From a virus: 64,000 nt of DNA. Below, in pieces: positions 1 through 64,000 of the stretch. Under the pieces are notes generated by a model. That model made no database searches, was not told where the DNA came from, and worked only from the letters and a program-made list of their open reading frames with translations. The DNA is taken from positions 1-64,000 of the IMG/VR virus record IMGVR_UViG_3300032087_006453; one strand, 5' to 3'. Numbering within the stretch: the first letter of the stretch is position 1; each line of letters opens with the position of its first letter. Made by a program: the position numbers and the translations under genes.

Positions 1-55
1 CTTCCAATCGAGCCTTGAGGAGCTCGGCGCGGCGAGCGTCATTCATGCGTGGCAT
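1..55 (-). CDS. Partial small protein, unknown
   Basis: The gene starts at an ATG at position 55, 7 bases after a strong AAGGAGG ribosome site, and runs off the left edge. The visible N-terminus is MPRMNDARRAELLKARLE, which looks helical and charged. It follows directly behind a copy of the recurrent promoter cassette (62-109), so it belongs to the class of small genes that each have their own promoter. No family is recognised from 18 residues. Confidence 0.6.
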   Translation of the reverse strand, partial: MPRMNDARRAELLKARLE

Positions 56-61
56 ACAGAA

Positions 62-109
62 CCTCCTTACAATGATATACTATCACATCACAGAAGAATC
101 TGCACTCAA
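62..109 (-). promoter_or_regulatory. Recurrent phage promoter cassette, copy 1
   Basis: On the minus strand it reads GTGCAG (-35-like), 17 bases, TAGTAT (-10), then TGTAAGGAGG just before the start codon. The same layout recurs upstream of at least twelve genes in the window. The transcript leader would be only about 20 bases. Confidence 0.65.
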
Positions 110-123
110 ATGAACAAAAGTTG

Positions 124-209
124 TGGTGCCCCGAGAGGGGATCGAACCCTCACTCCCTACGGGAAGGAGGGTTTAAGCCTCCCGTGTCTACCAATTCCAC
201 CATCAGGGC
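124..209 (-). tRNA. tRNA-Leu(TAA)
   Basis: Reverse complement folds as a class II tRNA with acceptor GCCCTGA/TCGGGGC, anticodon loop CTTAAAC giving TAA, a long variable arm and T-loop TTCGATC. The 3' CCA is encoded (124-126). The 3' end of the upstream membrane-protein gene overlaps it. Confidence 0.95.
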
Positions 210-380
210 TCTGTCCCACCACTTCTCGAAAGCATAATGAATGACCGTGAGAACTGTCATGAGAGCCACAGTAAGTACAAAGGACTTCTGCCATCCTCCG
301 AGAAAAATCAAGTTGTAAATCATAGCAATGAAAAAGCTGATGAGCCGCCAAGCAATGACCTTCTTAACCGTATCAGACAC
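150..380 (-). CDS. DUF2061-like small membrane protein
   Basis: 76 codons from a GTG at 380, preceded by GGGAG. Two membrane segments are visible (about residues 11-28 and 33-50), with the pattern VKKVIAWRLISF near the start and HYAFEKWW near residue 48, as in the DUF2061 family of small predicted inner-membrane proteins. The role of that family is not established. The start overlaps the end of the previous gene by 8 bases. The last 17 codons lie inside the tRNA-Leu gene, so the C-terminus is a translation of tRNA sequence; either the overlap is tolerated or the true end was lost when the tRNA arrived. Confidence 0.65.
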   Translation of the reverse strand: MSDTVKKVIAWRLISFFIAMIYNLIFLGGWQKSFVLTVALMTVLTVIHYAFEKWWDRALMVELVDTGGLNPPSRRE

Positions 381-594
381 TTTGCAGCTCCCACTTGGTT
401 CTGTCGTTGATGAAGCCTATTTGGTAGCCGACGACAGTTTCTCTTTTGCCCAGAATGTAAGCAATACTTCCTTCAACCTCTGACAGTCCGTTGGGTTTCT
501 CATCAACAAGTATTCCAACGTCAAGTTCCTTGACCACTTCACCGCAGTCAAGGAACTTCCTGCTAACAACCCTAACGAGATCCCCTACTTTCAC
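373..594 (-). CDS. Small beta-rich protein, unknown
   Basis: 73 residues, with a GTG start whose last bases overlap the TGA stop of the gene before (GTGA). The opening MKVGDLVRVVSRK resembles the SH3/KOW-like small phage proteins found elsewhere in this window (12675-12941, 3243-3518), suggesting a small beta barrel. No catalytic motif is visible. Tight coupling on both sides supports it being real. Confidence 0.6.
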   Translation of the reverse strand: MKVGDLVRVVSRKFLDCGEVVKELDVGILVDEKPNGLSEVEGSIAYILGKRETVVGYQIGFINDRTKWELQSV

Positions 595-779
595 TCCTCA
601 TCTTTGGGGGTTAGCCAGCTTTCCCTTGCGTGAGTGATGCAGCCGAAGCTAGAACCCTGCGTGATGCGAATCAGGTAGACATCCTCGTTCAGTCCCCATC
701 GCATCTTCTTCAAAACCTCGGCCTGGAACTTGTCTTGCTGGCCGTTGTCGACCACAACGCGTGTGTTGTTCTTAAGCAT
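591..779 (-). CDS. Small protein, unknown
   Basis: 62 residues with ATG at 779 preceded by GGGGAGTAGCA. Contains alternating strands and charged segments (TRVVVDNGQQ, VYLIRITQG). The stop overlaps the next start. No family recognised; probably an accessory gene of the early region. Confidence 0.55.
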   Translation of the reverse strand: MLKNNTRVVVDNGQQDKFQAEVLKKMRWGLNEDVYLIRITQGSSFGCITHARESWLTPKDEE

Positions 780-781
780 TG

Positions 782-934
782 CTACTCCCCTCTGTTTCGA
801 TCAATGGATTGTACTCGAGTTTCCTTGTGTTTTTCAACAAACTCTGAATGTTTTGTGAAAGCGAACTCGAGACCGTGAAAAATAAAAGCAGAAACAATTG
901 TAATGGAAAGGATGAACAGGATTGCTGTGTCCAC
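782..934 (-). CDS. 50-residue single-pass membrane protein
   Basis: A GTG at 934 follows AGGAG by 7 bases and opens a 50-residue protein. Residues 3-20 (TAILFILSITIVSAFIFH) form one membrane segment, followed by a charged tail ending in DRNRGE. The stop sits in the ribosome site of the next gene. A longer open frame overlaps here but begins inside tRNA-Gln, so this shorter frame with a proper ribosome site is preferred. Function unknown; it could be a small inner-membrane modulator. Confidence 0.6.
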   Translation of the reverse strand: MDTAILFILSITIVSAFIFHGLEFAFTKHSEFVEKHKETRVQSIDRNRGE

Positions 935-955
935 TTTAACTCCTGACTCAAAAAG

Positions 956-1028
956 CTGGGGTGGTAGGACTCGAACCCACGGTAGCTGGTGCCAAAAACC
1001 AGCGCCTTACCAACTTGGCCACACCCCA
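956..1028 (-). tRNA. tRNA-Gln(TTG)
   Basis: Acceptor TGGGGTG/CACCCCA, anticodon loop TTTTGGC giving TTG, T-loop TTCGAGT, discriminator G. The 3' CCA is not encoded (the next bases are CTT), so it depends on a CCA-adding enzyme, which this phage itself encodes at 33906-35273. Confidence 0.95.
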
Positions 1029-1048
1029 ATAATGTAGGTTGGCACACT

Positions 1049-1765
1049 TTAACCGGTATGCCAGCGGAAAGAGTGTTTAGTCGCTAACAGTCTATACGCC
1101 CTTTCATAGTTACCTCCCTTGGCTGCGATCCCCACGGAAAGCAGAGCCTGACGAATGCTGGGCTCTCGTTCCAGTGCCTCTAAAAGATCATTGTCGCTAA
1201 CCCTTTTCCCGGACTTTCCTTTATTTTTGTTCCTGCCTCGCCATGTCTTTGTTTGGCTGTGGCAGTTTGGACATAAGAACTCTAGGTTATCTCTGCTGTT
1301 GTTCTTGTTATCGCCGTCAATATGTTCAAGCTCGAGTACTAAGGTTTCACCCAACCAGTCTCCAATTCCGCACCGGTTACATTTCCCATCTTGTTCCCTA
1401 TGAATCTTGAGCCTCTTTAGTCCCATGTTCGGTATTGACTCCCATGGCAGTGACAATTGTTCGAGTAATTTTTGTTCCCGTAATTTCTCTCTAGTCACTG
1501 CATCTGGATTTTTGTCACAACGAACTATATGACCCCCAAGGCTTGAGCCCTTAGCATATCCCTTACCACACCACTCACATATATGTGGCTTTTCCTTACC
1601 TTGACTTTCTTTTCTGGTATTCCTACCTTTCAAGGCTTTTGAGGTTTTGGCATTAATTGACTTTCTTTTCGTCTTTGTTGAAAAGCCTCTTGCACATTTG
1701 ATTGAACAGAATCGCCCTGATCCGTATGTGCCATCGTGGCCTTTGTTACAGTTTTCACAGTTCAT
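1049..1765 (-). CDS. HNH endonuclease with zinc-finger domains
   Basis: 238 residues from ATG 1765, 6 bases after GGAGGG. The N-terminus carries Cys pairs (CENC, then FCSIKCARGF), a second zinc-finger-like block (CEWCGKGYAKGSSLGGHIVRC, about 65-85), and near 130-175 the HNH core: CNRCG, LELEHIDGDNKNN, LEFLCPNCHSQ. This is the layout of homing-type HNH nucleases that use zinc fingers to bind DNA. It lies between tRNA-Gln and the intron-bearing tRNA-Lys, so it may be, or descend from, the element that mobilised this tRNA segment. It is not inside the intron. Confidence 0.85.
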   Translation of the reverse strand: MNCENCNKGHDGTYGSGRFCSIKCARGFSTKTKRKSINAKTSKALKGRNTRKESQGKEKPHICEWCGKGYAKGSSLGGHIVRCDKNPDAVTREKLREQKLLEQLSLPWESIPNMGLKRLKIHREQDGKCNRCGIGDWLGETLVLELEHIDGDNKNNSRDNLEFLCPNCHSQTKTWRGRNKNKGKSGKRVSDNDLLEALEREPSIRQALLSVGIAAKGGNYERAYRLLATKHSFRWHTG

Positions 1766-1817
1766 TCGAACCCTCCTTACATAAATAGTAAGGTCAAACT
1801 GTAAGTTCAAAAGAAAA

Positions 1818-2097
1818 TGGTGGGGTGTCTGGGGCTCGAACCCAGGACCTGCGGTTTACGTACCACTACAATTTTCATTGCCGTCATATGACGTTTGTGG
1901 TCTGGACTTTCTCTTTATCCCGAAGGATACCGCCCGTCAAGTCTCTACACCTTCCACCTTGTGGTGGCTTGGCTCGGGATTGCCATCAGCGTTACCTGTT
2001 AAGGGTTCCCCGAATTTGAGCGGTTATTCGACACCGGTTACCCGATGAAGCTCCCATTTGAAAAAGACCGATGCTCTACCAACTGAGCTAACACCCC
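1818..2097 (-). tRNA. tRNA-Lys(TTT) interrupted by a group I intron
   Basis: 5' exon 2097-2063 (acceptor GGGGTGT, D arm, first half of the anticodon arm) and 3' exon 1858-1818 (AAACCGC, variable loop, T arm CTGGG/CCCAG, acceptor ACACCCC, encoded CCA). Joining the exons gives loop CTTTTAA, hence anticodon TTT, splitting between anticodon bases 2 and 3. The anticodon stem has one T-C mismatch at its base. The exact splice base is ambiguous by one or two positions because the 5' site lies in a run of five T. Confidence 0.85.
1859..2062 (-). ncRNA. Group I self-splicing intron in tRNA-Lys
   Basis: About 204 bases. The minus strand shows the conserved core: a P1 pairing of exon CTTTT with GGGAG, AATCCCGAGCCAAG (P6/J6 region), GTAGAGACTTGACGGG (P3'/P8/P7) and AAGAGAAAGTCC (P7'), ending in G. 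This matches the small IC3-type introns of cyanobacterial tRNA-Leu(UAA) in layout. No reading frame with nuclease motifs lies inside. Confidence 0.88.
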
Positions 2098-2100
2098 GCA

Positions 2101-2135
2101 AATTTTACGTGCTCTACCAACTGAGCTAGCGTCCC
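2101..2135 (-). pseudogene. Truncated tRNA 5' half
   Basis: The minus strand begins GGGACGCTAGCTCAGTTGG and continues GTAGAGCACG, a normal tRNA acceptor 5' strand plus D arm. It then runs into A/T-rich bases and the start of tRNA-Lys. No anticodon arm or 3' half follows. It carries ACGTAAA, the same bases as the 3' splice junction of the neighbouring intron. Confidence 0.7.
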
Positions 2136-2149
2136 GATATCGGTAGTCT

Positions 2150-2179
2150 ATTATAGGCTCGAATGAACGACGTTTTCAA
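2150..2179 (-). promoter_or_regulatory. Sigma70-like promoter for the tRNA-Lys segment
   Basis: TTGAAA, 18 bases, TATAAT on the minus strand, ending 15 bases before the tRNA relic and tRNA-Lys. It lies at the 3' end of the lipoprotein gene. Close to the bacterial housekeeping consensus, so it could be used by host polymerase from the start of infection. Confidence 0.6.
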
Positions 2180-2402
2180 GCCTGTACTGAACATTTCCCT
2201 CATCGCTAATGGGGAAGCATTCGAGCGTGTCGCTGTAGTGTGCGTAGCAAACAACGTTGTATCGACTGTCCACCCAACGCTGAAGCCCTCGGAAGTCGGA
2301 GCGCATCACATCAGGATCCGCGATGACCACAATCTCTCCGTCATTGCTCACTGGCGTCGTGGTGGAGCATGCGGCGACGAGCATCAGTGCTAGAAACTTC
2401 AT
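2151..2402 (-). CDS. Small lipoprotein
   Basis: 83 residues. Of two adjacent ATG codons, the one at 2402 is preferred because it sits 5 bases after GGAG. MKFLALMLVAAC is a short type II signal with lipobox VAAC at residue 12, after which the mature protein is Ser/Thr-rich. It would be anchored in a membrane of a Gram-negative host, as expected for superinfection-exclusion or o-spanin-like lipoproteins, but no partner is visible next to it. The mature part shows no known domain. Confidence 0.65.
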   Translation of the reverse strand: MKFLALMLVAACSTTTPVSNDGEIVVIADPDVMRSDFRGLQRWVDSRYNVVCYAHYSDTLECFPISDEGNVQYRLENVVHSSL

Positions 2403-2420
2403 CATCTCTCCTGTCTTAAG

Positions 2421-2495
2421 TGGTACTCCCAAGGGGAATCGAACCCCTATCGCGAGAGTGAAAATCTCGCATCCTAACCGTTAGACGATGGGAGC
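2421..2495 (-). tRNA. tRNA-Glu(TTC)
   Basis: Acceptor GCTCCCA/TGGGAGT, anticodon loop TTTTCAC giving TTC, T-loop TTCGATT, discriminator A, CCA encoded. Clean cloverleaf with a G-U pair at the acceptor end. Confidence 0.95.
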
Positions 2496-2499
2496 AAAG

Positions 2500-2575
2500 T
2501 GGTACGGGCGGGGGGAATTGAACCCCCGACATCTGCTTTATAAGAACAGCGCTCTAACCCCTGAGCTACGCCCGC
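2500..2575 (-). tRNA. tRNA-Ile(TAT)
   Basis: Acceptor GCGGGCG/CGCCCGT, anticodon loop CTTATAA giving TAT, which reads AUA directly. Most bacteria read AUA with a lysidine-modified CAT tRNA, so a TAT version frees the phage from that modification. CCA is encoded. Confidence 0.93.
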
Positions 2576-2682
2576 ATAGTGTAGGGATTATGTTCTGAAC
2601 GCCAGAGACAGTGACCGGAGTGTGTCTCACTTAGGCTCTGTAGATGCCTCCTAGTAAACTCTACAATCTTGCAAGCGAATGT

Positions 2683-2964
2683 TCAGCTCCAGGTGCCAGA
2701 AAGTGGAGGGTAGCGATCGTGAATGACAGCCCTGACGGCAGGGTCGGAACACGACGAACGCAGTCGCCTGAGGCAGCTTCGGCGCCAGCTCTTCCTCTCG
2801 AACCGACTCATTTCGTAGTGCTTGCTCTTTGGCTTGAAGTCGTTGACGACGGCAGCGAAATCAGCATCATTCTCGATCAGCCAATCAGCAACCACTCGAG
2901 ATCGATAGCGAGCATCCCAGCCAATGAGAGGACTTAGCAGAAGGTGAAAAATCGAAGCAAACAT
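2683..2964 (-). CDS. 93-residue protein, unknown
   Basis: Start at ATG 2964, 7 bases after GGAGGG; the longer upstream open frame is the previous gene read in another frame. The N-terminal 15 residues are hydrophobic (MFASIFHLLLSPLIG) and the C-terminal half is very basic with two cysteines. It could be a membrane-anchored or secreted peptide. The stop of the previous gene lies one base before this ATG, giving coupling. Confidence 0.5.
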   Translation of the reverse strand: MFASIFHLLLSPLIGWDARYRSRVVADWLIENDADFAAVVNDFKPKSKHYEMSRFERKSWRRSCLRRLRSSCSDPAVRAVIHDRYPPLSGTWS

Positions 2965-2965
2965 G

Positions 2966-3235
2966 TCAGTCCCTCCAGGTAATGTAAATGCCGTCCAACC
3001 TCTTGAACCCCAGCTTAAAAAGGGCTTCAAGAATCTCACCCTCCATCTCTTCGTCGCATGGCTGATATTGAGGCATCTCCGAATGGAATGCGATCGCGTA
3101 CCTGCCCATCTTTGAGGCCTTGGCACAATCATCGAGCACTCGCCTGAGCTGGCGATTGATGATCCTCACGCGCCTCTCATCTGTCGCCTTCTTGAGATCG
3201 CTAGCTTTGGTCAGACTTTCTAGATTTGTAATCAT
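2966..3235 (-). CDS. 89-residue protein, unknown
   Basis: ATG at 3235 follows GAGGAAACA. N-terminal helix rich in Lys and Arg, then an alternating pattern ending in LFKLGFKRLDGIYITWRD. Plausibly a small soluble alpha/beta protein. No motif recognised; one of a set of accessory genes in the 2.6-5.2 kb block. Confidence 0.6.
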   Translation of the reverse strand: MITNLESLTKASDLKKATDERRVRIINRQLRRVLDDCAKASKMGRYAIAFHSEMPQYQPCDEEMEGEILEALFKLGFKRLDGIYITWRD

Positions 3236-3242
3236 TGTTTCC

Positions 3243-3518
3243 TCACGCAATCTTTGTTAGTGAACCTAGACGGACATCCCACGTCTGGTAATCATCTGCC
3301 TTAATCAAGGCATTGACTCGCTTGACCTTGGTGATGGTACCGGTGATCGTGCCGTGCCTGGATGGGAACGATACTCGATCGCCCTTTTTCAGGAGCTTCT
3401 TGTTCTCGGAACCCTTGACTTTCTTGCGGCGCTTGTGCTCATTTGCAACGCAGCGCCACAGGGTCATGATGTCTTCGTCTGACATCGTGCTAACCATTGC
3501 TTCGTAAACTTCTTTCAT
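3243..3518 (-). CDS. Small protein with KOW/SH3-like tail, unknown
   Basis: 91 residues. The first half is helical and ends in a strongly basic stretch (HKRRKKVKGSENKK). The second half (LLKKGDRVSFPSRHGTITGTITKV) has the G-D-x-V and G-T-I-T-G pattern of small SH3-like barrels such as KOW motifs, which often bind nucleic acid or ribosomes. Its ATG overlaps the stop of the preceding gene by 4 bases. Function not known. Confidence 0.6.
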   Translation of the reverse strand: MKEVYEAMVSTMSDEDIMTLWRCVANEHKRRKKVKGSENKKLLKKGDRVSFPSRHGTITGTITKVKRVNALIKADDYQTWDVRLGSLTKIA

Positions 3519-3739
3519 TGGTCAAACCCCAGGAACTCATCGTTGCGCATGCAGCTTTCGGCATCGGCTCGGTCATAAAACCAAAGCTTTGGAGTCCGGA
3601 AGGGCGACCGGCCGGGGCATCGAACCTCGACGCAGACCATCCAGCCCCGCTCTCCCGAGTCGGAGAAGGCCTCGACCAAGCAGAGCTCGTCGCCGAGGTC
3701 GTTCTTGCGACCGCTGTAGTTGACGTTGTTGTTTTTCAC
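3515..3739 (-). CDS. 74-residue protein, unknown
   Basis: GTG start at 3739, 7 bases after AAGGAGG, directly behind promoter cassette copy 2. Compact, mixed composition with two cysteines. Its position as first gene after a promoter, followed by coupled genes down to 2683, suggests a five-gene early operon. Confidence 0.6.
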   Translation of the reverse strand: MKNNNVNYSGRKNDLGDELCLVEAFSDSGERGWMVCVEVRCPGRSPFRTPKLWFYDRADAESCMRNDEFLGFDQ

Positions 3740-3745
3740 TCAGCA

Positions 3746-3792
3746 CCTCCTTACAATGATATAGTACCACAGTTTGGGGGAATCTGCACTCA
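3746..3792 (-). promoter_or_regulatory. Recurrent phage promoter cassette, copy 2
   Basis: GTGCAG, 17 bases ending in TGG, TACTAT, then TGTAAGGAGG. The TGG just before the -10 gives an extended -10 look. It begins 4 bases after the previous stop codon. Confidence 0.7.
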
Positions 3793-3796
3793 ACTC

Positions 3797-4027
3797 TTAC
3801 GGAACTCGGGTGAAATGAAACCAACAAGTCTGAACCTTTCCCTCGTGGAGGACATCTACAATCCTGCGTGGCCATGCGGCAGGAACTTTCTGGCCACGAG
3901 ATTTCCAACGCCTCACTTGGTCAATGTCTGCAGGGTTGGATCGAATCTCCAAAACGAGACCCTGAGCCCATCCTGGACCGCTTTCCGCAGACCTGAACTG
4001 CACGATGTCACCGGGCTTAATTCCCAC
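3797..4027 (-). CDS. 76-residue SH3-like protein, unknown
   Basis: GTG start at 4027 preceded by GGAGGAAGAAG; the 11-base overlap with the previous gene fits coupling. The opening MGIKPGDIVQFRS and later GLVLEIRS suggest a small beta barrel. A longer frame reaches 4186 but covers the upstream gene and has no ribosome site. The next promoter cassette begins just past its stop. Confidence 0.55.
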   Translation of the reverse strand: MGIKPGDIVQFRSAESGPGWAQGLVLEIRSNPADIDQVRRWKSRGQKVPAAWPRRIVDVLHEGKVQTCWFHFTRVP

Positions 4028-4484
4028 CTTCTTCCTCCACGACTTCCAGACTGTCGATGTCGATGAACCCTCGCCACCCTTTTCGGCCACGCTTTTTCTG
4101 GTTTTCAGTTGGGTCCATCTGCACTTCGTAGATCCAGTAACCACGAGCCTCACTGGCTCGACCGCCGAACACATCGTCTTCGTCAACGTGTTCCCAATCG
4201 CTAGGATGGTAGTAGTCGTCGGAACCCATGAACAACATCACGCTGGTTGACACAACGGTTCCGAGGCGTTCGCGGTTGGCTCTTGACTTGACCCTGGCGC
4301 CGACCGGAATGGCGGGCTGTGTTTCTCGCTTGATTCGCTCCACTTCAGCCTTTCGCAGATCCTCGAGCATCGTGTCCCAGACTTGGTGAACCTGTTCTAA
4401 TGCTCTAGCTCTCTCTGCGAAGAAGTGGTTATGGTTCATGATGTAGCCCTTGCTAACAAGGGACTTCTTGTCTAAGATGCTCAT
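4017..4484 (-). CDS. 155-residue protein, unknown
   Basis: Start at ATG 4484, 6 bases after GGAGG and directly behind promoter copy 3. A helical N-terminal third (EQVHQVWDTMLEDLRKAEVERIKRE) precedes a beta-rich part starting IPVGARVKSRANRERLGTVVS, again SH3-like, and an acidic tail EVVEEEGGN. Likely a soluble accessory protein; no enzyme motif. Confidence 0.6.
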   Translation of the reverse strand: MSILDKKSLVSKGYIMNHNHFFAERARALEQVHQVWDTMLEDLRKAEVERIKRETQPAIPVGARVKSRANRERLGTVVSTSVMLFMGSDDYYHPSDWEHVDEDDVFGGRASEARGYWIYEVQMDPTENQKKRGRKGWRGFIDIDSLEVVEEEGGN

Positions 4485-4489
4485 CAGCA

Positions 4490-4534
4490 CCTCCTTACAA
4501 ACAGATATTACCACAGTTTCAGGGTTTACACTCA
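4490..4534 (-). promoter_or_regulatory. Recurrent phage promoter cassette, copy 3
   Basis: GTGTAA, about 15 bases ending TGTGG, TAATAT, then TTTGTAAGGAGG. The TGA inside TTGAGTG is close to the previous gene's stop, as in other copies. Confidence 0.6.
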
Positions 4535-4771
4535 AGCCGCGGCTGTTTTCAGCGCCTCGATGAGCTCCATGACCTTGCGCCACTCCTTAGCCGCGCGCTC
4601 CTCACCCTCGTCGACCCGGTCCATCGCGCGAAGCCACTGCTTCGTTCCCGGCGTCCAGCGCTTGGCTTCCTTCCGCCACTCCTTGGTACCGTTGTTCCAG
4701 CTCTTGTGCCGGAACATCGCGTTCTCCAGGCGAGTCTTCAGGAGCGCCACCCGGTCAGTTGCATCAGCCAT
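4532..4771 (-). CDS. 79-residue helical protein, unknown
   Basis: ATG 4771 with AAGGAGG. Almost entirely helical and Trp/Lys-rich, with two similar blocks (NGTKEWRKEAKRW and PGTKQWLRAMDRV), suggesting an internal repeat of about 15 residues. Follows promoter copy 4. No known family; the Trp-Lys repeats could bind a host protein or nucleic acid. Confidence 0.6.
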   Translation of the reverse strand: MADATDRVALLKTRLENAMFRHKSWNNGTKEWRKEAKRWTPGTKQWLRAMDRVDEGEERAAKEWRKVMELIEALKTAAA

Positions 4772-4778
4772 ACTGCAT

Positions 4779-4826
4779 CCTCCTTACAATCAGATATTAC
4801 CACAGTTGCCTATTGACTTGCACTCA
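4779..4826 (-). promoter_or_regulatory. Recurrent phage promoter cassette, copy 4
   Basis: GTGCAA, about 18 bases ending TGTGG, TAATAT, then TGTAAGGAGG. Its GAGTG start overlaps the stop of the gene before. Confidence 0.65.
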
Positions 4827-5135
4827 GCTTCGGTTCTTGCTTGCCTGGCGCTCGCGCATCAGCCGATCGAACCTCTCCATCGAGGTTTCCGGGCGCTCAT
4901 TCTCCCAGACGAGCTTGCCTTCACCGGGAAGGGCGGTCGGGTTCGGCGTCACCCGGATCTCGGTGCGCTTGCCCATGCGCTGCGAGCCGAGTGCAGCTTC
5001 GATCGCGAACTCAAGGCTCGGCCATGTCGAGGTCAAGAGCTTGCCTCGCAAGTGGGGTGCGCTCTGGTCGATCGGTCGGTTTCGGCTGTCGAAGCAGGTG
5101 ATGTGGAAGAAGGTGGTGGGGTTTGCATGGGTCAT
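4824..5135 (-). CDS. 103-residue protein, unknown
   Basis: ATG 5135 after AAGGAGG and promoter copy 5. Mixed alpha/beta; the C-terminal 20 residues are a charged helix (MERFDRLMRERQASKNRS). The codon use is notably GC-richer than in neighbouring genes (4.5-5.1 kb as a whole), which may mark a recent acquisition. Confidence 0.6.
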   Translation of the reverse strand: MTHANPTTFFHITCFDSRNRPIDQSAPHLRGKLLTSTWPSLEFAIEAALGSQRMGKRTEIRVTPNPTALPGEGKLVWENERPETSMERFDRLMRERQASKNRS

Positions 5136-5142
5136 GTTGTTT

Positions 5143-5190
5143 CCTCCTTACAGTCAGATAATACAACAAAGGAGAATTTTCTGCACTCAG
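5143..5190 (-). promoter_or_regulatory. Recurrent phage promoter cassette, copy 5
   Basis: GTGCAG, 17 bases, TATTAT, then TGTAAGGAGG. Located between the orphan leader peptide (5197-5232) and the 4824-5135 gene. Confidence 0.68.
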
Positions 5191-5196
5191 TTTTAG

Positions 5197-5232
5197 CTAA
5201 ATTTTATGTAGCTGCTTCTTCGTGAGTTTCAT
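5197..5232 (-). CDS. Orphan capsid-targeting-like leader peptide
   Basis: An ATG overlapping the previous stop (ATGA) opens MKLTKKQLHKI and then stops. The 11 residues match the first residues of the MKITRKQLRRIISEA leader found at 16716-17009 and 27728-28180. It is either the remnant of a leader-bearing gene replaced by the promoter cassette and downstream gene, or a tiny expressed peptide. No ribosome site of its own is obvious. Confidence 0.4.
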   Translation of the reverse strand: MKLTKKQLHKI

Positions 5233-5744
5233 GACAAAGCCTTGTATAGCCTTTCCGCATGTTCATCGGTCCCATACTTTTCGACAAAATCAGCGACGCT
5301 CATTTTTTCAACTTTCGGTGAGGTGTTACGCCCGGTGTACTGTTCAAGAAACATGATCTGCTTCTCTGGATCGTACTTCAGCTCTTTAGCACAACCCAGT
5401 ACAATTTCTAAAATTGAATAAATGACGTAATCAGGCTGGTTAATCAAAGGTTCAATGAAGTTAAAATCCAACCCGTTTGAAACCCTGACATACCCTTTTC
5501 GCATTGCGACTTCATCGGCGTAGAGTCCAGAGAAGCCGGTATCATACCAGCCTTCGTCTTTACTACGTTCTTCTGCCCACTGAAGGTGCGTTTGACGGGG
5601 AGCCAAAATATTAATTTTGCCATTTCGTTCAATCCACGCCAAGGAATGAGTATACGGGCTGCAAGTTGCGTGATCCAATTCCTTGGACACTTCGTTAAGT
5701 GCGGTTCTAACAATGCGTCTAAGCTGGTTGGCGGTTACTATCAT
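5229..5744 (-). CDS. Leader-tagged protein, unknown
   Basis: 171 residues from ATG 5744. Residues 1-22 (MIVTANQLRRIVRTALNEVSKE) fit the shared leader: amphipathic helix, Leu-Arg-Arg-Ile core, then a possible cut after LNE. The rest has no recognised motif but is well-formed alpha/beta. By analogy with T4 internal proteins it may be packaged in the capsid. An ATATTTATT element precedes the start. Confidence 0.6.
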   Translation of the reverse strand: MIVTANQLRRIVRTALNEVSKELDHATCSPYTHSLAWIERNGKINILAPRQTHLQWAEERSKDEGWYDTGFSGLYADEVAMRKGYVRVSNGLDFNFIEPLINQPDYVIYSILEIVLGCAKELKYDPEKQIMFLEQYTGRNTSPKVEKMSVADFVEKYGTDEHAERLYKALS

Positions 5745-5759
5745 GCCAATAAATATGTG

Positions 5760-5849
5760 TCAGTGATCTCTAAACGTGCCATAGACGTGGCCTACGTGAA
5801 AGCTGATGAAGCACAGCGCTGCCGTGATTACAATTCCTCCAATAGTCAT
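5760..5849 (-). CDS. 29-residue membrane peptide
   Basis: ATG 5849 follows a strong AAAGGAGGT by 7 bases. Residues 2-17 (TIGGIVITAALCFISF) form one membrane segment; the tail is short and His-rich. Fills the space between two genes exactly. Function unknown. Confidence 0.5.
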   Translation of the reverse strand: MTIGGIVITAALCFISFHVGHVYGTFRDH

Positions 5850-5862
5850 GTTCTTACCTCCT

Positions 5863-5991
5863 TTACCCTGAAATAACCTTGATTAGCAAAAATCCGGCTG
5901 CCAAGACAATCATGCCAGAAACAATGCTGATGTCTCTTACAACTCTAGCGACAGCAAGTGCCAAAACTTTATCCCTATTGCTTTTCTTCAT
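5863..5991 (-). CDS. 42-residue single-pass membrane protein
   Basis: ATG 5991 follows GGAGAGCGAAGA and lies inside the end of thyX (17-base overlap). A basic N-terminus (MKKSNRDK) is followed by a long hydrophobic helix ending IVLAAGFLLIKVISG. A longer in-frame start at 6063 is inside thyX and has no ribosome site. Role unknown. Confidence 0.5.
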   Translation of the reverse strand: MKKSNRDKVLALAVARVVRDISIVSGMIVLAAGFLLIKVISG

Positions 5992-6790
5992 TCTTCGCTC
6001 TCCTATAAGCCCCAACCGCAACAGGCCATAGTCCTTCCGCAATCTCCAGACAAGCCTCGGCAACCTTTTGAATCTCCCATTGCGCCCCTTCGTGCGTGCG
6101 AAGGTCGACGAATTTCAGGAGATTTGATAGGTCGACTGTGCCATAGTACTCGGTGTAAAGGTTCTGTGGCAGAACACCGCGAGCTTGTTCGCGGCAAACG
6201 CCTGCTTCGATGAGACTATCATAGAGCTTCAAGCTTTTCGCATGCCAGTCTCCGATAACCTTGCTCGCATCTCCTCGATGACCGGAAGGTCCATAAGGAA
6301 CCTTAACTACTGGATTCACCAACTCGCCGGCGTTACTTGCCTGACGGTTGCTTTTGTGTTGTGTCCTAAAAGCCTGTGGCTCGTAGAACCTCAGATTCAC
6401 ATCTGTATACCTGCGAGAAATTTCATTATAGGACCAGGTCCTATGGCGATGATGCTGGCTGCGGACAAACAAAGGAACAGTAAACCTAAATGTAGCCAGA
6501 TTATGTTCAAAAGTAGAGGTGTGTCGATGTTCGACCAGGTACTTAATGAGTCTTTTGTCTTTTTCATCTAACGCCTCCTTATGCTTCCCAAAACTGACAC
6601 GAGCACTGTTGACGATAGTAAGATCGCTGCCCATCCACTCCACCAAATCAACTCTGCCAATTCCGTCTCCATAGATCTCAATGCTCCTCATAGAATCGTT
6701 TAAAAAACGCTCTGCTTTGGGCACCGTTGCCCTAATGTTTGGGTCCACAAACCACTCCCTTTTCGTCCTGTATGCGTCTGGATCGCTCAC
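5975..6790 (-). CDS. thyX: FAD-dependent thymidylate synthase ThyX
   Basis: 271 residues. Converts dUMP to dTMP using methylene-tetrahydrofolate, FAD and NADPH. The ThyX signature is present near residue 118 as HRHRTWSYNEISRRY, with RHR for FAD binding and the Ser/Arg for dUMP; ARVSFGK near 65 and EHNLATFRF near 97 are also typical. It is the probable dTMP source, which makes the second, ThyA-fold enzyme at 52001-52879 available for a different job. It is followed by a cysteine-synthase-like gene. Confidence 0.95.
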   Translation of the reverse strand: MSDPDAYRTKREWFVDPNIRATVPKAERFLNDSMRSIEIYGDGIGRVDLVEWMGSDLTIVNSARVSFGKHKEALDEKDKRLIKYLVEHRHTSTFEHNLATFRFTVPLFVRSQHHRHRTWSYNEISRRYTDVNLRFYEPQAFRTQHKSNRQASNAGELVNPVVKVPYGPSGHRGDASKVIGDWHAKSLKLYDSLIEAGVCREQARGVLPQNLYTEYYGTVDLSNLLKFVDLRTHEGAQWEIQKVAEACLEIAEGLWPVAVGAYRRAKNEEKQ

Positions 6791-6798
6791 TTAAACCC

Positions 6799-7677
6799 TC
6801 AAATGCAACTAAGATAACGCTCACCACGATCGCAAAGCATGGTGAAAATAACTCCATCAAATTCATTCTCGCTCGCCCACTTTTCGCAGGCTAACACGTT
6901 TGCACCAGAACTAATGCCAACCAGCATGCCCTTTTGCTTGATGAGTTCCCTGGCTCTCTGCTTTGCAGACTCAGTCGGTATCACAACTATTTCATCAACC
7001 TCTTCGAGATCAACAAGAAACTTGCTTCCGTCACCGATACCTTGGATACCGTGTAGCCCGGGTTCTCCGCCGCTCATCACTGGAGATTCTGCAGGCTCGA
7101 CTGCAATGATCTTTACATCCGGATAGTTCTCACGAAGTTTTGCTGCAACTCCCATGATTGTTCCACCTGTTCCCGTTCCGGATACGAATGCAGCAGGCTT
7201 CGTGTTCATCGACCTGCAAGCTTGGACAATCTCCTCTCCGGTGGTGTGGTAGTGGCACTCGATGTTCAGCGGGTTATTGAACTGATTCGTGTTGTACCAT
7301 CCATTCTCTTCCGCAAGTCGATCCCTTAGTGCAATTGCACCGTCAAAATCACCGGCATCGACCTCGATGAGCTCTGCGCCGAGGGTCGTCATCATCTGTT
7401 TTCGCTCTTCAGACATGTTGCAAGGCATGACAATCTTCATGTCATAACCTCTCTCTGCAGCAAGAAGAGCAAATGCAATCCCCGTGTTTCCTGATGTTGC
7501 CTCAACAAGAGTGTCGCCGGCCTTAATTTGACCAGCGTTCTCTGCAGCGTCGAGGATGTACTTTGCCAGACGATCCTTCACACTTCCAGAGGGACTGTAC
7601 GTTTCAAACTTTCCATAAATGCCTTCTTCAACTTTGAGAAGAGGCGTATTCCCCACGTGATCAGATGGTCTAGACAT
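6799..7677 (-). CDS. Cysteine synthase-like PLP enzyme (CysK/CysM family)
   Basis: 292 residues with start at ATG 7677 after GGAGCTGGA. Fold-type II PLP enzyme with the Schiff-base lysine in PSGSVKDR, the substrate loop EATSGNTG, the phosphate loop GTGTGGT and GISSGAN near the end, as in O-acetylserine or O-phosphoserine sulfhydrylases and cystathionine beta-synthase cores. All key residues are intact, so it should be active. It could supply cysteine during infection, or feed an amino acid derivative to a pathway such as the PLP-containing unit at 29.7-32.7 kb. Phage copies are uncommon. Exact substrate cannot be told from sequence. Confidence 0.9.
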   Translation of the reverse strand: MSRPSDHVGNTPLLKVEEGIYGKFETYSPSGSVKDRLAKYILDAAENAGQIKAGDTLVEATSGNTGIAFALLAAERGYDMKIVMPCNMSEERKQMMTTLGAELIEVDAGDFDGAIALRDRLAEENGWYNTNQFNNPLNIECHYHTTGEEIVQACRSMNTKPAAFVSGTGTGGTIMGVAAKLRENYPDVKIIAVEPAESPVMSGGEPGLHGIQGIGDGSKFLVDLEEVDEIVVIPTESAKQRARELIKQKGMLVGISSGANVLACEKWASENEFDGVIFTMLCDRGERYLSCI

Positions 7678-7736
7678 TCCAGCTCCGCTATGTATTTCAT
7701 TGTACGGCACAGCGCAGCCGCTTTACAGAACCTAAA

Positions 7737-8402
7737 TTACACTATGTTCGGAGAGATGTCCAGCAAGTCCCTGATGCTGTTGAAGTGAGCTCGTGCAATG
7801 TCCCACTGACCCTCTTCGGTCATGAGGTACTTTGCTTCGTCGAGGTTGACAAAGAAGCCGTTCTCGCTAAGAAGCGCTGGCATCGCTGTTTTCCGAAGCA
7901 CGTAGAAAGACTGATTCTCCACAACCTTGCGCGGCCTTAGTTCCGTGTTGCCGTACTCGGCGAGGAGGTTGTTGGCAATGTCTCCTGACAAACCGCTTGC
8001 CCTGTAAACGAACACAGACGCGCCTCTAACGTCGATCGAAGGTCCTCTGATGTCCATGCCAATTGCATTTGCGTGAATGGACACAAAGATCGTGCTACCG
8101 CTCTTGTTTTCTCTGTTTGCGTTTGCAACCCTTTGCGAAAGGGAGACATCCGCCTGCTCAAGGCTCACAGTGTCGATAGAGTCCACAACGTACCTACCAG
8201 AAACGCAGTCGTATGTCTCAACACCTGCTCTGACGAGAAGAGACATGAACTTGCTAGCGGTGCCTCGGTTGAAGACTCCCTCGTAAATCGAGAACTCTTC
8301 AGGCTCCGTGAAGTGGTACTGTTTAGAACCAGGAGTCTGGTACTCGCCATCAATCATACCGCCGTGACCGTAGTCGACGATAACCCTATCTACTGTTGCC
8401 AT
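7737..8402 (-). CDS. N-acetylmuramoyl-L-alanine amidase (Amidase_3)
   Basis: 221 residues, start taken at ATG 8402. Zinc ligands of the Amidase_3 fold are visible: His in VDYGHGG (residue 12), Glu in IYEGVFNRG, His in SIHANA near 115 and catalytic Glu in ALLSENGFF near 185. It cleaves the amide between MurNAc and the stem peptide, so it is the likely endolysin or a virion lysin. No signal peptide, so release from the cytoplasm would need a holin or another route. The longer open frame to 8486 runs into tRNA-Leu and is rejected. Confidence 0.9.
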   Translation of the reverse strand: MATVDRVIVDYGHGGMIDGEYQTPGSKQYHFTEPEEFSIYEGVFNRGTASKFMSLLVRAGVETYDCVSGRYVVDSIDTVSLEQADVSLSQRVANANRENKSGSTIFVSIHANAIGMDIRGPSIDVRGASVFVYRASGLSGDIANNLLAEYGNTELRPRKVVENQSFYVLRKTAMPALLSENGFFVNLDEAKYLMTEEGQWDIARAHFNSIRDLLDISPNIV

Positions 8403-8447
8403 TAAACCCATCCAGACACGTTGCAGTGTCGATTCAGGGTATAAATA

Positions 8448-8529
<82 letters not shown>

Positions 8530-8533
8530 TAAA

Positions 8534-8606
<73 letters not shown>

Positions 8607-8612
8607 AAGGTA

Positions 8613-8686
8613 TCGGGATAGCTGGATTCGAACCAACGACCCTCTGCTCCCAAAGCAGATGCGCTACCAGACTGCGCTATATCCCG
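8613..8686 (-). tRNA. tRNA-Pro(TGG)
   Basis: Acceptor CGGGATA/TATCCCG, anticodon loop TTTGGGA giving TGG, discriminator A, CCA not encoded. The last codons of the VWA lipoprotein gene overlap its first 10 bases. Confidence 0.95.
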
Positions 8687-10062
8687 TCAACACATTTTAA
8701 GTACTGATAGGTGATTTGTACAACGTCTTCTCCCGTTGGTGCGTTCGACCTATCAAAGATTATCCTGTTACCGGCAGTTCCGTCATACTCCCAATCGCTT
8801 GGCGGTGATATCATTCCGTTGATCGTAACCTCAATGAATGCAGGCTCAACTGGCGTCCTGCTCATCTCAAACTCAAGAACAGGGTTGTAACTAGACTCCG
8901 CTATCATTGTCAGGCTGTCGCCCCAAGAGCCGCAAATGTCGATGGAAGAACCCGGGTTTAGCTTTGAAAGTTCCACGTATCGAGGTGCGTAAAATGCGGA
9001 ACAATGGCGCTTTTCACCCGTATCTGGAATTAGAGGATCGATCGGGTCGATGACTGAGAAGATGGCAATGTTTTCGTGTCCGTAAAGTCCTTGGAACCAA
9101 TCGGAGTATTCTATCACAGATCTAGAATCGTCTCCGGGCTCGTCTGTTACAAACACGAGCGTTAGGAAACTGTCTTCCCTCAGCACGCCGGTATCCCATG
9201 AGAAAGCACCGAATGGACCAGCGCCACCGCCAGTAGCTTGGAAAGCCATTTCCATTCCTGTCTCATAGGGATTTCCAGAAGTTCCTGCAGTCAGCTGAGC
9301 CTGCAATTCGCCAACTATGTCAGGCGTTGCGGGAGTAACGATCGGTCCTCGAAGAGCAGCGGAATCTGTCGTGATGACTCCTATCTGGAAGTCTACGTCA
9401 GATCCCTCGAGAGCTCTTGCAAACTTAGTTACGTTTGCAGAAAGGTCCGCTTGTTCCTCTGCCATAGAGCAAGAGTTGTCAATCACAAACAGAACGTCAG
9501 CCTTGTAGCTTTCTTCCCCAAGATGTGTATCGATCTGCTCGGGATAGTCGTTGGCATAGAAATCCTGGTCTATCCATATGTAGGGATCGTTGATTGCGTT
9601 CGATCTAATGAACAGCCTTGCTCCGTCGTCCACACCGTTGTTCTCGATGTGCTTGTACTCTATGACAATCTCTTCGCCGGGATCCAGGATCGCTTCGGTT
9701 GGATGCGTAACAATAACGTCTGGTGCAGCCAAACCATTCCATTCGATCGAATCGATCACTAACGGCTGCTGACCCACAGAACGAATTGTAACCGTGGCAT
9801 CTACTTCGCACTCCCGATCAGTTGGACCGGTCTCTAGTCGCTCTGGGAAGACCCTGATTTTTGGAAATCCACCAACAGGTGGGTCATCATAAGGCGAACT
9901 GGGCGGAGTGATCCAACCACTGTCGTAGCACAAGCACGATGAGTCTTCGGTATCCACTATGCTTTGATGTGTGTCGATTCCTGCAATCTTTTCTCTGACG
10001 TGGAAATCGTTTTCAGAAGAGCAGGAGAAAATGGCTAGGATACAAAATACTAAGAAACGCAC
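8677..10062 (-). CDS. VWA-domain lipoprotein, predicted surface adhesin
   Basis: 461 residues. A lipoprotein signal (MRFLVFCILAIFSC) ends in a lipobox Cys at residue 14. Residues about 70-165 look like a beta-sandwich of the choice-of-anchor type (FPERLETG, LDPGEEIVIEY). A von Willebrand type A domain starts near 190 with the MIDAS motif FVIDNSCSM (DxSxS), followed by TTDSA and VTDEPGDDSR. Such proteins bind metal and ligands at the surface of Gram-negative, often predatory, bacteria. In a phage it might alter the infected cell surface, exclude other phages or mediate cell contact. The stop codon lies inside tRNA-Pro; it sits between two tRNA groups, as many acquired genes do. Confidence 0.85.
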   Translation of the reverse strand: MRFLVFCILAIFSCSSENDFHVREKIAGIDTHQSIVDTEDSSCLCYDSGWITPPSSPYDDPPVGGFPKIRVFPERLETGPTDRECEVDATVTIRSVGQQPLVIDSIEWNGLAAPDVIVTHPTEAILDPGEEIVIEYKHIENNGVDDGARLFIRSNAINDPYIWIDQDFYANDYPEQIDTHLGEESYKADVLFVIDNSCSMAEEQADLSANVTKFARALEGSDVDFQIGVITTDSAALRGPIVTPATPDIVGELQAQLTAGTSGNPYETGMEMAFQATGGGAGPFGAFSWDTGVLREDSFLTLVFVTDEPGDDSRSVIEYSDWFQGLYGHENIAIFSVIDPIDPLIPDTGEKRHCSAFYAPRYVELSKLNPGSSIDICGSWGDSLTMIAESSYNPVLEFEMSRTPVEPAFIEVTINGMISPPSDWEYDGTAGNRIIFDRSNAPTGEDVVQITYQYLKCVDGI

Positions 10063-10100
10063 TGACCACCCCTTTGTATAAGTAGACAGTGGAGAAGGGA

Positions 10101-10174
10101 AGCCGCCTGTCGGATTCGAACCGACGACCTGCTGATTACAAATCAGCTGCTCTGGCCAACTGAGCTAAGGCGGC
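10101..10174 (-). tRNA. tRNA-Thr(TGT)
   Basis: Acceptor GCCGCCT/AGGCGGC, anticodon loop TTTGTAA giving TGT, T-loop TTCGAAT, discriminator T, CCA not encoded. Confidence 0.94.
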
Positions 10175-10314
10175 AAATGGGGAGACGACGTAGCAGGATG
10201 ATAATCGGACGAGAAGGCGAGTAAGTTGCTTTCACCAACTCTCATGACCGACCGTAGGGCAACTAATCTACAGTCTTGGTTTTTTGTTTTGATTTCCTGC
10301 TTCCGTCGTCGACT

Positions 10315-10336
10315 CCTTCGTCCCGTCGGACGAAGG
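10315..10336 (-). other. Strong hairpin between tRNA-Arg and tRNA-Thr
   Basis: A perfect 9-bp inverted repeat (CCTTCGTCC/GGACGAAGG) with a 4-base loop, 13 bases downstream of tRNA-Arg. No T-run follows on either strand at once, so a processing stem for the tRNA precursor or an RNA stability element is more likely than a terminator. The rest of 10175-10349 shows no gene. Confidence 0.5.
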
Positions 10337-10349
10337 CCCCAAAGGGAAA

Positions 10350-10422
10350 CGAGAGATACTGGATTCGAACCAGTGACCTACGGCTTAGAAGGCCGGTGCT
10401 CTATCCACTGAGCTAATCTCCC
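10350..10422 (-). tRNA. tRNA-Arg(TCT)
   Basis: Acceptor GGGAGAT/ATCTCTC, anticodon loop CTTCTAA giving TCT, T-loop TTCGAAT, discriminator G, CCA not encoded. Confidence 0.95.
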
Positions 10423-10551
10423 AAAGTGTTGGTTACTCGGGCGCGTGAGATCCCTTTCACCTTGAGAAGCACGAGTCTCCTCACTAATACCCCACTCAGC
10501 TGAGGGCGGAATGATTACAGCAACAGCCCCATTCCGCTGCGGGCACCTGGG

Positions 10552-10617
10552 TCAATCCCCCAGGATTTCGACAACCGCTAGAAGAGCTAGCGGAATCATA
10601 ATGGCCATGGTCGCCAT
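10552..10617 (-). CDS. 21-residue hydrophobic peptide
   Basis: ATG 10617 follows GGAGTGAATC and encodes MATMAIMIPLALLAVVEILGD, a single short membrane helix. The middle of the gene forms a CCGCTAG/CTAGCGG hairpin. Short, so support is limited to the ribosome site and composition. The flanking stretch 10423-10551 has no visible gene. Confidence 0.35.
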   Translation of the reverse strand: MATMAIMIPLALLAVVEILGD

Positions 10618-10647
10618 GATTCACTCCAGTTAGTTAAGGGTTGAAGT

Positions 10648-10923
10648 TTAAGCTTCGCCGGAGATTGGAAGAGAGCTGATTAGTTCAACCAAGCCGGCCT
10701 CAGCCAACGGAAGAAGTGCTCTGTTCTCAAGATCGACATCATTTCGAAGAACCTCTACTTCGTCGATCTGTTCAGCAACATCCTGAAGTTCTGCGTACGT
10801 TGAAAGCATGATTGCTGACATCGTTGCATCGTAAGTTGCCCTCTCGAGAGGAGTTAGGCGACTCAAGATGGTTTCCACTGTCTCCTCTGGGGAGTCGTCG
10901 TTCATCATTTCCCTTGTTGCCAT
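10648..10923 (-). CDS. 91-residue acidic helical protein, unknown
   Basis: ATG 10923 preceded by GGAGATATTTAGAA. Highly acidic, almost all helical, with a possible coiled coil around LQDVAEQIDEVEVLRNDVDLE. Stands alone between the RNA ligase gene and the tRNA cluster. No family recognised. Confidence 0.6.
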   Translation of the reverse strand: MATREMMNDDSPEETVETILSRLTPLERATYDATMSAIMLSTYAELQDVAEQIDEVEVLRNDVDLENRALLPLAEAGLVELISSLPISGEA

Positions 10924-10953
10924 TTCTAAATATCTCCTCAGAAGCTCGATTGT

Positions 10954-12225
10954 TTAGGACACATAGATGGGAAGGAAATCATTTGCACGATTGTGCGAGA
11001 AATTCCTGTCCCTGTTCCATCGGTAGTACTTTCGGCAAACCGTTCGGAAGTACTCTACACTTCCCTCCTGGTCTCCGTGAAGAACGTAAAGCGCCTTGTA
11101 GCTGTTGGAATTTGAGAGATGCTTGATCTTGTCGACCATCCGATATGCAACATCTCGAATCTCTTCGGGAAGCGTGATGAGCATCTTGTCAAGCCTTTCG
11201 TTGACCATGCAATTCATCAGGTACTTGTAGCTGAGCTTGGATTTGACCATCTCACCGATGTAGTTCACGTACTTGAACTTGATTCGCTGAGCATCTTTGC
11301 CTGTGCCGATGCATGCAACCCAACCTTCGTTGTTGTGCACGTCTCGCCTGTTGATCTCATCGATGACTTCGCTAATGGTCATCATCTTGCGTTCCGGCAG
11401 AACAATGCTAGTGTTTCCTACCTCACGAACCTTCATGATGATTCTCTCAAGCACGTCCGAAGGAATCTCGTTGCCTCCTGTGTCGTATGCTGCGAGAAGA
11501 TATACCGACTCCTCGTTGCCATAGTCAACATGCACACGGCTGATGGGGTGGACAAGTTCCACAACAACGGTCATCAGGGAGTAGCCGAACAGCTTACATG
11601 CGTGAGCTGCTGCATCGAAGGACTTTCGATCTAGAAGCCCTAGAGCTGCATCGACATACGGAGTCTCCAGCCTTCCTCGAGTGGTTGCACACAGCTGATC
11701 GTTGTGAATGAAGTACTGGAGCATTGCCCCATCTTCTTTGCGCTGCATCATGACGGGATCTGGACCGGCAACCTTGTGAATGAACTCGGTCTCTGAGCTC
11801 GGCACCTCATCGCGATTGAAGAACTTTCGGAAGCTTCGGGATGCAAGCTTAACCCCAGAGACCTCACCTGGTGTCTCGTAGGAATACACTAGGCCACGCA
11901 TCAGTCTGAGTGAAGTCGTCCAGCCATCGCCGCCTGCAACATCGTGAAGTACGTTGTGAGCCTGAGGAGTGTAGTTGAACAAGACAAGCTTGCGACGTGC
12001 ATCAAGGTCGAAGCTGAAGAGATTGCCTGCCTTTACGCCCCACTTTGGATTGATTCCAAGAATGCTGTTGAGCTCATCGTTCCACTGCTTCTTGAGATGA
12101 CGCCAGCGATTCTTCTTGTCCTCTCGGGTCGTCATCTCGCTGGTAATCCTAGCAACAAGCTTTGGAAACTCGACGTCGAGAAAGATGGACTCTTCCATGG
12201 TTTGATGAGTTCTAAAATTTTTCAT
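10954..12225 (-). CDS. RNA ligase, T4 Rnl1-like
   Basis: 423 residues with start at ATG 12225 after GGAGGG. The nucleotidyltransferase motif I is MQRKEDGAML near residue 163, with the Lys that takes AMP; a motif IIIa-like segment RVHVDYGNEESVYLLAAY follows near 255 and lysines typical of motif V (RIKFKYVNY) near 325. This order fits ATP-dependent RNA ligases of the T4 Rnl1 family, which reseal tRNAs cut by host anticodon nucleases. No polynucleotide kinase partner is seen in this window. It has its own promoter at 12243-12271. The tRNA genes and CCA enzyme nearby support a tRNA repair role. Confidence 0.82.
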   Translation of the reverse strand: MKNFRTHQTMEESIFLDVEFPKLVARITSEMTTREDKKNRWRHLKKQWNDELNSILGINPKWGVKAGNLFSFDLDARRKLVLFNYTPQAHNVLHDVAGGDGWTTSLRLMRGLVYSYETPGEVSGVKLASRSFRKFFNRDEVPSSETEFIHKVAGPDPVMMQRKEDGAMLQYFIHNDQLCATTRGRLETPYVDAALGLLDRKSFDAAAHACKLFGYSLMTVVVELVHPISRVHVDYGNEESVYLLAAYDTGGNEIPSDVLERIIMKVREVGNTSIVLPERKMMTISEVIDEINRRDVHNNEGWVACIGTGKDAQRIKFKYVNYIGEMVKSKLSYKYLMNCMVNERLDKMLITLPEEIRDVAYRMVDKIKHLSNSNSYKALYVLHGDQEGSVEYFRTVCRKYYRWNRDRNFSHNRANDFLPIYVS

Positions 12226-12242
12226 GAATCCCTCCATGCATG

Positions 12243-12271
12243 ATTGTAATTGAGACAGCCTTAGTTTACAT
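12243..12271 (-). promoter_or_regulatory. Recurrent-type promoter for the RNA ligase gene
   Basis: ATGTAA, 17 bases, TACAAT on the minus strand, 18 bases before the ligase start. The TAA in the -35 is the stop codon of the preceding small gene, the same economy as in the cassette copies. Confidence 0.6.
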
Positions 12272-12373
12272 CGAAAGAGCAAGAATCAAAAAGAGGTATA
12301 CCAGCGGTGCCATCAGAATCGCAAACACGGTATCCTTGATCTGATCGCTCTTGGTGTAGTGTTCGTTGTTCAT
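12266..12373 (-). CDS. 35-residue membrane protein
   Basis: ATG 12373 lies 5 bases after GGAGGAAAG and overlaps the previous stop by 4 bases. A charged N-terminal half (NNEHYTKSDQIKD) is followed by one membrane helix (VFAILMAPLVYLFLILALSM). Good ribosome site and coupling make it credible. Function unknown. Confidence 0.6.
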   Translation of the reverse strand: MNNEHYTKSDQIKDTVFAILMAPLVYLFLILALSM

Positions 12374-12675
12374 CGCTTTCCTCCTGCGCTGTTTCTCTTG
12401 ACCTGGCTCTTTACCTTTCGTGCCGTTTTTGCATCCGGCGGTTCTTCCTGAAGATTCCCGATGTCCGTGCTGTAAAGTGCTCCCTCGCTAAGGTCACACA
12501 GTGTGACCCACTGCTTGCCGGCTGCAGTCTTGCTGAAGTACATGAGAGTTCCCCAGCGCCACTGCCCGCCGTAGTCCTGGAACCACAGGCAGTCGTTCTT
12601 CTTGTACGGGGAATCCGGATGCTTTTCAGTCATGGTGTTGGTACCTGGAAGTGGCTTGGCCTTCTTGCGTTTCAC
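12370..12675 (-). CDS. 101-residue basic protein, unknown
   Basis: GTG start at 12675 after GGAGGCATA, overlapping the previous stop by one base. Lys-rich at both ends, with an SH3-like centre (YKKNDCLWFQDYGGQWRWGTLMYF). May bind nucleic acid. The longer frame to 12870 is the previous gene out of frame. Confidence 0.6.
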   Translation of the reverse strand: MKRKKAKPLPGTNTMTEKHPDSPYKKNDCLWFQDYGGQWRWGTLMYFSKTAAGKQWVTLCDLSEGALYSTDIGNLQEEPPDAKTARKVKSQVKRNSAGGKR

Positions 12676-12941
12676 TATGCCTCCGTGCTGTGAATGACTT
12701 TGAAGCTTCCCGAGTGGTAGTTGCCGCATCGATGAGTGTCGCCCTCGGGAGTTGTCAGCAGAACATCGACGTAAACATCGCCGCGACCGTTGGCGTTGTG
12801 CGCGCTGTTGAGGGTAGTCTGCCTGACCTCGAGAACGATGCCGGTGCAGCCTTCGGGAATGGGCTTCCATCCCCTCGACTCGTTAACGACCGGGTTGTTT
12901 CGAACGGCGTAAATGTTTTTGACGATGTCGCCAGCTTTCAT
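12675..12941 (-). CDS. 88-residue SH3-like protein, unknown
   Basis: ATG 12941 after AAGGAGG, directly behind promoter copy 6. MKAGDIVKNIYAVR and CTGIVLEVRQ are typical of small beta barrels. Ends HRCGNYHSGSFKVIHSTEA. First gene of a three-gene unit (12675, 12370, 12266). Confidence 0.6.
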   Translation of the reverse strand: MKAGDIVKNIYAVRNNPVVNESRGWKPIPEGCTGIVLEVRQTTLNSAHNANGRGDVYVDVLLTTPEGDTHRCGNYHSGSFKVIHSTEA

Positions 12942-12948
12942 GATGCAA

Positions 12949-12995
12949 CCTCCTTACATTTTCATCATACCACGTGTAGATGAAATCTGCACTCA
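12949..12995 (-). promoter_or_regulatory. Recurrent phage promoter cassette, copy 6
   Basis: GTGCAG, 17 bases ending GTGG, TATGAT, then TGTAAGGAGG. The TGA of TGAGTGCAG is the stop codon of the HD hydrolase gene upstream. Confidence 0.75.
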
Positions 12996-13499
12996 GATTG
13001 AGTAGTAGTCGTCAACTATTTTCTTGGCTCGAGCGTAGAGCGTAGGGTCACCCTCGGTTAGCACCTTGAGTAGTGCAGCCTTTTCCTTCATGTAGACCTT
13101 CGCAAACTTGGGATCGTGCTCAGTAATGCTCTTTGAGTTACTGATTAGATCTGCTAGCTTGACCGTCTTAGACTGAGGAAGAGCCTTCGCAGTGTGAATC
13201 AGGTCTAAGTGCTTGCGTGCCTTTCGATTGCCGTCGCTCGGAACGCTGACGTCCGTGAGGTCTGCAACAAGCTGGCGTACCTTGTATCCAAACTCATTCC
13301 AGATATCTGACAGTGTGACGTCGGTGTCTTCGACAACGTCATGCAACACGGCAGCCGCAAGCATCTCGGGGGTGTGAGGAACCGTCTTCACGATTTCCAT
13401 AACCTCCAGAGGGTGAACGATGTAAGGCTCACCAGTGTACTTTCTGGTCTGACCCTGATGAGCTTCGGTTGCGAACAGTATGGCACGTTGAACAAGCAT
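12993..13499 (-). CDS. MESH1/SpoT-like HD hydrolase
   Basis: 168 residues. HD-domain metal and substrate motifs of the RelA/SpoT hydrolase family are intact: TRKYTGEPYIVHPLEV near 19 (contains the first His), LHDVVEDT near 52 (HD and ED) and VKLADLISN near 113 (Asp). Length and lack of any synthetase or TGS part match the stand-alone MESH1 type, which removes the 3' pyrophosphate of ppGpp and also acts on NADPH in animals. In a phage it would keep the host from shutting down growth by the stringent response. Coupled to the 13499-13837 gene. Confidence 0.88.
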   Translation of the reverse strand: MLVQRAILFATEAHQGQTRKYTGEPYIVHPLEVMEIVKTVPHTPEMLAAAVLHDVVEDTDVTLSDIWNEFGYKVRQLVADLTDVSVPSDGNRKARKHLDLIHTAKALPQSKTVKLADLISNSKSITEHDPKFAKVYMKEKAALLKVLTEGDPTLYARAKKIVDDYYSI

Positions 13500-13837
13500 C
13501 AGATGTACATCATCGTTTCGCTGTTCGACGCTGCGGCTTCGGCAGCATCGAAGTTAATGTTTCGCCAGTGGAAAGTTGCGAACGGCATCCGCGTGGTCTT
13601 CTTCGAGAACTTGTGCTGGACGATGACGTTCTTCTTCGTGATCGACTTGATCGGACCGAAGTAGCTCAGGTTGAACGAGTCGTACTCAGCAAACTCGCCA
13701 ATCTTGAAGGTCCGTTCCTTGAGCACAGGAATTTCTAGTTTGCCATCGATGTCGTTGGAGACCAGTGTGATGGACTCGCCGGGTGTCACGACAGCCCAGG
13801 AAGTTTTGCTCAGGTTTACAGTGAATGACTTGGCCAT
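13499..13837 (-). CDS. 112-residue beta-rich protein, unknown
   Basis: ATG 13837 after AAGGAGG, directly behind promoter copy 7, overlapping the hydrolase start by one base. Alternating beta pattern (FTVNLSKTSWAVVTPGESITLV) and a C-terminal tail rich in Ala and Met. Its pairing with the alarmone hydrolase is constant only within this window, so a shared role is unproven. Confidence 0.6.
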   Translation of the reverse strand: MAKSFTVNLSKTSWAVVTPGESITLVSNDIDGKLEIPVLKERTFKIGEFAEYDSFNLSYFGPIKSITKKNVIVQHKFSKKTTRMPFATFHWRNINFDAAEAAASNSETMMYI

Positions 13838-13844
13838 GTTCTTT

Positions 13845-13892
13845 CCTCCTTACATTCTCATCATACCATGCTTGGAGGAAATCTGCACTCAG
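13845..13892 (-). promoter_or_regulatory. Recurrent phage promoter cassette, copy 7
   Basis: GTGCAG, 17 bases ending ATGG, TATGAT, then TGTAAGGAGG. Drives 13499-13837 and the HD hydrolase. Confidence 0.75.
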
Positions 13893-13908
13893 TTTTGTAT
13901 GGCGTATT

Positions 13909-14574
13909 TTACTTCTGCCAAATTCTTTTTATCTCGTCGGCTACACCTTGCAAGTATTCTGCAATCTTTTCACCATCATCCATTCCAGACACAGCTCTGC
14001 GAATGTCATAGATCTTTTCCATCGCTTCAGCATTCTTGTCGCTTGGAAGGTCAATCGTCATCTCTCCGGCCGACGTCGATGTGTTAAAAATTGCCTCAAG
14101 CGCGCGGATAGAATTAGGTCTTCTTAATTTCCCAGCGGTGTCAAAAGCAGTTTCTCTTTCAACCGGACCAAAAATTGTTAGTTTGAGTTGCCCACTATCC
14201 TCGCTAGCTGTGATGATTACTAGCGCAACTCTATCGGTCCCTGCTTCTTGAATCTTGTCAGCGGTCAATCCTTTTATATTGTCTTTCGCAACCAAGCTAT
14301 GCAGTTTATCTGTGCGACGTGAACCCTTAACGCCTATTCCGAGATCGTCAACTTCAACGTCCTTGAAAACAGTTGGGTCTTTACCTTTATTGGTGTTTAG
14401 TCCACCAACCAACAGAGCGACAATGTCTTCTCCCACTTTCCCATCGGTGGAAAAATTATTATCAGCCAACATGCGAGCGATCCGGAGCTTGGTCTCTTTG
14501 TCAGTATTCTTAATCAGGGATTTGGGATCAACCTGCTCGAGCAGCAATCTTTTAAGTGAATATCGCATGCTCAT
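13909..14574 (-). CDS. Leader-tagged protein, possible nuclease-like fold
   Basis: 221 residues. It begins MSMRYSLKRLLLEQVDPKS, a variant of the shared leader with a possible cut after LLLE. The middle (KDVEVDDLGIGVKGSRRTDKL) loosely resembles the D-x(n)-(D/E)-x-K core of PD-(D/E)XK nucleases, but the spacing is not convincing. The C-terminal third is helical. No firm family; candidate internal virion protein. Confidence 0.6.
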   Translation of the reverse strand: MSMRYSLKRLLLEQVDPKSLIKNTDKETKLRIARMLADNNFSTDGKVGEDIVALLVGGLNTNKGKDPTVFKDVEVDDLGIGVKGSRRTDKLHSLVAKDNIKGLTADKIQEAGTDRVALVIITASEDSGQLKLTIFGPVERETAFDTAGKLRRPNSIRALEAIFNTSTSAGEMTIDLPSDKNAEAMEKIYDIRRAVSGMDDGEKIAEYLQGVADEIKRIWQK

Positions 14575-14583
14575 AAGTATGTC

Positions 14584-14919
14584 TCACCCATGCGAACGAC
14601 AGAGCAGATCGGCCGCGGCAACGTTACCTCTCTCCAGAAGCGTTACGCGACCCCAGTGGTCTGCGGCGCTCTCGTTTTCGGTCTCGAGCTTGATGTGACC
14701 CATCTCGTGTGCAATGATTGCCGTGATGTGGTCGTCCGTGTACCCGTGCGTCTCTCGGATTCTTCCGTCGACAACGATGATCGGTGTCTCAACGTCTTCA
14801 CCCCAGAAGCAGTAACCGTGCCCTCGAGACTCGAGAAGATCGACGGCATCACCCGTATCTCCCTTCTCGATCTCGAACACAGTAATGCTATCGTCAAACT
14901 CACATGCGTAAGCTTTCAT
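14584..14919 (-). CDS. HEXXH zinc metallopeptidase-like protein
   Basis: 111 residues from ATG 14919, overlapping the HAD gene stop by 4 bases. It has IIAHEMGHIKLETENESAADHW: HExxH with a downstream Glu-Asp-rich helix (ESAAD) giving the third ligand, as in minimal gluzincin/IrrE-like peptidases. Too small for a secreted protease, so it is more likely an intracellular regulator-cleaving or maturation peptidase. Coupling to the HAD phosphatase suggests joint expression. Confidence 0.7.
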   Translation of the reverse strand: MKAYACEFDDSITVFEIEKGDTGDAVDLLESRGHGYCFWGEDVETPIIVVDGRIRETHGYTDDHITAIIAHEMGHIKLETENESAADHWGRVTLLERGNVAAADLLCRSHG

Positions 14920-15365
14920 ACCGCTGGATACCTCACTTCCAAATCGCTCCAAGGCTTGATGTCGCCAGTCTGAAACTCCACCTGCATTCCCTGTGTGCCG
15001 TCTGGAAGTGCGCTTAGCTCTTCTGTGTCATCATCGTAATGCACCGCAGATTCCAGTCGCTTAAGAACTCCGCGCTTCAGGTTTCCGTTCGTGAAGTAAA
15101 CCTGCTCAATGAACCGGTCCAGACCGTGGCTCCTCAGAAAGTGCTCAACGCCTGGGGTTATCATCCTCTCGTACTCATCGAATTCTGGAAGGCTTCTCTC
15201 ATGAGATTCTTTTCTGGATGTCACTACAAAAACGATGGCACCGTCTCTGTAGTGTTTCTTGAGAGCATTGATCGCTTCGGCGTTTGGGCCGGTGTATCTG
15301 ATACCGTAGTCCTCGTCTGGCTTGTACAGCGCAAGTGTGCTGTCAAAATCGAAGGTGATGACCAT
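14916..15365 (-). CDS. HAD-superfamily phosphatase
   Basis: 149 residues, start at ATG 15365 after GAGAGGAAAAC. Motif I DFDSTLALY (DxDxT) is at residue 5, motif II VVTSRK near 50, and motif IV VHYDDD near 108. This is a compact haloacid dehalogenase phosphatase with little or no cap, as in phage nucleotidase- or kinase-linked members. Possible substrates are nucleotide 5'- or RNA 3'-phosphates; the latter would pair with the RNA ligase, but this is a guess. Confidence 0.8.
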   Translation of the reverse strand: MVITFDFDSTLALYKPDEDYGIRYTGPNAEAINALKKHYRDGAIVFVVTSRKESHERSLPEFDEYERMITPGVEHFLRSHGLDRFIEQVYFTNGNLKRGVLKRLESAVHYDDDTEELSALPDGTQGMQVEFQTGDIKPWSDLEVRYPAV

Positions 15366-15399
15366 TGTTTTCCTCTCACATCCATATGGATAAGTATCC

Positions 15400-15771
15400 T
15401 CACAGCCGACCCTTGTGATTTGCATTGCCACGGTTCTCGGCAACCTTGCGGAACTTCAGTCCACCCATGTGAGTATTGCTACCAGAGAGATGGCAGCTCT
15501 TTCCCTTGTGGAATCCGGTGTTCGACTTCCATGCACGCTGGTACTTGTCTCTGTCCTCGTTGCTCTCGAAGGCCAGGATCGTGATGTTTGCCATCTTGCC
15601 GTCACCACCCTGAACTGCGAGGTAGCGAGGAGCACTATCATCACCTCCGCGTTCCCAGACGCAGTCAGCACACTCGTTTGCATACCCCTCTGCCTGACGC
15701 TTTTCCGGAGAGTCGAGATCGAAATCTTCGCCGCAGTGCTTACAAGTCTTGATTCGTGAGTAACCCATCAT
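15400..15771 (-). CDS. Zinc-ribbon protein, unknown
   Basis: 123 residues. Near the N-terminus CKHCGEDFDL and NECADCVW form a four-Cys zinc site; the remainder carries an HMGGLKFRKV segment and is Gly/Asn-rich. Two ATG codons lie side by side; the second has better spacing to GGAGG. Behind promoter copy 8. May bind nucleic acid. Confidence 0.65.
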   Translation of the reverse strand: MMGYSRIKTCKHCGEDFDLDSPEKRQAEGYANECADCVWERGGDDSAPRYLAVQGGDGKMANITILAFESNEDRDKYQRAWKSNTGFHKGKSCHLSGSNTHMGGLKFRKVAENRGNANHKGRL

Positions 15772-15772
15772 G

Positions 15773-15822
15773 CCTCCAAGTTTCTATACTGTTATACCAC
15801 ACATGAAAGGAAAACTACACCA
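15773..15822 (-). promoter_or_regulatory. Recurrent phage promoter cassette, copy 8
   Basis: GTGTAG, 18 bases ending TGTGG, TATAAC, and GGAGG 12 bases on. Lies at the 3' edge of the 15815-16213 gene. Confidence 0.55.
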
Positions 15823-16213
15823 ACCTCATTACAAGACTCTTCTTTTTTCTCTGGATTTTGACAGAGCCGTTTACCATGATCTCAACGGTCTTCGGAGTAA
15901 CGTTTACGACAACGCCTTGGATCACCTTGTCACCATCATACCTGGTTTTATCGACAAACATTACCATCTCGCCAGACTCAAAGTCTTCGTTCTGATCTTT
16001 GTGATCGATAACGGACTCGATGAAATCTGGTTCGACCTTCAAGCAGAAAGAAGAACTTGTAACCCACTTTGCGGGAGCAGTTCCAAAGCCTTGGTACATG
16101 GATTCGACTAGAACCTTTTCTCCATCAACCGACATGACTTTTGCAAAAGATGGCCTGCTAACACCAGACACGGCATCCTTGTTCATGACAACAACCAAAT
16201 CATTTATTTGCAT
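15815..16213 (-). CDS. 132-residue beta-rich protein, unknown
   Basis: ATG 16213 with GGAGGC ten bases upstream. MQINDLVVVMNKDAV, GEKVLVESMYQG and ESGEMVMFVDKTRYDG suggest two SH3-like barrels in tandem, larger than the related single-barrel proteins of this phage. Basic C-terminus (KIQRKKKSLVMRLV). Unknown role. Confidence 0.6.
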   Translation of the reverse strand: MQINDLVVVMNKDAVSGVSRPSFAKVMSVDGEKVLVESMYQGFGTAPAKWVTSSSFCLKVEPDFIESVIDHKDQNEDFESGEMVMFVDKTRYDGDKVIQGVVVNVTPKTVEIMVNGSVKIQRKKKSLVMRLV

Positions 16214-16230
16214 CTTTTTGCCTCCGGACT

Positions 16231-16259
16231 ATCATACAAAGCTTTTGTCTGATTTACAA
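16231..16259 (-). promoter_or_regulatory. Recurrent-type promoter for 15815-16213
   Basis: TTGTAA, 17 bases, TATGAT on the minus strand, 17 bases before the start codon with GGAGG between. A hybrid between the housekeeping TTGACA and the phage KTGYAR -35. Confidence 0.6.
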
Positions 16260-16290
16260 CCGGCTACTTATGATTTGTGGGGGTGTTCGA

Positions 16291-16464
16291 ATGTGGTTTG
16301 TGAAACAGTATGTTGGTGCCCTTCTTGGCACAATGTTTGGTGCAACCGTTGCGACTCTGACAACAATGGCTTTATATGGAGACCTACCGCCGATCGGCAT
16401 TGGCATCGATGATACCGAAGCTATCATGAAGTGCCTGGCGGACGGGACCAGCTCCGACAGCTAG
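16291..16464 (+). CDS. Possible plus-strand membrane protein
   Basis: 57 residues from ATG 16291, preceded by GGGGGTG. Residues 5-30 (KQYVGALLGTMFGATVATLT) form a membrane helix and the tail is acidic. It overlaps the 3' end of the GIY-YIG gene on the other strand by about 80 bases, so only one of the two ends may be accurate. It fills an otherwise empty 170-base gap. Moderate to low support. Confidence 0.35.
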   Translation: MWFVKQYVGALLGTMFGATVATLTTMALYGDLPPIGIGIDDTEAIMKCLADGTSSDS

Positions 16465-16701
16465 GAGTTCCTTTGCTGCCTTGCTCTGCTGCTTAATGTA
16501 GTACTCAGCCTTGAGTGCTGTACTTCTGTCTGTGGTTGAAGACTGCCACGCAAGCTCGACTGGCAACCTGGAACGCGTGTACTTGGATCCCTTGCCGGAC
16601 GAGTGCTTCGCCACTCTCCTTTCCACGTTGTTGGTAACACCACAGTACAGACTTCCGTCAGAGCATCGAAGAAGGTAGACGAACCATGGTTTAGATGTCA
16701 T
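16384..16701 (-). CDS. GIY-YIG nuclease-domain protein (UPF0213/YhbQ-like)
   Basis: 105 residues. WFVYLLRCSDGSLYCGVTNNVERRV supplies the GIY-YIG-like pair (VYLL, YCG) and the Arg, and ALKAEYYIKQQSKAAKELL contains the catalytic Glu region. This is the single-domain URI/UPF0213 type, whose cellular role is unclear, rather than a homing enzyme with a DNA-binding tail. About 20 residues longer than usual at the C-terminus. Confidence 0.85.
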   Translation of the reverse strand: MTSKPWFVYLLRCSDGSLYCGVTNNVERRVAKHSSGKGSKYTRSRLPVELAWQSSTTDRSTALKAEYYIKQQSKAAKELLAVGAGPVRQALHDSFGIIDANADRR

Positions 16702-16715
16702 AAGTTCATTTGTTG

Positions 16716-17009
16716 CTAGTCTAGGAAAGAGTGGGAGCGCCTACGACGACGTGCATCCGTCTCTGTCTTCCATGCTTGGCTAACGACCGAATTGATTTCC
16801 TTCATTGACATCCCACCACGCCGAGCTTCATCGACCATGCCTGAAATGTACTTTCTGAAGTCTCTTACGTTTCTAACGCCGTCGAACCATGCCTCTGCAG
16901 GTTGTCCAGTGTCCATGATCATGTTGTAGAGATCTTCTCGGTTGACGATAGTCTCTTCATGCATTGCTTCGCTGATAATTCTTCTGAGTTGCTTTCTTGT
17001 GATCTTCAT
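16716..17009 (-). CDS. Leader-tagged protein, unknown
   Basis: 97 residues. MKITRKQLRRIISEAMHEE is the clearest example of the leader, with a predicted cut after IISE. The mature part is helical and ends in a basic tail with RRRRRS. Same leader at 27728-28180 on the other strand. Probable small internal virion protein. Last gene of the long 16.7-26.4 kb minus-strand series. Confidence 0.65.
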   Translation of the reverse strand: MKITRKQLRRIISEAMHEETIVNREDLYNMIMDTGQPAEAWFDGVRNVRDFRKYISGMVDEARRGGMSMKEINSVVSQAWKTETDARRRRRSHSFLD

Positions 17010-17035
17010 AGGGTTTCTCTCATTGTGTGTTCTGT

Positions 17036-17698
17036 TTATGACGAAGAAACGCCACCAGCTGCAGCAGCTGCTCCAAACGCACCGAGCTCTGTCAGAATCT
17101 CGCCAACGTATGCTGTGATCTCACCGGATTTGATTGCCGATGTTGCACCCTCAACTGCTGCGTGCATGATGTCACCGTGCTCAAGACCCTTCATCACAGC
17201 GATGCCGCCATTGTAGACAAGGAACCCAAGAAGAATTGCGAACAGCACCTTGCCGGCCATCTCAGCTTTCTTTGGGTCCTTGATTCTCAAAACGTTCTTT
17301 GCGAAGAGAATGAAAGGCTTTTCGAAGAGATGGTGAACCTTGTTTGCTGCATCGTAAACAAGCTGAGCCTTTTCATCAGCTCCAAGCTCAAGGCCCAATG
17401 TATCCTCAAGCTTCTTTCCGAAGAACTTCCCAACCTTAGCAAACCCCTTTACGATAGCCGGCGCAGCCAGGGTAATTCCAAGTGCAGCAAGGCCAACGGC
17501 TTCCTGAAGCTCTTCCTCTTTCTCCTCGGCCTTCTCTTCAACGTACTTCGAGACCTTTGGAAACATTGACTTGAAAGATGAGAGGATGTCCTTGAACATC
17601 TTATCGACCTCATCTCCCTTGGCTTCAAGAATAATCTTCCTGTGCTCAGAAATAACAATCGATCGAAATTGTGATTCTGTAAGTCGCCTGGCTTTCAT
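17036..17698 (-). CDS. Leader-tagged membrane-active protein, unknown
   Basis: 220 residues. Leader RLTESQFRSIVISEHRKIILEAK with a possible cut after IILE near residue 26. Then a charged coiled segment rich in Glu/Lys, an Ala-rich hydrophobic part (GLAALGITLAAPAIV), another helix FAILLGFLVYNGGIAVM near 150, and an Ala/Gly tail. Hydrophobic helices in a packaged protein could help pass the host envelope during ejection. Inference only. Confidence 0.6.
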   Translation of the reverse strand: MKARRLTESQFRSIVISEHRKIILEAKGDEVDKMFKDILSSFKSMFPKVSKYVEEKAEEKEEELQEAVGLAALGITLAAPAIVKGFAKVGKFFGKKLEDTLGLELGADEKAQLVYDAANKVHHLFEKPFILFAKNVLRIKDPKKAEMAGKVLFAILLGFLVYNGGIAVMKGLEHGDIMHAAVEGATSAIKSGEITAYVGEILTELGAFGAAAAAGGVSSS

Positions 17699-17716
17699 TT
17701 CGTTCCTATAGCTCTG

Positions 17717-18064
17717 CTACTTTAAGTATGCTTGAACACCGAGAATGCACAGGGCTAAAAAGACGCAAGCCATGGTCTTCAGCGTAAAGGGAGACTCTCC
17801 CAGGAAGTACCAGGTAAGTGGCGGAAACACAAAGAACGTTAAAGCAAACCCTATGAACCTTGTTGCCCACCAACCGCCGAAAGCAACAATAGCGTGAGAC
17901 CAAGCATAGTAATAGCCAAACGCAATGGGAAAAGCAGTCAGGGCGCACATGAGAATGGGCCTCTGCTTCCACCATTCGCTGATGAACTGAGCGTTGAGCT
18001 GAAACCAGACTATGGCATCAGTGATGAGAAATAGTGCAATAGCGATTACTGCATTCTTGTTCAC
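17717..18064 (-). CDS. Four-helix membrane protein, DMT-transporter-like
   Basis: 115 residues with four hydrophobic helices (about 5-22, 36-52, 60-80, 92-112). Size and helix layout resemble small multidrug-resistance/DMT half-transporters, and GESPFTLKTMACVFLALCILGVQAYL resembles the last EamA helix pair. No lipobox or enzyme motif. A transporter assignment is tentative; a holin is also possible. Confidence 0.6.
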   Translation of the reverse strand: MNKNAVIAIALFLITDAIVWFQLNAQFISEWWKQRPILMCALTAFPIAFGYYYAWSHAIVAFGGWWATRFIGFALTFFVFPPLTWYFLGESPFTLKTMACVFLALCILGVQAYLK

Positions 18065-18264
18065 GGTCTCTCAACAATCTTAAGCTCATTTAGCATGACG
18101 AGTTGAGTTCTGCCGTCGTCCCACTTTACCTCTGCCTTCAGAGTGCTTGCGGGCACACCGCCTACAAACCACGAATCAGTTTCGGTAATTGCAACCTTCT
18201 TCACAGTTCCAACGCGTGTCATGTTTGACCAATGGCAAACTCGATCTTTTTCTCTTGGAGTCAT
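18061..18264 (-). CDS. 67-residue protein, unknown
   Basis: Overlaps the next start by 4 bases (ATGA). Beta-rich small protein (TVKKVAITETDSWFVGG, KAEVKWDDGRTQLV). A GTATAA-17-TACAAT promoter-like sequence lies just upstream. No known family. Confidence 0.55.
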   Translation of the reverse strand: MTPREKDRVCHWSNMTRVGTVKKVAITETDSWFVGGVPASTLKAEVKWDDGRTQLVMLNELKIVERP

Positions 18265-18310
18265 TTATCACCTCAAGTGATTGTAACTAGCAAACAGGCA
18301 GTTTATACTC

Positions 18311-19024
18311 TCAGCGAATTATTGCACCAAGAACCCTGTTCTCGCCGCCGCCGTTGGGTGGATCATCCGTAAAGTTGTCGCCACCGCTGTGGATGATCAA
18401 GGCTCTGCCGTAAACATCCTGAAGCGTAAGACGTGGTGCAAGGACCGGAATGTCTGCGTCACCGTCCATGTCAAAGTACAGCGGAGGAAGATCCCCTAGG
18501 TGGCCGTTGCCGTAAGGACCTTGATGAGTTCCTGTCCCACGAGGATCGTAATGGCTACCAGCGGCTAGCCCAATAACAAGCTTGCCATCCTTCATTCCAG
18601 GACCAAGCTCGCCGTATTCATGGACGTGGAAGCCTCTGAGACCGCCTGCCAGTGGCTTGTAGGAAACCTGCGGCATGAACATGAGGCCGAGGTCTGTATC
18701 CTCGATAGTGATCTGTCCGACCGGCTCACCAGCTCCGATGTGTGTGAGAGTCTGGATGGGAACTGTTACCGATCCAATGTTGAGGTTTTCGTTAATCTGC
18801 TTCGTTGGAATCACGGGCTCGGAGAGATCCATGTATTCCGGGTAGGGCTCGTACTCTTCCTTGAGCATGTGCTGACCAGAAAGAAAGTGCTCGGGATCTG
18901 ACATGAACATTTCCCTATGACCTCTGCTGCAGAAGTGGTAGATCTCACCGTCAGCTTCAACAACCGGGGTTCTTGTTGTCACGTCAATTGGCTTTCCAGA
19001 AACAGGGCAAATTCGCTTGCTCAT
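18311..19024 (-). CDS. YHS-domain / Cu,Zn superoxide dismutase fusion
   Basis: 237 residues. Residues 1-46 form a YHS metal-binding domain (CPVSGKPI, then YHFCSRGHREMF). Residues about 80-237 are SodC: FHVHEYG (two Cu ligands), GSHYDP (bridging His), TGTHQG, NGHLGDLP with the Zn Asp downstream, and IIHSGGDN (last Cu His). All seven metal ligands are present, while the usual intrasubunit disulfide cysteines are absent. No signal peptide, so it works in the cytoplasm or in the virion, unlike most bacterial SodC. The YHS domain may pass copper to the active site. A rare gene for a phage. Confidence 0.88.
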   Translation of the reverse strand: MSKRICPVSGKPIDVTTRTPVVEADGEIYHFCSRGHREMFMSDPEHFLSGQHMLKEEYEPYPEYMDLSEPVIPTKQINENLNIGSVTVPIQTLTHIGAGEPVGQITIEDTDLGLMFMPQVSYKPLAGGLRGFHVHEYGELGPGMKDGKLVIGLAAGSHYDPRGTGTHQGPYGNGHLGDLPPLYFDMDGDADIPVLAPRLTLQDVYGRALIIHSGGDNFTDDPPNGGGENRVLGAIIR

Positions 19025-19033
19025 ACGCTCACC

Positions 19034-19780
19034 TCAGTACACAAATTCAACATTGATCATCTCCGGTTTTCCCTTGGGGAACCTTGCTTTCCATGCATCG
19101 ATTTTTTCTTTGGCCTTTTGCATGACTTCTCTTCGCTCGCCCGTCGGATCGTTGTCTTCGTTGAAATCTTCAGGTCCGAAACGGTTTGCAAAGATCGCGG
19201 CGAGAACATCGGGAGATCTGTCGGTTCCCGACTTAGCAATATCAAAATCTTCTGGAACGAAATCGGGAATGCCGGCGTCAAGAATCTGGCGTGATATATC
19301 AGGACCGACAGCGCCTACCATTCCATGGCCAATGATGTCATGAACAACTTCCCAATCAACACCTTGAAAGTCTTCAGGGCCAGGCGGTTCAAGAACGACC
19401 ATGTACTTTGCATCCTTTGGCCAACCTTTTGATGCAACCCAATCCTGGAAGTCTTCGTCAAACTCGTCGTAGTCACGGTAGACATTCTCAAACTCATCGA
19501 TGTCTTCCACGGTTATGATGTACCACGTATCCTTCGTGTCTGTGAACCACTTCTTTGCTGCCTCAATGTAGTCAGGCTTTGCGCCGTATGCAATCGACGA
19601 GTAGGAAGTTCGAGGACCACCGCCATAAGATTCGATATCGGCGAGCGGAACCTCCATGATGATCTGCTTGACGTACTCTCTGAGCGTAGACTCAGTGACC
19701 ATACCTTCGAGGGAATCTAGCAAGCCGTCCGGAATGGGAACGTCTTGTGCCTGCAAATTTGTAAAGATGTTTTTCTTCAT
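19034..19780 (-). CDS. Leader-containing protein, unknown
   Basis: 248 residues from ATG 19780. The leader-like segment STLREYVKQIIMEVPLAD is at about residues 31-48 rather than at the very start, so a cut after IIME would remove about 43 residues. The body is acidic and Trp/Tyr-rich, with HDIIGHGMVG near 140 (a possible metal site) and PEDFDIAKSG/PEDFNED repeats. No enzyme family recognised. First gene after SodC in the series. Confidence 0.6.
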   Translation of the reverse strand: MKKNIFTNLQAQDVPIPDGLLDSLEGMVTESTLREYVKQIIMEVPLADIESYGGGPRTSYSSIAYGAKPDYIEAAKKWFTDTKDTWYIITVEDIDEFENVYRDYDEFDEDFQDWVASKGWPKDAKYMVVLEPPGPEDFQGVDWEVVHDIIGHGMVGAVGPDISRQILDAGIPDFVPEDFDIAKSGTDRSPDVLAAIFANRFGPEDFNEDNDPTGERREVMQKAKEKIDAWKARFPKGKPEMINVEFVY

Positions 19781-19781
19781 C

Positions 19782-20111
19782 TCATAGTCCTGTTGATGTT
19801 TGTAGATCCCATGGACCGTAGTGCTCGTACTCAAGGGCACGTCTCAACATTTCATCATAATCGTATTCATGAATGTTGTCAAGATATTCTATTCTTCCAA
19901 GCGCGTAATACACAGGCGCAGGCATTCTAAGGTCTCTTCCATTCGACTTGTCAATGACCGTGTCACCGTCTAGAACAAATGCGTGGCCATACGATATGCC
20001 CTCAATGTCACCCTGCCCCATGACCTCTGCGTGAATCAACTTCAGCCCAGAACCAGGTCCTTCGCTGAGCATGTATTGGAATGCAGCTTCGTAGCAATCG
20101 CCGAGTTTCAT
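19782..20111 (-). CDS. Small papain-like-fold candidate
   Basis: 109 residues. KLGDCYEAAF places a Cys at the start of a helix, YGHAFVLDGDTVIDKSNG supplies His then Asp on strands, the order seen in small cysteine peptidase or transglutaminase folds. Its ATG overlaps the preceding stop (TGATG). The assignment rests on the C-H-D pattern only. It might be a peptidase or toxin-like internal protein. Confidence 0.5.
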   Translation of the reverse strand: MKLGDCYEAAFQYMLSEGPGSGLKLIHAEVMGQGDIEGISYGHAFVLDGDTVIDKSNGRDLRMPAPVYYALGRIEYLDNIHEYDYDEMLRRALEYEHYGPWDLQTSTGL

Positions 20112-20722
20112 CAGTCCTCCAACGTCACTAGCCTGTTCAAGCTAGCAAGCTTATAAGTTGCGTATTGTGACTTTGGCCCTGTCTTCACATACCTTTTGCT
20201 CAGGGGTGATTCGGTCCACGGAGTTTTCGATGGTAGATCCTCGCCAAAGTCGTAGACCGCAGTCTCCTGACCGCAATTGTCATCAGGCTCAGCGGTAAGC
20301 GAATTCGACGGGCTATCCATCTGAATTGCTTTCACATCTTTTCTTTTTCTCAGGTAGTATGACCAAACTTTCCTTGCATCTGGTGATACGCTGTACCTGT
20401 CTGCGATCAATCCTCCACCGTACTCGGTCGCATACTCCATCGCAACATCGTACAGTAGCGGACCCCAGCCTCTCGTGGCTTTGGCCGATGTTACTTCGAA
20501 CGCACCGCCGCATGGCAAGTCAGGCTTTGAAATTGCAATGCGTCCTTCCATGTCGTCAATATGGTCAAAGAACCTTTGTCCCTTTTCGTTTGAGTAGAAG
20601 ATTTCTACGTCATCGGGACCATCTGCGACAATAGTGACGTAGACATCAGCCTCTGGAAGGTCTCGTGGTTGCTTTGCTGCTTCGAACAGAAGCTCTCTCA
20701 CATATTCACGTAGAAGTTTCAT
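20111..20722 (-). CDS. Leader-tagged GNAT-like paralogue 1
   Basis: 203 residues. Leader MKLLREYVRELLFEAAKQP, cut predicted after LLFE. The body has beta strands (VYVTIVADG), CGGAFEVTSA, then RGWGPLLYDVAMEYAT, which resembles the acetyl-CoA loop (R-G-x-G) and helix of GNAT acetyltransferases, then ADRYSVSPDARKVWSYY and an SPLSKRY motif near the end. Four relatives lie in the next 5 kb. If GNAT, it would acetylate a host target; the catalytic site cannot be fixed by eye. Confidence 0.7.
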   Translation of the reverse strand: MKLLREYVRELLFEAAKQPRDLPEADVYVTIVADGPDDVEIFYSNEKGQRFFDHIDDMEGRIAISKPDLPCGGAFEVTSAKATRGWGPLLYDVAMEYATEYGGGLIADRYSVSPDARKVWSYYLRKRKDVKAIQMDSPSNSLTAEPDDNCGQETAVYDFGEDLPSKTPWTESPLSKRYVKTGPKSQYATYKLASLNRLVTLED

Positions 20723-21252
20723 CAGTAGTACACTGCCCCCGTTATGGTGACGTTAGGGTACTTCTCCGCCATCTTGTCTTTGAGATGCCCGATCTCCTCT
20801 CTCATCATTCTGCCAAACTGAACGTATCCTCCGTCTGGATCAACGTGCCGAGAAAAGAATTCGTCTATGAGTTTGCTAGCAACGCCCTTGCCACGAGAAT
20901 CGCTCCTTGTCTTTATGTAGTCGATGTACCATATCTGCTTTCCGGCGGTGGTCTTACCGTCAGCATGATAGTCTAGAAACCCGATGATGCAAACATTGGA
21001 GACACCAGGGATGAACTCACCTTTCCTAGGCTTCTTAAGCCTTTGGCCTCGCTTACCGTATCTTATCATCTTTTGGTAATCAACGAAATATGCATCATGG
21101 TGCTTGGGAGGTTCGGTGACTGAAGAGTCGCAGTAGGCCAAGCGCTTTACGTTGCCTCTGTATGCACGTGCATAAGGCAGAGGAGAGTCTAGTTCATGAA
21201 ACGAAACATCCTCTGTGATAAGTTCTCTTACGTATTCTCGAAGTAGATTCAT
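20722..21252 (-). CDS. Leader-tagged GNAT acetyltransferase
   Basis: 176 residues from ATG 21252. Leader MNLLREYVRELITEDVSF. The motif TRSDSRGKGVASKLIDEFF near 130 is a textbook GNAT motif A (R-x-x-G-x-A), preceded by IWYIDYIK on the beta-4 strand. It is a different GNAT subfamily from the neighbouring paralogues. Overlaps the previous stop by 4 bases. Likely packaged and active on host proteins or small molecules; substrate unknown. Confidence 0.75.
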   Translation of the reverse strand: MNLLREYVRELITEDVSFHELDSPLPYARAYRGNVKRLAYCDSSVTEPPKHHDAYFVDYQKMIRYGKRGQRLKKPRKGEFIPGVSNVCIIGFLDYHADGKTTAGKQIWYIDYIKTRSDSRGKGVASKLIDEFFSRHVDPDGGYVQFGRMMREEIGHLKDKMAEKYPNVTITGAVYY

Positions 21253-21923
21253 CCCACTCTCCGTTTCATATCGCCGACAAGCTTGCCAGCCTTCTTCAGG
21301 GCTCTGAGAGTTGTCGATTCGTTTCCTCGAGTCTTCGACCACATCTTGCTAAGCGGTGATCTCATCCATTTTTGACCCGGAAGTTGTTTTGTGAGGTCGG
21401 TGTCAGGGACCAGGTAGCCCTGATCGGACGACAATGAAGCCCGGGCAGATTGCTTTATTGATACGCCCTGATCGCAATTGTCTCGGTCAGTTGGAGTTAA
21501 CGTGTTCTTCAGATCGTCCAGCTGAGTGCTGACAACATCGGGGCGTTTATTCATGTAGTGTGTCCACACCTTTGCAGCGGAGTACGATACTTCCTCTCGG
21601 TCTGCGATGAGACCTGTGCCGTCCCTTGTTGCAAACTCCATCGCAAGATCGTAGAGCATAGGTCCCCAACCTGGCGCCGCACTAGACCATGCAACCATCC
21701 ATGCACCTTCGCACGGACCGTCTTCGTCGTCATCAACTATTTGAATCGTTCCGTAAATTTTGTCAACACCGGCCCTGAATGGCTTTCCTTGAGCATCGGT
21801 ATAGGAAATGTTCACGAGACCATCTTCAACTTCGAACTTGACGAACACGTCATCAGGTAGGTCGGCTGGGCCTTTTGCTGCTTCTGACAGAAGCTGTCTC
21901 ACATATTCACGTAGCAGTTTCAT
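21249..21923 (-). CDS. Leader-tagged GNAT-like paralogue 2
   Basis: 224 residues from ATG 21923; the longer frame to 21980 lies in the previous gene. Leader MKLLREYVRQLLSEAAKGP. Shares CEGAWMVAWSSA, PGWGPMLYDLAMEFAT, ADREEVSYSAAKVW and MRSPLSKMW with paralogue 1. About 20 residues longer, with an insertion before the SPLSK motif. Confidence 0.7.
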   Translation of the reverse strand: MKLLREYVRQLLSEAAKGPADLPDDVFVKFEVEDGLVNISYTDAQGKPFRAGVDKIYGTIQIVDDDEDGPCEGAWMVAWSSAAPGWGPMLYDLAMEFATRDGTGLIADREEVSYSAAKVWTHYMNKRPDVVSTQLDDLKNTLTPTDRDNCDQGVSIKQSARASLSSDQGYLVPDTDLTKQLPGQKWMRSPLSKMWSKTRGNESTTLRALKKAGKLVGDMKRRVG

Positions 21924-22498
21924 TCTATCAGCTTCCCCATTGACCGAAGCTTCTGGATCGTGTCTAGCTTCTTTGTCCACCTCTTGCTTAGTGGAGACTC
22001 ATGCCATTCGATGTCGGCCAGCTCTTCGCTTTTGTATGCCGAGGTCTGGCCGCAGTTGTCGTCGCGGGTAGGCGTGAGTGTGTTGTCCAGGTCGTCCATC
22101 TGAATTCCTGTTACGTCAGCCCTTTTCTCTGCGTAGTAATCCCAAACGTCTCTTGCACGCAGTGAGACACTGTTTCTTCCCGAAGCAAGACCGCCACCGA
22201 GCTGCGTCGCAAACTCCATCGCGACATCATACAGCAGTGGACCCCAGCCCTTAGCGGCTCCGGAGTCCAAGACAATGAATGCGCCACCGCAGGGTTCATC
22301 AGCTTCCTGTATTTCGATCAAGCCTCTAACCGGGTTTTGCTTTCCTTCGATGTAGTACCCCTCTTCGTCGGCGTAATAAATCTCGTATGTGCCCGCGTCT
22401 GTCAGATCAATTCTGACAAACACACCGTCAGGTAGATCTTCCGGACCTTTTGCTGCTTCCGACAGAAGCTGTCTCACATACTCTCGTAGAAGTTTCAT
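21920..22498 (-). CDS. Leader-tagged GNAT-like paralogue 3
   Basis: 192 residues. The leader is identical to paralogue 2 over MKLLREYVRQLLSEAAKG. Contains CGGAFIVLDSG, KGWGPLLYDVAMEFAT, SGRNSVSLRARDVWDYY and ESPLSKRW. Closest neighbour and probably a recent tandem duplicate of paralogue 2; start and stop overlap by 4 bases. Confidence 0.7.
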   Translation of the reverse strand: MKLLREYVRQLLSEAAKGPEDLPDGVFVRIDLTDAGTYEIYYADEEGYYIEGKQNPVRGLIEIQEADEPCGGAFIVLDSGAAKGWGPLLYDVAMEFATQLGGGLASGRNSVSLRARDVWDYYAEKRADVTGIQMDDLDNTLTPTRDDNCGQTSAYKSEELADIEWHESPLSKRWTKKLDTIQKLRSMGKLIE

Positions 22499-23799
22499 AG
22501 CTCTATCAGTCTCCCGGCATCCTTTAGTGCATTGATTGTTGCAGGCCGCTTCTTGAAGGTCTTGCTCGAAGAGGAATCATACCACGTCCGAGGGGTTTTG
22601 TCATCCGCCGAAACATCCTGATCACAGTCATCGTAATTACGATCAGGCGTTAGCTGCGGCCCGGGTATTCCGCTGTCAGGAAGTTTATCGAGTTGGCGCT
22701 TTGTCACATCTGGCCGATTGTCATTGTAGTAATCCCACACCCGCCTTGCATCTCTTGACACTGAAGATCTATCTGACATGAGACCTGAACCATCCATCGT
22801 CGCAACTTCCATTGCAACATCATAGAGAAGCGGTCCCCAACCGGGTGGCTGTGCACTGGCATACATAACCTCCCAGGATCCCTCACAGCCGTTCTTGCTC
22901 TTAAACATGATTATGTGCCCAGCGACGCTAGAGTCGTCGGCGTACTGCTCATAGCCAAATTCGTCTGAGTAAAATATCTTTATGAATTTGTCTCTTGCTA
23001 TGGCGATGTAGAGATCTTTTGACTCAAGGTCTTCGACATCTTTTGCTGCTTCGGTTAGAAGCTTTCTTACGTATTTACGAATGTGAGTTTCATTCTTTGT
23101 CTTGGTCTTCTTCTTCAGTTTTTCGAGATGGCTAGACCAGATCTTGTTCGCTGCTCTGAGATTCTTCTTTTTCTCTGGGTCCTTTGTTCTCTCGATTGCA
23201 ACCTTCCCTCTTTGAACCATGACTAGAGACGCCTGAACCTTATGGGCGTGTGTTCTATTGGCCTTGTTAACTGTTGCAACACCCTTTCGAGCTGTGGCAG
23301 CATCCTTGAACCCAAGACCCTTGATCGTTCCCTTTGGGTCTTCGTCAGTGTAGAGGTCGGAATGCTTGGAACTTTTGCGGCGCTGGCCTTTCTTCCTTGG
23401 CTTCCTGGTTGCTTCGCTAACTCGCGGAGACCTTCTCATGCCGCCAAACTCAGGATCATCAACGAATCCGTTGCGAGCATACCAACTCTCGAGACCTTCC
23501 GAGTCGATCGTCGCCTGGGCAAACGGTGTTGGGTCGAGCGACATGACGACGTCATTTTCGTCTGCTAAGCTGACAAGCCTTCCCAACACTTGAGAGGCAA
23601 ACCCCTTGCCCTCACATTCACCCGCTGGTCGCGTCTGGATTGAACTGATGTGGATTGTATCATCGAATATCGAAATGTCCGTAAGCACTAAGCAGTGCTC
23701 TCCGTTTGATTTACCCATGTAGAAGTATCGTTCCCGAGGATCCATGGGATTCTGGGTTGACATCTTCTCATATTGTTCGATGTACCTTTCGAGACTCAT
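22495..23799 (-). CDS. Polyprotein-like: GNAT + basic domain + GNAT-like paralogue 4
   Basis: 434 residues from ATG 23799. Residues 1-125: a GNAT domain with ECEGKGFASQVLGRLV (R/Q-x-x-G-x-A region). Residues 130-235: a very basic Lys/Arg/His part (TRKPRKKGQRRKSSKHSDLY, then DPKGTIKGLGF and HAHKVQASLVM), a conserved type of phage basic domain. Residues 237-434: an internal copy of the leader, THIRKYVRKLLTEAAKD, followed by the same GNAT-like body as paralogues 1-3. Two possible prohead-protease sites (after VSE at 129 and LLTE at 250) would release three pieces. A leader is missing at the N-terminus. Confidence 0.72.
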   Translation of the reverse strand: MSLERYIEQYEKMSTQNPMDPRERYFYMGKSNGEHCLVLTDISIFDDTIHISSIQTRPAGECEGKGFASQVLGRLVSLADENDVVMSLDPTPFAQATIDSEGLESWYARNGFVDDPEFGGMRRSPRVSEATRKPRKKGQRRKSSKHSDLYTDEDPKGTIKGLGFKDAATARKGVATVNKANRTHAHKVQASLVMVQRGKVAIERTKDPEKKKNLRAANKIWSSHLEKLKKKTKTKNETHIRKYVRKLLTEAAKDVEDLESKDLYIAIARDKFIKIFYSDEFGYEQYADDSSVAGHIIMFKSKNGCEGSWEVMYASAQPPGWGPLLYDVAMEVATMDGSGLMSDRSSVSRDARRVWDYYNDNRPDVTKRQLDKLPDSGIPGPQLTPDRNYDDCDQDVSADDKTPRTWYDSSSSKTFKKRPATINALKDAGRLIEL

Positions 23800-24362
23800 T
23801 CCCCTGCAGCTCCCGCTGACTTCTCCTGCCACTCTGCTGACTGTTCATCCTCATCAATCGGGCCACCCGCAGCGTACGTGTCACAAGACCTTGCGCTGTG
23901 GCACTTGAAGTGATGCATCCAGCAATAGCCAAACCCAAGAAAGAAGTCATCGCCCTCGGGAAGATCTGGAAAGGATTCGCGTGGCTCCTTCAAAAGCTGA
24001 GCATTGACAATGTCAATCGTCGACATGTCCTCGGGATCGACTTGCTCATCAGATATCGGCATGCATTTCTGCATTCGCTTCGAAACATCGAAGGCAACAC
24101 AGTTGCCGCACCTCATTCCCCTTGCCTCTTCTGGCGTCGCTCCTTCCCACTTTTCAGCCATGCTCTCCCAGTATCCGTCGCTCGGCTGCAATGGGTTCAT
24201 TGGACCGTAGGCGTGATTCTTTCTGGTGAGGTTTCTATTCTTGGTGTTTACCTTAACGTCCTGCGTTGCAACGGGGCACTCGAGGTCTTCGACCTGCTCG
24301 TTTATGATTGACAGCGCTCGGTTAATTGTTTCCTTGAGATATTCTAGTCTTTTATGTTTCAT
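23796..24362 (-). CDS. Cys-rich, possible metal or Fe-S protein with leader-like start
   Basis: 188 residues. The N-terminal helix (RLEYLKETINRALSIINEQ) could be a leader with a cut after IINE. The C-terminal half holds CGNCVAF, then a Cys near 95, and GYCWMHHFKCHSARSCDTY, a pattern close to high-potential iron-sulfur or small zinc proteins. Acidic Ala/Gly tail. Coupled by ATGA to both neighbours. Confidence 0.6.
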   Translation of the reverse strand: MKHKRLEYLKETINRALSIINEQVEDLECPVATQDVKVNTKNRNLTRKNHAYGPMNPLQPSDGYWESMAEKWEGATPEEARGMRCGNCVAFDVSKRMQKCMPISDEQVDPEDMSTIDIVNAQLLKEPRESFPDLPEGDDFFLGFGYCWMHHFKCHSARSCDTYAAGGPIDEDEQSAEWQEKSAGAAGE

Positions 24363-25165
24363 CTTTCTACCACGCTAATGATTTGAATTGGTGTTGCAAT
24401 GTACTCATTCCACAGTGAGGTTCTAACGTTACCGTCACAGGTGTCTAGTTCGTAGCAAATGTTATTGACATCTCTTCCGGGATACTCTAGTCTAAGTAGA
24501 TTGCAGGCTCGCCTTCCGTTATCGACTGCTAACGATTTTACATCGCTTCTGAATCCTGCTCTGACGTTGCCCAAGAGTTTGACGATGAGATATGATTCCG
24601 GATCGAAGTACTCACGTTCGGCAACTGTGAACGTTGAAATGTCAAACTCCCTACCTTCATCTATCGCACGCTCGATGTTCTCAAGTCCGGCCGGAGACGT
24701 GTAGTGCATCAGCTCTCTGACATTATTCAGAGATCCGTACATCTGAATTGTGTATGCATCGTCGAGAAGAACGAAGGGTTCCAGATCCCCTCTGCTGTAA
24801 AAGAAACCGAAGCGAAGAGTGTTGATGTCTGGGAAGAATCTTGAGTAGTCTTCCTGAAAGCTCCAGAACCTGTGATTAACAAAGTCCTCAACAAAGTCCA
24901 GCACGTTCTTTCTCGTCAGTAACTCATATCGAGGAACCTCGACGTCTAGCTGGTACGAGAAGTATCGCCTAACCAGATTCTCAACTTCTTCGCCGGCGAT
25001 CTCTCCACCTCGAGTATCCATACCAAGTTCTTGCAGTTCAAGCATCTGGTTTACAAAGTCTTCCCACTCGCTCAGCAGAAAGAATGAAGACTCAGGCTTA
25101 ATGTAGCCTCTAACTTCGAACTGTTCGTGAAGAACTCCCTGTATGTATTCGCGCAGTAGTTTCAT
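24359..25165 (-). CDS. Leader-tagged ADP-ribosyltransferase-like protein
   Basis: 268 residues. Leader MKLLREYIQGVLHEQFEV. The C-terminal part has the order expected for an ADP-ribosyltransferase fold: LMHYTSPAGLENI (H/R-containing first motif), DISTFT near 170 (S-T-S-like), and WNEYIATPIQIISVV near the end, where the Glu would be the catalytic residue. The usual first Glu of ExE is replaced by Trp, so either this is a divergent H-Y-E-type enzyme or the call is wrong. In T4 the packaged Alt protein is also an ADP-ribosyltransferase carrying such a leader, which makes the match attractive. Confidence 0.5.
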   Translation of the reverse strand: MKLLREYIQGVLHEQFEVRGYIKPESSFFLLSEWEDFVNQMLELQELGMDTRGGEIAGEEVENLVRRYFSYQLDVEVPRYELLTRKNVLDFVEDFVNHRFWSFQEDYSRFFPDINTLRFGFFYSRGDLEPFVLLDDAYTIQMYGSLNNVRELMHYTSPAGLENIERAIDEGREFDISTFTVAEREYFDPESYLIVKLLGNVRAGFRSDVKSLAVDNGRRACNLLRLEYPGRDVNNICYELDTCDGNVRTSLWNEYIATPIQIISVVER

Positions 25166-25758
25166 TTTTCTACTAACCTTCCGGCAGAACGAAGCCGATC
25201 TATCGTTGTTGGTTCTTTGGTGTATCTTCTGCTAGATGAAGAATCGAACCACTTGTCACCGGTCTTATCTCTCACAGACGATGCCTGCTTGCAATCATCG
25301 TCAGCTGTATCAGGAGTTAGCTGCGGACCATCAATTGGTTCTCCAACAAGCTTGTCGAGCTGGTGTGATTGAACATCGGGCCTGATATTCATGTAGTAGT
25401 CCCAAACTCTGCGAGCGTCTTGAGATACGCCGACCCTATCTGATGTGAGACCGCCGCCGTTCATCGTCGCATATTCGATTGCAACGTCGTAGAGAAGCGG
25501 TCCCCAACCTTTTCTGGCCTTTGCAAAATCCACTTGCCATGCATCGTCGCAATTGCCAGTCTTCTCAGTTGGTTTTGTGATGAAGACCCCTGTGCCGAAG
25601 TCGTCTGAACGGTTTCTTCCCGTGCTGTCGCTATAGTACACGGAGACGTCGTCAATGTCACTAGATATCGTAACATAGGCGTCATTAGCAACCAGGTCGT
25701 CAACGTCCTTTGCTGCCTCTGATAGCAATTGTCTCACGTACTCGCGCAGTAAATTCAT
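25162..25758 (-). CDS. Leader-tagged GNAT-like paralogue 5
   Basis: 198 residues. Leader MNLLREYVRQLLSEAAKDVDD. CDDAWQVDFAKA, KGWGPLLYDVAIEYAT, SDRVGVSQDARRVWDYY and a DSSSSRRY tail align with the C-terminal domain of the 22495-23799 protein more than with the others (shared DSSSS instead of SPLSK). Confidence 0.7.
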   Translation of the reverse strand: MNLLREYVRQLLSEAAKDVDDLVANDAYVTISSDIDDVSVYYSDSTGRNRSDDFGTGVFITKPTEKTGNCDDAWQVDFAKARKGWGPLLYDVAIEYATMNGGGLTSDRVGVSQDARRVWDYYMNIRPDVQSHQLDKLVGEPIDGPQLTPDTADDDCKQASSVRDKTGDKWFDSSSSRRYTKEPTTIDRLRSAGRLVEK

Positions 25759-26453
25759 GAGCTAAACCTGAACCCCTTCCATGTGTCCTTGATCTCTGAG
25801 CTTTCTTCACCGGAAATCAAGCCTATCTTTTCAAAGTTCTTCAGGTAGTCGTCAACAATCTTGTTTATCGGCTCACCGGTTTTTGACGATACAGCTCTAA
25901 AGCCGACGTTGAAAGCAGGAACTTCGCAAGCCGATGTGAAGTAATCGAAGTGGGAATCTCCGTCTCTTTCCGGAAGTTCTGGACAGCCGATACGCTTCAT
26001 CGGTTCCGTTTGAGTGAAGTGATGCATCTCGTGAGCCAGCGTTTCCCTAACAGACGTTTCTATCGACTCGTAATTGTCCTCGAGGTCGATGCCTGGTCCA
26101 ACCTCTACTTCAATCTCAATAAGGTTGAAGCCGCTCTCGTTTGCCGTTGCGCCTCCGCTAACGTTGACTGGGCCGGAAAGGTCTGGCACGTTTCTCCTTA
26201 CCGTAACCTCTACAAAAAAGATCTCCGAATACTCTCCGTCGTAAACCTCCGGATCAACGGGGTACGGCCAAGAGTAATCGAACTCCATGGTTCGAATGTC
26301 AGAGCCAGAGTTTCTTGCATCAAAAATGAAACCCAGAACATCCTGATCAACCATGTCAACAGCATCGTTGTAGAAGAAGTTTTCATCAGCGAGATCGATG
26401 CTCTCTCTCAGGGTTCTTCTATTGATAATAGGAGGATACTTATAATGGAACAC
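25755..26453 (-). CDS. HEXXH zinc metalloprotease, leader-like start
   Basis: 232 residues from a GTG at 26453. The N-terminus holds NRRTLRESIDLAD, a weak leader. ETLAHEMHHFTQ near 143 is the zinc site, with CEVPAFNVGF near 180 giving the likely third ligand Glu. No signal peptide. First gene of the coupled minus-strand series, so a likely packaged protease. Target unknown. A TATATTTATG element lies 20 bases before the start. Confidence 0.7.
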   Translation of the reverse strand: MFHYKYPPIINRRTLRESIDLADENFFYNDAVDMVDQDVLGFIFDARNSGSDIRTMEFDYSWPYPVDPEVYDGEYSEIFFVEVTVRRNVPDLSGPVNVSGGATANESGFNLIEIEVEVGPGIDLEDNYESIETSVRETLAHEMHHFTQTEPMKRIGCPELPERDGDSHFDYFTSACEVPAFNVGFRAVSSKTGEPINKIVDDYLKNFEKIGLISGEESSEIKDTWKGFRFSS

Positions 26454-26503
26454 GAACTTACCTTTGGTTTGTTCATAAATATACTAGAAAAACAGGAGTT
26501 ATC

Positions 26504-26902
26504 ATGTCTCTTAAATGGCCTGAGGCTGGTATCAAGTCGGTTGGCGAATATCAGGTTTCAGCAATTCCATTCGTCACCTCGAGTACGCTAGCCGCGGCTG
26601 AAACCAGAGAGGTGAGCTTCCCGAGGTTTACGAAGTTTATCATCGTCAGAAACCAGGATTCTGCGGATACGATGCAGGTTGGGTTTACTCTAAACGGAGT
26701 TCAAGCAAACCCACCGGCAAACACAAACTTCATCAAGCTTGCGGCTGGTGAAAGTGTCTCTGCTGATCTCAGAATCAAGTCACTGTTCCTCAGCTCCAGC
26801 GATGGAACACCTGACTTCGAGGTCTTTGCAGGACTGACCGACATTAAGGCAAACCAGTTCATTACGCTAACGGGCTCAAACGGCTTCAGCGGCGTCGGCT
26901 AA
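26504..26902 (+). CDS. Beta-rich virion protein candidate
   Basis: 132 residues from ATG 26504 after ACAGGAG. All-beta, low in Cys, rich in Ser/Asn/Thr (FIIVRNQDSADTMQVGFTLNG), like small head-fiber or tail-associated proteins. Stop overlaps the start of the LamG-like gene (TAATGG), so the two are made together. Confidence 0.6.
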   Translation: MSLKWPEAGIKSVGEYQVSAIPFVTSSTLAAAETREVSFPRFTKFIIVRNQDSADTMQVGFTLNGVQANPPANTNFIKLAAGESVSADLRIKSLFLSSSDGTPDFEVFAGLTDIKANQFITLTGSNGFSGVG

Positions 26903-27717
26903 TGGCAAACGGAATAAGCGGTTACGGTCTTCAGGTTGGGGGAACAGGGATTTCCTCAACGGCTGGAAGCGTTGGGTCGGGAATTAGATCGCCCATAATT
27001 TCAGCTTCCGATTTCTCACAAAGGCTGATCCCTAGAGAAGGTTTGGTTTTCTGGTGCATGAGCGACAACAGCTCAAGGTCCAGACCTGGTGTGAAGGATA
27101 ACAATAACCGCGTCAGCTTGATTCGAGACTTTTCGAGAAGGGGAAACCACCTTCGACAATCAGCAAATGGAAGAAAGCCGACATCCGTAACTTACAACGA
27201 ACAGAAAACGTTTTACTTTGACGGCTCTGACATCTCTTCTTCGTCTGGAGACTCGCAGTTCGATTTTGGAACAGGGGACTTCACGATCGTTTTGGCAGCA
27301 TACGCAACCGTTCAGTCTGGAGGCAGGGCGGTTCTGACAAACCGGTCTTCAATAAGTGCGTCAGGTTTCATGGTCGGTCGGTTCAACCAGAAGTGGAGGT
27401 TTGACACGAAGGACTCCGGTGGAACGTCTGCAATCAACACAAGTTCAAATCATAGCTCAAACTGGAATGTTGTGTTTGCTAGAAGGTCTGGAACGAGCAT
27501 GGTCCTGCAAGTTTGGACGGATGGCTCGCTTGCTGAAGAAGTCACCTCGACTAAGACGGCTAGAAACGTGGACGGAGTTCAGCTTTCAATGGGAGCACCG
27601 CTCGACCGAAACAACGACTACACTGGCGGCGTTTCCGAAGCCTACGTGTACAACAAAGCTCTATCGGCAACAGAGCAGAACAGAATACTTACATACATGG
27701 CTGCAAAGTTCAGCTAG
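26902..27717 (+). CDS. LamG/concanavalin-like virion protein
   Basis: 271 residues. The first 35 residues are Gly/Ser-rich and low complexity. Residues about 45-271 fit a Laminin_G_3-type lectin sandwich: GLVFWCMSD, FDFGTGDFTIVLAAY, WNVVFARRSG, SEAYVYNKALSATEQNRILTYMAAKF at the end. Such domains sit on phage tail fibers and bind sugars, so a role in host recognition is likely. Confidence 0.75.
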   Translation: MANGISGYGLQVGGTGISSTAGSVGSGIRSPIISASDFSQRLIPREGLVFWCMSDNSSRSRPGVKDNNNRVSLIRDFSRRGNHLRQSANGRKPTSVTYNEQKTFYFDGSDISSSSGDSQFDFGTGDFTIVLAAYATVQSGGRAVLTNRSSISASGFMVGRFNQKWRFDTKDSGGTSAINTSSNHSSNWNVVFARRSGTSMVLQVWTDGSLAEEVTSTKTARNVDGVQLSMGAPLDRNNDYTGGVSEAYVYNKALSATEQNRILTYMAAKFS

Positions 27718-27727
27718 GGGATTGACG

Positions 27728-28180
27728 ATGAAAATCACAAAGAGACAACTCAGAACCATTATCAGAGAAGCTGTGCAAGAAGCTCAGCAGCCAATGATGT
27801 CTCGAAAGCAGATCATCACGAAGCTATTTGAGGATCTGAAGTCTGATCTCGGAGACAGAGGCATTCCCGTTGAGGGAAGGATTACGCCAACGGGCACCCA
27901 GCCGAGTTTTGACGTGACTGCGTACGTACGTTCCGTCGTCCCTACAGGAATGAGCCAGCTTGAAGAAATCGCGCAGGTTCTCGAAAGTGTCTTTAGAAAA
28001 AACGGTGTCCAAGTCTCGGCTAACATGGTGAGCGATAACCGAGCAATCTTCGATACCGAAGATTTCTTTGGAAGCATGTCTCTTGGTAAGCAGGGCGCAT
28101 TTAGGGGCAAGACTGTTGTTTACTTCACCGTGAGGATGGAGCCTTCAGGATTACGGCCAGAGAAGTACACGATGTCGTAG
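27728..28180 (+). CDS. Leader-tagged protein, unknown
   Basis: 150 residues from ATG 27728 after AGGGG. Starts MKITKRQLRTIIREAVQEAQQ, cut predicted after IIRE. The body is alpha/beta with RKQIITKLFEDLKSDLG and VYFTVRME. The same leader on the opposite strand shows the tag is selected independent of operon. Confidence 0.65.
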   Translation: MKITKRQLRTIIREAVQEAQQPMMSRKQIITKLFEDLKSDLGDRGIPVEGRITPTGTQPSFDVTAYVRSVVPTGMSQLEEIAQVLESVFRKNGVQVSANMVSDNRAIFDTEDFFGSMSLGKQGAFRGKTVVYFTVRMEPSGLRPEKYTMS

Positions 28181-28189
28181 CGTAGAACT

Positions 28190-28708
28190 TTAGCTCATGT
28201 ATTCCTGCCATGGACCTTCACACTCACCGGTTAGTTTGAGATACCTTTCGTAGGTCAAGGGCTTGGGATCCTTAGAAAGGCTGAGGCTTGTTTCATGCAA
28301 TAGCCTGTCGCCCTTTTGCTGGTTGCACTTCTTGCAGGCTGTGACAAGGTTTTGCCACGAATATCCTCCGCCCTTGCTCTTCGGAACAACATGGTCTAGC
28401 GTTGATGTTGATCGAGTCAGAGCAATACCGCAGTACTGACACTTGCCTTCGTCTCTTGCAAAGATGTACTTTGGGCAGCAAGGAAGCTGACCCGTGTACT
28501 TCTTCATTACCCTGCGAAGCATGATGACAGAAGGAAGCTTGAACGACTGCCTAGCCGAACTTACATGGCGATCGTAAGTTTCGAGAACTATGACTCGGCC
28601 AAGCATTGAGTTGACCAGTGCTTCGGTCGATGAGACAATAGCTACAGGGCGGAACGCAGCGTCTAGCTTTAGTGCCCTGTAGCTTTCTAGTGTTGTTGCC
28701 ATGCTCAT
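28190..28708 (-). CDS. HNH endonuclease
   Basis: 172 residues. CQYCGIALTRS, STLDHVVPKSKGGG and WQNLVTACKKCNQQKGD near 75-115 make a complete HNH with four zinc cysteines, like the McrA/phage HNH group. Convergent with the 27728 gene. Could be a homing nuclease or a packaging-associated HNH; no terminase is visible here, which favours the former. Confidence 0.88.
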   Translation of the reverse strand: MSMATTLESYRALKLDAAFRPVAIVSSTEALVNSMLGRVIVLETYDRHVSSARQSFKLPSVIMLRRVMKKYTGQLPCCPKYIFARDEGKCQYCGIALTRSTSTLDHVVPKSKGGGYSWQNLVTACKKCNQQKGDRLLHETSLSLSKDPKPLTYERYLKLTGECEGPWQEYMS

Positions 28709-28716
28709 AACTACTC

Positions 28717-29640
28717 TCAGGATGCAAGGCTTGTCATCTCATTGCCAAAATCATCACGATATTTCATGAGTGCAAGCTCCTTCTTCTTGCACTCTAGAAC
28801 AACGTCGACGTCTAGACCGCAGTTGTCGAAAGGCTCGTAGTACCACTGACTGTGAGACACAGCGGATGCCTTTTCATCTTCGTACTTCTTGCGACTGTTG
28901 GAATGATGGCAAACGGGCCGAACTGTTCCCCACGTGTTGGCAGCCATCTTGATTGCTTCCTCGTAGCCCTGATCCTGAGGTCCTAGACTGAAGTGATGGC
29001 TGTCGAAGACAATCGGGATTCCGGTGCGCTCGAAGATGCCCTTGTACAACATCAGTGTGCTGTAGCAGTTTGGCTTGTCATCGTTTTCAACGGTGAGACG
29101 ACTTAGTACGGCAGGGCTTAGTAGCTGAATGTTCTTGCAGAAACGTTCCATAGCAGCGTCACGGTCGCCATACGCACCGCCGATATGAATGTTGATCTTG
29201 GCTTCACGGGTTCGAGGTGCACCGATGAAGTCCATGATCTTTCCATGAATCTCCAGATCCTTGACAGAGTTGTAAACAACCTTCTCGGTTGGAGAAGCCA
29301 TGCAGTTGAACTGACCGGGATGAAACGACAGTCGATGATTGTGCTCACGAGCATAATCGCCAACCGCCCTTAGCGCTTTCTTGATCTCGTCAACACGAGG
29401 CATGGTCTCGAGATCATACTCGCTTGCCCACGGAAACAGGTTTGAGCTGATGCGAAACACCTTGATGTCGTGTGCTTCGTTCCACTTTAGAATCTCGAGC
29501 AGGTCTCTAGAACTCTGCAGCCCGAGATTTGCCATATGCGCGACGCCCTTTTTCAAGAAAGTGCGTCTGATTGCAGTGCGATTAGCCTTGATGCCTTGAC
29601 CAGTGAGTGTTTCGTTGATGCATGCGTAACCGAGCCTCAT
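28717..29640 (-). CDS. uvsE: UV damage endonuclease UvdE
   Basis: 307 residues from ATG 29640 after GGAGGCAAACAC. The TIM-barrel UvdE family is recognised from MRLGYACINETL at the start, FRISSNLFPWAS near 65, SFHPGQFNCMASP near 100, NIHIGGAYGDRD near 150, LTVENDDKP near 185 and FDSHHFSL near 220 (metal-binding His, Glu, Asp). It nicks 5' of UV lesions, starting repair without the UvrABC system. Own consensus-like promoter at 29648-29695. Confidence 0.93.
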   Translation of the reverse strand: MRLGYACINETLTGQGIKANRTAIRRTFLKKGVAHMANLGLQSSRDLLEILKWNEAHDIKVFRISSNLFPWASEYDLETMPRVDEIKKALRAVGDYAREHNHRLSFHPGQFNCMASPTEKVVYNSVKDLEIHGKIMDFIGAPRTREAKINIHIGGAYGDRDAAMERFCKNIQLLSPAVLSRLTVENDDKPNCYSTLMLYKGIFERTGIPIVFDSHHFSLGPQDQGYEEAIKMAANTWGTVRPVCHHSNSRKKYEDEKASAVSHSQWYYEPFDNCGLDVDVVLECKKKELALMKYRDDFGNEMTSLAS

Positions 29641-29647
29641 GTGTTTG

Positions 29648-29695
29648 CCTCCAAGCATATTAGTATTATAGCATGCCAGCGCCGAATCTACACTA
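29648..29695 (-). promoter_or_regulatory. Recurrent phage promoter cassette, copy 9 (uvdE)
   Basis: GTGTAG, 17 bases ending TGC, TATAAT (29665-29670), then GGAGG. Has the best -10 of the set. Confidence 0.72.
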
Positions 29696-29697
29696 GA

Positions 29698-30588
29698 TCA
29701 AAACAGCAGATCTCGCTTGTCTCCCCAATCTCGGTATGAGTCGGTTCGATCAAATATGGTTGTGTCGGTCAGACCAGGTTCTTTCCCAACATTCCACATC
29801 CAGTGATTCTCTTCCGGTCGATTCTTGGGAATGTACTTCCAAACCTTTGCATCGTAGTTTCCGACCGTAGGGAATGGAGGGAAGTTGTGCTTCTTTTCCA
29901 TTTGAGCAAAAGCTAGAGGATCAGAATCTACGGAAGCAACCCCTAGTTCGCCTGCCTTGAGGTTTCTCGAAACTGCAATTGCGTGATGCTCTGAATCCTG
30001 CCATCCAATCTGCAATGCTCGGCCTAGAACGCCGGTTGAAATGGCAAACCAAACGTGACCAGGATCCCCGTACGCCTCTCGGATGTTTTCGACGACTCGA
30101 ACAGCACAGGCTGTGACAAGCTCATGTCGAAGTCCGAGTGGAATAAATGCAGCACCACGTTCCTCCGCCCACTTCTTTGCGTAGCTGTTAAGGTTTGGCA
30201 TGGCAGCAATTCGAACGAATCGAACCTCTGCACCTCTCTCAATGCAGACCGCCTGATGATGCGAGATCTTCTTGGAGGCCGGCATGAACAGAACAACCTT
30301 CTTGTTGTAACGTCCAGCTGCTTCAACGATAGAAGGTCCTGCCAGACCGAAGCGAGGCTGAACGTATACGATCGTGTCTTCCTTCGTCGAAGCCATCAGC
30401 ATGTCTGCAAATCGGCATTTCGATCCGACCATGTGATCATCGCGAACAACATTTACGCCTTCGTGCCGAGTGACAATCGGAAGTCCGTAAGGATCGATCC
30501 ATCCTTCGGTCATTGCCAACCACTCTTCCTTTGATCGAAGCTGAAGGTCTTTGTTGATTCCATCAAGTACATGCTTATCGTGTGCCAT
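29698..30588 (-). CDS. Fold-II PLP enzyme-like protein
   Basis: 296 residues. MVGSKCRFADMLMAS near 50 mirrors the GNK-x-RK lysine site of ACC deaminase/D-cysteine desulfhydrase enzymes; QPRFGLAGPSIVEAAG takes the place of the SNT/GNH substrate loop, FMPASKKISHHQ follows, and AISTGVLGRALQIGW is the phosphate loop. The C-terminal 50 residues are Trp/Asn-rich and unlike known enzymes. Its ATG overlaps the previous stop (TAATG). It is coupled to two genes of unknown chemistry; a role in making or attaching an amino-acid group to DNA is a hypothesis. Confidence 0.65.
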   Translation of the reverse strand: MAHDKHVLDGINKDLQLRSKEEWLAMTEGWIDPYGLPIVTRHEGVNVVRDDHMVGSKCRFADMLMASTKEDTIVYVQPRFGLAGPSIVEAAGRYNKKVVLFMPASKKISHHQAVCIERGAEVRFVRIAAMPNLNSYAKKWAEERGAAFIPLGLRHELVTACAVRVVENIREAYGDPGHVWFAISTGVLGRALQIGWQDSEHHAIAVSRNLKAGELGVASVDSDPLAFAQMEKKHNFPPFPTVGNYDAKVWKYIPKNRPEENHWMWNVGKEPGLTDTTIFDRTDSYRDWGDKRDLLF

Positions 30589-31674
30589 TTACCACTCCCA
30601 CTTGCTTGTTCCCATCATCCACTTCTGCCGCCCCTTTGGATGGTTTGTAATGGATGAAGTATTCCAAATTGCTGTTCGATCCAAATGCTCGTAAGTCTTC
30701 TGCTTGTTGTCAGGAATGTAGTTCTCAACCCATCGGATGTAGTCACACATGACGTCCTCAAGGTCTCTTGGAGCACCACCTGTATCCCTAACAGCTGCTT
30801 CCATTACGTAGTCATAGTAGAGATCCTTCTTGTATCGACCTAGCTTCTCGGCGAACAGGTCCATAGATTCCTTTGCGTTCTTACCATAATACATGTGCGA
30901 CAAAGGATCTACAAGGTCTGGATAGTAATCTGCAAGATCTGCTGCCGTTGCAGTGAATTGGAAGTGGAATCGCTTCATCCCTCTTTCCTTGTTCCACTCA
31001 CACATGAAGTCAACAACTTCTCGTATGTTAGCTCTGCGATTTTCCAGATCTCGAATCCCGAAGATGAATTCCCAAGTTGCATCGACAAGATCGAGCATGC
31101 ACTCACTGATCCACAGTTTTCCTGGTGTCCTGTATTCAAAGCCAGACTTGTTCAGAGACTCCCATAGATGCTTGCTCGGAAACATTGGTATCTGGTTTCC
31201 GATTGAGGTAAACATCGGAATGTCATCGTTGTGCTTCACCCATTCCGCCATTTCCTCGCACGTCTTTAACTTTGCCAACTCGGGGATGACTGTGTTTCGA
31301 TAGCCATGATCTTCCTCGAAAGATGCTCCGCTTCCCGTGATTCTATGAAACATGAAGATCCATAGCCACTGTCGACATCCGGGCCAATGCTCATGCTGCC
31401 TGTCGTATGATTGGTTACGCTGCTGGTGCTCTTCCGTCCACTTGTAGTACTTTGGTGCGTTACTTCCAAACCAGAGATCCTGCAACATGTTCTGGAATCC
31501 GGCATGCTTTCGCTCAACCGTATCGTAGATCGTTACGTTCTCGATCAAGTCGTCACCACAAGAACCAATGTACGGATTACCGCCAAGGTTCGAGTAGTTC
31601 TGGACGTGCTTTGCCTTCTTGTAGTACTCTAGAAAATCGTAGTAGTACTCATTCAGTCTGATCTTGTCTTCCAT
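30589..31674 (-). CDS. Possible amino acid:DNA transferase-like protein
   Basis: 361 residues from ATG 31674 after GTGGAG, overlapping the previous stop by one base. Mostly helical and Trp/Tyr-rich. WLWIFMFHRITGSGASF followed by EDHGYRNTVIPEL near 125 is the most distinctive block, and RFHFQFTATAADLADYYPDL near 250 is another. From memory this resembles the amino acid:DNA transferase/aGPT-pyrophosphorylase group predicted to build hypermodified pyrimidines in phage DNA. I cannot verify this without a profile search; the fallback is a conserved phage protein of unknown function. Confidence 0.45.
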   Translation of the reverse strand: MEDKIRLNEYYYDFLEYYKKAKHVQNYSNLGGNPYIGSCGDDLIENVTIYDTVERKHAGFQNMLQDLWFGSNAPKYYKWTEEHQQRNQSYDRQHEHWPGCRQWLWIFMFHRITGSGASFEEDHGYRNTVIPELAKLKTCEEMAEWVKHNDDIPMFTSIGNQIPMFPSKHLWESLNKSGFEYRTPGKLWISECMLDLVDATWEFIFGIRDLENRRANIREVVDFMCEWNKERGMKRFHFQFTATAADLADYYPDLVDPLSHMYYGKNAKESMDLFAEKLGRYKKDLYYDYVMEAAVRDTGGAPRDLEDVMCDYIRWVENYIPDNKQKTYEHLDRTAIWNTSSITNHPKGRQKWMMGTSKWEW

Positions 31675-32729
31675 TAAATGCTCCACTTGTAGTGTTCTGG
31701 CGAGATGTGCACCGATTGTGGTCGCTCCATGTACTGAAAGTCCAGCTCGCCTGAATCGTTCTTGAAATGATTTGGCCACTCAATGAATTCGTAATCCGGG
31801 TGATCACAGAGCACCCGGGTGTGTTCGTTGAACTCATTCACAATCGCCGATCGCTGCTCCCAGGTTCCCCAATACGGCTGGCCCTTGTGATAACCAGTTT
31901 TCGGCAGCTTTCGACTAATGTTCTCGATAGGAATTGCAGCAACTACCTCAACCTGCTTGATTCCGTAAAGTGACTTGACTCGTCCAAGCTCATCGAAATA
32001 TCTCCAAACTAGTTCACGCGTGGCTTCAAGGTGAGCTTCGGGTTCGTAGATGCGACAGATGTGGTGACGAATATCGATGTTTCCGAGGTAGGTTCTCAGC
32101 TTCTTGATCCGTGTTTCGTCATGAAACGGCTGAAGCCAGGTGTCGAAACCCTTTACGATTGCGCCGTTCAAAGTTTGCCCGTCGTTTCTTGACAGCGCAG
32201 CTTCCGGATGCCATGCAGAAAGGGAGTGCGAATCTCCAAACACAACAAAGTCTCGGCCAAGATGCTCTTGCCTGATTGTCTTAGCACGACTGCAGACCTC
32301 GTCAATCTTGTCAAAGTCCAAGTTCTTGAACGAATCAGGAACCCAAGGCTTCACACGAGTCTTGAGCAGAGTTCCGTACATCGGGCAATCGATGTCAAGA
32401 GAGAACAGTTCGCCTTCGAACCGCTCAAACATTCGGGCCTTTGCGGCGAGCTTGTCCCACGAAGAAAGCTTTGGATCCTTTCCGTCTGCAACTCTTTGCT
32501 TATTTTCATCCGCAAGTTCTTGAAGCTGCTTCTCAGATGAAAGGAAGTAGTTGATGGACTTTGCCCCGACCTTCCATTCCATGCCGTGCTCTAGGTAAAC
32601 GCGTTCCTCATTCGACCAATCAGAGTTGAAACCAACTTCTGTATCGAGACAATTGGCCCACATCCTGCCCCAACCGGTTCGATGCGAGTAAGCACGGTTT
32701 GCGTGGTTGTTAATCGGACTTATGATCAT
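31674..32729 (-). CDS. SGNH-hydrolase-like protein
   Basis: 351 residues. VVFGDSHSLSAWHPE near 165 looks like block I (GDS) of SGNH/GDSL esterases and SVHISPEHYKW near the C-terminus like the block V His. The catalytic Asp normally three residues before that His is not clear, so activity is unsure. The first 160 residues have no known domain. First gene of a coupled trio with the PLP enzyme and the possible transferase. A weak TATAAT with poor -35 lies 25-50 bases upstream. Confidence 0.55.
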   Translation of the reverse strand: MIISPINNHANRAYSHRTGWGRMWANCLDTEVGFNSDWSNEERVYLEHGMEWKVGAKSINYFLSSEKQLQELADENKQRVADGKDPKLSSWDKLAAKARMFERFEGELFSLDIDCPMYGTLLKTRVKPWVPDSFKNLDFDKIDEVCSRAKTIRQEHLGRDFVVFGDSHSLSAWHPEAALSRNDGQTLNGAIVKGFDTWLQPFHDETRIKKLRTYLGNIDIRHHICRIYEPEAHLEATRELVWRYFDELGRVKSLYGIKQVEVVAAIPIENISRKLPKTGYHKGQPYWGTWEQRSAIVNEFNEHTRVLCDHPDYEFIEWPNHFKNDSGELDFQYMERPQSVHISPEHYKWSI

Positions 32730-32835
32730 AGACCCTCCAAAAGAACTTGCTTGATTATATTGCGAGGTCTCGATTTGTATGCCAATTAGTTGAGTATTTT
32801 ATTGTTTTTGGCAACTAAATATATGTGGAGATAAA

Positions 32836-33903
32836 ATGCCGGCGAAGAAGTATTCCCACATCAACTTTAAGCCCACAGCGGCCATGGCTAAAGCAGCCGA
32901 ACGAGGACTTGAGTATCGTAAAAAGGGCGGCGGTGGCGGACTAACTTCGAAGCAAGCGGGATCCTTGGGGATCGGCAGCGGAGTGTCCAGGGCATCCAGC
33001 CTAAAGAGAAGAAGCAACGTGTCTCCACAGGTCGTGCGCCGAATGAAAGCTTTCTTTGATCGTCACGAGAAGAACTCCAAGATCGACAAAGGAAAGAAGC
33101 CACACGAGGACAGAGGTTACGTTGCATGGCTTCTCTGGGGTGGTAATCCCGGGCGAAGCTGGGCAAATGCGAGGGTTAGACAGATGGATGCAGCTGACAA
33201 GAGAGCTAAGAACGAAGGTGGTCTGTTGCCACTTGAGGACCTCCTGAGCGAGATCAAAAAAGGTGACACTGTTTCTTACAAGAAAAATGGTAAGAACGTC
33301 ACAGGCAAAGTCGTGGTGCCCGATGCACGTGGTCCGTTAGTAGGCATCGATCCAAGTGGGCCGGACGAGATGGACATGGTTCCAGAGGATGAGATTTCGG
33401 AATCTGATAAGCCTCACCTTAAACAGTACGGCGCGCCGCAGGGCTCCAAGCGAGATAAGCAGCTTGATCAAACTCAGGCTGATCTGAAGAAAGCTGCCGA
33501 GCTCAAGAAGCAAGGCAAAACAAAACAAGCCGAGAAGCTTAAGCAAAAGGCATACCGTAGGAGAGAGAGAATGGAAAAGAAAGAGCGAGGCAAGAAGAGC
33601 TTTAAGAACGTTCCAAGAAAAGACACCAAGAACGAATCAAGAGACCTTCAGAGAATTCGCAGCATCATTCGAGAAGAGCTTAGCAAGAAGACTAAGGCAA
33701 CGCTGCGAAAGAAGGCAGAGAAGAGAGGGCTGACACCTGGTTCAGTCGAACAGGAGTACAAGAAGGGCCTTGCTGCTTGGGCATCCTCAGGATCCCGAAA
33801 GGGAATGAGCCAGCATCAGTGGGCCATGGCTAGGGTCAACTCAGCCAACCCAAGCAAGAAGTGGGCCGTTGTCAAGAAATCAAAGGCAAAGAAAAAGAAG
33901 TAA
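32836..33903 (+). CDS. Basic multi-part protein with internal leader motifs
   Basis: 355 residues, very rich in Lys/Arg. The N-terminal part (KPTAAMAKAAERGLEYRKKG, Gly run, then MKAFFDRHEKNS and YVAWLLWGGNPG) is a conserved type of phage basic domain. LEDLLSEIKKGD near 135 and RIRSIIREELSKK near 275 look like leader-type cut sites, after which lies MSQHQWAMARVNS. Possibly a precursor cut into basic internal proteins that help condense DNA. Convergent with the CCA enzyme gene, two bases apart. Confidence 0.65.
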   Translation: MPAKKYSHINFKPTAAMAKAAERGLEYRKKGGGGGLTSKQAGSLGIGSGVSRASSLKRRSNVSPQVVRRMKAFFDRHEKNSKIDKGKKPHEDRGYVAWLLWGGNPGRSWANARVRQMDAADKRAKNEGGLLPLEDLLSEIKKGDTVSYKKNGKNVTGKVVVPDARGPLVGIDPSGPDEMDMVPEDEISESDKPHLKQYGAPQGSKRDKQLDQTQADLKKAAELKKQGKTKQAEKLKQKAYRRRERMEKKERGKKSFKNVPRKDTKNESRDLQRIRSIIREELSKKTKATLRKKAEKRGLTPGSVEQEYKKGLAAWASSGSRKGMSQHQWAMARVNSANPSKKWAVVKKSKAKKKK

Positions 33904-33905
33904 GG

Positions 33906-35273
33906 CTAGGGCATCAAGCCCAAGCCTCTGAGGAATCTTAGAACGTTCTCTTTGCTTCTATCTTCGTAACCGCCACTCTCCGAGTCTAGAAACATCTTCT
34001 CGGCAGTTGCTTTCTGATACCCTTCTTCAGGCTGGCTTCCTGACAGGCTTCGGCGCTTGCGTCGAGCTTCTCCAATAAGGGACCTGTATGCGTCCTCTTC
34101 AGCGGCAGCCATGGCTTTGCCAATAGCCGGCCCCTTCAGACCTTGACCCATAAGTTCCTTCGGATTTGCTGCCGGAGGTGAAGATGCAAACTTCAAAAAT
34201 CCCGATGCAATATTCTCAGGAACTCCCCCATGCCTTGCAAATTCTGAGACTGCCTCAGACGGAGAGCCGATTCTCTTGAACTCCTTCTTTAGCTTTACTG
34301 CAGTGGAAGGTGTGATCTCAGATAGGGACATCAGCATATTCGCGACATCAATTGTCTTACGGTCGTACCTCATCTTGTCAAGAGCTTTCGTGATCTTCTT
34401 TTGATTGTCGTCAACAATCATGAAAGCAAGTTGGACAGGCACGCTGTTTGACGAAACCGCCAGAGAAGGATCGGCATTCAACCCCGCGAGTATCTGAGGA
34501 AGAAGATCTGTTCTCTCGACAAGTTCCATGTAGTACTCTGGACGAACCGCCGACTTGATTCCCTTCGCGAACTCGTCAGTAATTCTTTCAGCAGACATTG
34601 CGGGGTCAGACCAAAGGTCGTTGTCATCCAAGATTGCCTGAAGGGTTTCTTTGTCGAGGGCAGAATCCATCCTTGCTGCGAAGCGAAGTGCCCTAAGGAT
34701 TCTAAGCTTGTCTTCATCAAATCTACGGGCAGGATCTCCTACTGCACGAATTTTCTTCGAGCGCAAATCATCAATGCCCCCGACGTAATCAACAATCTCC
34801 CCTGCATCGATGTCGTAGAACAACGCGTTGACAGTTAGGTCTCGACGTGCTACATCTTGATCGATTGTTGTGAACTCAACGCTGTCAGGCCTTCGACCCT
34901 TTCCGATGTCCTTTCGGAATGTTGCAATCTCGTACTCACTACCTTCAGGAGTCCATGCACGAACAACTCCGAACATCTTTCCTGTGACGTCAAGCTTCAG
35001 GCTTTTGTCCTGAGAAAGAATGTCCATGACTCTTTCAGGCGATGCACCCGTTGTTAGGTCATAGTCTTTCGGCTCCTTGTCCATCAAGACATCGCGGACG
35101 GCACCACCGACAACGTAAAGCTCTTCGCCAGAAGCCTTCATCATCTCATGTATTGCGAGCAAATCCTCTGGCAGGTTCATTCGAAAGGAAACCCGCTGTG
35201 GCTTTGCAGCCTCAGCAAGGATGCTACGAACAAACAAGCGTAGCTCGTTAATCGTCTTCTTGTTCCTCATCAT
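33906..35273 (-). CDS. cca: CCA-adding enzyme / poly(A)-polymerase family with virion leader
   Basis: 455 residues. Class II tRNA nucleotidyltransferase: LYVVGGAVRDVLMDKEPKDYDL near 51 (GG-x-V-R-D and D-x-D metal site), ARRDLTVNALFYD near 140 and RRFDEDKLRILRALRFA near 180. It adds or repairs the CCA end of tRNAs. The N-terminus, INELRLFVRSILAEAAKPQR, is the shared leader with a cut after ILAE, which bacterial CCA enzymes do not have; this suggests the enzyme is packaged. About 60 extra residues at the C-terminus. Six of the phage tRNAs lack an encoded CCA and need it. Confidence 0.92.
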   Translation of the reverse strand: MMRNKKTINELRLFVRSILAEAAKPQRVSFRMNLPEDLLAIHEMMKASGEELYVVGGAVRDVLMDKEPKDYDLTTGASPERVMDILSQDKSLKLDVTGKMFGVVRAWTPEGSEYEIATFRKDIGKGRRPDSVEFTTIDQDVARRDLTVNALFYDIDAGEIVDYVGGIDDLRSKKIRAVGDPARRFDEDKLRILRALRFAARMDSALDKETLQAILDDNDLWSDPAMSAERITDEFAKGIKSAVRPEYYMELVERTDLLPQILAGLNADPSLAVSSNSVPVQLAFMIVDDNQKKITKALDKMRYDRKTIDVANMLMSLSEITPSTAVKLKKEFKRIGSPSEAVSEFARHGGVPENIASGFLKFASSPPAANPKELMGQGLKGPAIGKAMAAAEEDAYRSLIGEARRKRRSLSGSQPEEGYQKATAEKMFLDSESGGYEDRSKENVLRFLRGLGLMP

Positions 35274-35313
35274 CGATCTCTTCCAGTCCTACGACCGTAG
35301 GAGAAGAACCGCC

Positions 35314-35781
35314 TCAAGACTCATGCATCATGCTGTTGAGCATCTTGTACTCAAGGTACTCTGCAACATCGTCGACGGCTTGTTCTGCTTGGGAAATCTT
35401 TGACTGACACCATTCTGGAAGGTCGTCTTCATTCATCAGCGATTCGTGAAGCATCATGGCATTCTTTGCAATGTGGTAAAGCTGGCGCTTTGTCATCTTT
35501 GCTTCACCGTGACCGTAGTCAAAGTCACGACCGACCATGCTGTCCAACTGCATTCCGTGGCCCTCGGAAAGCATCTCGCTCTTGTCACCGTACGAAGTGA
35601 ACTGAGCGATTGACCTCTGCATCTCCTTTGCCGTCATATTCTTAAGGTTTGCAATCTCATCTAGAGAAAGCCCTAGGTCGACTAGGTCGACAAACTTAGC
35701 TTCCGAAATTGCTATCTGCTGTTCAGGCGTAATGCGAAGCCCCGCAAGGGCGAGGCTAATTGCAATCTCAAGTTCTTTCAT
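35314..35781 (-). CDS. Helical protein with conserved phage C-terminal domain
   Basis: 155 residues. The C-terminal half (KMTKRQLYHIAKNAMMLHES, DLPEWCQSKISQAEQAVDDV, EYLEYKML) is a block I have seen in many marine and T4-like phage proteins, where it often ends longer polyproteins; the role is unknown. The N-terminal half is helical. GATATTTATG lies 20 bases before the ATG. Confidence 0.65.
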   Translation of the reverse strand: MKELEIAISLALAGLRITPEQQIAISEAKFVDLVDLGLSLDEIANLKNMTAKEMQRSIAQFTSYGDKSEMLSEGHGMQLDSMVGRDFDYGHGEAKMTKRQLYHIAKNAMMLHESLMNEDDLPEWCQSKISQAEQAVDDVAEYLEYKMLNSMMHES

Positions 35782-35805
35782 GTCCAGATCTCCCGAACAT
35801 AAATA

Positions 35806-36018
35806 TCAGCTAAGAGCCTCAAGAATATTATCAAGTTCAACATCACTTCCCTTGTGGCTCGCCTTGATCTTTGCAATACGCAGTGCAGCCTTGAACGCCT
35901 TCGTGTCGAGCTTGTCTTCAAAGCTGGCGTACGTCTCCTTCAGCTGCTCGTTCAGCAAAGTCTTCTCGTTCTCGATTCGACGAATCTCGTTAGCAAGTTC
36001 AATCACAAACTGTCGCAT
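35806..36018 (-). CDS. DUF2312/GapR-like coiled protein
   Basis: 70 residues. IRRIENEKTLLNEQLKETYA followed by LDTKAFKAALRIAKIK matches the small helical family that includes GapR, a protein that binds overtwisted DNA ahead of polymerases. Somewhat degenerate in the second half. Could bind phage DNA. Confidence 0.6.
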   Translation of the reverse strand: MRQFVIELANEIRRIENEKTLLNEQLKETYASFEDKLDTKAFKAALRIAKIKASHKGSDVELDNILEALS

Positions 36019-36030
36019 ACTCTCTCCATT

Positions 36031-36228
36031 CTAAGCAAGCTTAAAGCCTTCCACAATCAAAGGCTTATCGTTAACTAAAACAATGTATCTTGTATCTTGA
36101 TTGCCCGAAAGTCGATCGAGGACTAAGCCAGGTTGATCAGCACGGACTTTGAAATAATAAGGATCGTTTTCATCTTTTACAAGGTAAAATCCTTTTGAAA
36201 CTATTTTTAGTTGCCCTGGTTCATACAT
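36031..36228 (-). CDS. 65-residue protein, unknown
   Basis: Small beta-rich protein (YLVKDENDPYYFKVRADQPG). Its start overlaps the previous stop by 8 bases. No family recognised. Confidence 0.55.
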   Translation of the reverse strand: MYEPGQLKIVSKGFYLVKDENDPYYFKVRADQPGLVLDRLSGNQDTRYIVLVNDKPLIVEGFKLA

Positions 36229-36544
36229 CCGTTTCCTTTTCCCCTGATGCCTTCACTGCCTCTGTTCTTTCCACTGGTGAGATAGTCTTGCTTTCAGTTT
36301 TGGTGACAGCCTTGGTCACTGCCTTCGGCTTTGCAGCTCTGGGCTTTCTCGTGGTCCTAGGCTTTGGTTTCGGCTTTGGCTTTGGCGGGTTGAGGATTGC
36401 ATCAACCGCTGCCTCCTCTGGGGGATTGACGCCCTTCGCTTCGCACCACTCGCAAACCTCTTTATACGAAGAAAAATTTCGTCGGACAAAAGACTTTAGA
36501 TCAATCTTTCTCCGCCTAGAAAAGAAATCCCAACTCAAATTCAT
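36221..36544 (-). CDS. Pro/Lys-rich protein, unknown
   Basis: 107 residues. The N-terminal 45 are helical with two cysteines (CEWCEAKG). Then comes a KPKPKPKPR repeat and a Lys/Ala/Thr-rich tail like histone or Alu-type linkers. Probably binds DNA or links domains. Overlaps the next ATG by 4 bases. Confidence 0.6.
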   Translation of the reverse strand: MNLSWDFFSRRRKIDLKSFVRRNFSSYKEVCEWCEAKGVNPPEEAAVDAILNPPKPKPKPKPRTTRKPRAAKPKAVTKAVTKTESKTISPVERTEAVKASGEKETDV

Positions 36545-36822
36545 GCTTCACCTCTGGTAATCTGCAGTTCCCTGACTTCCATAGAAACCTCGACCTTCAT
36601 GAGATCCAAAACACTCTTAACAATCTCATCGTCGTATTTGCCTCTAAGATCTTTTCTAACGTGTGCCGTGAGTTCGTTGAGCGAAGAACCTGAAAAAGAC
36701 ATTAGACTTTTATCAAGATCCTTCACAACCCTGGCTGCCGAGTCTTCGTCCCAGCCACAGACTTCTAGAAGCGAAGTCTGCGCTCGGACTGAGGCAATTC
36801 TATCTGTCAGGAAAGTAAACAT
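36541..36822 (-). CDS. 93-residue helical protein, unknown
   Basis: Start taken at ATG 36822, just after GAGGAA and an ATATTTATT element; the longer frame upstream is unsupported. All-helical, acidic N-terminus. Last gene of the small group reading on from the sigma genes. Confidence 0.55.
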   Translation of the reverse strand: MFTFLTDRIASVRAQTSLLEVCGWDEDSAARVVKDLDKSLMSFSGSSLNELTAHVRKDLRGKYDDEIVKSVLDLMKVEVSMEVRELQITRGEA

Positions 36823-36826
36823 TTCC

Positions 36827-37099
36827 TCAATAAATATCACGAAGCATGGCAATCATGCTTTCCTGAAACCTTGGGTCTTTTGCAATCACCTTGGGGTCGT
36901 TGCCAAGCTCTTCAGAGAATGCGTCGCAAAGTGGCTGAGCGATCTTCTCTAGAGCCCTCAGACAAACATTCCTTGCAGTGGAATGATTCATCTTGTCCCC
37001 AGATTCCGTCATGCGCTCAGCAATTTCACGATACCCAATTCCGTCAGGAGCCTTTGAGCCGTATCCGTGATCAAACTTCTTTCCGTTAGGCATTCCCAT
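36827..37099 (-). CDS. Sigma region 4.2-like helix-turn-helix protein
   Basis: 90 residues from ATG 37099 after GAGGAACAAG, overlapping the end of the sigma gene by 14 bases in a different frame. GIGYREIAERM then MNHSTARNVCLRALEKIA matches the helix-turn-helix of sigma region 4.2 (L-E-E-I-G-x-x-x...R-x-R-x-x-x-x-x-A-L-x-K-L) that reads the -35 box. The upstream sigma gene ends just before this domain should begin. Either the sigma works as two polypeptides or a frameshift joins them. Its open frame extends upstream to 37174, leaving room for a shift. Confidence 0.65.
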   Translation of the reverse strand: MGMPNGKKFDHGYGSKAPDGIGYREIAERMTESGDKMNHSTARNVCLRALEKIAQPLCDAFSEELGNDPKVIAKDPRFQESMIAMLRDIY

Positions 37100-37817
37100 C
37101 TTGTTCCTCCAGATACTTTCGGTCACTTTCATCAGGTTCAATTCCGAAGCGCATGCGAAGCACTGCCTCTTCACGAGGAGACAAGCTTCGAAGTGCGTCT
37201 CGAATTATTGACTGCATCTTTGAATTGTCGATGGCATCGGATGGATCGATCATGTTCTCGTCGGGAATTACTTCGCCAAGCTTACGAGAACCCTCTTCAG
37301 ATCCAACCTCTGCATCCAAGGAAACAAATCCGTGATGCATAGAACGAACACGGCGAAGGAGCTTCACACTGACGTCCAGTGCATCCGCCAACTCCTCCGC
37401 CGTTGGAAGAATACCGAATTCTTCCTCGTACTCTTTCTCGTACTCGTTCGCTTTCCATGCAATCAACCGAAGGTGAGACGGAATCCTTACGTCGGTTTTG
37501 TGGTTTCCAATGTGCTTAAGCACAGCTTGACGAATCCACCAGCAGGCGTATGTTGAAAACTTGAAGCCCCTGGTATGATCGAAACGATCGACCGCTTTCA
37601 TCAAGCCAATGTTCGATTCCTGAATGAGGTCTTCAAAATCAGCACCACGATTCTGATACTTCTTGGCAATAGAAACCGCCAACCGAAGATTTGCTGAAAC
37701 CATCTGGTCTCGTGCTGACTTATCGCCTGCCTTAATCCTCTTAGCTAGTTCTACTTCCTCTTCCCTCGTCAGTAGTTTGTGACTGCCAACATTGCTGAAA
37801 TAAGAGGATAAACTCAT
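37086..37817 (-). CDS. RNA polymerase sigma factor (sigma70 family) lacking region 4.2
   Basis: 243 residues from ATG 37817, overlapping the previous stop by 4 bases. Region 1.2/2: LLTREEEVELAKRIKAGD, MVSANLRLAVSIAKKY, DLIQESNIGLMKAVDRFD and FSTYACWWIRQAVLKHI. Region 3: IPSHLRL and GILPTAEELADALDVS. Region 4.1: LRSLSPREEAVLRMRFGIEPDE, then the protein ends at EEQDGNA where the -35-binding helix-turn-helix would follow. That helix-turn-helix is found in the next gene. It probably directs polymerase to phage promoters. Confidence 0.9.
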   Translation of the reverse strand: MSLSSYFSNVGSHKLLTREEEVELAKRIKAGDKSARDQMVSANLRLAVSIAKKYQNRGADFEDLIQESNIGLMKAVDRFDHTRGFKFSTYACWWIRQAVLKHIGNHKTDVRIPSHLRLIAWKANEYEKEYEEEFGILPTAEELADALDVSVKLLRRVRSMHHGFVSLDAEVGSEEGSRKLGEVIPDENMIDPSDAIDNSKMQSIIRDALRSLSPREEAVLRMRFGIEPDESDRKYLEEQDGNA

Positions 37818-38050
37818 GCTGCTCCCTTTCTGTTTGAGATCCACTGTTGATGTGCCTTTCGTCGATTCTCGCGAATCTCAATCTCTCGATAGAGATAGCA
37901 AGCATTCAACTCCAGCTCATGACGAACCTTAGGATCCTTCGTGCGACCAATGACTCGGCGAATGCCACTGAGCATGTTGCGAAGAACACTCTCATCCATC
38001 ACAGCCAGGTCATATGTGTTGAGTGGCAAAGACTTGTTACGCAATTCCAA
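37814..38050 (-). CDS. 78-residue basic helical protein, unknown
   Basis: ATG at 38050. Helical, Arg-rich (MLSGIRRVIGRTKDPKVRHELEL). Coupled to the sigma gene by ATGA, so it may be an accessory to transcription. No family recognised. Confidence 0.6.
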   Translation of the reverse strand: MELRNKSLPLNTYDLAVMDESVLRNMLSGIRRVIGRTKDPKVRHELELNACYLYREIEIRENRRKAHQQWISNRKGAA

Positions 38051-38086
38051 CCTCGACTTACTTTAATGTAGTCACGTGTTTTCAAA

Positions 38087-38108
38087 AGTGAACGGCTGTC
38101 CGCTCACT
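38087..38108. terminator. Hairpin with T-run, possible terminator or attenuator
   Basis: AGTGAACGG/CCGCTCACT with a 4-base loop and one mismatch. TTTTTTA follows on the plus strand, TTTTG on the minus strand. On the minus strand it lies between promoter copy 10 and the sigma operon, so it may attenuate transcription. Confidence 0.45.
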
Positions 38109-38113
38109 TTTTT

Positions 38114-38155
38114 ATTGTATCACAAGGATGTTGAATTTACACTCAGATTTCTGTT
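38114..38155 (-). promoter_or_regulatory. Recurrent phage promoter cassette, copy 10 (sigma operon)
   Basis: GTGTAA, 17 bases ending TGA, TACAAT. Lies between groEL and the sigma operon, overlapping the groEL stop. The phage sigma may control its own operon this way. Confidence 0.6.
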
Positions 38156-39741
38156 TCGTCAGAAATCATTGCTGCACCAACGGAAAGGAAGTTCACCGAA
38201 ACCGAGACAGCATTCTCGAGTGCTGATGTGGCAACAAGGGTAGGATCGATGATTCCTGACTCCACCATGTTGCAGTACTGCTCGTTTCGAGCATCATAGC
38301 CGTATTCAGCGTTTCTTGAACGTAGAACCTTCTGAATCACGATATCAGGAACTCCACCAGCATTTTCAATGATCTGCCTCAGCGGAGCCGTGCATGCACG
38401 AGAAACAACCTCTGCTCCCACTCGAAAGCTTCCGGAACTGTTCTTGGGAACCTTTAGACCCTTCGATGCCTTTGCCAAAGCTGACCCACCGCCTGGAAGA
38501 ATTCCTGAAACAACCGCGGCGCGTGTTGCGTGTAGTGCATCATCAACACGGTCCTTTCTTTCCTGGAGTTCTATCTGAGTGCTTCCGCCCACTCGAAGAA
38601 CACAGATTCCTGAAGACAGTCGTCTTACTCTACGAAGTAGGACCGCCTTGTGTTCATCTGAAATGCTTGGATCTTCTGTTTGGGACTTTAGTTCAGAAAT
38701 CCTTTCATCAACTTCACTATCGTCAGTACTCGTTCCGATGAAGATACTTCTGCGTCGATGAACGACAACCTTTGAACATGTTCCTAAATCCTCGATCGAA
38801 GCATCCTTTAGATCATCGATGTCCGCAGCTCCAAACACCCGGGTTCCCAAAAGGAATGCAAGGTCATCAAGTGCGTTCACTCTTCCTTGCCCGAACTCCG
38901 GAGATGCAATTGCACAAACCTTCAGAACATTCTTCATCCTGTTCAAAACTAGCATCTGAAGTGCTTCACCTTCAATGCCGTCTGCCACAATTAGAAGTGG
39001 CGAGGAAGATGAGTGAATCTTTTCAAGGATAGGAACGATTTCCTGAAGCGTTTCAATGGTCTTGTTTACAATGAGGATCCTAGGGTTCTCGAGTGTACAC
39101 GTCATCCTCTGCTGATCATCGGCAAAGTAAGGAGACAAATATCCACGATCGATCTCGGTACCATCAATGACCTCTAGAGAACTCTTGAATCCCCTGGCCT
39201 CTTCGACGGTAACGGGTCCATCCGGACCTACCGCCTCGATTGCTTCGACAATGATCTTGGAAATGTCCTCCTCACCGTTGGCGCTGATGAGAGCAACGTT
39301 TGAGATTTGATCGTCGTCGCCAACAGGGGTTGACATGTTCTGAAGGGAATCATTGATCTTCGAATGTGCCCATATCATTCCCCTTTTGAGATCAGCATAA
39401 TCGTAGCCAGCCTCGAGTGCTCGCATTCCCTCATTGCAGAGTGCTTGAGCCAAGACGGTTGCTGTGGTTGTTCCGTCTCCGGCAACTTCCGCAGTTCTCC
39501 CCGCAGCCTCCTTGACAAGCTGAACTCCCAAGTCTGGGTACTGATCTCTTAGGTTCAATGCCTTTGCAACAGTCACGCCGTCCTTTGTCAGAATAGGAGG
39601 ACCGTGATCCTGCTCGATTACAACGTTCCGACCACGAGGACCCATGGTCACTCGTACTGCACCTGCTAGCACGTTAATGCCATCCAGCATCTTTCTTCGT
39701 GCTGAGACATCGAACTCAACGACGCGATCTTGTCTAGACAT
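38143..39741 (-). CDS. groL: GroEL-type chaperonin
   Basis: 532 residues. Equatorial ATP site: RVTMGPRGRNVV, KDGVTVAKAL and VAGDGTTTATVLAQAL; ALHATRAAVVSGILPGGGSAL carries the catalytic Asp region; the C-terminal domain is complete but lacks the GGM tail. Apical domain (GYLSPYFADDQQR, LIVADGIEGEAL) is present. No GroES gene is seen here, as in some jumbo phages whose GroEL works without a co-chaperonin. Probably folds phage structural proteins. Confidence 0.95.
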   Translation of the reverse strand: MSRQDRVVEFDVSARRKMLDGINVLAGAVRVTMGPRGRNVVIEQDHGPPILTKDGVTVAKALNLRDQYPDLGVQLVKEAAGRTAEVAGDGTTTATVLAQALCNEGMRALEAGYDYADLKRGMIWAHSKINDSLQNMSTPVGDDDQISNVALISANGEEDISKIIVEAIEAVGPDGPVTVEEARGFKSSLEVIDGTEIDRGYLSPYFADDQQRMTCTLENPRILIVNKTIETLQEIVPILEKIHSSSSPLLIVADGIEGEALQMLVLNRMKNVLKVCAIASPEFGQGRVNALDDLAFLLGTRVFGAADIDDLKDASIEDLGTCSKVVVHRRRSIFIGTSTDDSEVDERISELKSQTEDPSISDEHKAVLLRRVRRLSSGICVLRVGGSTQIELQERKDRVDDALHATRAAVVSGILPGGGSALAKASKGLKVPKNSSGSFRVGAEVVSRACTAPLRQIIENAGGVPDIVIQKVLRSRNAEYGYDARNEQYCNMVESGIIDPTLVATSALENAVSVSVNFLSVGAAMISDETEI

Positions 39742-39926
39742 TATCCCCTCAGGACTTGCTTAGTCTCTGTAACGGATTCAATAACCGTAATGACACGGCG
39801 ATCGCCGGTAACAACGTTCTGAGCGACGTGGAGATCTCCAGCCTTAACGGCAATCTCGTTCTCAGAAAGAATGCCCTTCGCACGAAGGTCGCGCTGGACA
39901 ATGTCATTTAGAGGTTGTTCAATCAT
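39741..39926 (-). CDS. 61-residue protein, unknown
   Basis: Stop overlaps the groEL start by one base. Beta-rich at its end (RRVITVIESVTETKQVLRG). It is not GroES, whose mobile-loop and barrel motifs are absent, but its coupling to groEL is worth noting. Confidence 0.55.
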   Translation of the reverse strand: MIEQPLNDIVQRDLRAKGILSENEIAVKAGDLHVAQNVVTGDRRVITVIESVTETKQVLRG

Positions 39927-40728
39927 TTATAACTCCTTTGAATGTTGTAGTATACTTGGTCCAAGCGGTATTGTTTACCATAGACCAAAATCCAAGGTCA
40001 CGAAAAGCATTGCGCAGTGAATCCCAGTTGGCACTCCCATGGCTAACTTCGACATCTGCTTCGTTGAGATGTTCAAACTGAATCAGCTCTCGATTAAGGG
40101 CGTACTTCTCGTTTCCATTTTTGTCAGAAAGAAACTGTTGAAGTTTCTCTGGTGAGTCGAGAAGCTTGAGAGCAGTCTTGTTACCCACTCCCTTGAAGCC
40201 CTCAATATTATCTGAATGATCGCCAACGAGAGCTTTCCATCCAACATAATCGCTGCAAGGAGGTTCTCGAAACTTCTTTGCAACCGGATTGTACAGCTCG
40301 CAACGAGGATCCTGGTTCAGCAGCTGAAGAAAGTCAGTGTCGCTTGAAACAATGACTCTGCGATCCCAATCACCAGAAAGAGCGTAGTGACCAATGACAT
40401 CATCAGCTTCTCGCTCAGGGTGCCGTACAACCTCGATTGGCATACTCTGCAACAGCTCTAGAATCTTCTTGCGCTGCTCACCGTAGTTGTCTGAAGAATC
40501 AAAGACTCGGGTTGCCTTGTAACCTTCGTGAGCCTGCAGTCTCTTAACTGGCCGGCCTTCGAGAGCTAGGACAATCTTTGATGGACTGAACTTCTCAACG
40601 AGAGGTCGAAGAGACCTGAAGAACGCGTAGACAATTGCATTGTCCCTGTCTCCCAAGTTTCTCCTGCTGGAGAAACGGGCTCGTTGCATAAGGTTTGCTC
40701 CATCAAGCAGCAGTATCGTCTTGTTCAT
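39919..40728 (-). CDS. 5'-3' exonuclease (flap endonuclease family), copy A
   Basis: 269 residues from ATG 40728. LLLDGANLMQRARF (first Asp), EREADDVIGHYAL near 107 and VSSDTDFLQLL near 128 (acidic metal cluster), then GDHSDNIEGFKGVGNKTALKLL near 175 (Asp pair plus helix-hairpin-helix). Matches T4 RNase H/T5 exonuclease-type enzymes that remove RNA primers. A second copy lies at 61970-62914 and the two are divergent. Confidence 0.9.
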   Translation of the reverse strand: MNKTILLLDGANLMQRARFSSRRNLGDRDNAIVYAFFRSLRPLVEKFSPSKIVLALEGRPVKRLQAHEGYKATRVFDSSDNYGEQRKKILELLQSMPIEVVRHPEREADDVIGHYALSGDWDRRVIVSSDTDFLQLLNQDPRCELYNPVAKKFREPPCSDYVGWKALVGDHSDNIEGFKGVGNKTALKLLDSPEKLQQFLSDKNGNEKYALNRELIQFEHLNEADVEVSHGSANWDSLRNAFRDLGFWSMVNNTAWTKYTTTFKGVIND

Positions 40729-41056
40729 GGTCACTCACATCAGACATTGGTTCACGCTTCTTAATATCACGGCCAAAGTACTTTTGTTCAAGTCTTTTTG
40801 CCTGCGCAATAGTCTTATCGATCTTGACCATTGCTTCGTGAGTGATCGTCTCCTGTGCTGCTTCGATGCCAGTAAAGTACTCTTCCTTTTCTGGATCCAG
40901 CTCGTAGTCTTCTCCGGTCGGAGATCGAACTACGTAAGAAATCATCTTGCCCTCAAGTGTCTCACGAACAATCTTTTCTGCGACCTTGATCGGCATCAGC
41001 TGTTCATTGCCACCTCGAGCAGTAACTCTGACATACGCAATATCACCTACGTTCAT
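40703..41056 (-). CDS. 117-residue protein, unknown
   Basis: ATG 41056 chosen over an upstream TTG. MNVGDIAYVRVTARGGN begins a small beta barrel; the second half is helical and acidic at the end (DVSDHEQDDTAA). Overlaps the exonuclease start. Confidence 0.55.
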   Translation of the reverse strand: MNVGDIAYVRVTARGGNEQLMPIKVAEKIVRETLEGKMISYVVRSPTGEDYELDPEKEEYFTGIEAAQETITHEAMVKIDKTIAQAKRLEQKYFGRDIKKREPMSDVSDHEQDDTAA

Positions 41057-41065
41057 GATCAACCC

Positions 41066-41296
41066 CTACTTCTTGAAACCTGGACCGAGAAATCCCTTGG
41101 TTCCGCCAGGGCCATGAGACGTGGGTCCAGGGTTGTTCGAACTCTTGAATCCTGGGCCTGCAAATCCAAAAGCATCAGAAAGGCTCTTGGACTTCTGAAG
41201 CCTAGAAATCTCAAACTGTGCGGAACTGTCTCCACGTTGATTAAGCGAGCGAACTATTTCCTGTCGGATTACGCTGCGTAGATCGAATTTTGACAT
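41066..41296 (-). CDS. 76-residue Gly/Pro-rich protein with leader-like start
   Basis: MSKFDLRSVIRQEIVRSLNQ is leader-like; the rest is disordered with four repeats of (A/L)GPGFK (FAGPGFKS, FLGPGFKK). Overlaps the next gene by 28 bases. Might be an internal or linker protein. ATG 41296 follows GGAGATGAAAC. Confidence 0.55.
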   Translation of the reverse strand: MSKFDLRSVIRQEIVRSLNQRGDSSAQFEISRLQKSKSLSDAFGFAGPGFKSSNNPGPTSHGPGGTKGFLGPGFKK

Positions 41297-42063
41297 GTTT
41301 CATCTCCATCAATACTTTCTAGAATCACCGTGTAACTGGGATTCTTGGACTCCCACATTGCAACCTTGTTGTTGATTGCGTCAACCTTCTTCGAGAATCG
41401 AATCAACTCACGATCAATGACGCCGCCGGTCTTTTCCGCCTTAGCCGGCGATTCATTGGCCAAGCGGTCGTTCAGTTCAGTAAGCCTGTTCACATGCTTC
41501 TTGCGAACCGAGTTTAGTTCGTTTTCGTACTGTGAAATGAACGTGTCTCTTCGGTCGATGATTTCACCCATCAGAACATTGCACTTCTTCATTGCGGTAT
41601 GCTTCTTCATGCGAACACGCCCTCGAGCACCCGGAGACTCTGCGTGAAAGTCTTCTCGCTTGAGACCCTCAAAGTGAAGCACAGCAAAGTTCTCAAAGTG
41701 ATCATCGGCAATAACGTACAGAAAATCGACGCCTTCTTCGTTTCCTTCGAAAGTCATTGAATCAGATTGGAAGCTAAGAGCTCCGGAACGGTGGCGAGTT
41801 GTGAGCTTGCACTCAAGGTTCTTGCCAATCTCAGGAATGACGATGTCTGGTTCGCCGGTCTTTCCGTTACTGTATGCATTCGGAAAGTTGGCCTGAATCT
41901 GCTCAGCAAAGTAGAACTCTTGCGGACCAGACATGAGAATATTTCTACGACCCAAGTCTTCCTCAACGTTCATGCCAGAACAAGAGTAGACGTCCCTGAG
42001 AGACTTGTAGAAATGCTTCATGCTTCGGATTGCGTTCTCTGCTTGACTTCGACTGATATACAT
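41269..42063 (-). CDS. PD-(D/E)XK nuclease-like protein
   Basis: 264 residues from ATG 42063 after GGAGGTTTG. GEPDIVIPEIGKNLECKLTTR near 77-97 gives the D-x(n)-E-x-K catalytic core of the restriction-endonuclease fold, preceded by FYFAEQIQANFPNAYS. The C-terminal half is a long coiled coil (SVRKKHVNRLTELNDRLA). Resembles phage nucleases related to type II restriction enzymes; host DNA breakdown is a plausible role, with phage DNA protected by modification. Confidence 0.7.
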   Translation of the reverse strand: MYISRSQAENAIRSMKHFYKSLRDVYSCSGMNVEEDLGRRNILMSGPQEFYFAEQIQANFPNAYSNGKTGEPDIVIPEIGKNLECKLTTRHRSGALSFQSDSMTFEGNEEGVDFLYVIADDHFENFAVLHFEGLKREDFHAESPGARGRVRMKKHTAMKKCNVLMGEIIDRRDTFISQYENELNSVRKKHVNRLTELNDRLANESPAKAEKTGGVIDRELIRFSKKVDAINNKVAMWESKNPSYTVILESIDGDETCQNSIYAA

Positions 42064-42078
42064 CAAACCTCCAGTATG

Positions 42079-42107
42079 AGTATAACTGTCACGGACCCAG
42101 TTTACAA
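42079..42107 (-). promoter_or_regulatory. Recurrent-type promoter for the nuclease gene
   Basis: TTGTAA, 17 bases, TATACT, then GGAGG. The -35 lies immediately after the stop codon of 42108-42458. Confidence 0.6.
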
Positions 42108-42458
42108 CTAGGACTCAGGAGCAACGGTATCCCTAACGTTCTCGGTGATCTTCTTACCCTTTGCTGCTGCAACGGCAAGAGGTTCAAGACCGAGAGCAAA
42201 CCTGACGTTGTCAAACTCAATTGGGCTAAGCCTCTCCTTCAGAGTCTGCATGTCTGCATACTGGTGGAGTGTCATCTCCGTGACGGGAAGCTCCTCGCCC
42301 TCAGGTCCAGGCTCAAACTCACCCGTTTCCCTTGACTCAAAGACAAAGATAAACCCGGGCATCTGCTGGTCCTTCGGGACCGGAACAAACGGAATATTCG
42401 AGGTCAGACCTTCCTGATCCTCTTCGTAACAAAACTCTGGAATCCAGTTATCGCTCAT
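42108..42458 (-). CDS. 116-residue protein, unknown
   Basis: ATG 42458 after GAGAGGAAACG. Acidic N-terminus with Trp/Pro-rich stretches (FVPVPKDQQMPGFIFVFES). Helical C-terminus. No family recognised. Confidence 0.55.
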   Translation of the reverse strand: MSDNWIPEFCYEEDQEGLTSNIPFVPVPKDQQMPGFIFVFESRETGEFEPGPEGEELPVTEMTLHQYADMQTLKERLSPIEFDNVRFALGLEPLAVAAAKGKKITENVRDTVAPES

Positions 42459-42506
42459 CGTTTCCTCTCGCGTGATGCATAATGATAAGTCAAAAACACC
42501 AAAAGG

Positions 42507-43466
42507 TTAAATGCGAGATGCCAAACTTTTAATTTGATTGATTAGAGTCAGAGCCTTGTCGGCCTTCTCGTGATCAGAGGACTTCAGGTTCTCTTCCGTC
42601 GGTGCTCTCTCGAGAAGTTTGTCAATGTCTGACTTGAGTTCTGCAACGCCGGAGTTTACCAGGCCCATCATGAGATCTTTTAGGTCGTCACTTTCCGGAT
42701 TCTTTTCCTGAAAGTCCGTGATCATCTTGTTGATTTTCGAAGCATCAATCTTGGCACCTGACGAGTTTAGTACGGTTACCAGCTTTTTCAACGTTTCTGC
42801 TGTATCAACCTTCCTCATCATGGCAATGAGCTTGGACCTCTGTTCGATCGATGCTTTTGCTTGCTCGAGCATGTCGACCAGCGTGTCGAAGTGCTTGTCT
42901 CTCTGGCTTTCAGCATCAATTCCAAAAAACGAAAGAAGCTCATCGACTGCTTTTGCAGTTAATCCCTTGGGAGTCTTTCGTTCAGAAATAAGAACTTCGA
43001 CAGAGTTCTTTGACTCAAAGAAAATCTTCTCCAGTGATGATAGACCCTTTCTGAGATCCGATGTATCAGAACTCAAGTCTCTCAGCGTTTTTTCAAGAAA
43101 CGGAGGAAGATCCTTTGCTCCAGGATCATCCATCATGAACAGATAAGCGTTTACTGGAAACGTTAGAAAAAATCCAACAGGATTGTAAAGCAACTGCTCT
43201 GGATCAACCTCAAATGCACCCAGCGATCTCAAGCGCTGATTGGTATCCGAGTTGTAAGCTCTGGTTGCCTCACTGTAGTCGGTAATTGTTTTCTTCAGCT
43301 TCTCATCATCGCCTAGACTGAATGCAATTCTTAGGGGCAGGGCTAACTCTCTGCCAATTTGCAAAAAGCTTCCAACAACAATCCTGGAAACGTCTCTAAC
43401 GTTTTCCAGTCCGCCCTTTATATCGCTGAGTCTGAACAGCTCCTCGATGACATCTGGCTGTTGCAT
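42507..43466 (-). CDS. 319-residue helical protein, likely structural
   Basis: Almost all helical with an LLYNPVGFFLTFPVNAYLFMMDDPG segment near 90-110 that could lie in or on a membrane; acidic Ser/Lys-rich helices follow. It is coupled to the leader-tagged 43468-43977 gene. The composition fits an internal virion or portal-associated protein, but no family is recognised. Confidence 0.6.
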   Translation of the reverse strand: MQQPDVIEELFRLSDIKGGLENVRDVSRIVVGSFLQIGRELALPLRIAFSLGDDEKLKKTITDYSEATRAYNSDTNQRLRSLGAFEVDPEQLLYNPVGFFLTFPVNAYLFMMDDPGAKDLPPFLEKTLRDLSSDTSDLRKGLSSLEKIFFESKNSVEVLISERKTPKGLTAKAVDELLSFFGIDAESQRDKHFDTLVDMLEQAKASIEQRSKLIAMMRKVDTAETLKKLVTVLNSSGAKIDASKINKMITDFQEKNPESDDLKDLMMGLVNSGVAELKSDIDKLLERAPTEENLKSSDHEKADKALTLINQIKSLASRI

Positions 43467-43467
43467 C

Positions 43468-43977
43468 TTACTGTCCTACGACGATCGCTGCGCCCTTGGC
43501 CTTCTCGACTTCAGGAGACTTCTTTTTTCCGGAAGGCTTCCGCTTCTTCTCCTTCTTTGCACCGCCGCCCTTGCGAGTGGTAGTTACGAAATATGGATCA
43601 TCTGATGGATCTTCGACCTTCGACGCTGATTCGCCACCGGACATGATTTCCGTTAGAGCATCTAGGTACGCAAACAGAGCGGTACGCTCTGGCCCACTCA
43701 GTGAGTTGAAGTACTTCTTGACCTGGGAAGAAATTTCTTTGTCTCTAACAGACTTACCGCTTCGCATGAGGTTGAGCTTGTCAATGACCTTTGCGTATGT
43801 CGGCGTTTCAATGCCAGAGTCTTCTTCCTCGTTATCCTGCTCTTGCATTTCAGATGTCGTCTTCTTTCTTCGAAGCTTGAACGGTTCTTGATCCCTCGAG
43901 GATCTCTTTTGCATCATTCTCTCGTCAGATGCTTCGGAGATCAGTCTTCTTAGAAGCTTTGCCTTTCTAGTACTCAT
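43468..43977 (-). CDS. Leader-tagged basic protein, unknown
   Basis: 169 residues. MSTRKAKLLRRLISEASDERM is a clear leader with a cut after LISE. The body has an acidic helical part and a basic tail (KGGGAKKEKKRKPSGKKK). Internal virion protein candidate. Its ATG overlaps the stop of the small gene upstream. Confidence 0.6.
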   Translation of the reverse strand: MSTRKAKLLRRLISEASDERMMQKRSSRDQEPFKLRRKKTTSEMQEQDNEEEDSGIETPTYAKVIDKLNLMRSGKSVRDKEISSQVKKYFNSLSGPERTALFAYLDALTEIMSGGESASKVEDPSDDPYFVTTTRKGGGAKKEKKRKPSGKKKSPEVEKAKGAAIVVGQ

Positions 43978-44135
43978 TTCTTATCAACCTTTACCTTCAT
44001 TCTATGACGGTAGTTTTCTCGGTAACGGCGGTGAAGATATTCCTGTGGTGTCTCTGGCGCCTTCTTGATTTCGTTGACAGGCTTTTCGCGCTTCTCAATG
44101 TCGTCCATAAACTTGTCAAATTCAAACTTCTTCAT
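43974..44135 (-). CDS. 53-residue basic protein, unknown
   Basis: ATG 44135 after GGGTGAAGC; MKKFEFDKFMDDIEKREK, a Pro-rich middle and a tail of Arg/His/Tyr (YLHRRYRENYRHRMK). Ends ATGA-coupled to the next gene, which strongly supports translation. Confidence 0.65.
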   Translation of the reverse strand: MKKFEFDKFMDDIEKREKPVNEIKKAPETPQEYLHRRYRENYRHRMKVKVDKK

Positions 44136-44155
44136 GCTTCACCCTAAGCTAAGTA

Positions 44156-44536
44156 TCAAATTGCAGATGACTTGATCTCATCTTCGCAGTCCGAGAGATG
44201 CTTTGCACACTTCATGTCCATGTCTGTTACTTCATCGATGTCTTTCGTCGTTAGGACTACAGATACATCATAGTCACAGACGTGGTAGTCTATGTTGTGA
44301 CCCGTGGTTCTCTCTAGATCCATGATATCAAGGACAAACACATCTCTTGACTGCTTGTTTGGAAAAGAAAATCTGCGGCTAAGCTTTGTTTTGCACATTG
44401 ACATTGCCCAGCCCATGCCAGTCCAAGCACCAATTGGAGATGACGGGGCCTTGATGTGTTCCCTAGGCGGTAAAAACTCAAACTGAGTTTTCTCGACCCC
44501 GTGGTCTTCGCTAAGATCAAAAACCTCTCTAAGCAT
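44156..44536 (-). CDS. 126-residue protein, unknown
   Basis: Start uncertain: ATG 44536 (after AAGGCAAGG, overlapping the upstream stop) or 44554. Mixed alpha/beta with HNIDYHVCDYDVSVVLTTKD and a C-terminal acidic helix. A GATACTTAG element follows its stop. No family recognised. Confidence 0.55.
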   Translation of the reverse strand: MLREVFDLSEDHGVEKTQFEFLPPREHIKAPSSPIGAWTGMGWAMSMCKTKLSRRFSFPNKQSRDVFVLDIMDLERTTGHNIDYHVCDYDVSVVLTTKDIDEVTDMDMKCAKHLSDCEDEIKSSAI

Positions 44537-45809
44537 CCTTGCCTTCAAATTCATCTTGGAACGCCTGTGTTGCATCTAGTGCCTTCTCAACTTCTTGAGA
44601 TTTTCTTTTATCTGATAGCTTGTCCCATCTGTCTCGAGCCATACCGGCAACGTCTGCTCCGTCCAAGCTAGCGATTGATTTGAGTGTCGGATAGAAACCC
44701 TTGAGACGATCTACCAAAGTATCGACATCGGTGCTGGAGTCCTCTGCCGCAATGTCCTTTTGAATCTTGTTTCTCAGTTTCTCCGGGGTCATCATGGACT
44801 CTCCGAACATGATGTTCTTGATCGTAAGAGCAGACCGCTTTGGGAAACCGCTTCGCACAAGGCGAGCCTCTATGTCCTTGGATGCTGTTCTGTACAGCTT
44901 ATTGTACACAGGGAGAATGAATGAGTTAACGAAGAAAAACCTGTAAGAGTCTAGGCCTCTGGTAATGTCTCTGTTGAGCTTCAGCTCATCAATGTCGTCC
45001 TCGTCAACAAATGGCGTGAGACCTTTGATGAACTGAATCGTAGCAAATATTTCAAGCGACTTTAGATCTTTCGGCGATAGAATTCTCTCAAGAGTTCCCG
45101 TTCTGCGGATAAGCTTCTCAATCGATTGTCTGGCTCCTGAAACGCCAATCCCCATAACATCCGCAAGATCTTCCAGTGTCATGCCGTCTTTTGTGACCTC
45201 AACCGGTGCGACAATCTCGCCTGGAGGCTTTTCGTCAGAGCTTCCTTTGATCTTGTTGATGGGGTCGTCGGAAGTGAGAATTGTATCCCAGCTAGATGGA
45301 ACCTTTTCTCCAGAAGCTCTCATTCTGTCGGCCAGATCTTGAAGCTCTTCCTTTTCCTCGTCGGTCATTCCATCGAACAGCTCTTCGTCTGTGAGGCCCA
45401 TGTAATAGTCATCACCGGCTTGCTCGTTAATCCTACCGAGCATCTTCTCGGCTGTTCTTCGTATCGACCGGTAAAGTTTCTCCATTTGCTCTTCTGGTAG
45501 GTCGTTAACTATTGCATGCATGGCCAAACCGAAGTCAGAAGCGGTCTTAGGCTTGTAGTCTGGGTCATCAACCGGAGGAAGCTCGTCGGCCAACTGTGCA
45601 CTCATTACCGAAGACGGTGCTAGGGGCAGCTCCTCTCCAACCGTTGTTTCAGGATTTTTCTTGACAACCAACTTACCGTATCCGGTATTGCCAAGCACAG
45701 GATCTGCATGCAGAGTTCCTGGTGCTACGGCTCGACTGCCCATGTCTTCGTTCAGATAATTCTCAAAAATCACTGATTCGACAAGGCGATCCAAATTTTT
45801 CTTTGACAT
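44529..45809 (-). CDS. 426-residue acidic protein with leader-like start, virion candidate
   Basis: N-terminus MSKKNLDRLVESVIFENYLNED is leader-like with a possible cut after VIFE. The middle is very acidic (GLTDEELFDGMTDEEKEELQDL); EDLADVMGIGVSGARQSIEKL near 220 resembles a helix-turn-helix. The region 250-330 looks folded and helical. Size, acidity and place suggest a head or scaffold-related protein. No known family. Confidence 0.6.
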   Translation of the reverse strand: MSKKNLDRLVESVIFENYLNEDMGSRAVAPGTLHADPVLGNTGYGKLVVKKNPETTVGEELPLAPSSVMSAQLADELPPVDDPDYKPKTASDFGLAMHAIVNDLPEEQMEKLYRSIRRTAEKMLGRINEQAGDDYYMGLTDEELFDGMTDEEKEELQDLADRMRASGEKVPSSWDTILTSDDPINKIKGSSDEKPPGEIVAPVEVTKDGMTLEDLADVMGIGVSGARQSIEKLIRRTGTLERILSPKDLKSLEIFATIQFIKGLTPFVDEDDIDELKLNRDITRGLDSYRFFFVNSFILPVYNKLYRTASKDIEARLVRSGFPKRSALTIKNIMFGESMMTPEKLRNKIQKDIAAEDSSTDVDTLVDRLKGFYPTLKSIASLDGADVAGMARDRWDKLSDKRKSQEVEKALDATQAFQDEFEGKDA

Positions 45810-45837
45810 TTTGACCTCTAAAGATAAATAATCTTCG

Positions 45838-46695
45838 CTAAAATTTCGTGCCTAGCGAAACGTGACCATGTGGACTTGCATAAATATCGACTCCAACTCC
45901 CGCATGAACCCATAAATCGGTGAAAATGGGAATGTGATGGCCAATATTGTATCCTGCAGCGTCGAAATAGAAGTGAGCGTTAGACCCATTGCCGCCAATT
46001 CTCAGTCCGACAACATCGACGTTTTTTGTCGGGTGGATGAAGGAAACGAAAACTGAGCCCAAGAAGTCGGGTGAAGCACCGGCGGCGAGCGTCAATCCAA
46101 CGCCAATGTTTGGTTCGAAAAGCCTCTGCTCCTCGACGAAGTCCACCGTTAAATCGTCGATCGGTATGTCGACAAACTGATCTGGGTTTCCACTAGAAGA
46201 TACCTGGAGAAGTGCTGTCGAGCTCTTCTTCGAAATTGCAATGCTGTTTCTAAAGTTAAGGGAGTAGGTTTCGAACTTGTACGGTTCCTGCAGTTGCTTA
46301 TCGTACGAAAACTTAGCAACAGGAAGACCGGGCTTTAGTTCGAACGAGTACTCTTGCGGAGGTTCAGAAAATGACTTTTCTGATTCGACTGGAACAACAA
46401 CGGTTTCTACCCTGGTAATGTACTGAATCTTTTCCGGACGATCTCTTAGGCTCGTGACCAGATCGAGCAACTGCGTGTTTTCGTCCGTCATGCTTTTGAT
46501 CGACTTGGAAAGACCGGTTACTTTGGTCTTTGTTACGGCAATTTCATCGTGGAGTGTTTCATTCACTCCAAGAAGCTCCTCTATCTCTCTGTCTTTGCTT
46601 GCAGCCGTAAGGGATGATCCCGCCCATGCCCCCAGGGCAAGAAGTAGAACTGCAAAGAAAACAATGATGATCCTTTGTTTATTGCCAATCGTCAT
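45838..46695 (-). CDS. Membrane-anchored coiled coil with beta-barrel-like tail
   Basis: 285 residues. One N-terminal membrane helix (IIIVFFAVLLLALGAWAG), a coiled coil about 32-85, a Pro/Glu linker, then an all-beta C-terminal half ending in SLGTKF; a final Phe is typical of outer-membrane proteins. A protein fixed in the inner membrane with an outer-membrane-type tail would fit a unimolecular spanin. No signal peptidase site is evident. Confidence 0.6.
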   Translation of the reverse strand: MTIGNKQRIIIVFFAVLLLALGAWAGSSLTAASKDREIEELLGVNETLHDEIAVTKTKVTGLSKSIKSMTDENTQLLDLVTSLRDRPEKIQYITRVETVVVPVESEKSFSEPPQEYSFELKPGLPVAKFSYDKQLQEPYKFETYSLNFRNSIAISKKSSTALLQVSSSGNPDQFVDIPIDDLTVDFVEEQRLFEPNIGVGLTLAAGASPDFLGSVFVSFIHPTKNVDVVGLRIGGNGSNAHFYFDAAGYNIGHHIPIFTDLWVHAGVGVDIYASPHGHVSLGTKF

Positions 46696-46939
46696 CTTGA
46701 AAAAACACCAACTGATGGGATTCTTTGGCTGCGTCCAGAACAGGCAAAAGAATCCGATTAAACTCTACCATAAATTCGCTTTGAGCTTTTGACACAGCGG
46801 CGAGAACGTCCTGTGTTTTCCTTAGTGCAGACACAAGCTTTTCGTTTTCTTTTTCAAGCTTTTCAACTCTTTGTTTGAGATCTTCGACGTTACCCGAAGG
46901 GTGTTGATTCTTCGATCTCCCTAAAAATAGACTCAGCAT
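46679..46939 (-). CDS. 86-residue coiled-coil protein
   Basis: Start taken at ATG 46939, inside the previous gene. A clear coiled coil VEDLKQRVEKLEKENEKLVSAL, then an amphipathic helix. Ends just inside the membrane protein start. Ribosome site is weak, so the start is uncertain. Confidence 0.5.
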   Translation of the reverse strand: MLSLFLGRSKNQHPSGNVEDLKQRVEKLEKENEKLVSALRKTQDVLAAVSKAQSEFMVEFNRILLPVLDAAKESHQLVFFQDDDWQ

Positions 46940-47171
46940 CTGCTTTTGCAACTCTCTTTTTAACGACTTTGTTTCTCTTTTCGTATTCAAGCTTTTCGAG
47001 CATGTCGATGATGTAACTTTCTTTTGCGACAGTTCGAGAAACAAATTCTCGGAAAACTTCTTGCATCGACAGATTGTAGTCAATGAGAAGCTTTCTAAAC
47101 TCTCCATGGCACCATTTTTCAAGTGCAATGTGAGTTGAGACTCGCGTCTCAAAGTCGCTAAACTTGCTCAA
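46890..47171 (-). CDS. 93-residue helical protein, unknown
   Basis: Helical, basic-acidic alternating, with KWCHGEFRKLLIDYNLSMQEVF, which is somewhat like ribbon-helix-helix or small regulator folds. Overlaps the acidic 47168-47785 gene by 4 bases. No confident family. Confidence 0.55.
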   Translation of the reverse strand: MSKFSDFETRVSTHIALEKWCHGEFRKLLIDYNLSMQEVFREFVSRTVAKESYIIDMLEKLEYEKRNKVVKKRVAKADAESIFREIEESTPFG

Positions 47172-47785
47172 ACAGCGCCTCCGCCTCCGCCTGAAGCACC
47201 GACAGCAATTGGCTGCTCTAGCTCGTCAGGATCTTCACCGATAGAGATGTCATGGCGAATGTCTAACAATTCCACGAACTCTTCCGCTATATCTGAATCA
47301 TAATTCTTTTCCAGGAACTGTATAGCCTTGTTGACAATGATGGCTTCCATGTCGAGAAGAGTGTCGTAGTTTTTGACGAGTCTAGCAACATCCGATGCGA
47401 ACATGTCGACGTCAAGCTTTTCATCAGCCTCAGTTAGCAAATAGCGACGAAGTGAATACCTCGATTCAGTCTGTAGCTCTGCAGATTTTCTGGCGTTAGC
47501 TTCGTAGTCGACCAAGATTCCTTCGATGGCATCATCGACAGATTTCTCCAAGGACTCCTTGTCATCCGGAGATACTTCCTCGACCTCGTCCTCTTCGTCG
47601 TCCTGATCTTCCTCCTCTTCCTCGTCTTCCTCCTGCTCGCGAATCATGTCCGCTTCTGCAAACTCTCTAGACTCACGGCCAGCTTCGATGGAATCCATTG
47701 CAATTTCTTCAGAAGGAACAGCGCCAACGGTAGAAATGTCTTCATTCAGAAGTGCTCTTCTTGCTTTATCAAAATTCAAACTCAT
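47168..47785 (-). CDS. Acidic scaffold-like protein with internal cut site
   Basis: 205 residues. The stretch from about 52 to 72 is nearly all Glu/Asp. RYSLRRYLLTEADEKLD near 110 is an internal leader-like site. The C-terminal half is helical, ending in a Gly/Ala tail. Acid-rich helical proteins with prohead-protease sites are typical of phage scaffold and core proteins. Confidence 0.6.
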   Translation of the reverse strand: MSLNFDKARRALLNEDISTVGAVPSEEIAMDSIEAGRESREFAEADMIREQEEDEEEEEDQDDEEDEVEEVSPDDKESLEKSVDDAIEGILVDYEANARKSAELQTESRYSLRRYLLTEADEKLDVDMFASDVARLVKNYDTLLDMEAIIVNKAIQFLEKNYDSDIAEEFVELLDIRHDISIGEDPDELEQPIAVGASGGGGGAV

Positions 47786-48483
47786 TGTTCCCTTCCTTCG
47801 TAAGCTGCGGCAGCTCTCTCGGCCCTCTTGAATCTAGCGTCAATCTTATCCCAATTCAACTCTCGAATCATTGCAAAAACATAAGCCTTTCTGTCATCGA
47901 GATAATCTCTGACGTACAGGTCAGGCATTACCGCAAGACTTATGACTGGCGTGACATTCGGAGGAAGGGCATGCATACTATCCACAATGAGATTCATGTA
48001 CCTCTTGAGATCATAGTTGTATGCAGTAACGACAAAGTTGCAAGCTGTCATTGCGCATGCAATGAAGTCCTTTTGCCAAGAATCAAACGTTCCCCAGTCC
48101 CTCTCTAGCCTCATGTACGTCAGGGTGTCCATGGCTAGGCTTGACTGAGGATCCCCAATATTCGTTGAGTGCAAACCTAGGAAAAAACTGAGCTGTAGCA
48201 GGCGGCCTTCCTGGGCCTTCAGAGCACTGTATGATGATGCATCTGGCATAGAAACATCGCGGGTTGCAGAATCGAGCTGAGCGCTGACGTGGTTCAACTC
48301 GGAAGCATACAGGTCCAACTTGCTCTGCAGTATCTTCTTTGACTTCTCGCTCAGCGATTCGGTCTCAACCTTCGTCTGCGGAGACTGAACTACGTAGGCC
48401 TCGTTGATTGTTGCAACGTGAGAACTTTTCCTGACGGCATTACGCAGCTCTCTTACATTGATGATGTCCTCGAGCTTCATCAC
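47782..48483 (-). CDS. Fe/Mn-SOD-fold protein without metal ligands
   Basis: 233 residues. The C-terminal two thirds follow the iron/manganese superoxide dismutase pattern: LERDWGTFDSWQKDFIACAM, then PVISLAVMPDLYVRDYLDDR and LNWDKIDARF. At the place of D-V-W-E-H the sequence has A-V-M-P-D, so the Asp and His metal ligands are gone; the His of the VWNH helix and the N-terminal His are also not found. It cannot be an active dismutase. The leader-like part ELRNAVRKSSHVATINEA precedes. Probably a structural role in the virion. Confidence 0.65.
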   Translation of the reverse strand: MMKLEDIINVRELRNAVRKSSHVATINEAYVVQSPQTKVETESLSEKSKKILQSKLDLYASELNHVSAQLDSATRDVSMPDASSYSALKAQEGRLLQLSFFLGLHSTNIGDPQSSLAMDTLTYMRLERDWGTFDSWQKDFIACAMTACNFVVTAYNYDLKRYMNLIVDSMHALPPNVTPVISLAVMPDLYVRDYLDDRKAYVFAMIRELNWDKIDARFKRAERAAAAYEGREQ

Positions 48484-48764
48484 TTCACCTCATAATCTTT
48501 TTCAAACTCTTTTTCAGAAACTACGAGATCAGCTCCAGGCTGGAATCTTGAAGACTCTGGTGATCGGAGAACAATTTGAACTCCGTCAGGCCCACGAATC
48601 ACCTCCGCAACGGTGTACTCAAACTGAGACGGAACGTGTCGAACCTTAAGATCCTTTCCAATTACAACGTTTCCGTGATTGTCAACCACGTCAGCCTCGT
48701 CAAGATTTTCAACGATTCTGCGAAGCATCACACGCCGCATGGATTCTAAAATTGCTTTATTCAT
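48480..48764 (-). CDS. Leader-like protein, unknown
   Basis: 94 residues from ATG 48764. MNKAILESMRRVMLRRIVENLDEADVV fits the leader pattern with a cut after VEN or LDE. Then an SH3-like part (VIGKDLKVRHV, QFEYTVAEVIRG). Overlaps its neighbours, so coupled to the acidic head proteins. Confidence 0.55.
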   Translation of the reverse strand: MNKAILESMRRVMLRRIVENLDEADVVDNHGNVVIGKDLKVRHVPSQFEYTVAEVIRGPDGVQIVLRSPESSRFQPGADLVVSEKEFEKDYEVK

Positions 48765-50049
48765 CTTCTTTAATCCCCGCAAGTTTTTGCCACTGCTCTA
48801 AAATTAGTTCGCCATTTTCAGATTTGCTTTCAAGCTTCACTCTGTCCAAAGCACTCTTCAAATTCTGAATATTGCTGATGAAGCTTCTTCTATTTGCAGT
48901 GTTAGGCTTATCGACCAATCCATCGTAGCTTGACTTTAGGCTAGTATCTGCAATGTTTTGTAGGGCGATTCTTAGCCTGTTTCCGATTTCATTTTCCTGA
49001 GGATCTGTCAAGTCATCCCTCATCTTCATACCCTTCGACCGGTCGTCTGAGTCGACAGGCTGAAACAGGATACTGGAAAGCGTGGGAAGACCTTCGTCCT
49101 CGTCCTCGTCAGCAGCCTCTTCGGCGGCATCAGCAACAGCTTCAGCTTCAGCCTCGTCTGCCATCTCGTCAGCGAGATCTTCGATAGCCTCTTCGGCTTC
49201 TTCGTCAGGAGCGTCATCTCCAGCTTCGTCATCAGGCTGTTCGGCATCTTCGCCAGGTTGATCCTGGCCTTGATCCTGACCCGTGAGATCTGCAACGTCG
49301 CTTGTTGCTGCGGATACCGAATCCCTAATTTGTTCTGCTGAAGCAGGCGATGATACCCTTGTCATTGCCGGCGTAGAAGACCAAGCAATGATCTTCTCAA
49401 GAGGAATCTTCATCAGGTCTTCTGTAAATTTTGCATCTGATGGTGGAAGAGCTTCAAATCCCAAAGCTCTAACAATTTTTGCAAAAAACCCCTTCGCCTT
49501 TGGTGGCGGAGTGTAAGCATTGGAAATTCCCTTGCGGAATGTTGCATCATCAAGAGATCCAACACCTCCATGCTTTTTGATAAACTCTTCGATTGACAAT
49601 TCCCTAACGTCTTCAGCATTGTCTTTCAGTGATTTCTTAGCTGATTCGTCTGATGCAATCGCAGACTTTAGATCCTCAAAAGCACGAGTAACGCTCTGCG
49701 TAATGGTTTGCATCTTCCGCTGTGCCGAAGCAGCGCTACCGATAATCTTTGCTAGCCTTTTCTTGTTACCAACAAGCCTAATCTTTGCTGGATTCACGTC
49801 TTTGAACTCAGCATCAACCTTGTCGAGATAGGCGGTAACGTTCGTCATTTGTTCTGGGACTTTCTGCCTTAGGTCGTCCAATGCTTGCTTTGTCGACTTT
49901 AGCTGATCCTTGAGCTTCTCGACCTCGTCATCAGTAACTCGTTCTACAAGGATCGAGATTTTTCCTTCGGAGATCACGTTTGCTGCATCGAAGTAAGCAA
50001 TCCTGTAGGCCTTTTCAGTTAGCCTGATCGAAAATTCAGTATCGAACAT
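48757..50049 (-). CDS. 430-residue protein with long acidic tract, scaffold-like
   Basis: Helical N-terminus with coiled coil (DEVEKLKDQLKSTKQALDDLRQ), Lys-rich middle, then a tract about 255-325 of Asp/Glu/Ala, and a helical C-terminus. This resembles prohead scaffold or core proteins of large myoviruses. A CATATTTAG element and GAGG lie before the start. Confidence 0.6.
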   Translation of the reverse strand: MFDTEFSIRLTEKAYRIAYFDAANVISEGKISILVERVTDDEVEKLKDQLKSTKQALDDLRQKVPEQMTNVTAYLDKVDAEFKDVNPAKIRLVGNKKRLAKIIGSAASAQRKMQTITQSVTRAFEDLKSAIASDESAKKSLKDNAEDVRELSIEEFIKKHGGVGSLDDATFRKGISNAYTPPPKAKGFFAKIVRALGFEALPPSDAKFTEDLMKIPLEKIIAWSSTPAMTRVSSPASAEQIRDSVSAATSDVADLTGQDQGQDQPGEDAEQPDDEAGDDAPDEEAEEAIEDLADEMADEAEAEAVADAAEEAADEDEDEGLPTLSSILFQPVDSDDRSKGMKMRDDLTDPQENEIGNRLRIALQNIADTSLKSSYDGLVDKPNTANRRSFISNIQNLKSALDRVKLESKSENGELILEQWQKLAGIKEDE

Positions 50050-50065
50050 AAGTCATTCCTCAAGA

Positions 50066-50473
50066 CTAAATATGTACTCTCCTAACTAGGATTCCAACAG
50101 ACTCTAGTAGTTCTATGCCGCTGCTATCACGATATTCCTCGTCATAGATCACTTCGCCGATTCCAGCATTGATGATAGCCTTTGCACACATTCTGCACGG
50201 AGAGAGTGTAACATACAGCTTCTTCTTTTTCGGATTGTTGTAGTCGAGTTTGATGAGAGCGTTTATCTCCGAATGCAGCATGCCTGACTTACCAGGCTCC
50301 GTAGACTCGGCTTCGTTCGGTCCACCAGCGTAGTTACCATTGTAGCCCATGGCAAGCACCTGTGTATTGTCCGAAGTTACTACAACGGAGCCAACCTTGA
50401 AACGAGGATCGTAAGATCTTTCTGAAACAGACTTTGCAAACCTCATCCAGATTTCGTCCCAACTAGGACGCAT
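50066..50473 (-). CDS. dCMP deaminase
   Basis: 135 residues from ATG 50473 after GGAGATTTTTG. Zinc motifs MLHSEINAL (His and catalytic Glu) and LSPCRMCAKAIINAG (two Cys) are intact, with the deoxycytidylate deaminase loop GYNGNYAGGPNE. It turns dCMP to dUMP, which ThyX then methylates. The longer open frame reads back into the phosphoesterase gene. Confidence 0.92.
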   Translation of the reverse strand: MRPSWDEIWMRFAKSVSERSYDPRFKVGSVVVTSDNTQVLAMGYNGNYAGGPNEAESTEPGKSGMLHSEINALIKLDYNNPKKKKLYVTLSPCRMCAKAIINAGIGEVIYDEEYRDSSGIELLESVGILVRRVHI

Positions 50474-51305
50474 CAAAAATCTCCTCGATGTGCTTTTCAG
50501 CAGGCAGAGTAAATCCAGCAGCCTTTTTATGACCGCCGCCGCCGAACTTCTTAGCAACCTCACTGACGTCGACCGTCTCGTGGAATGCCCTTAGGGAAAC
50601 CTTGGTCATGTGATCAGAATGATCCCAATACCAGATTACGGCAAAGTCACAATCTGGTGCGAGCCTAGATCCGATCTCCGACATCCAGTGTGGTGAGTTG
50701 ACTATCAGAACGCTGTGGCCGTCAAGCTTTCGAGGCTGTGCTCGTTCACAAACCTTTTTGACAACAGTCTTGGAGTATGCAAGAATGAACGATCCACGCT
50801 TGACTGCATCGTCGAAAACACTGTCATCCTCAAACTTCTCGTACTCCTCGAACTCCCACGGCACCATGTCAAAGGCAGCGCTGAACTCCTTGCTGTACGG
50901 AAGTTCCCACTTCCATAGATCCCTGTCCTCAATGTACTGAATGAACTTTGGTGCTTCCTTTCCTGGGTGAAAGAAATTCCATGCTAGCATTGCGCCGCTA
51001 TGGTTCATGTCGAACACGGCGTGTGAAACGTCGTGAAGTTCAACCATTGCGGACTTGTGGTGATCGATGATGATGAAGCTCTCTGCTTCTTCAATCATCT
51101 TCTTGGTCGTTGCATTGTTGAACGAAAAATCAAGAACAGCAACGTTCTTTCCCTTTACGTCAGGCGGAGGATCACCGTGACTACACGCATGATATTCCGC
51201 TCGATTACCAAGAAACTTCCAAGCTGAGAAAGCGGCGCCGAATCCATCATTACAATTGGCGTGATAGATTACGCAATCCACTTCACTTGGTCTGGCAACT
51301 GTCAT
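50463..51305 (-). CDS. DHH-family phosphoesterase
   Basis: 280 residues. HANCNDGFGAAFSAW near 15 (Asp), AVLDFSF near 57, FIIIDHHKSA near 78 (DHH), GAMLAWNFF and RDLWKW near 128, and C-terminal GGGGHKKAAGFTLP (DHHA1). Family members cut short RNAs (NrnA) or cyclic dinucleotides (GdpP). Here recycling of nanoRNA or removal of defence cyclic nucleotides are both possible; I cannot choose by eye. Coupled to the dUTPase. Confidence 0.85.
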   Translation of the reverse strand: MTVARPSEVDCVIYHANCNDGFGAAFSAWKFLGNRAEYHACSHGDPPPDVKGKNVAVLDFSFNNATTKKMIEEAESFIIIDHHKSAMVELHDVSHAVFDMNHSGAMLAWNFFHPGKEAPKFIQYIEDRDLWKWELPYSKEFSAAFDMVPWEFEEYEKFEDDSVFDDAVKRGSFILAYSKTVVKKVCERAQPRKLDGHSVLIVNSPHWMSEIGSRLAPDCDFAVIWYWDHSDHMTKVSLRAFHETVDVSEVAKKFGGGGHKKAAGFTLPAEKHIEEIFDAS

Positions 51306-51742
51306 CAGGAAACTCCTGTACTTCCAAAACCGCCGGTCCCACGTTCAGTAACATTCTCAAACAAGCTTTCTTCGTTTACAACTTCAATGCTGTCATAGAA
51401 AACCGGCAGCAAAAGGAACTGAATAATCTTTTCCCCAGGGGAGATTACAACTTCGTCTTTACTTACATTCATCAGGTTAATATGTATCTCGCCCTGATAG
51501 TCTTCGTCGACTACGGATGCACCAACATGCAAACCTTTCTTAACAGCGACTCCGCTCTTGTTGAACGCAATTAGTGCATGACCCTTTGGAACATCGGCTT
51601 TAATTCCGCTCGGAATGAGACACGATTCTCCAGGACTTAGACGAATATATTCGCGACCCTGAGGAACGTAGAAATCGATTCCCGCACTCTTTTCCGTGCC
51701 TCGGGTTGGTGTCTTTACTTCTCTGACCTTGCTGATTCTCAT
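51305..51742 (-). CDS. dut: dUTPase
   Basis: 145 residues. All five motifs of the trimeric enzyme are visible: AGIDFYVP, PSGIKADVP, GLHVGASVVDEDYQGEI, GEKIIQFLLLP, and RGTGGFGSTG at the C-terminus. It hydrolyses dUTP to dUMP. Overlaps its neighbours by 1-4 bases. Confidence 0.95.
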   Translation of the reverse strand: MRISKVREVKTPTRGTEKSAGIDFYVPQGREYIRLSPGESCLIPSGIKADVPKGHALIAFNKSGVAVKKGLHVGASVVDEDYQGEIHINLMNVSKDEVVISPGEKIIQFLLLPVFYDSIEVVNEESLFENVTERGTGGFGSTGVS

Positions 51743-52008
51743 GACTTTCCCTCAATGTGGTTTTGCCAGGCGCCGAGATACGCAACGGCATCTAGCAGAT
51801 TATCTTCCTTGAAATTGTAAGACTGGCGGCTTAGCTTTAGAGCAACGAGTGCAATGTACATATCATGACTAGTCATTTGCTTTCCGGACATACCCGAAGC
51901 AATCATTGCTGCTCGCTGCATACCCTCGCTAAACGGTCCGTACTCTCGCTCCTTTTCCTCGGAACGTTGGTTGACAATTTCATTTGCCTTTTCTAGAATG
52001 TTAGACAT
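51739..52008 (-). CDS. Small helical protein, MazG/DUF6378-like
   Basis: 89 residues, all-helical, with YGPFSEGMQRAAMIAS and KLSRQSYNFKEDNLLDAVAYLG. The E-D-N-x-x-D-A pattern recalls all-alpha nucleotide pyrophosphohydrolases. It lies between dUTPase and the hydroxymethylase-like gene, the place where a dCTP/dUTP-clearing enzyme would make sense. Function unproven. Confidence 0.6.
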   Translation of the reverse strand: MSNILEKANEIVNQRSEEKEREYGPFSEGMQRAAMIASGMSGKQMTSHDMYIALVALKLSRQSYNFKEDNLLDAVAYLGAWQNHIEGKS

Positions 52009-52879
52009 AGATTAGCTCCATTTTTTCTTCGGTCCAACTGTTAATCTCTTCCTTGGTAAGCTTGTAGTATGGTAGATTCACGTGCATTCGTTGTAGCCCT
52101 TCGAGAGTTAGCGAATCACGAAGCGTGTACTTCACTAGGTCTGGATACGGAACGCTATCGGGATGATTGGCTCCGTAGTTTGCAACAATCTTGTCCATCA
52201 TTGCAAAGTGAGATTCGTAAATGTGGAACGAACCTGCCGAATGATAGTAGTGTCCTAGCTCAATCTTATCTCCGGAAACTCTCGCATTGAGCTCGTTGAG
52301 CATCAGTTGCTGATACATGCAGAACGTAAACACATCATTGCAGAAACCGAAGACTGCATCATTGGACCTCATGTGAACGCCTAGGTGCAGCTTGTTGTCT
52401 CGGATGAAGAAATGAATGTACTGCGTGCAAGGATAATCCTTGTTGTTCTTTCCCTTGTGCTGGTATCCGTTGATGGTAATGCTTGCGCGACGAGTATCAC
52501 GATCCCGAATCAACTCATCACGAACCCACTCCCACTGATTTAGCCCGGTCCTCTCGTTGATGTTTCCGTGAATCCAAACTCCGTAGTTTGACTCAACCCT
52601 GTTTTCTTCATCAGCAATGTCTCGCCAAATCTTTGCAAGCTTACCGATGTTGCTTACATCCGGATTGTGCGACAAATACCACAGCCATTCTGTAACTGCA
52701 TATGAAGGCCGAAACTTTCGGGCAGGAACTTCAATAGAAAGAGCTGTTGGATCTTCGATCATCATTGAGTGCCAAAGGATCTCTCTCTGCTTCGAACCTC
52801 TGGAGTTTACGATCGAACCCTTGCTTAGCAGTTTCAGAGATTCAACAAAAGCTTCGTTTAGATTCTTGTAAGTTTGCAT
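52001..52879 (-). CDS. Deoxynucleotide hydroxymethylase, T4 gp42-like (ThyA fold)
   Basis: 292 residues. ThyA fold: DTRRASITI, catalytic DYPCTQYIHFFIRD and GSFHIYESHF. In thymidylate synthase the segment R-S-x-D-x-x-x-G-x-P-F-N ends in an Asn that recognises dUMP; here it reads MRSNDAVFGFCNDVF, with Asp at that place. T4 dCMP hydroxymethylase has the same MRSND, VFGF and ND arrangement and uses the Asp to recognise cytosine. A second dTMP-forming enzyme is not needed because ThyX is present. Predicted product is 5-hydroxymethyl-dCMP; dUMP hydroxymethylation is the alternative. Confidence 0.8.
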   Translation of the reverse strand: MQTYKNLNEAFVESLKLLSKGSIVNSRGSKQREILWHSMMIEDPTALSIEVPARKFRPSYAVTEWLWYLSHNPDVSNIGKLAKIWRDIADEENRVESNYGVWIHGNINERTGLNQWEWVRDELIRDRDTRRASITINGYQHKGKNNKDYPCTQYIHFFIRDNKLHLGVHMRSNDAVFGFCNDVFTFCMYQQLMLNELNARVSGDKIELGHYYHSAGSFHIYESHFAMMDKIVANYGANHPDSVPYPDLVKYTLRDSLTLEGLQRMHVNLPYYKLTKEEINSWTEEKMELIYV

Positions 52880-52894
52880 GTTCTTCCTTTACTG

Positions 52895-52923
52895 ATTATA
52901 CGTTCGGCTTTTGGCTTTTACAT
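52895..52923 (-). promoter_or_regulatory. Recurrent-type promoter for the hydroxymethylase operon
   Basis: ATGTAA, 17 bases, TATAAT, then AAAGGAAG before the ATG. The -35 contains the TAA stop of the polymerase gene. Confidence 0.6.
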
Positions 52924-55900
52924 GATCTTGAACTTGGACCAGCGGCAAGACTTGCCCCAACCTTCCTGCTCGTTGATGATTGAAACGCAGATGCTGTAAG
53001 GTTGAATCTTGGTCTTTCCATCCCAGCCCCAGCAGTTCATCCATTCATTGTTGCCATCGTTTGAAGTTACTTTCATTCGAAGATAGTTCTTGCCGTTGCG
53101 AGTCCTCTTCTCCTGAACGATAGTGGGAACAAACCAGTACATCCACTCACTGTCCCATTCACCGATTGGCCTTACATCGTTATCTCGAAGTCGCTTGATT
53201 TGCCCTTCGGTAATAATCGTGTCAGGACTCACGTAGCCGAATAGATCGTTCTCATTTGCAATGATCTCACTCTTAGTAAACCCGGGCATGCCTGAGTTTT
53301 CCAAGCTGGCTCGCATGAAGTTGTCATATCCTTCCCATGGATTTCTCTTGAGCGACTTTCTAAGAGAGTTCCAGTTCGGAATCACGGTATCGTACATGTG
53401 CTTGTAAGACTCGAACTCCTTTCCAACAACCCCCATGGATTCAAAAGCACGAACACGAATCAGAGATTCCATGGTCTTCTTGTTGAACTTGGAGTGTCGC
53501 CACTTTCCTTCGTCAGTCCACAGCATAGACTTAACATCATGATAAGGTCGATTCTCCATGATCTCATCGACCGCAGATTCACCAACGCCCTTGCAGGACA
53601 TGAACGATGGCATGAATCTCTTGCCACTGAGAATTGTCCAGCTCTTCTGAGCCTCGTTGATATCAAGGGGAACAATCTTGTAGCCTAGCGCTGCAACCTC
53701 GCTGAAGGCCTTGGCACGCTTGTCAGGATTGCCTTCCATTGACTCAAGGTAAGCACAGAGCCATTCCTCTTCGTAGTAGGTCATGAGCCAAGCGCAGTAG
53801 AACGAATCAATGGCATAGGAAACAGCATGAGACTTGTTGAACGAGTAAGCGGTGAACTTCATGATGTCATCATAGAGATCTTCCGCATCGTGACGGCCCA
53901 TGCCGTTGCCAACGAAGCCGTCAATAATTCTGTTCTTTAGAGCCTTTGCCTTTTTTGCAGCGTCGCCAGAAGATTGCTGAGGCTTCATCATCTTTCGAAC
54001 CGCATTGCATTCTTCAAGTGGAATGCCGGCAACACGGTTAACGATTGCCATAGTCTGTTCCTGGAAGACGATATGACCGAAAGTAGGCGCAAGAATCTCT
54101 TCTAGGATGGGGTGCTTGTAGATGATACTACCGGGATCAGCCTTGGATTGCAGGTACTTTCTATCAATCTTCATCGCAAGTGGACCTGGCCTGTAGATTG
54201 AAGTCAGCGCAGCAATTTCTTCGATTGATTTTGGCTTAGCCTTCTTGAACAGTCGCTGAGCACCGTGATTCGTACACTGGAAGATGCCTGCCCATCTAGC
54301 TTCTGCATAGACGCGATAGACTTCTTGATCGTTGAAGTCGATGACCTCGTTCGCCATGTTGTTATCAAACCATTCGGTAACATCAGAATATGCAGGGTTT
54401 TCAATGCCATGCTTTCTGGTGAGGATTAGCTCAATCGTTCGATCGATCATCCGAAGGGTTTCAAGGCCGAGAAGATCAAACTTAATCCAACCGAAGTGTT
54501 CCAGGTGCTTGTAAGAAGCACCTTCAACCCAAGGTGTTTGCAGCTCACCCTTTGCAAGAATGAGTGGCATCCTCTCCTTGATGTTCTCAGAAACGATGAC
54601 ACCGCCGGCGTGGCGACCTAGGGACTTGTTCTGCTGGAAAAGAACACCAATGGGTTCGATAATCTCCGGATGATCTTGCGCAAGCTTTCGGAAAGATTCT
54701 GAGTACTCAAGTGCCCACTCTAGAGTCGGAGTGATAGGTCCGTTGACTGGAATCTTGTCACGCTTGAGTCCAGACCTAATGTCCTTATCGAGAGGGCCGA
54801 GAGCACGGTTTACCTTTGTGAACTCAATCCCGTAGAAGCGAGAAATGTCTTTGACGAGAGACTTCAGTTGGAACCGGTTGTAGTTAGAGATGGGGACAAT
54901 GTTGTCCTCACCAAACTCACCTCGAAGCAAGCCTAGAAGCTTATCACGGTCACCAACATCGGTATCGATATCAGGATAGTCGGTACGAGTGGGATCCATG
55001 AAGCGTGAGAAAAGAAGACCGTACTTCAGGGGATCGACGTCCGTAATCCCGAGGACGTAGTTTACCAGAGAGCCTGCTCCAGAACCACGACCCGGGCCAA
55101 CTCGCATCTGTGTCTTTGCAAGATCGATGATGGCCTTCGTTGTAAGAAAGTACTCAGAGAACTCCTTGTCAAAAATAACCTGAAGCTCTTCCTTGAGACG
55201 AGAGACATACTCTGGCTTTTGGTGGAGATTCTTCTTGATCAAACCTTCCTTCGACGCTTCTAGCAAAGCATCGTTAGCCGTCTTTCCAGCAGGAATTGTG
55301 TACGATGGAAGCTTCATCGACTTGTCTGGGTGAATGTCGCCAATCACTTCGTGTGCGATGTCATGCGTTCTTTCGATTGCTGCGCAAACAACATCGTCAT
55401 CGTAGAAATCGTAACCTTGCTTTGTAGCGTGGTAAGTTTCCCAAACCTGGTTTGCATTCTTCGGATACAGCTCACACTTCAGATCTTCTCTTGACTGAGG
55501 AAGCTTCGAGGGATCAAAATCCTTGTAGTTAAGCCATCCGAGCTTCTTGTAAAGCTCACGCTCCTTCCAGTGATCCGGATGTGAGTAGTGCGAATCACAA
55601 GTCACGACGAGCTGATCAGAAAGTCCGTTTTGCTTTGCAAATTCAATGATTGCCCTGTTGACAAGGTGCTGAGCTGAAAGATGGTTAAACTGAATCTCGA
55701 GCATCACGTTGTGCCTGCCTACGGCATCGGCAAGCATCTCATATCCGTTGCCAACGGAATTCATCATCCTTTCAAGGAGCGCAGGATTGTCCAGCAGCTT
55801 TGCATTCAAATCGTCGAACTCAACCTTCTGGAGATGTGAAAACGCTTCGTAAGCCAGGGGGCCACCGAGGCACGCAGTGCTCACGAGGAGGTGGTCACCC

Positions 55901-56505
55901 TTGGCCGCTTCCTTTAGCATCCTGTAGTCCACACGAGGAAACCGATAAAATCCCTCTGAGTAACCACGACTAACAAGGCCAAATAGTCTCTCGAGGCCAA
56001 CAGAGGTCTTTGGCAATACAACGAGATGATGCCGCCGCTTGATAGGATCGTAGAACTTACCGGACTTAGTCTCTTCCTCATTCTCAACCGTAAGGCCGGC
56101 TTCCTCGATTGCAATGTCAACGATCTCATCGTCTTCGTCAGTCTGAACCTTCAGCGGAGTTACCAGCTCCTCACGCATGCGACGGAGCTTGGCAAGCGCC
56201 GATGCGTCTCCTCGCTTAGCCGCCCTCTTGATTTCGTAATCAAGGTTCCAAGCCGTGAGATCTGGATGCACATACATCTCACACCCAGGAATGAACTTGA
56301 AGTTTGCGCCCTTCGAGTTTAGCTTCTCGGAATGCAGGTATGCATGAGCAAAACCATTCATGTGACCGTGATCAGTCAACGACCACGCGTCCATTCCATT
56401 CTCTCGAACAAAGTCAATGTGCTCCTGCGGATATCCTAGGCCGTCAAACGTTGAAAAGCCGGAATGCGCATGCAAGCCAACAAACCTAGAAGGAACTTTG
56501 CTCAT
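52918..56505 (-). CDS. dnaE: DNA polymerase III alpha subunit (DnaE-type)
   Basis: 1195 residues from ATG 56505 after GAGAGG. PHP domain: GLHAHSGFSTFDG and DAWSLTDHGH. Polymerase: VGPGRGSGAGSLVNY, the metal Asp pair in YPDIDTDVGDRD near 500, SLGRHAGGVIVS, and EAEDLYDDIMKF-like fingers (FTAYSFNKSHAVSYA). The C-terminal OB-like part is short. No DnaQ exonuclease or beta clamp is visible nearby; the PHP site (HAH, DHGH) looks intact and may proofread. An unusual polymerase for a phage, most use family A or B. Confidence 0.96.
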   Translation of the reverse strand: MSKVPSRFVGLHAHSGFSTFDGLGYPQEHIDFVRENGMDAWSLTDHGHMNGFAHAYLHSEKLNSKGANFKFIPGCEMYVHPDLTAWNLDYEIKRAAKRGDASALAKLRRMREELVTPLKVQTDEDDEIVDIAIEEAGLTVENEEETKSGKFYDPIKRRHHLVVLPKTSVGLERLFGLVSRGYSEGFYRFPRVDYRMLKEAAKGDHLLVSTACLGGPLAYEAFSHLQKVEFDDLNAKLLDNPALLERMMNSVGNGYEMLADAVGRHNVMLEIQFNHLSAQHLVNRAIIEFAKQNGLSDQLVVTCDSHYSHPDHWKERELYKKLGWLNYKDFDPSKLPQSREDLKCELYPKNANQVWETYHATKQGYDFYDDDVVCAAIERTHDIAHEVIGDIHPDKSMKLPSYTIPAGKTANDALLEASKEGLIKKNLHQKPEYVSRLKEELQVIFDKEFSEYFLTTKAIIDLAKTQMRVGPGRGSGAGSLVNYVLGITDVDPLKYGLLFSRFMDPTRTDYPDIDTDVGDRDKLLGLLRGEFGEDNIVPISNYNRFQLKSLVKDISRFYGIEFTKVNRALGPLDKDIRSGLKRDKIPVNGPITPTLEWALEYSESFRKLAQDHPEIIEPIGVLFQQNKSLGRHAGGVIVSENIKERMPLILAKGELQTPWVEGASYKHLEHFGWIKFDLLGLETLRMIDRTIELILTRKHGIENPAYSDVTEWFDNNMANEVIDFNDQEVYRVYAEARWAGIFQCTNHGAQRLFKKAKPKSIEEIAALTSIYRPGPLAMKIDRKYLQSKADPGSIIYKHPILEEILAPTFGHIVFQEQTMAIVNRVAGIPLEECNAVRKMMKPQQSSGDAAKKAKALKNRIIDGFVGNGMGRHDAEDLYDDIMKFTAYSFNKSHAVSYAIDSFYCAWLMTYYEEEWLCAYLESMEGNPDKRAKAFSEVAALGYKIVPLDINEAQKSWTILSGKRFMPSFMSCKGVGESAVDEIMENRPYHDVKSMLWTDEGKWRHSKFNKKTMESLIRVRAFESMGVVGKEFESYKHMYDTVIPNWNSLRKSLKRNPWEGYDNFMRASLENSGMPGFTKSEIIANENDLFGYVSPDTIITEGQIKRLRDNDVRPIGEWDSEWMYWFVPTIVQEKRTRNGKNYLRMKVTSNDGNNEWMNCWGWDGKTKIQPYSICVSIINEQEGWGKSCRWSKFKIM

Positions 56506-56526
56506 ATCGATACCTCTCTTTGGTCC

Positions 56527-56555
56527 ATCATAATAAAATTGCCCGCCTTTTTCAA
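56527..56555 (-). promoter_or_regulatory. Sigma70-like promoter for dnaE
   Basis: TTGAAA, 17 bases, TATGAT on the minus strand, 22 bases before the start codon. Closer to host consensus than the recurrent cassettes. Confidence 0.6.
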
Positions 56556-56595
56556 GACGAGCAACTAGTTTCAAGAACGATTTCAGCAGTCATGA

Positions 56596-56841
56596 CTAAG
56601 AGCAAATTTCAATACAGTCCTCAATCCTGTTAACGCTAAAATCAAAATCGTTTTCAAGGTGATACAAAATTGCGTTACCAAACATGAAAGCTATTTCACC
56701 ATACTTGGAAGACTCAACGCATATTCCAACATCCCCTGGCTGTAATTGGGCCGGCGCGAGCATCAGCTGTTCATCTTCTGAATCGAAGAACATCATGAAA
56801 GGTGCCCGGCAGATCACGAGATCACCGTTGCTGAAGCTCAA
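56596..56841 (-). CDS. 81-residue SH3-like protein, unknown
   Basis: LVICRAPFMMFF and LQPGDVGICVES suggest a small barrel. Its ATG overlaps the stop of the gene before it by 4 bases. Ends EDCIEICS. Unknown role. Confidence 0.55.
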   Translation of the reverse strand: MSFSNGDLVICRAPFMMFFDSEDEQLMLAPAQLQPGDVGICVESSKYGEIAFMFGNAILYHLENDFDFSVNRIEDCIEICS

Positions 56842-57056
56842 GCCTCTGCCTGAATCGTCTCAGCATCTTGAAGAAGCCTGTTGATTGACGACTCAATGTA
56901 ATCGGTGAAATCAGGATGTGGGTAAAGAACATCGTTCTCTACGGTAAGCGAAAGCGTTCGAAGTTGGTCGGTTACATCCGTCCCTGTGAGAATTGCAAGC
57001 TGAACGAGTCGTGCAATTTCTGCAATGGCCGGGTCACCTAGGGTAATCTTAGTCAT
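56838..57056 (-). CDS. 72-residue helical protein, unknown
   Basis: ATG 57056 after AAAGGAGATG. Helical with a DVTDQLRTLSLTVENDV middle. A TATAAT lies at the stop of the glycosylase gene just upstream (57074-57079), with a poor -35. No family recognised. Confidence 0.55.
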   Translation of the reverse strand: MTKITLGDPAIAEIARLVQLAILTGTDVTDQLRTLSLTVENDVLYPHPDFTDYIESSINRLLQDAETIQAEA

Positions 57057-57074
57057 GTCATCTCCTTTTCGTGA

Positions 57075-57506
57075 TTATACACTTTTGTGGTTGCTGATAA
57101 ACCAGCTATGGTAATGATTTAGCGCATGATCTTCTGGCGAAACCTCGTGGGCTCTGCCTTTAATGAAAATCATCCAGGCGTCGTTGGCGTATTTTCCACA
57201 ACCGTGAAGATCGCTGGCAATATTCCAATTGCCAGCGATGTACTGTTCTGCAAACTTCTTTAGAGATTTTGCTCTTCGATTGTAGAAACCTAGTGGCCGC
57301 ATCATCTCAACTAAGCTTTCGTGATCAGCACAAAGAATACTTTCTGCTGTTGGCCACTTATCAAAAAACTCGTCGACGATCTTGTCAAGCTGCTTCCTCC
57401 TGGTTTGGTTCAAGAGAATGCAGCAAACAAGAATTTTGTACTCGTCTCCCGGATAGTGTTCCTGTATGAGGTCATGAGGAGAAACTGGCGCTACGTAAGA
57501 ATCCAA
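57075..57506 (-). CDS. MBD4-like HhH-GPD DNA glycosylase
   Basis: 143 residues. ILVCCILLNQTRRKQLDKIV, then PLGFYNRRAKSLKKFAEQY, LHGCGKYANDAWMIF (helix-hairpin-helix) and VSPEDHALNHYHSWF with the catalytic Asp. This is the order seen in MBD4-type glycosylases that remove T or U from mismatches formed by deaminated (modified) cytosine. No iron-sulfur cluster loop. It fits a phage with modified pyrimidines. The same fold is used by predicted aGPT-type base-modifying enzymes, so a non-repair role cannot be excluded. Confidence 0.8.
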   Translation of the reverse strand: MDSYVAPVSPHDLIQEHYPGDEYKILVCCILLNQTRRKQLDKIVDEFFDKWPTAESILCADHESLVEMMRPLGFYNRRAKSLKKFAEQYIAGNWNIASDLHGCGKYANDAWMIFIKGRAHEVSPEDHALNHYHSWFISNHKSV

Positions 57507-57940
57507 TTTACCACCGAGGGGAAAACGAGACCGGCCGTGTTAAACGCGATGTGCGCAACAATGCCAGCTCTCACCGACTCTGTAGTATACCTTAGGTGAC
57601 TCAAATATACAGAAAATGGAAACAGAAAAACTGCCGACTCGAGAGGATGAACAAAGGCGAACAGGACAGCAACAAACCAAGCTACCTTGCTTTCAGAGGC
57701 AAACTTCTTTACGAACTTCCACAGTAGTCCTCTGAAGATTATTTCCTCGCCTACCGGAATGACAACCGAGATAAGGAGCACGAAAAGGACGTATTCCGCC
57801 AGAGAAGCCGACGAAACAAAATCTGAAACGGCGGAACTGAGTTCGGTCTGCTTAAGAATTGCTCTTTGGCAAAATGTCAAAATAGCATTTAAGCTAGCTG
57901 CAATTAGAGCAACACGAAAAAAATTAACTCTTAGAATCAT
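57491..57940 (-). CDS. CPBP/CAAX-type membrane protease
   Basis: 149 residues, about four membrane helices. IPVGEEIIFRGLLWKF carries the EE-x-x-x-R motif, FAFVHPLESAVFLF the second His and IVAHIAFNTAGLV the H-x-x-x-N, so the active site is complete. Bacterial relatives process peptides or give immunity to bacteriocins; some act in anti-phage or phage defence. It lacks the usual extra helices, being smaller than most. A rare phage gene. Confidence 0.8.
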   Translation of the reverse strand: MILRVNFFRVALIAASLNAILTFCQRAILKQTELSSAVSDFVSSASLAEYVLFVLLISVVIPVGEEIIFRGLLWKFVKKFASESKVAWFVAVLFAFVHPLESAVFLFPFSVYLSHLRYTTESVRAGIVAHIAFNTAGLVFPSVVNWILT

Positions 57941-58271
57941 CTTTCATGCTCAGCTTCTCAACCAGGGCAGTTAACTTTTCTCTCTCCTCCCTCAGAAACT
58001 GAACTTCGACCCTGAGCGCAGCGGTCTCTTCCGCAAGAACTCTCAGCTTTTCTAGTAGGTCGTCCCTTTCATTTCTCGATGTGTCTAACTTAGCTTCTAA
58101 AACTGCAACGCGTTCGCGCAGGTCATCACGGTAAACGTGTTGCTGCGCTTTATCTTTCTCTTCAGATGCAGCCTTGATTTCAAGCCGCTTCTGGTAGAAT
58201 TGCCACGCTGACGCGCCGCCGAGAGTACCGACAACGGCCACGAGAAGTGTGACGATGTCACTCTGTTCCAT
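57924..58271 (-). CDS. Membrane-anchored coiled coil, spanin/holin-linked candidate
   Basis: 115 residues. One N-terminal membrane helix (IVTLLVAVVGTLGGASAW), then about 85 residues of charged coiled coil (VAVLEAKLDTSRNERDDLLEKL). Inner-membrane spanins look like this, but the paired outer-membrane lipoprotein is not adjacent. Overlaps the neighbouring membrane genes by 14-17 bases. Confidence 0.55.
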   Translation of the reverse strand: MEQSDIVTLLVAVVGTLGGASAWQFYQKRLEIKAASEEKDKAQQHVYRDDLRERVAVLEAKLDTSRNERDDLLEKLRVLAEETAALRVEVQFLREEREKLTALVEKLSMKDDSKS

Positions 58272-58656
58272 TTTTCATTCTCCTTTTCGTTGCCATAACT
58301 AATCTTTCTTTATCATCTCTAAGCCATAAGAATATGGATACAAGAGCCTGAACGAGATATGTTCCATGATCAGGATAGTTCCAGTGACCGTGATTAAACT
58401 CAATCATGCTTGCGGCAGTAAAAAAAGCAATTGCCATAAGCAAGCCAGCTTGTCTAACCCTTAGTTTCTCGAACAGGAGCCCCATAAAGAGCACGATCCC
58501 AGACGTAACTCCCACTGCTGACCAAATTGTTGGTGAGCAGCAGAAAACGTGGGATCGCATAGGGTCAATGAAAATTAGAACCAAGACCAACATGAACTCG
58601 GTTAGCTCGCTGTCTGAGTAAACGAGTATCTGTTTTACATTCTGAAACACTTTCAT
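58258..58656 (-). CDS. Four-helix membrane protein, unknown
   Basis: 132 residues with membrane helices near 20-32, 45-60, 70-84 and 99-112, Lys/Arg-rich C-terminus. Could be a holin, but the helices are longer and fewer motifs fit. Coupled to the coiled-coil gene. GATATTTATAAG precedes the operon. Confidence 0.5.
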   Translation of the reverse strand: MKVFQNVKQILVYSDSELTEFMLVLVLIFIDPMRSHVFCCSPTIWSAVGVTSGIVLFMGLLFEKLRVRQAGLLMAIAFFTAASMIEFNHGHWNYPDHGTYLVQALVSIFLWLRDDKERLVMATKRRMKNGTE

Positions 58657-58698
58657 TCTGCAGGTTCCTGACTTGTTCGCTTATAAATATCATCCAAC

Positions 58699-60555
58699 TT
58701 AGATGATTTCGCAAGCACCGCCAGCACATGCAGCCTGATCAGTCAACTCCGTGTTGTCTTCCATTTCAATGACGTTTGTAAGGTCAACATTCTTCATGCT
58801 TTCCATCAGCCGATCGTAAGTCTCCTTATCGCAATCCTCGAAGGGAGCCTGCTTGTAGGTGTGATCTGAAGATGGAAGAACCGAAAGACCGTTGTAGTGT
58901 TCACGGTTTTCCCACATCCAGTCACGAACTTCGTCCCACTCATGTTCCTTGATGTTAATCGTTGCCGAGACGTTGTGGGTATTCTGGCCTTTTCGATGTC
59001 CGTTGCGAATCCAGTCTACGCTAACTCGCTTAACTCTCTCAAGCAATTCTAGGGCCGTTTCAGATCGTAGGATTGCACCATCAGGCGCCTTCTGAGGGGC
59101 GGAGATGACCGCAGTGTCATGTGGTCGGAAGAATTCATCTTCGATGAGCTCTGGATGGAACTGGACCAGGTAGTTGTAGATTGCCTCGTTCTTTCCTACG
59201 CGAAGACGGCGGATGTAGTAATCGTTGTGCCAGGCGTGAATGCCTGAAGAAGTTCCTAGCGTTAGGGAGGTTGTTCCCGCGGGCTTGACGCACGTGGTTC
59301 GGGCTGCAGGGTTGACTCCCAGCAATGCTGCCACGCGAGCGTTCTCTTCCTTTACAATTTTTGCACCTGCCTTCATGTCAAGATTCAACACATGGCCAGA
59401 AGCAATGCCGGTCATTGAAACACCGATGAGAGCATCCTTCTCAGTGTTGCGTTGCCAAACAGGTCTCAAATAGTGAAAGTCGGTGTAAGATGTTTGAAGT
59501 GTTCCAATAAACGTAGCTGCGCGAACGCGGGCCTCATATTCTTCCTGGCTATCGACGTTGGAAACGTTGATCTCGGTGAGATTGCAGAACTGGTTTGGCC
59601 TGAGTGCGATCTCGCAACAAGGGTTTGTTCCCCAGTCCTTATCATGAGAAAGGTAGATCCCTGGTTCTCCGGCGCCGGAAGCTCGGATACGCTCCCATAG
59701 ATCGTTAAAGTAATCGCGATCGATCCGATGGCGCAAAAGCACAGCAGAGTTGTTGGCTCGCCCACGCTGAGGGTTTGTCTCCCACCAGTTGCCAGACTTG
59801 CACGAAATCATTTCCTCATCATCAGCCGAGAACAGGCAAATAAGTGCAGCGCGGCGGATTCCTCCCGCAAGCACAGCATCGGCAATGTGGCACATGATGT
59901 CATGGCACTCAATCGGAGTAAGCTTGTCGCCAGTCTGCTTAGAAGCCAGAATGCCCTCAACCTTTACCAGGCATTCCTTGAGAGGCTGCGAACCTGGAGC
60001 TTTGCCACCACTCGTTACGAGTCGTGCTCCCTTTGGTCGAATGTCGGAGAAGTCGAACCTGAGCTTGGAAGTGCCCTTGAAGTAAGAATGAAGAAGTGCC
60101 TTGACTGCGTCTGCCCATCCTTCGATGGAATCTCCAACGAGAAAACGACGAGTACGGTTTAAGTTTGGAAGGCTGATCTCCGGAAGCTTTTCCACGTGGT
60201 GGGCCTGAACTGAATACCCGACTCCGGTTCCTCCCAAGAGAAGAAACATAGCTTCAGAAAAAGCCCTAGCGTCGTCAATTGGCATGTAGGCGCAGTTGTA
60301 GATTCGGTTTGGAGCAACCTCGATGGGCTTTCCGCCGAACTGCATCGATCTCATAGAAGGAAGAACCTTTCGATCGTAGACAAACCTGTACGCCTCTTCG
60401 ATCTCTTCCTTCAACTCTGGGTGCTTCTTGACGTGCATGGCAACGTTTCTTTCAACGATCTCCTCAAAAGTCTCGCGTCGAAACTTTTCAGAATCATAGC
60501 GTGCATACTTCATATGAACTGTTACGTCAGATAGAATCTTTGACGCGATTTCCAT
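58699..60555 (-). CDS. Class II (B12-dependent) ribonucleotide reductase
   Basis: 618 residues from ATG 60555, overlapping the helicase stop by one base. LPSMRSMQFGG, YNCAYMPIDD, MFLLLGGTGVGYSVQ, GGIRRAALICLF, NPCCEIALRPNQFCNLTEI and C-terminal CAGGACEII with the redox Cys pair: the monomeric adenosylcobalamin-dependent NTP reductase type. No NrdB-like radical subunit or NrdG activase is present, in keeping with this class. Makes deoxynucleotides from NTPs and needs host B12. Confidence 0.93.
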   Translation of the reverse strand: MEIASKILSDVTVHMKYARYDSEKFRRETFEEIVERNVAMHVKKHPELKEEIEEAYRFVYDRKVLPSMRSMQFGGKPIEVAPNRIYNCAYMPIDDARAFSEAMFLLLGGTGVGYSVQAHHVEKLPEISLPNLNRTRRFLVGDSIEGWADAVKALLHSYFKGTSKLRFDFSDIRPKGARLVTSGGKAPGSQPLKECLVKVEGILASKQTGDKLTPIECHDIMCHIADAVLAGGIRRAALICLFSADDEEMISCKSGNWWETNPQRGRANNSAVLLRHRIDRDYFNDLWERIRASGAGEPGIYLSHDKDWGTNPCCEIALRPNQFCNLTEINVSNVDSQEEYEARVRAATFIGTLQTSYTDFHYLRPVWQRNTEKDALIGVSMTGIASGHVLNLDMKAGAKIVKEENARVAALLGVNPAARTTCVKPAGTTSLTLGTSSGIHAWHNDYYIRRLRVGKNEAIYNYLVQFHPELIEDEFFRPHDTAVISAPQKAPDGAILRSETALELLERVKRVSVDWIRNGHRKGQNTHNVSATINIKEHEWDEVRDWMWENREHYNGLSVLPSSDHTYKQAPFEDCDKETYDRLMESMKNVDLTNVIEMEDNTELTDQAACAGGACEII

Positions 60556-61967
60556 TACTCTTCTCCGTTTGCTAGTTTGTTGGTAACTTCCCGCCACTTT
60601 TTACGAAGCAGGTTCTTTTCTGCATTGCTATCTTGATTCACAGCTTCATTTAGCGTCAGTTCAGACTCGTCTAGCAGTGTGATTCTCGATTGCGCTGTAT
60701 TGATGTTCATCGGGAACAGGATTCCGTCACGGCCAGCTCTGTTCTTCGCGATGTATAGACGACCATGCCCAGTCGACTTTTCCATGGCCTTTCTACTCAG
60801 TGACACAACAACGTCTGCAACCATTGCCTTTCCGTAGGCTTCAGACATGTTTTCAAGGCCAACGATATCGCTATTTGCGGAATCCCTGTTTGCTTGACTC
60901 GCAGTCCAGATGGGAACGTTCATTTCCATTGCGAGGTTACGAAGCTCTTCGTAGACTAACTTGAGCTCATGCCTTAGCGAGTCGTAAGACTTGGTAGACT
61001 TCATGATGTCGGCATAATCAATCACAATGAGGCTTGGCTTAAATCCTTTTAGAGAAAGCTTCTCAACGTGATTCCTAATCGTGATGACGCTAGCGGACCC
61101 TGTTGGATATTCCTTGATGATCAGTCGGCCTAGCTCTTCATTCTCGTAGAAATCGAGAACTCTCTTCTTTGAGGCAATCAAATCATTGACATCAATTCCG
61201 GTTAGGTTTGCATCATACCGACGTCCAACTGCTGTCTCGGTCAACTCAAACGTGTAGTGAAGCACATTCTTGCCGTGCCTAAGAGCGTTCGCTCCCATGG
61301 CAACAAGGTAGTGAGACTTTCCAACTCCGGTATTTGCAGTAACGACACCGATCTCACCTCGACCGAGGCCGCCGTCAAAGATGTCTGGAGCATCGAGCTT
61401 TTTAAGTCCGGTTGGGCAAGGAATACGGTGTGCCTTTACAAAGCGAGCCTCAATGTCCTCAAAGAAATCATGGCCGATAGAATGCGGCATACCTACCGCA
61501 ACGGCATCCTTCATCAGTTCGATGACGCTGTCGAAACGATCTGTTTGGATCAGTTCAACGGCCTTGTGCAAAGCATCCTTGAAAGCTTGACGCTTGCAAA
61601 AATCTAGAGTCTTGTCCTTGACGTAACCGATATCTCCCGGATGGGGATTCGACTTGAGACGATGAAGGAACTCAACAATCTGATCTCTCAGAATTACATC
61701 GTTTCCCTCGCTAAGGTCTTCCTTGATGATCGTGATGAGAAGCTGAAGCGTAGGAAACGCCTTGTACTGGGAATAGTACTTGAAGTACAACTTCGTCAGA
61801 TAGTTCAGATAATTGAGATCAAAGAACTCCGGAAGCATGACCTCGTACATCTGCGAAGCCCATTCTCTATCCATGAGAAGACCCTGGAAGATCTTTTCTT
61901 GAAATGGTTTTCCGTAGTGTGAGAAGCACGAATTGTGCCCGTGTAGTTCTACCTTTTCTGCCTGCAT
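60555..61967 (-). CDS. Replicative DNA helicase (DnaB family)
   Basis: 470 residues. Walker A VVTANTGVGKSHYLVAMG near 210, LHYTFELTETAVGRRYDANL near 240, Walker B SLIVIDYADIMK near 315, PIWTASQANRDS near 352 and an arginine-finger region KNRAGRDG near 405. The N-terminal 190 residues take the place of the DnaB N-domain. Unwinds DNA at the fork with the DnaE polymerase; no separate primase seen in this window. Confidence 0.92.
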   Translation of the reverse strand: MQAEKVELHGHNSCFSHYGKPFQEKIFQGLLMDREWASQMYEVMLPEFFDLNYLNYLTKLYFKYYSQYKAFPTLQLLITIIKEDLSEGNDVILRDQIVEFLHRLKSNPHPGDIGYVKDKTLDFCKRQAFKDALHKAVELIQTDRFDSVIELMKDAVAVGMPHSIGHDFFEDIEARFVKAHRIPCPTGLKKLDAPDIFDGGLGRGEIGVVTANTGVGKSHYLVAMGANALRHGKNVLHYTFELTETAVGRRYDANLTGIDVNDLIASKKRVLDFYENEELGRLIIKEYPTGSASVITIRNHVEKLSLKGFKPSLIVIDYADIMKSTKSYDSLRHELKLVYEELRNLAMEMNVPIWTASQANRDSANSDIVGLENMSEAYGKAMVADVVVSLSRKAMEKSTGHGRLYIAKNRAGRDGILFPMNINTAQSRITLLDESELTLNEAVNQDSNAEKNLLRKKWREVTNKLANGEE

Positions 61968-61969
61968 TT

Positions 61970-62914
61970 TTACCGCCTATTGAGAATGTTCATGGACAAG
62001 AATAACCGCGAAGGGTCATAGTTTACCAAACCAAATTTTTTAAGACAGCTCAAGAATGCAATTTTGTTGTATGACTTCTCATAGATCTCTAAGCTTCCTT
62101 CAATTTTCTGTATTTGATCGCCTGCCAAGTTTGAAACGTCGAGATGCATGAGTTTGAAGTTGCGCCTGATGAGATCTTTATTTTCCAGAATGCTCGCATA
62201 GATTTGCAGCTTCGACGTCTTTGCTCGTTCTTGGCACTCTATAAATAAATCGTCCAAGCTAACATTCTCAACTGACCGCAAAATCTCGACTCGGTTTGAC
62301 AAACTTTTTAGACCAACCCTTTTCACACCACCAATGTTATCACTAGAATCTCCGACGCAAGCTCTTACAACCGACATGTTTGACGGAAGCGAATGCATCT
62401 TTTCTAGAACGTCAGATTTACCAATTATTTTTCTTTGGTTTGGAGACCAAACCGTGACTCGGTCATCAATCAGCTGGTAAAAGTCTTTGTCTGATGACAC
62501 GATGATAACCTCGGAGTCCTTGAACTTGTATCTCGCGAGGTAACCAATTACATCATCTGCCTCACAGTCCTTTATGTAGTGTTGCGCAACCGGTAGATGC
62601 CTCAAACACTTCGTAAGAAAAGCGACTTGACCGACCTTGTTTTGATGTGAATCTGGAATTTCATCATCGTAATAGCGGTTCATCTTCTGAGGTTTCTTGC
62701 CCTTCTTGTAATCTGGAAAGATAGCTCGACGCCTAAGGCTACCGCCACCCTCCCAAACAACATGAATTTCTTTGGGTGAAAACTTCTCAGAAAGGCTCGC
62801 CATCATTCTAACGAATCCTACAACGCCTCCCGCAGGATCCCCGTTGTTCGTCATCGAAGGATTCGCTATGTAGTGCCGAATGAAACAGTTCATCCCATCA
62901 ATCAGTAGGATCAT
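61970..62914 (-). CDS. 5'-3' exonuclease (flap endonuclease family), copy B
   Basis: 314 residues. LLIDGMNCFIRHYI, DCEADDVIGYLARY near 115, VSSDKDFYQLID near 140 and GDSSDNIGGVKRVGLKSL near 190 give the metal cluster and helix-hairpin-helix. Larger than copy A and adjacent to the recombinase and helicase, so the one most likely to act at the fork. Confidence 0.9.
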   Translation of the reverse strand: MILLIDGMNCFIRHYIANPSMTNNGDPAGGVVGFVRMMASLSEKFSPKEIHVVWEGGGSLRRRAIFPDYKKGKKPQKMNRYYDDEIPDSHQNKVGQVAFLTKCLRHLPVAQHYIKDCEADDVIGYLARYKFKDSEVIIVSSDKDFYQLIDDRVTVWSPNQRKIIGKSDVLEKMHSLPSNMSVVRACVGDSSDNIGGVKRVGLKSLSNRVEILRSVENVSLDDLFIECQERAKTSKLQIYASILENKDLIRRNFKLMHLDVSNLAGDQIQKIEGSLEIYEKSYNKIAFLSCLKKFGLVNYDPSRLFLSMNILNRR

Positions 62915-62916
62915 GC

Positions 62917-64000
62917 TTACTCCGGCGAAACAAAGTCATCCTCAAGTTCCATCGAAATAGCTCTAACTTCTTCATACGATTCAGTGTCAATGTCAATCTC
63001 TGCTCGTCGAACAAACGCATTTTCGATAAGAGCATCGATGTAAGGCTTGTACTCTGGATTTTTGATGATCTCGCCGAAGTCAGACTTGTAAAACTTCTTG
63101 CTAACAATGTCCTTACCGGTTTCAGAATCCTTCACAGTGAAGTGCTTCCAGGACCCCGTTCCAGAAACATCAATCTCCTTTCCGTCTTTCACGACCGGAT
63201 CAAAACGACGAAGCTCATCAAACAGCTCTTCATGCTCGAAGATACCCTTGCCAAAGTGAATCTGAAACTTGACTGTCCTGAACGGAGGGGCAACCTTGTT
63301 TTTGATTGTCTTCGCCGATACATTGATGCCAATTACTTCCTTGTCCTTGTTCTCGATCGGTCGACCTGCGCCCAGCTTGATTCGAACCGAGGAATGGAAC
63401 GGGATGGCCTTTCCACCTGGAGTTGTGGTTGGGTCACCGTACATGACACCGATCTTCGTTCGGATCTGGTTGAGGCAGACAAACAGAACCTTTTGATTAG
63501 CGATGATTCCGTTAATCTTTCTCATGCCCTTGGAGATTGCTCGAGCCTGAAGTCCGATGCTATCCTTGTCATAATCGCCTACCAACTCTGCCTTCGGAGA
63601 TGACGCAGCCACAGAATCCCAGATAATCGTAATCGGAACGTCTTTCCCCATTGCGCGGGCCTTCATAATCGTTGCCTCGGCAATGCTCAGAACCTCCTCA
63701 GTACAGTGCGTGTCAACATAGACGAATCGTTGCTTGATATTCACGCCTAGAAGGGAAAGGTTCTCAACGGAGGTTGCATTCTCCGTGTCGATGTATACGA
63801 CGATGCCGCCTGCCTTCTGGGTGCTTACGGCTAGCTGGATTGCGATATGAGACTTTCCAATTGATGGCGGACCAAAAATTTCAACAATCCTTCCCTCTGG
63901 AAGACCTCCGTCTAATCGGTTTGCAATAATTGCATCAAGCTGTCGTGAGCCTGTGCTGATCCATCGATTCACGTGAGTAGGCGAATCATCGTATGCCAAG
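62917..64000 (-). CDS. RecA/UvsX-like recombinase (N-terminus cut by window edge)
   Basis: About 360 residues are visible, and the frame is open to the right edge, so the start is missing. ISTGSRQLDAIIANRLDGGLPEG, Walker A GPPSIGKSH, VYIDTENATS near 72, Walker B-like ITIIWDSVAASSP near 125 and LNQIRTKIGVMYGDP near 178. Close to RecA layout with phage-type inserts. Pairs strands in repair and recombination-dependent replication. Confidence 0.93.
   Translation of the reverse strand, partial: LAYDDSPTHVNRWISTGSRQLDAIIANRLDGGLPEGRIVEIFGPPSIGKSHIAIQLAVSTQKAGGIVVYIDTENATSVENLSLLGVNIKQRFVYVDTHCTEEVLSIAEATIMKARAMGKDVPITIIWDSVAASSPKAELVGDYDKDSIGLQARAISKGMRKINGIIANQKVLFVCLNQIRTKIGVMYGDPTTTPGGKAIPFHSSVRIKLGAGRPIENKDKEVIGINVSAKTIKNKVAPPFRTVKFQIHFGKGIFEHEELFDELRRFDPVVKDGKEIDVSGTGSWKHFTVKDSETGKDIVSKKFYKSDFGEIIKNPEYKPYIDALIENAFVRRAEIDIDTESYEEVRAISMELEDDFVSPE

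Follow-up and report, generated by a model that had tools for sequence, protein, structure and literature searches.

Sigma factors are single chains in bacteria and most phages, and domain 4 of the sigma factor is regarded as one folding unit. The locus studied here lies in a window of 64,000 nucleotides, part of a 70,003-base IMG/VR virus record, and it raises the question of how a sigma factor can work when its gene stops in the middle of that unit. A sequence-only reading of the window had noticed a sigma gene ending after region 4.1, with a helix-turn-helix resembling region 4.2 in an overlapping gene of another frame, and had left two options, namely two subunits that form one sigma or a frameshift that fuses them. 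Our analysis, which is wholly computational and holds no expression, binding or transcription data, points to a two-subunit sigma as the probable answer, cut inside domain 4 and with the -35-reading helices carried by the small partner, here called P2.

The sigma subunit is encoded on the minus strand at 37086-37817 and contains 243 amino acids, comprising regions 1.2, 2, 3 and 4.1 followed by a short tail, without region 4.2. The Pfam models of regions 1.2, 2 and 3 are matched by the window protein, as they are by all 21 sigmas of our alignment (A4), in which the C-terminal tails were also aligned. The Sigma70_r4 model is matched at positions 1-18 of 50 only, and the chain stops shortly after this partial match, leaving no complete region 4 in one chain. 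The coordinates given in the sequence-only reading are correct. The P2 gene follows on the same strand (36827-37099) and encodes 90 amino acids, with an extended-turn helix-turn-helix (YREIAERM...GDKMNHSTARN...ALEKIA) and conserved C-terminal helices bearing a DPRFQ motif. The helix-turn-helix does lie in an overlapping gene of another frame, as had been described; the overlap with sigma covers 14 nt (37086-37099, minus strand), and a ribosome-binding site, GGAGG (37106-37110, minus strand), stands six bases ahead of the P2 ATG.

The first matter to settle is whether the split is genuine. Relatives of P2 were collected from viral contigs through successive searches giving 4, 25 and 90 loci (80 kept), and a scan of genome contigs added two; the resulting 82 loci (L031-L112) were inspected with profile models. 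A truncated sigma stands directly upstream of P2 in 78 of the 82. In two others (L064 and L065) the sigma is found about 0.5 kb upstream of P2, one (L112) carries sigma and P2 in one reading frame as a natural fusion, and the last (L087) has no sigma near P2 nor elsewhere on its 38.6-kb fragment. A later scan with a divergent P2 group yielded 16 loci, two contigs of them already among the 82, and the sigma/P2 split was present in all 16. Every P2-bearing locus that was read is thus split, except for the fusion L112 and the sigma-less fragment L087, and because the arrangement recurs in this manner, the sequencing or base error that might have undone the first reading is excluded. Purifying selection is likewise observed. 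Against the relative L001, the window P2 has a dN of 0.046 and a dS of 1.71, which marks it as a real gene, and the sigma has a dN of 0.045 and a dS of 1.23. The split arrangement is common to dozens of uncultured phages. A tblastn search with five P2 queries against 50,697 named phage records gave no match at E <= 1, and therefore no isolate carrying P2 is known here.

A second matter is whether the two genes are joined during translation. A programmed frameshift or readthrough would yield a fused sigma-P2 chain, and the window taken alone lends itself to this idea, given its overlapping genes, the open frame upstream of the P2 start and the one-chain version present in L112. The relatives speak against it. 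Across 65 distinct split loci, the window included, the frame of P2 relative to sigma is 0 in 7, +1 in 29 and +2 in 29, so that the relative frame is not conserved as it would be in a programmed frameshift gene, and the search for a frameshift site was dropped on account of this variability. Relative to the sigma stop, P2 begins anywhere between 23 bases ahead of it and 26 bases past it. In 53 of the 65 loci P2 has a Shine-Dalgarno-like stretch before it, and in 25 its frame is already closed 3 nt or less upstream of the start. The last count also bears on the shared open frame that the sequence-only reading had pointed out ahead of P2. This frame is indeed open in the window, with a GTG 75 nt back and the stop 105 nt back, but its openness is a chance feature, since so many relatives lack it. 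Reading frames also intervene between the halves. GIY-YIG homing endonuclease genes with NUMOD motifs lie there in L184 (1851-2474) and L194 (1788-2477), L184 having an additional short frame besides the endonuclease, and L064 has a different 0.5-kb frame, in which no homing endonuclease was found, with the same coordinates in L065. With variable frames, Shine-Dalgarno-like stretches of their own, closed frames and intervening genes, sigma and P2 are observed to be separate cistrons with independent translation signals; the frameshift option finds no support, and we regard it as hardly credible.

The fusion itself is informative. L112 encodes a 357-amino-acid protein in a single frame, in which the sigma regions and 4.1 are followed by a linker of roughly 25 residues and then by the P2 domain, and was the one fused gene met with when relatives were read for such a version. 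Its contig, 158 kb long, was binned with a Flavobacteriales genome and also carries a phage portal gene. In a quick tree L112 clusters with the split relatives L110 and L111, with long branches that include its own. L112 establishes that both parts can act from one chain; whether it is ancestral or re-fused is not shown.

What P2 is cannot be read from family matches. The window P2 has no fitting family in Pfam or PHROGs. Among 21 P2 proteins, three matched the Pfam model Sigma70_r4_2 (best E 0.085) and one matched a PHROG named RNA polymerase sigma factor (E 0.0023). A sequence search of the PDB gave nothing convincing, the top row being the spore germination protein 4o8w (E 0.013) in the C-terminal helices. 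A comparison of the P2 profile with canonical phage sigma region 4 by hhalign gave no match (Prob 1.9), and a direct alignment of the P2 helix-turn-helix with the canonical one was marginal, with a z of 2.2 and 9 of 200 shuffles equally good. Compared with the canonical motif, the P2 helix-turn-helix has a turn lengthened by about five residues, and the most conserved run of the protein, GDKMNHSTxRN, is at the predicted turn and the beginning of the long helix. Predicted alone, P2 folds with fair confidence (pLDDT 79) and has no clear match among solved folds, the best being the DosR helix-turn-helix at Z 3.8.

The outcome is different when P2 is predicted together with the end of sigma. A proxy chain was composed of sigma residues 191-239 followed by P2, with 36 further aligned rows including the natural fusion L112, and the sigma tails in this alignment (A8) were cut after the FPIT stretch. 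The joined model (pLDDT 85, pTM 0.77) has helices at 2-19, 24-34 and 40-49 in the sigma part and at 72-81 and 88-109 in the P2 part. Sigma domain 4 chains come out on top in the structural comparison, with related LuxR-type helix-turn-helix proteins among them. The model matches AlgU at Z 8.7 (1.3 A over 73 residues), region 4 of sigmaE on -35 DNA at Z 7.8 (1.4 A, 69 of 69 residues) and region 4 of Taq sigmaA at Z 7.2, Z values of about 8 not being exclusive. Foldseek returned no row at E <= 0.001 for the joined model, and a sigmaA region 4 chimera ranked first. P2 is thus predicted to fold as a complete sigma domain 4 when joined to the sigma end, with the reservations that the junction is artificial and the profile comparison negative. 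Because the chain is artificial, compatibility of the two parts is shown and not their association. A structure prediction had been named beforehand as able to refute the sigma-domain assignment; P2 alone gives no clear match, and P2 with the sigma end is modelled as domain 4. Together with the conserved gene pair and the one-chain fusion, the joined model supports the two-subunit option.

These results leave room for a P2 that acts as a separate DNA-binding co-activator, replacing region 4.2 in function without completing domain 4, binding the GTGYAA box described below on its own and recruiting the truncated sigma as an activator does at an extended -10 promoter. Such a role would suit the missing profile similarity to canonical 4.2, a helix-turn-helix contained whole within P2 and lengthened in its turn, and the TG-like stretch found before the -10 element in many of the promoters. 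It would also have a precedent in T4 gp33, which, as far as the available part of the source goes, stands in for sigma4 without sigma homology (PMC2988020). It fits poorly with the superposition of all four domain-4 helices of the joined model at 1.3-1.4 A, with the presence of both parts in one chain in one phage, and with a box placed at normal -35 spacing. We consider this co-activator role rather unlikely, and the two-subunit sigma with a composite domain 4, inferred as that domain is, remains the preferred explanation.

Motif discovery in window sequence upstream of -10-like hexamers that precede genes gave a recurring TGTAAA box, 16 bases ahead of the -10. The site ahead of the sigma operon, TGTAAA-N16-TACAAT (38114-38141), was recovered by a matrix trained without it. 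The same motif is found upstream of an RNA-ligase-like gene (12243-12270), of the gene at 15815-16213 (16231-16258), of a UvdE-type endonuclease gene (29665-29692), of the gene at 41269-42066 (42079-42106) and of a thymidylate synthase gene (52895-52922), and with one mismatch at 12964-12991, upstream of 13499-13837 (13860-13887) and upstream of 18061-18264 (18280-18307), all on the minus strand. The window contains 16 copies of TGTARA-N16-TAYRMT, at most one mismatch allowed, where 1.78 would be expected, a count that is not independent since the same sequence had supplied the pattern; 11 of the 16 sites lie within the 5% of positions immediately upstream of genes. The canonical pattern TTGACA-N17-TATAAT shows no enrichment in the window, with 50 sites against an expectation of 45, a de novo k-mer search upstream of genes was uninformative, and a simple promoter and terminator scan of 37900-38300 found no sigma70-type site and no terminator.

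Out-of-sample support was sought ahead of 66 sigma genes, in the 600 bases upstream of each; 65 of the genes are split (the window included) and one is fused, with L064, L065 and L087 excluded. Each region stands for a different P2 sequence, yet relatedness is common among them, so that they do not count as independent trials. A matrix built from eight window sites, the sigma-operon site left out, scored at p < 0.05 in 36 of the 66 regions against shuffles of the same sequence. Scores of at least 14 were reached in 37 of the 66 operons versus none of 39 single-chain phage sigma genes, and 1 of 60 matrices with a permuted -35 scored as high as the true one. A plain and looser pattern, composed after the matrix outcome was known, was GTGYAA-N15-19-TANNNT, in which the fourth base of the -10 is not C and the fifth is A or C. 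It is present in 40 of the 66 operons (shuffled mean 1.4, largest 4), in none of the 39 single-chain sigma genes and on none of the 66 reverse strands, and TTGAC with the same type of -10 occurs in none of the 66 operons. Apart from the window's own row, the matrix and plain-pattern runs are out-of-sample tests. The pattern is missing in 26 of the 66 operons, including L110, L111 and L112, which have no significant matrix match either.

From 32 aligned sites the consensus of the box is (C)GTGYAA(A/T), with G frequent right before the -10. Read at a 17-base spacer the box becomes KTGTAA, with positions 4 and 5 as its main departures from TTGACA. In counts over whole records, the motif was in excess on the coding strand, relative to the reversed-pattern control, in G000, G001, G003, G012, G013 and G014; G005, G006, G008 and G010 showed no excess, and the results elsewhere were less clear. 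In a separate observation, an AT-rich subgroup (L090, L095, L098, L100, L101 and L109) has a longer recurring stretch of the type GCGTGTAATnATnATTGA ahead of sigma, which may be an operator or another form of the -35 element.

The promoter motif also bears on a further explanation, in which the sigma has lost -35 recognition and reads the -10 only, with P2 travelling along as an unrelated regulator, such as an anti-sigma or an antitermination factor. A sigma that by itself lacks region 4.2 and a P2 without a convincing family match would be in keeping with this. Such a loss is difficult to reconcile with a conserved box at the -35 position, with a fusion that puts P2 in the domain-4 position and with a joined chain modelled as sigma domain 4, and we hold it to be very unlikely.

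In the two-subunit sigma that we favour, the larger subunit (regions 1.2-4.1) would hold the RNA polymerase core and read the -10 element, and its share of domain 4 would be limited to the first two helices. P2 would supply the third and fourth, the recognition helix included. A working domain 4 would arise only when both chains associate, probably on the beta flap, and this composite head would read the -35-like (C)GTGYAA(A) box some 16-17 bp before an often extended -10. The physical association of sigma with P2 and the reading of the box by P2 are inferred. Since the sigma operon is itself preceded by such a promoter, autoregulation is probable, again by inference. It is also possible, though we put it forward with considerable doubt, that the cut is a regulatory device, in which the large subunit alone serves -10 and extended -10 promoters and a second holoenzyme, formed once P2 is added, recognises CGTGYAAA boxes. 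If so, promoter classes would be switched by the dose of a 90-residue half-domain.

The neighbourhood of the pair is partly shared among the relatives. A 78-amino-acid gene (37814-38050, minus strand) is probably the first gene of the sigma operon and has a relative in the flank of 33 of 67 split-sigma loci. The neighbour of the operon, a gene for a divergent phage chaperonin of the GroEL type (38143-39741, minus strand), has one in the flank of 58 of the 67. After P2 come a 93-amino-acid gene (36541-36822, minus strand), with relatives in 11 of the 67 loci, and a 107-amino-acid gene (36221-36544, minus strand), with relatives in 24 of the 67 by phmmer; a protein similar by eye to the latter product follows the fused gene in L112. 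Elsewhere the window encodes two unrelated thymidylate synthases, ThyX (Thy1) at 5975-6790 and one of other PHROG families at 52001-52879, as well as PALP-family pyridoxal-phosphate-dependent enzymes at 6799-7710 and 29698-30588, of which the second also matches a PHROG threonine dehydratase. It also encodes UvdE and a ribonucleotide reductase with an insertion domain of the B12-dependent type; these two and the PALP enzymes are possible host-metabolism genes. Two separate genes (39919-40734 and 61970-62914) match phrog_107, a phage exonuclease, and several adjacent genes at 20111-25758 share near-identical N-termini of type MKLLREYVRQLLSEA, which look like repeated leader or targeting segments. 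The Terminase_6N search matched in G001 alone.

Split sigmas are already known, and the window pair belongs to neither of the two kinds closest to it. T4 gp55 and gp33 are termed a split sigma, and resemble the pair in that the work of a phage sigma is divided, the core subunit being joined by a small partner that stands at the place of domain 4. According to the parts of the sources available (PMC2988020, PMC7892883), gp55 amounts to no more than a divergent sigma2 protein, gp33 shows no homology to sigma, is structurally unrelated to region 4 of sigma and lacks DNA binding of its own, and the two act via the sliding clamp. In the window, by contrast, the larger part keeps regions 1.2-4.1 and the small part is a helix-turn-helix; and where T4 late promoters have a -10-like element only, 40 of the 66 operons have a box at -35 spacing, the reader of which is inferred. 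SigO and RsoA of Bacillus subtilis likewise form one sigma out of two proteins, and the accessible text places their cut between the sigma2 and sigma4 domains (PMC8103513, PMC10141391), whereas the cut in the window falls within domain 4, where it separates the 4.1 helices from the 4.2 helix-turn-helix.

A further likeness, that of a phage-encoded sigma activity with a small partner, exists with SPO1, in which gp33 and gp34 make up a two-protein late factor; the available part of one source names gp28 and gp34 as SPO1 sigma factors (PMC9429907). Genes split by homing endonuclease insertions, namely nrdA of phage Aeh1 and gene 43 of phage 25 (PMC2988022, available in part), offer a parallel in which two cistrons re-form one enzyme, and the endonucleases between the halves of L184 and L194 recall phage genes split or invaded by such elements. 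Unlike in those genes, no homing endonuclease is present at the window junction, where the two genes overlap, and the cause of the split is not shown.

Single-chain phage sigmas (L113-L165, and the records S-CREM2, MaAM05, 2.275.O and SD25) are alike in regions 2-3 and the start of 4.1, and unlike the window they have 4.2 in the same chain; five from the phage collection served as controls, one of them an unverified fecal contig. In Vibrio phage vB_VpaS_SD25 (L199, PQ249004.1), a single-chain sigma annotated as hypothetical lies downstream of groEL and has, by eye, a lengthened turn in its 4.2 helix-turn-helix. These two traits make it a possible intact cousin of the split sigma. No sigma cut inside domain 4 was found in the literature searched, which left subscription journals mostly outside.

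The pair would add a further cutting plan to the known split sigmas, along with a predicted and directly testable promoter class for a group of so far uncultured phages. If the two-subunit sigma is true, a natural cut through domain 4 in many diverged phages would mean that the reader of the -35 can exist as a detachable subunit. It would also provide a defined system for studying the assembly of domain 4 on the beta flap, and a possible source of an orthogonal two-part promoter system.
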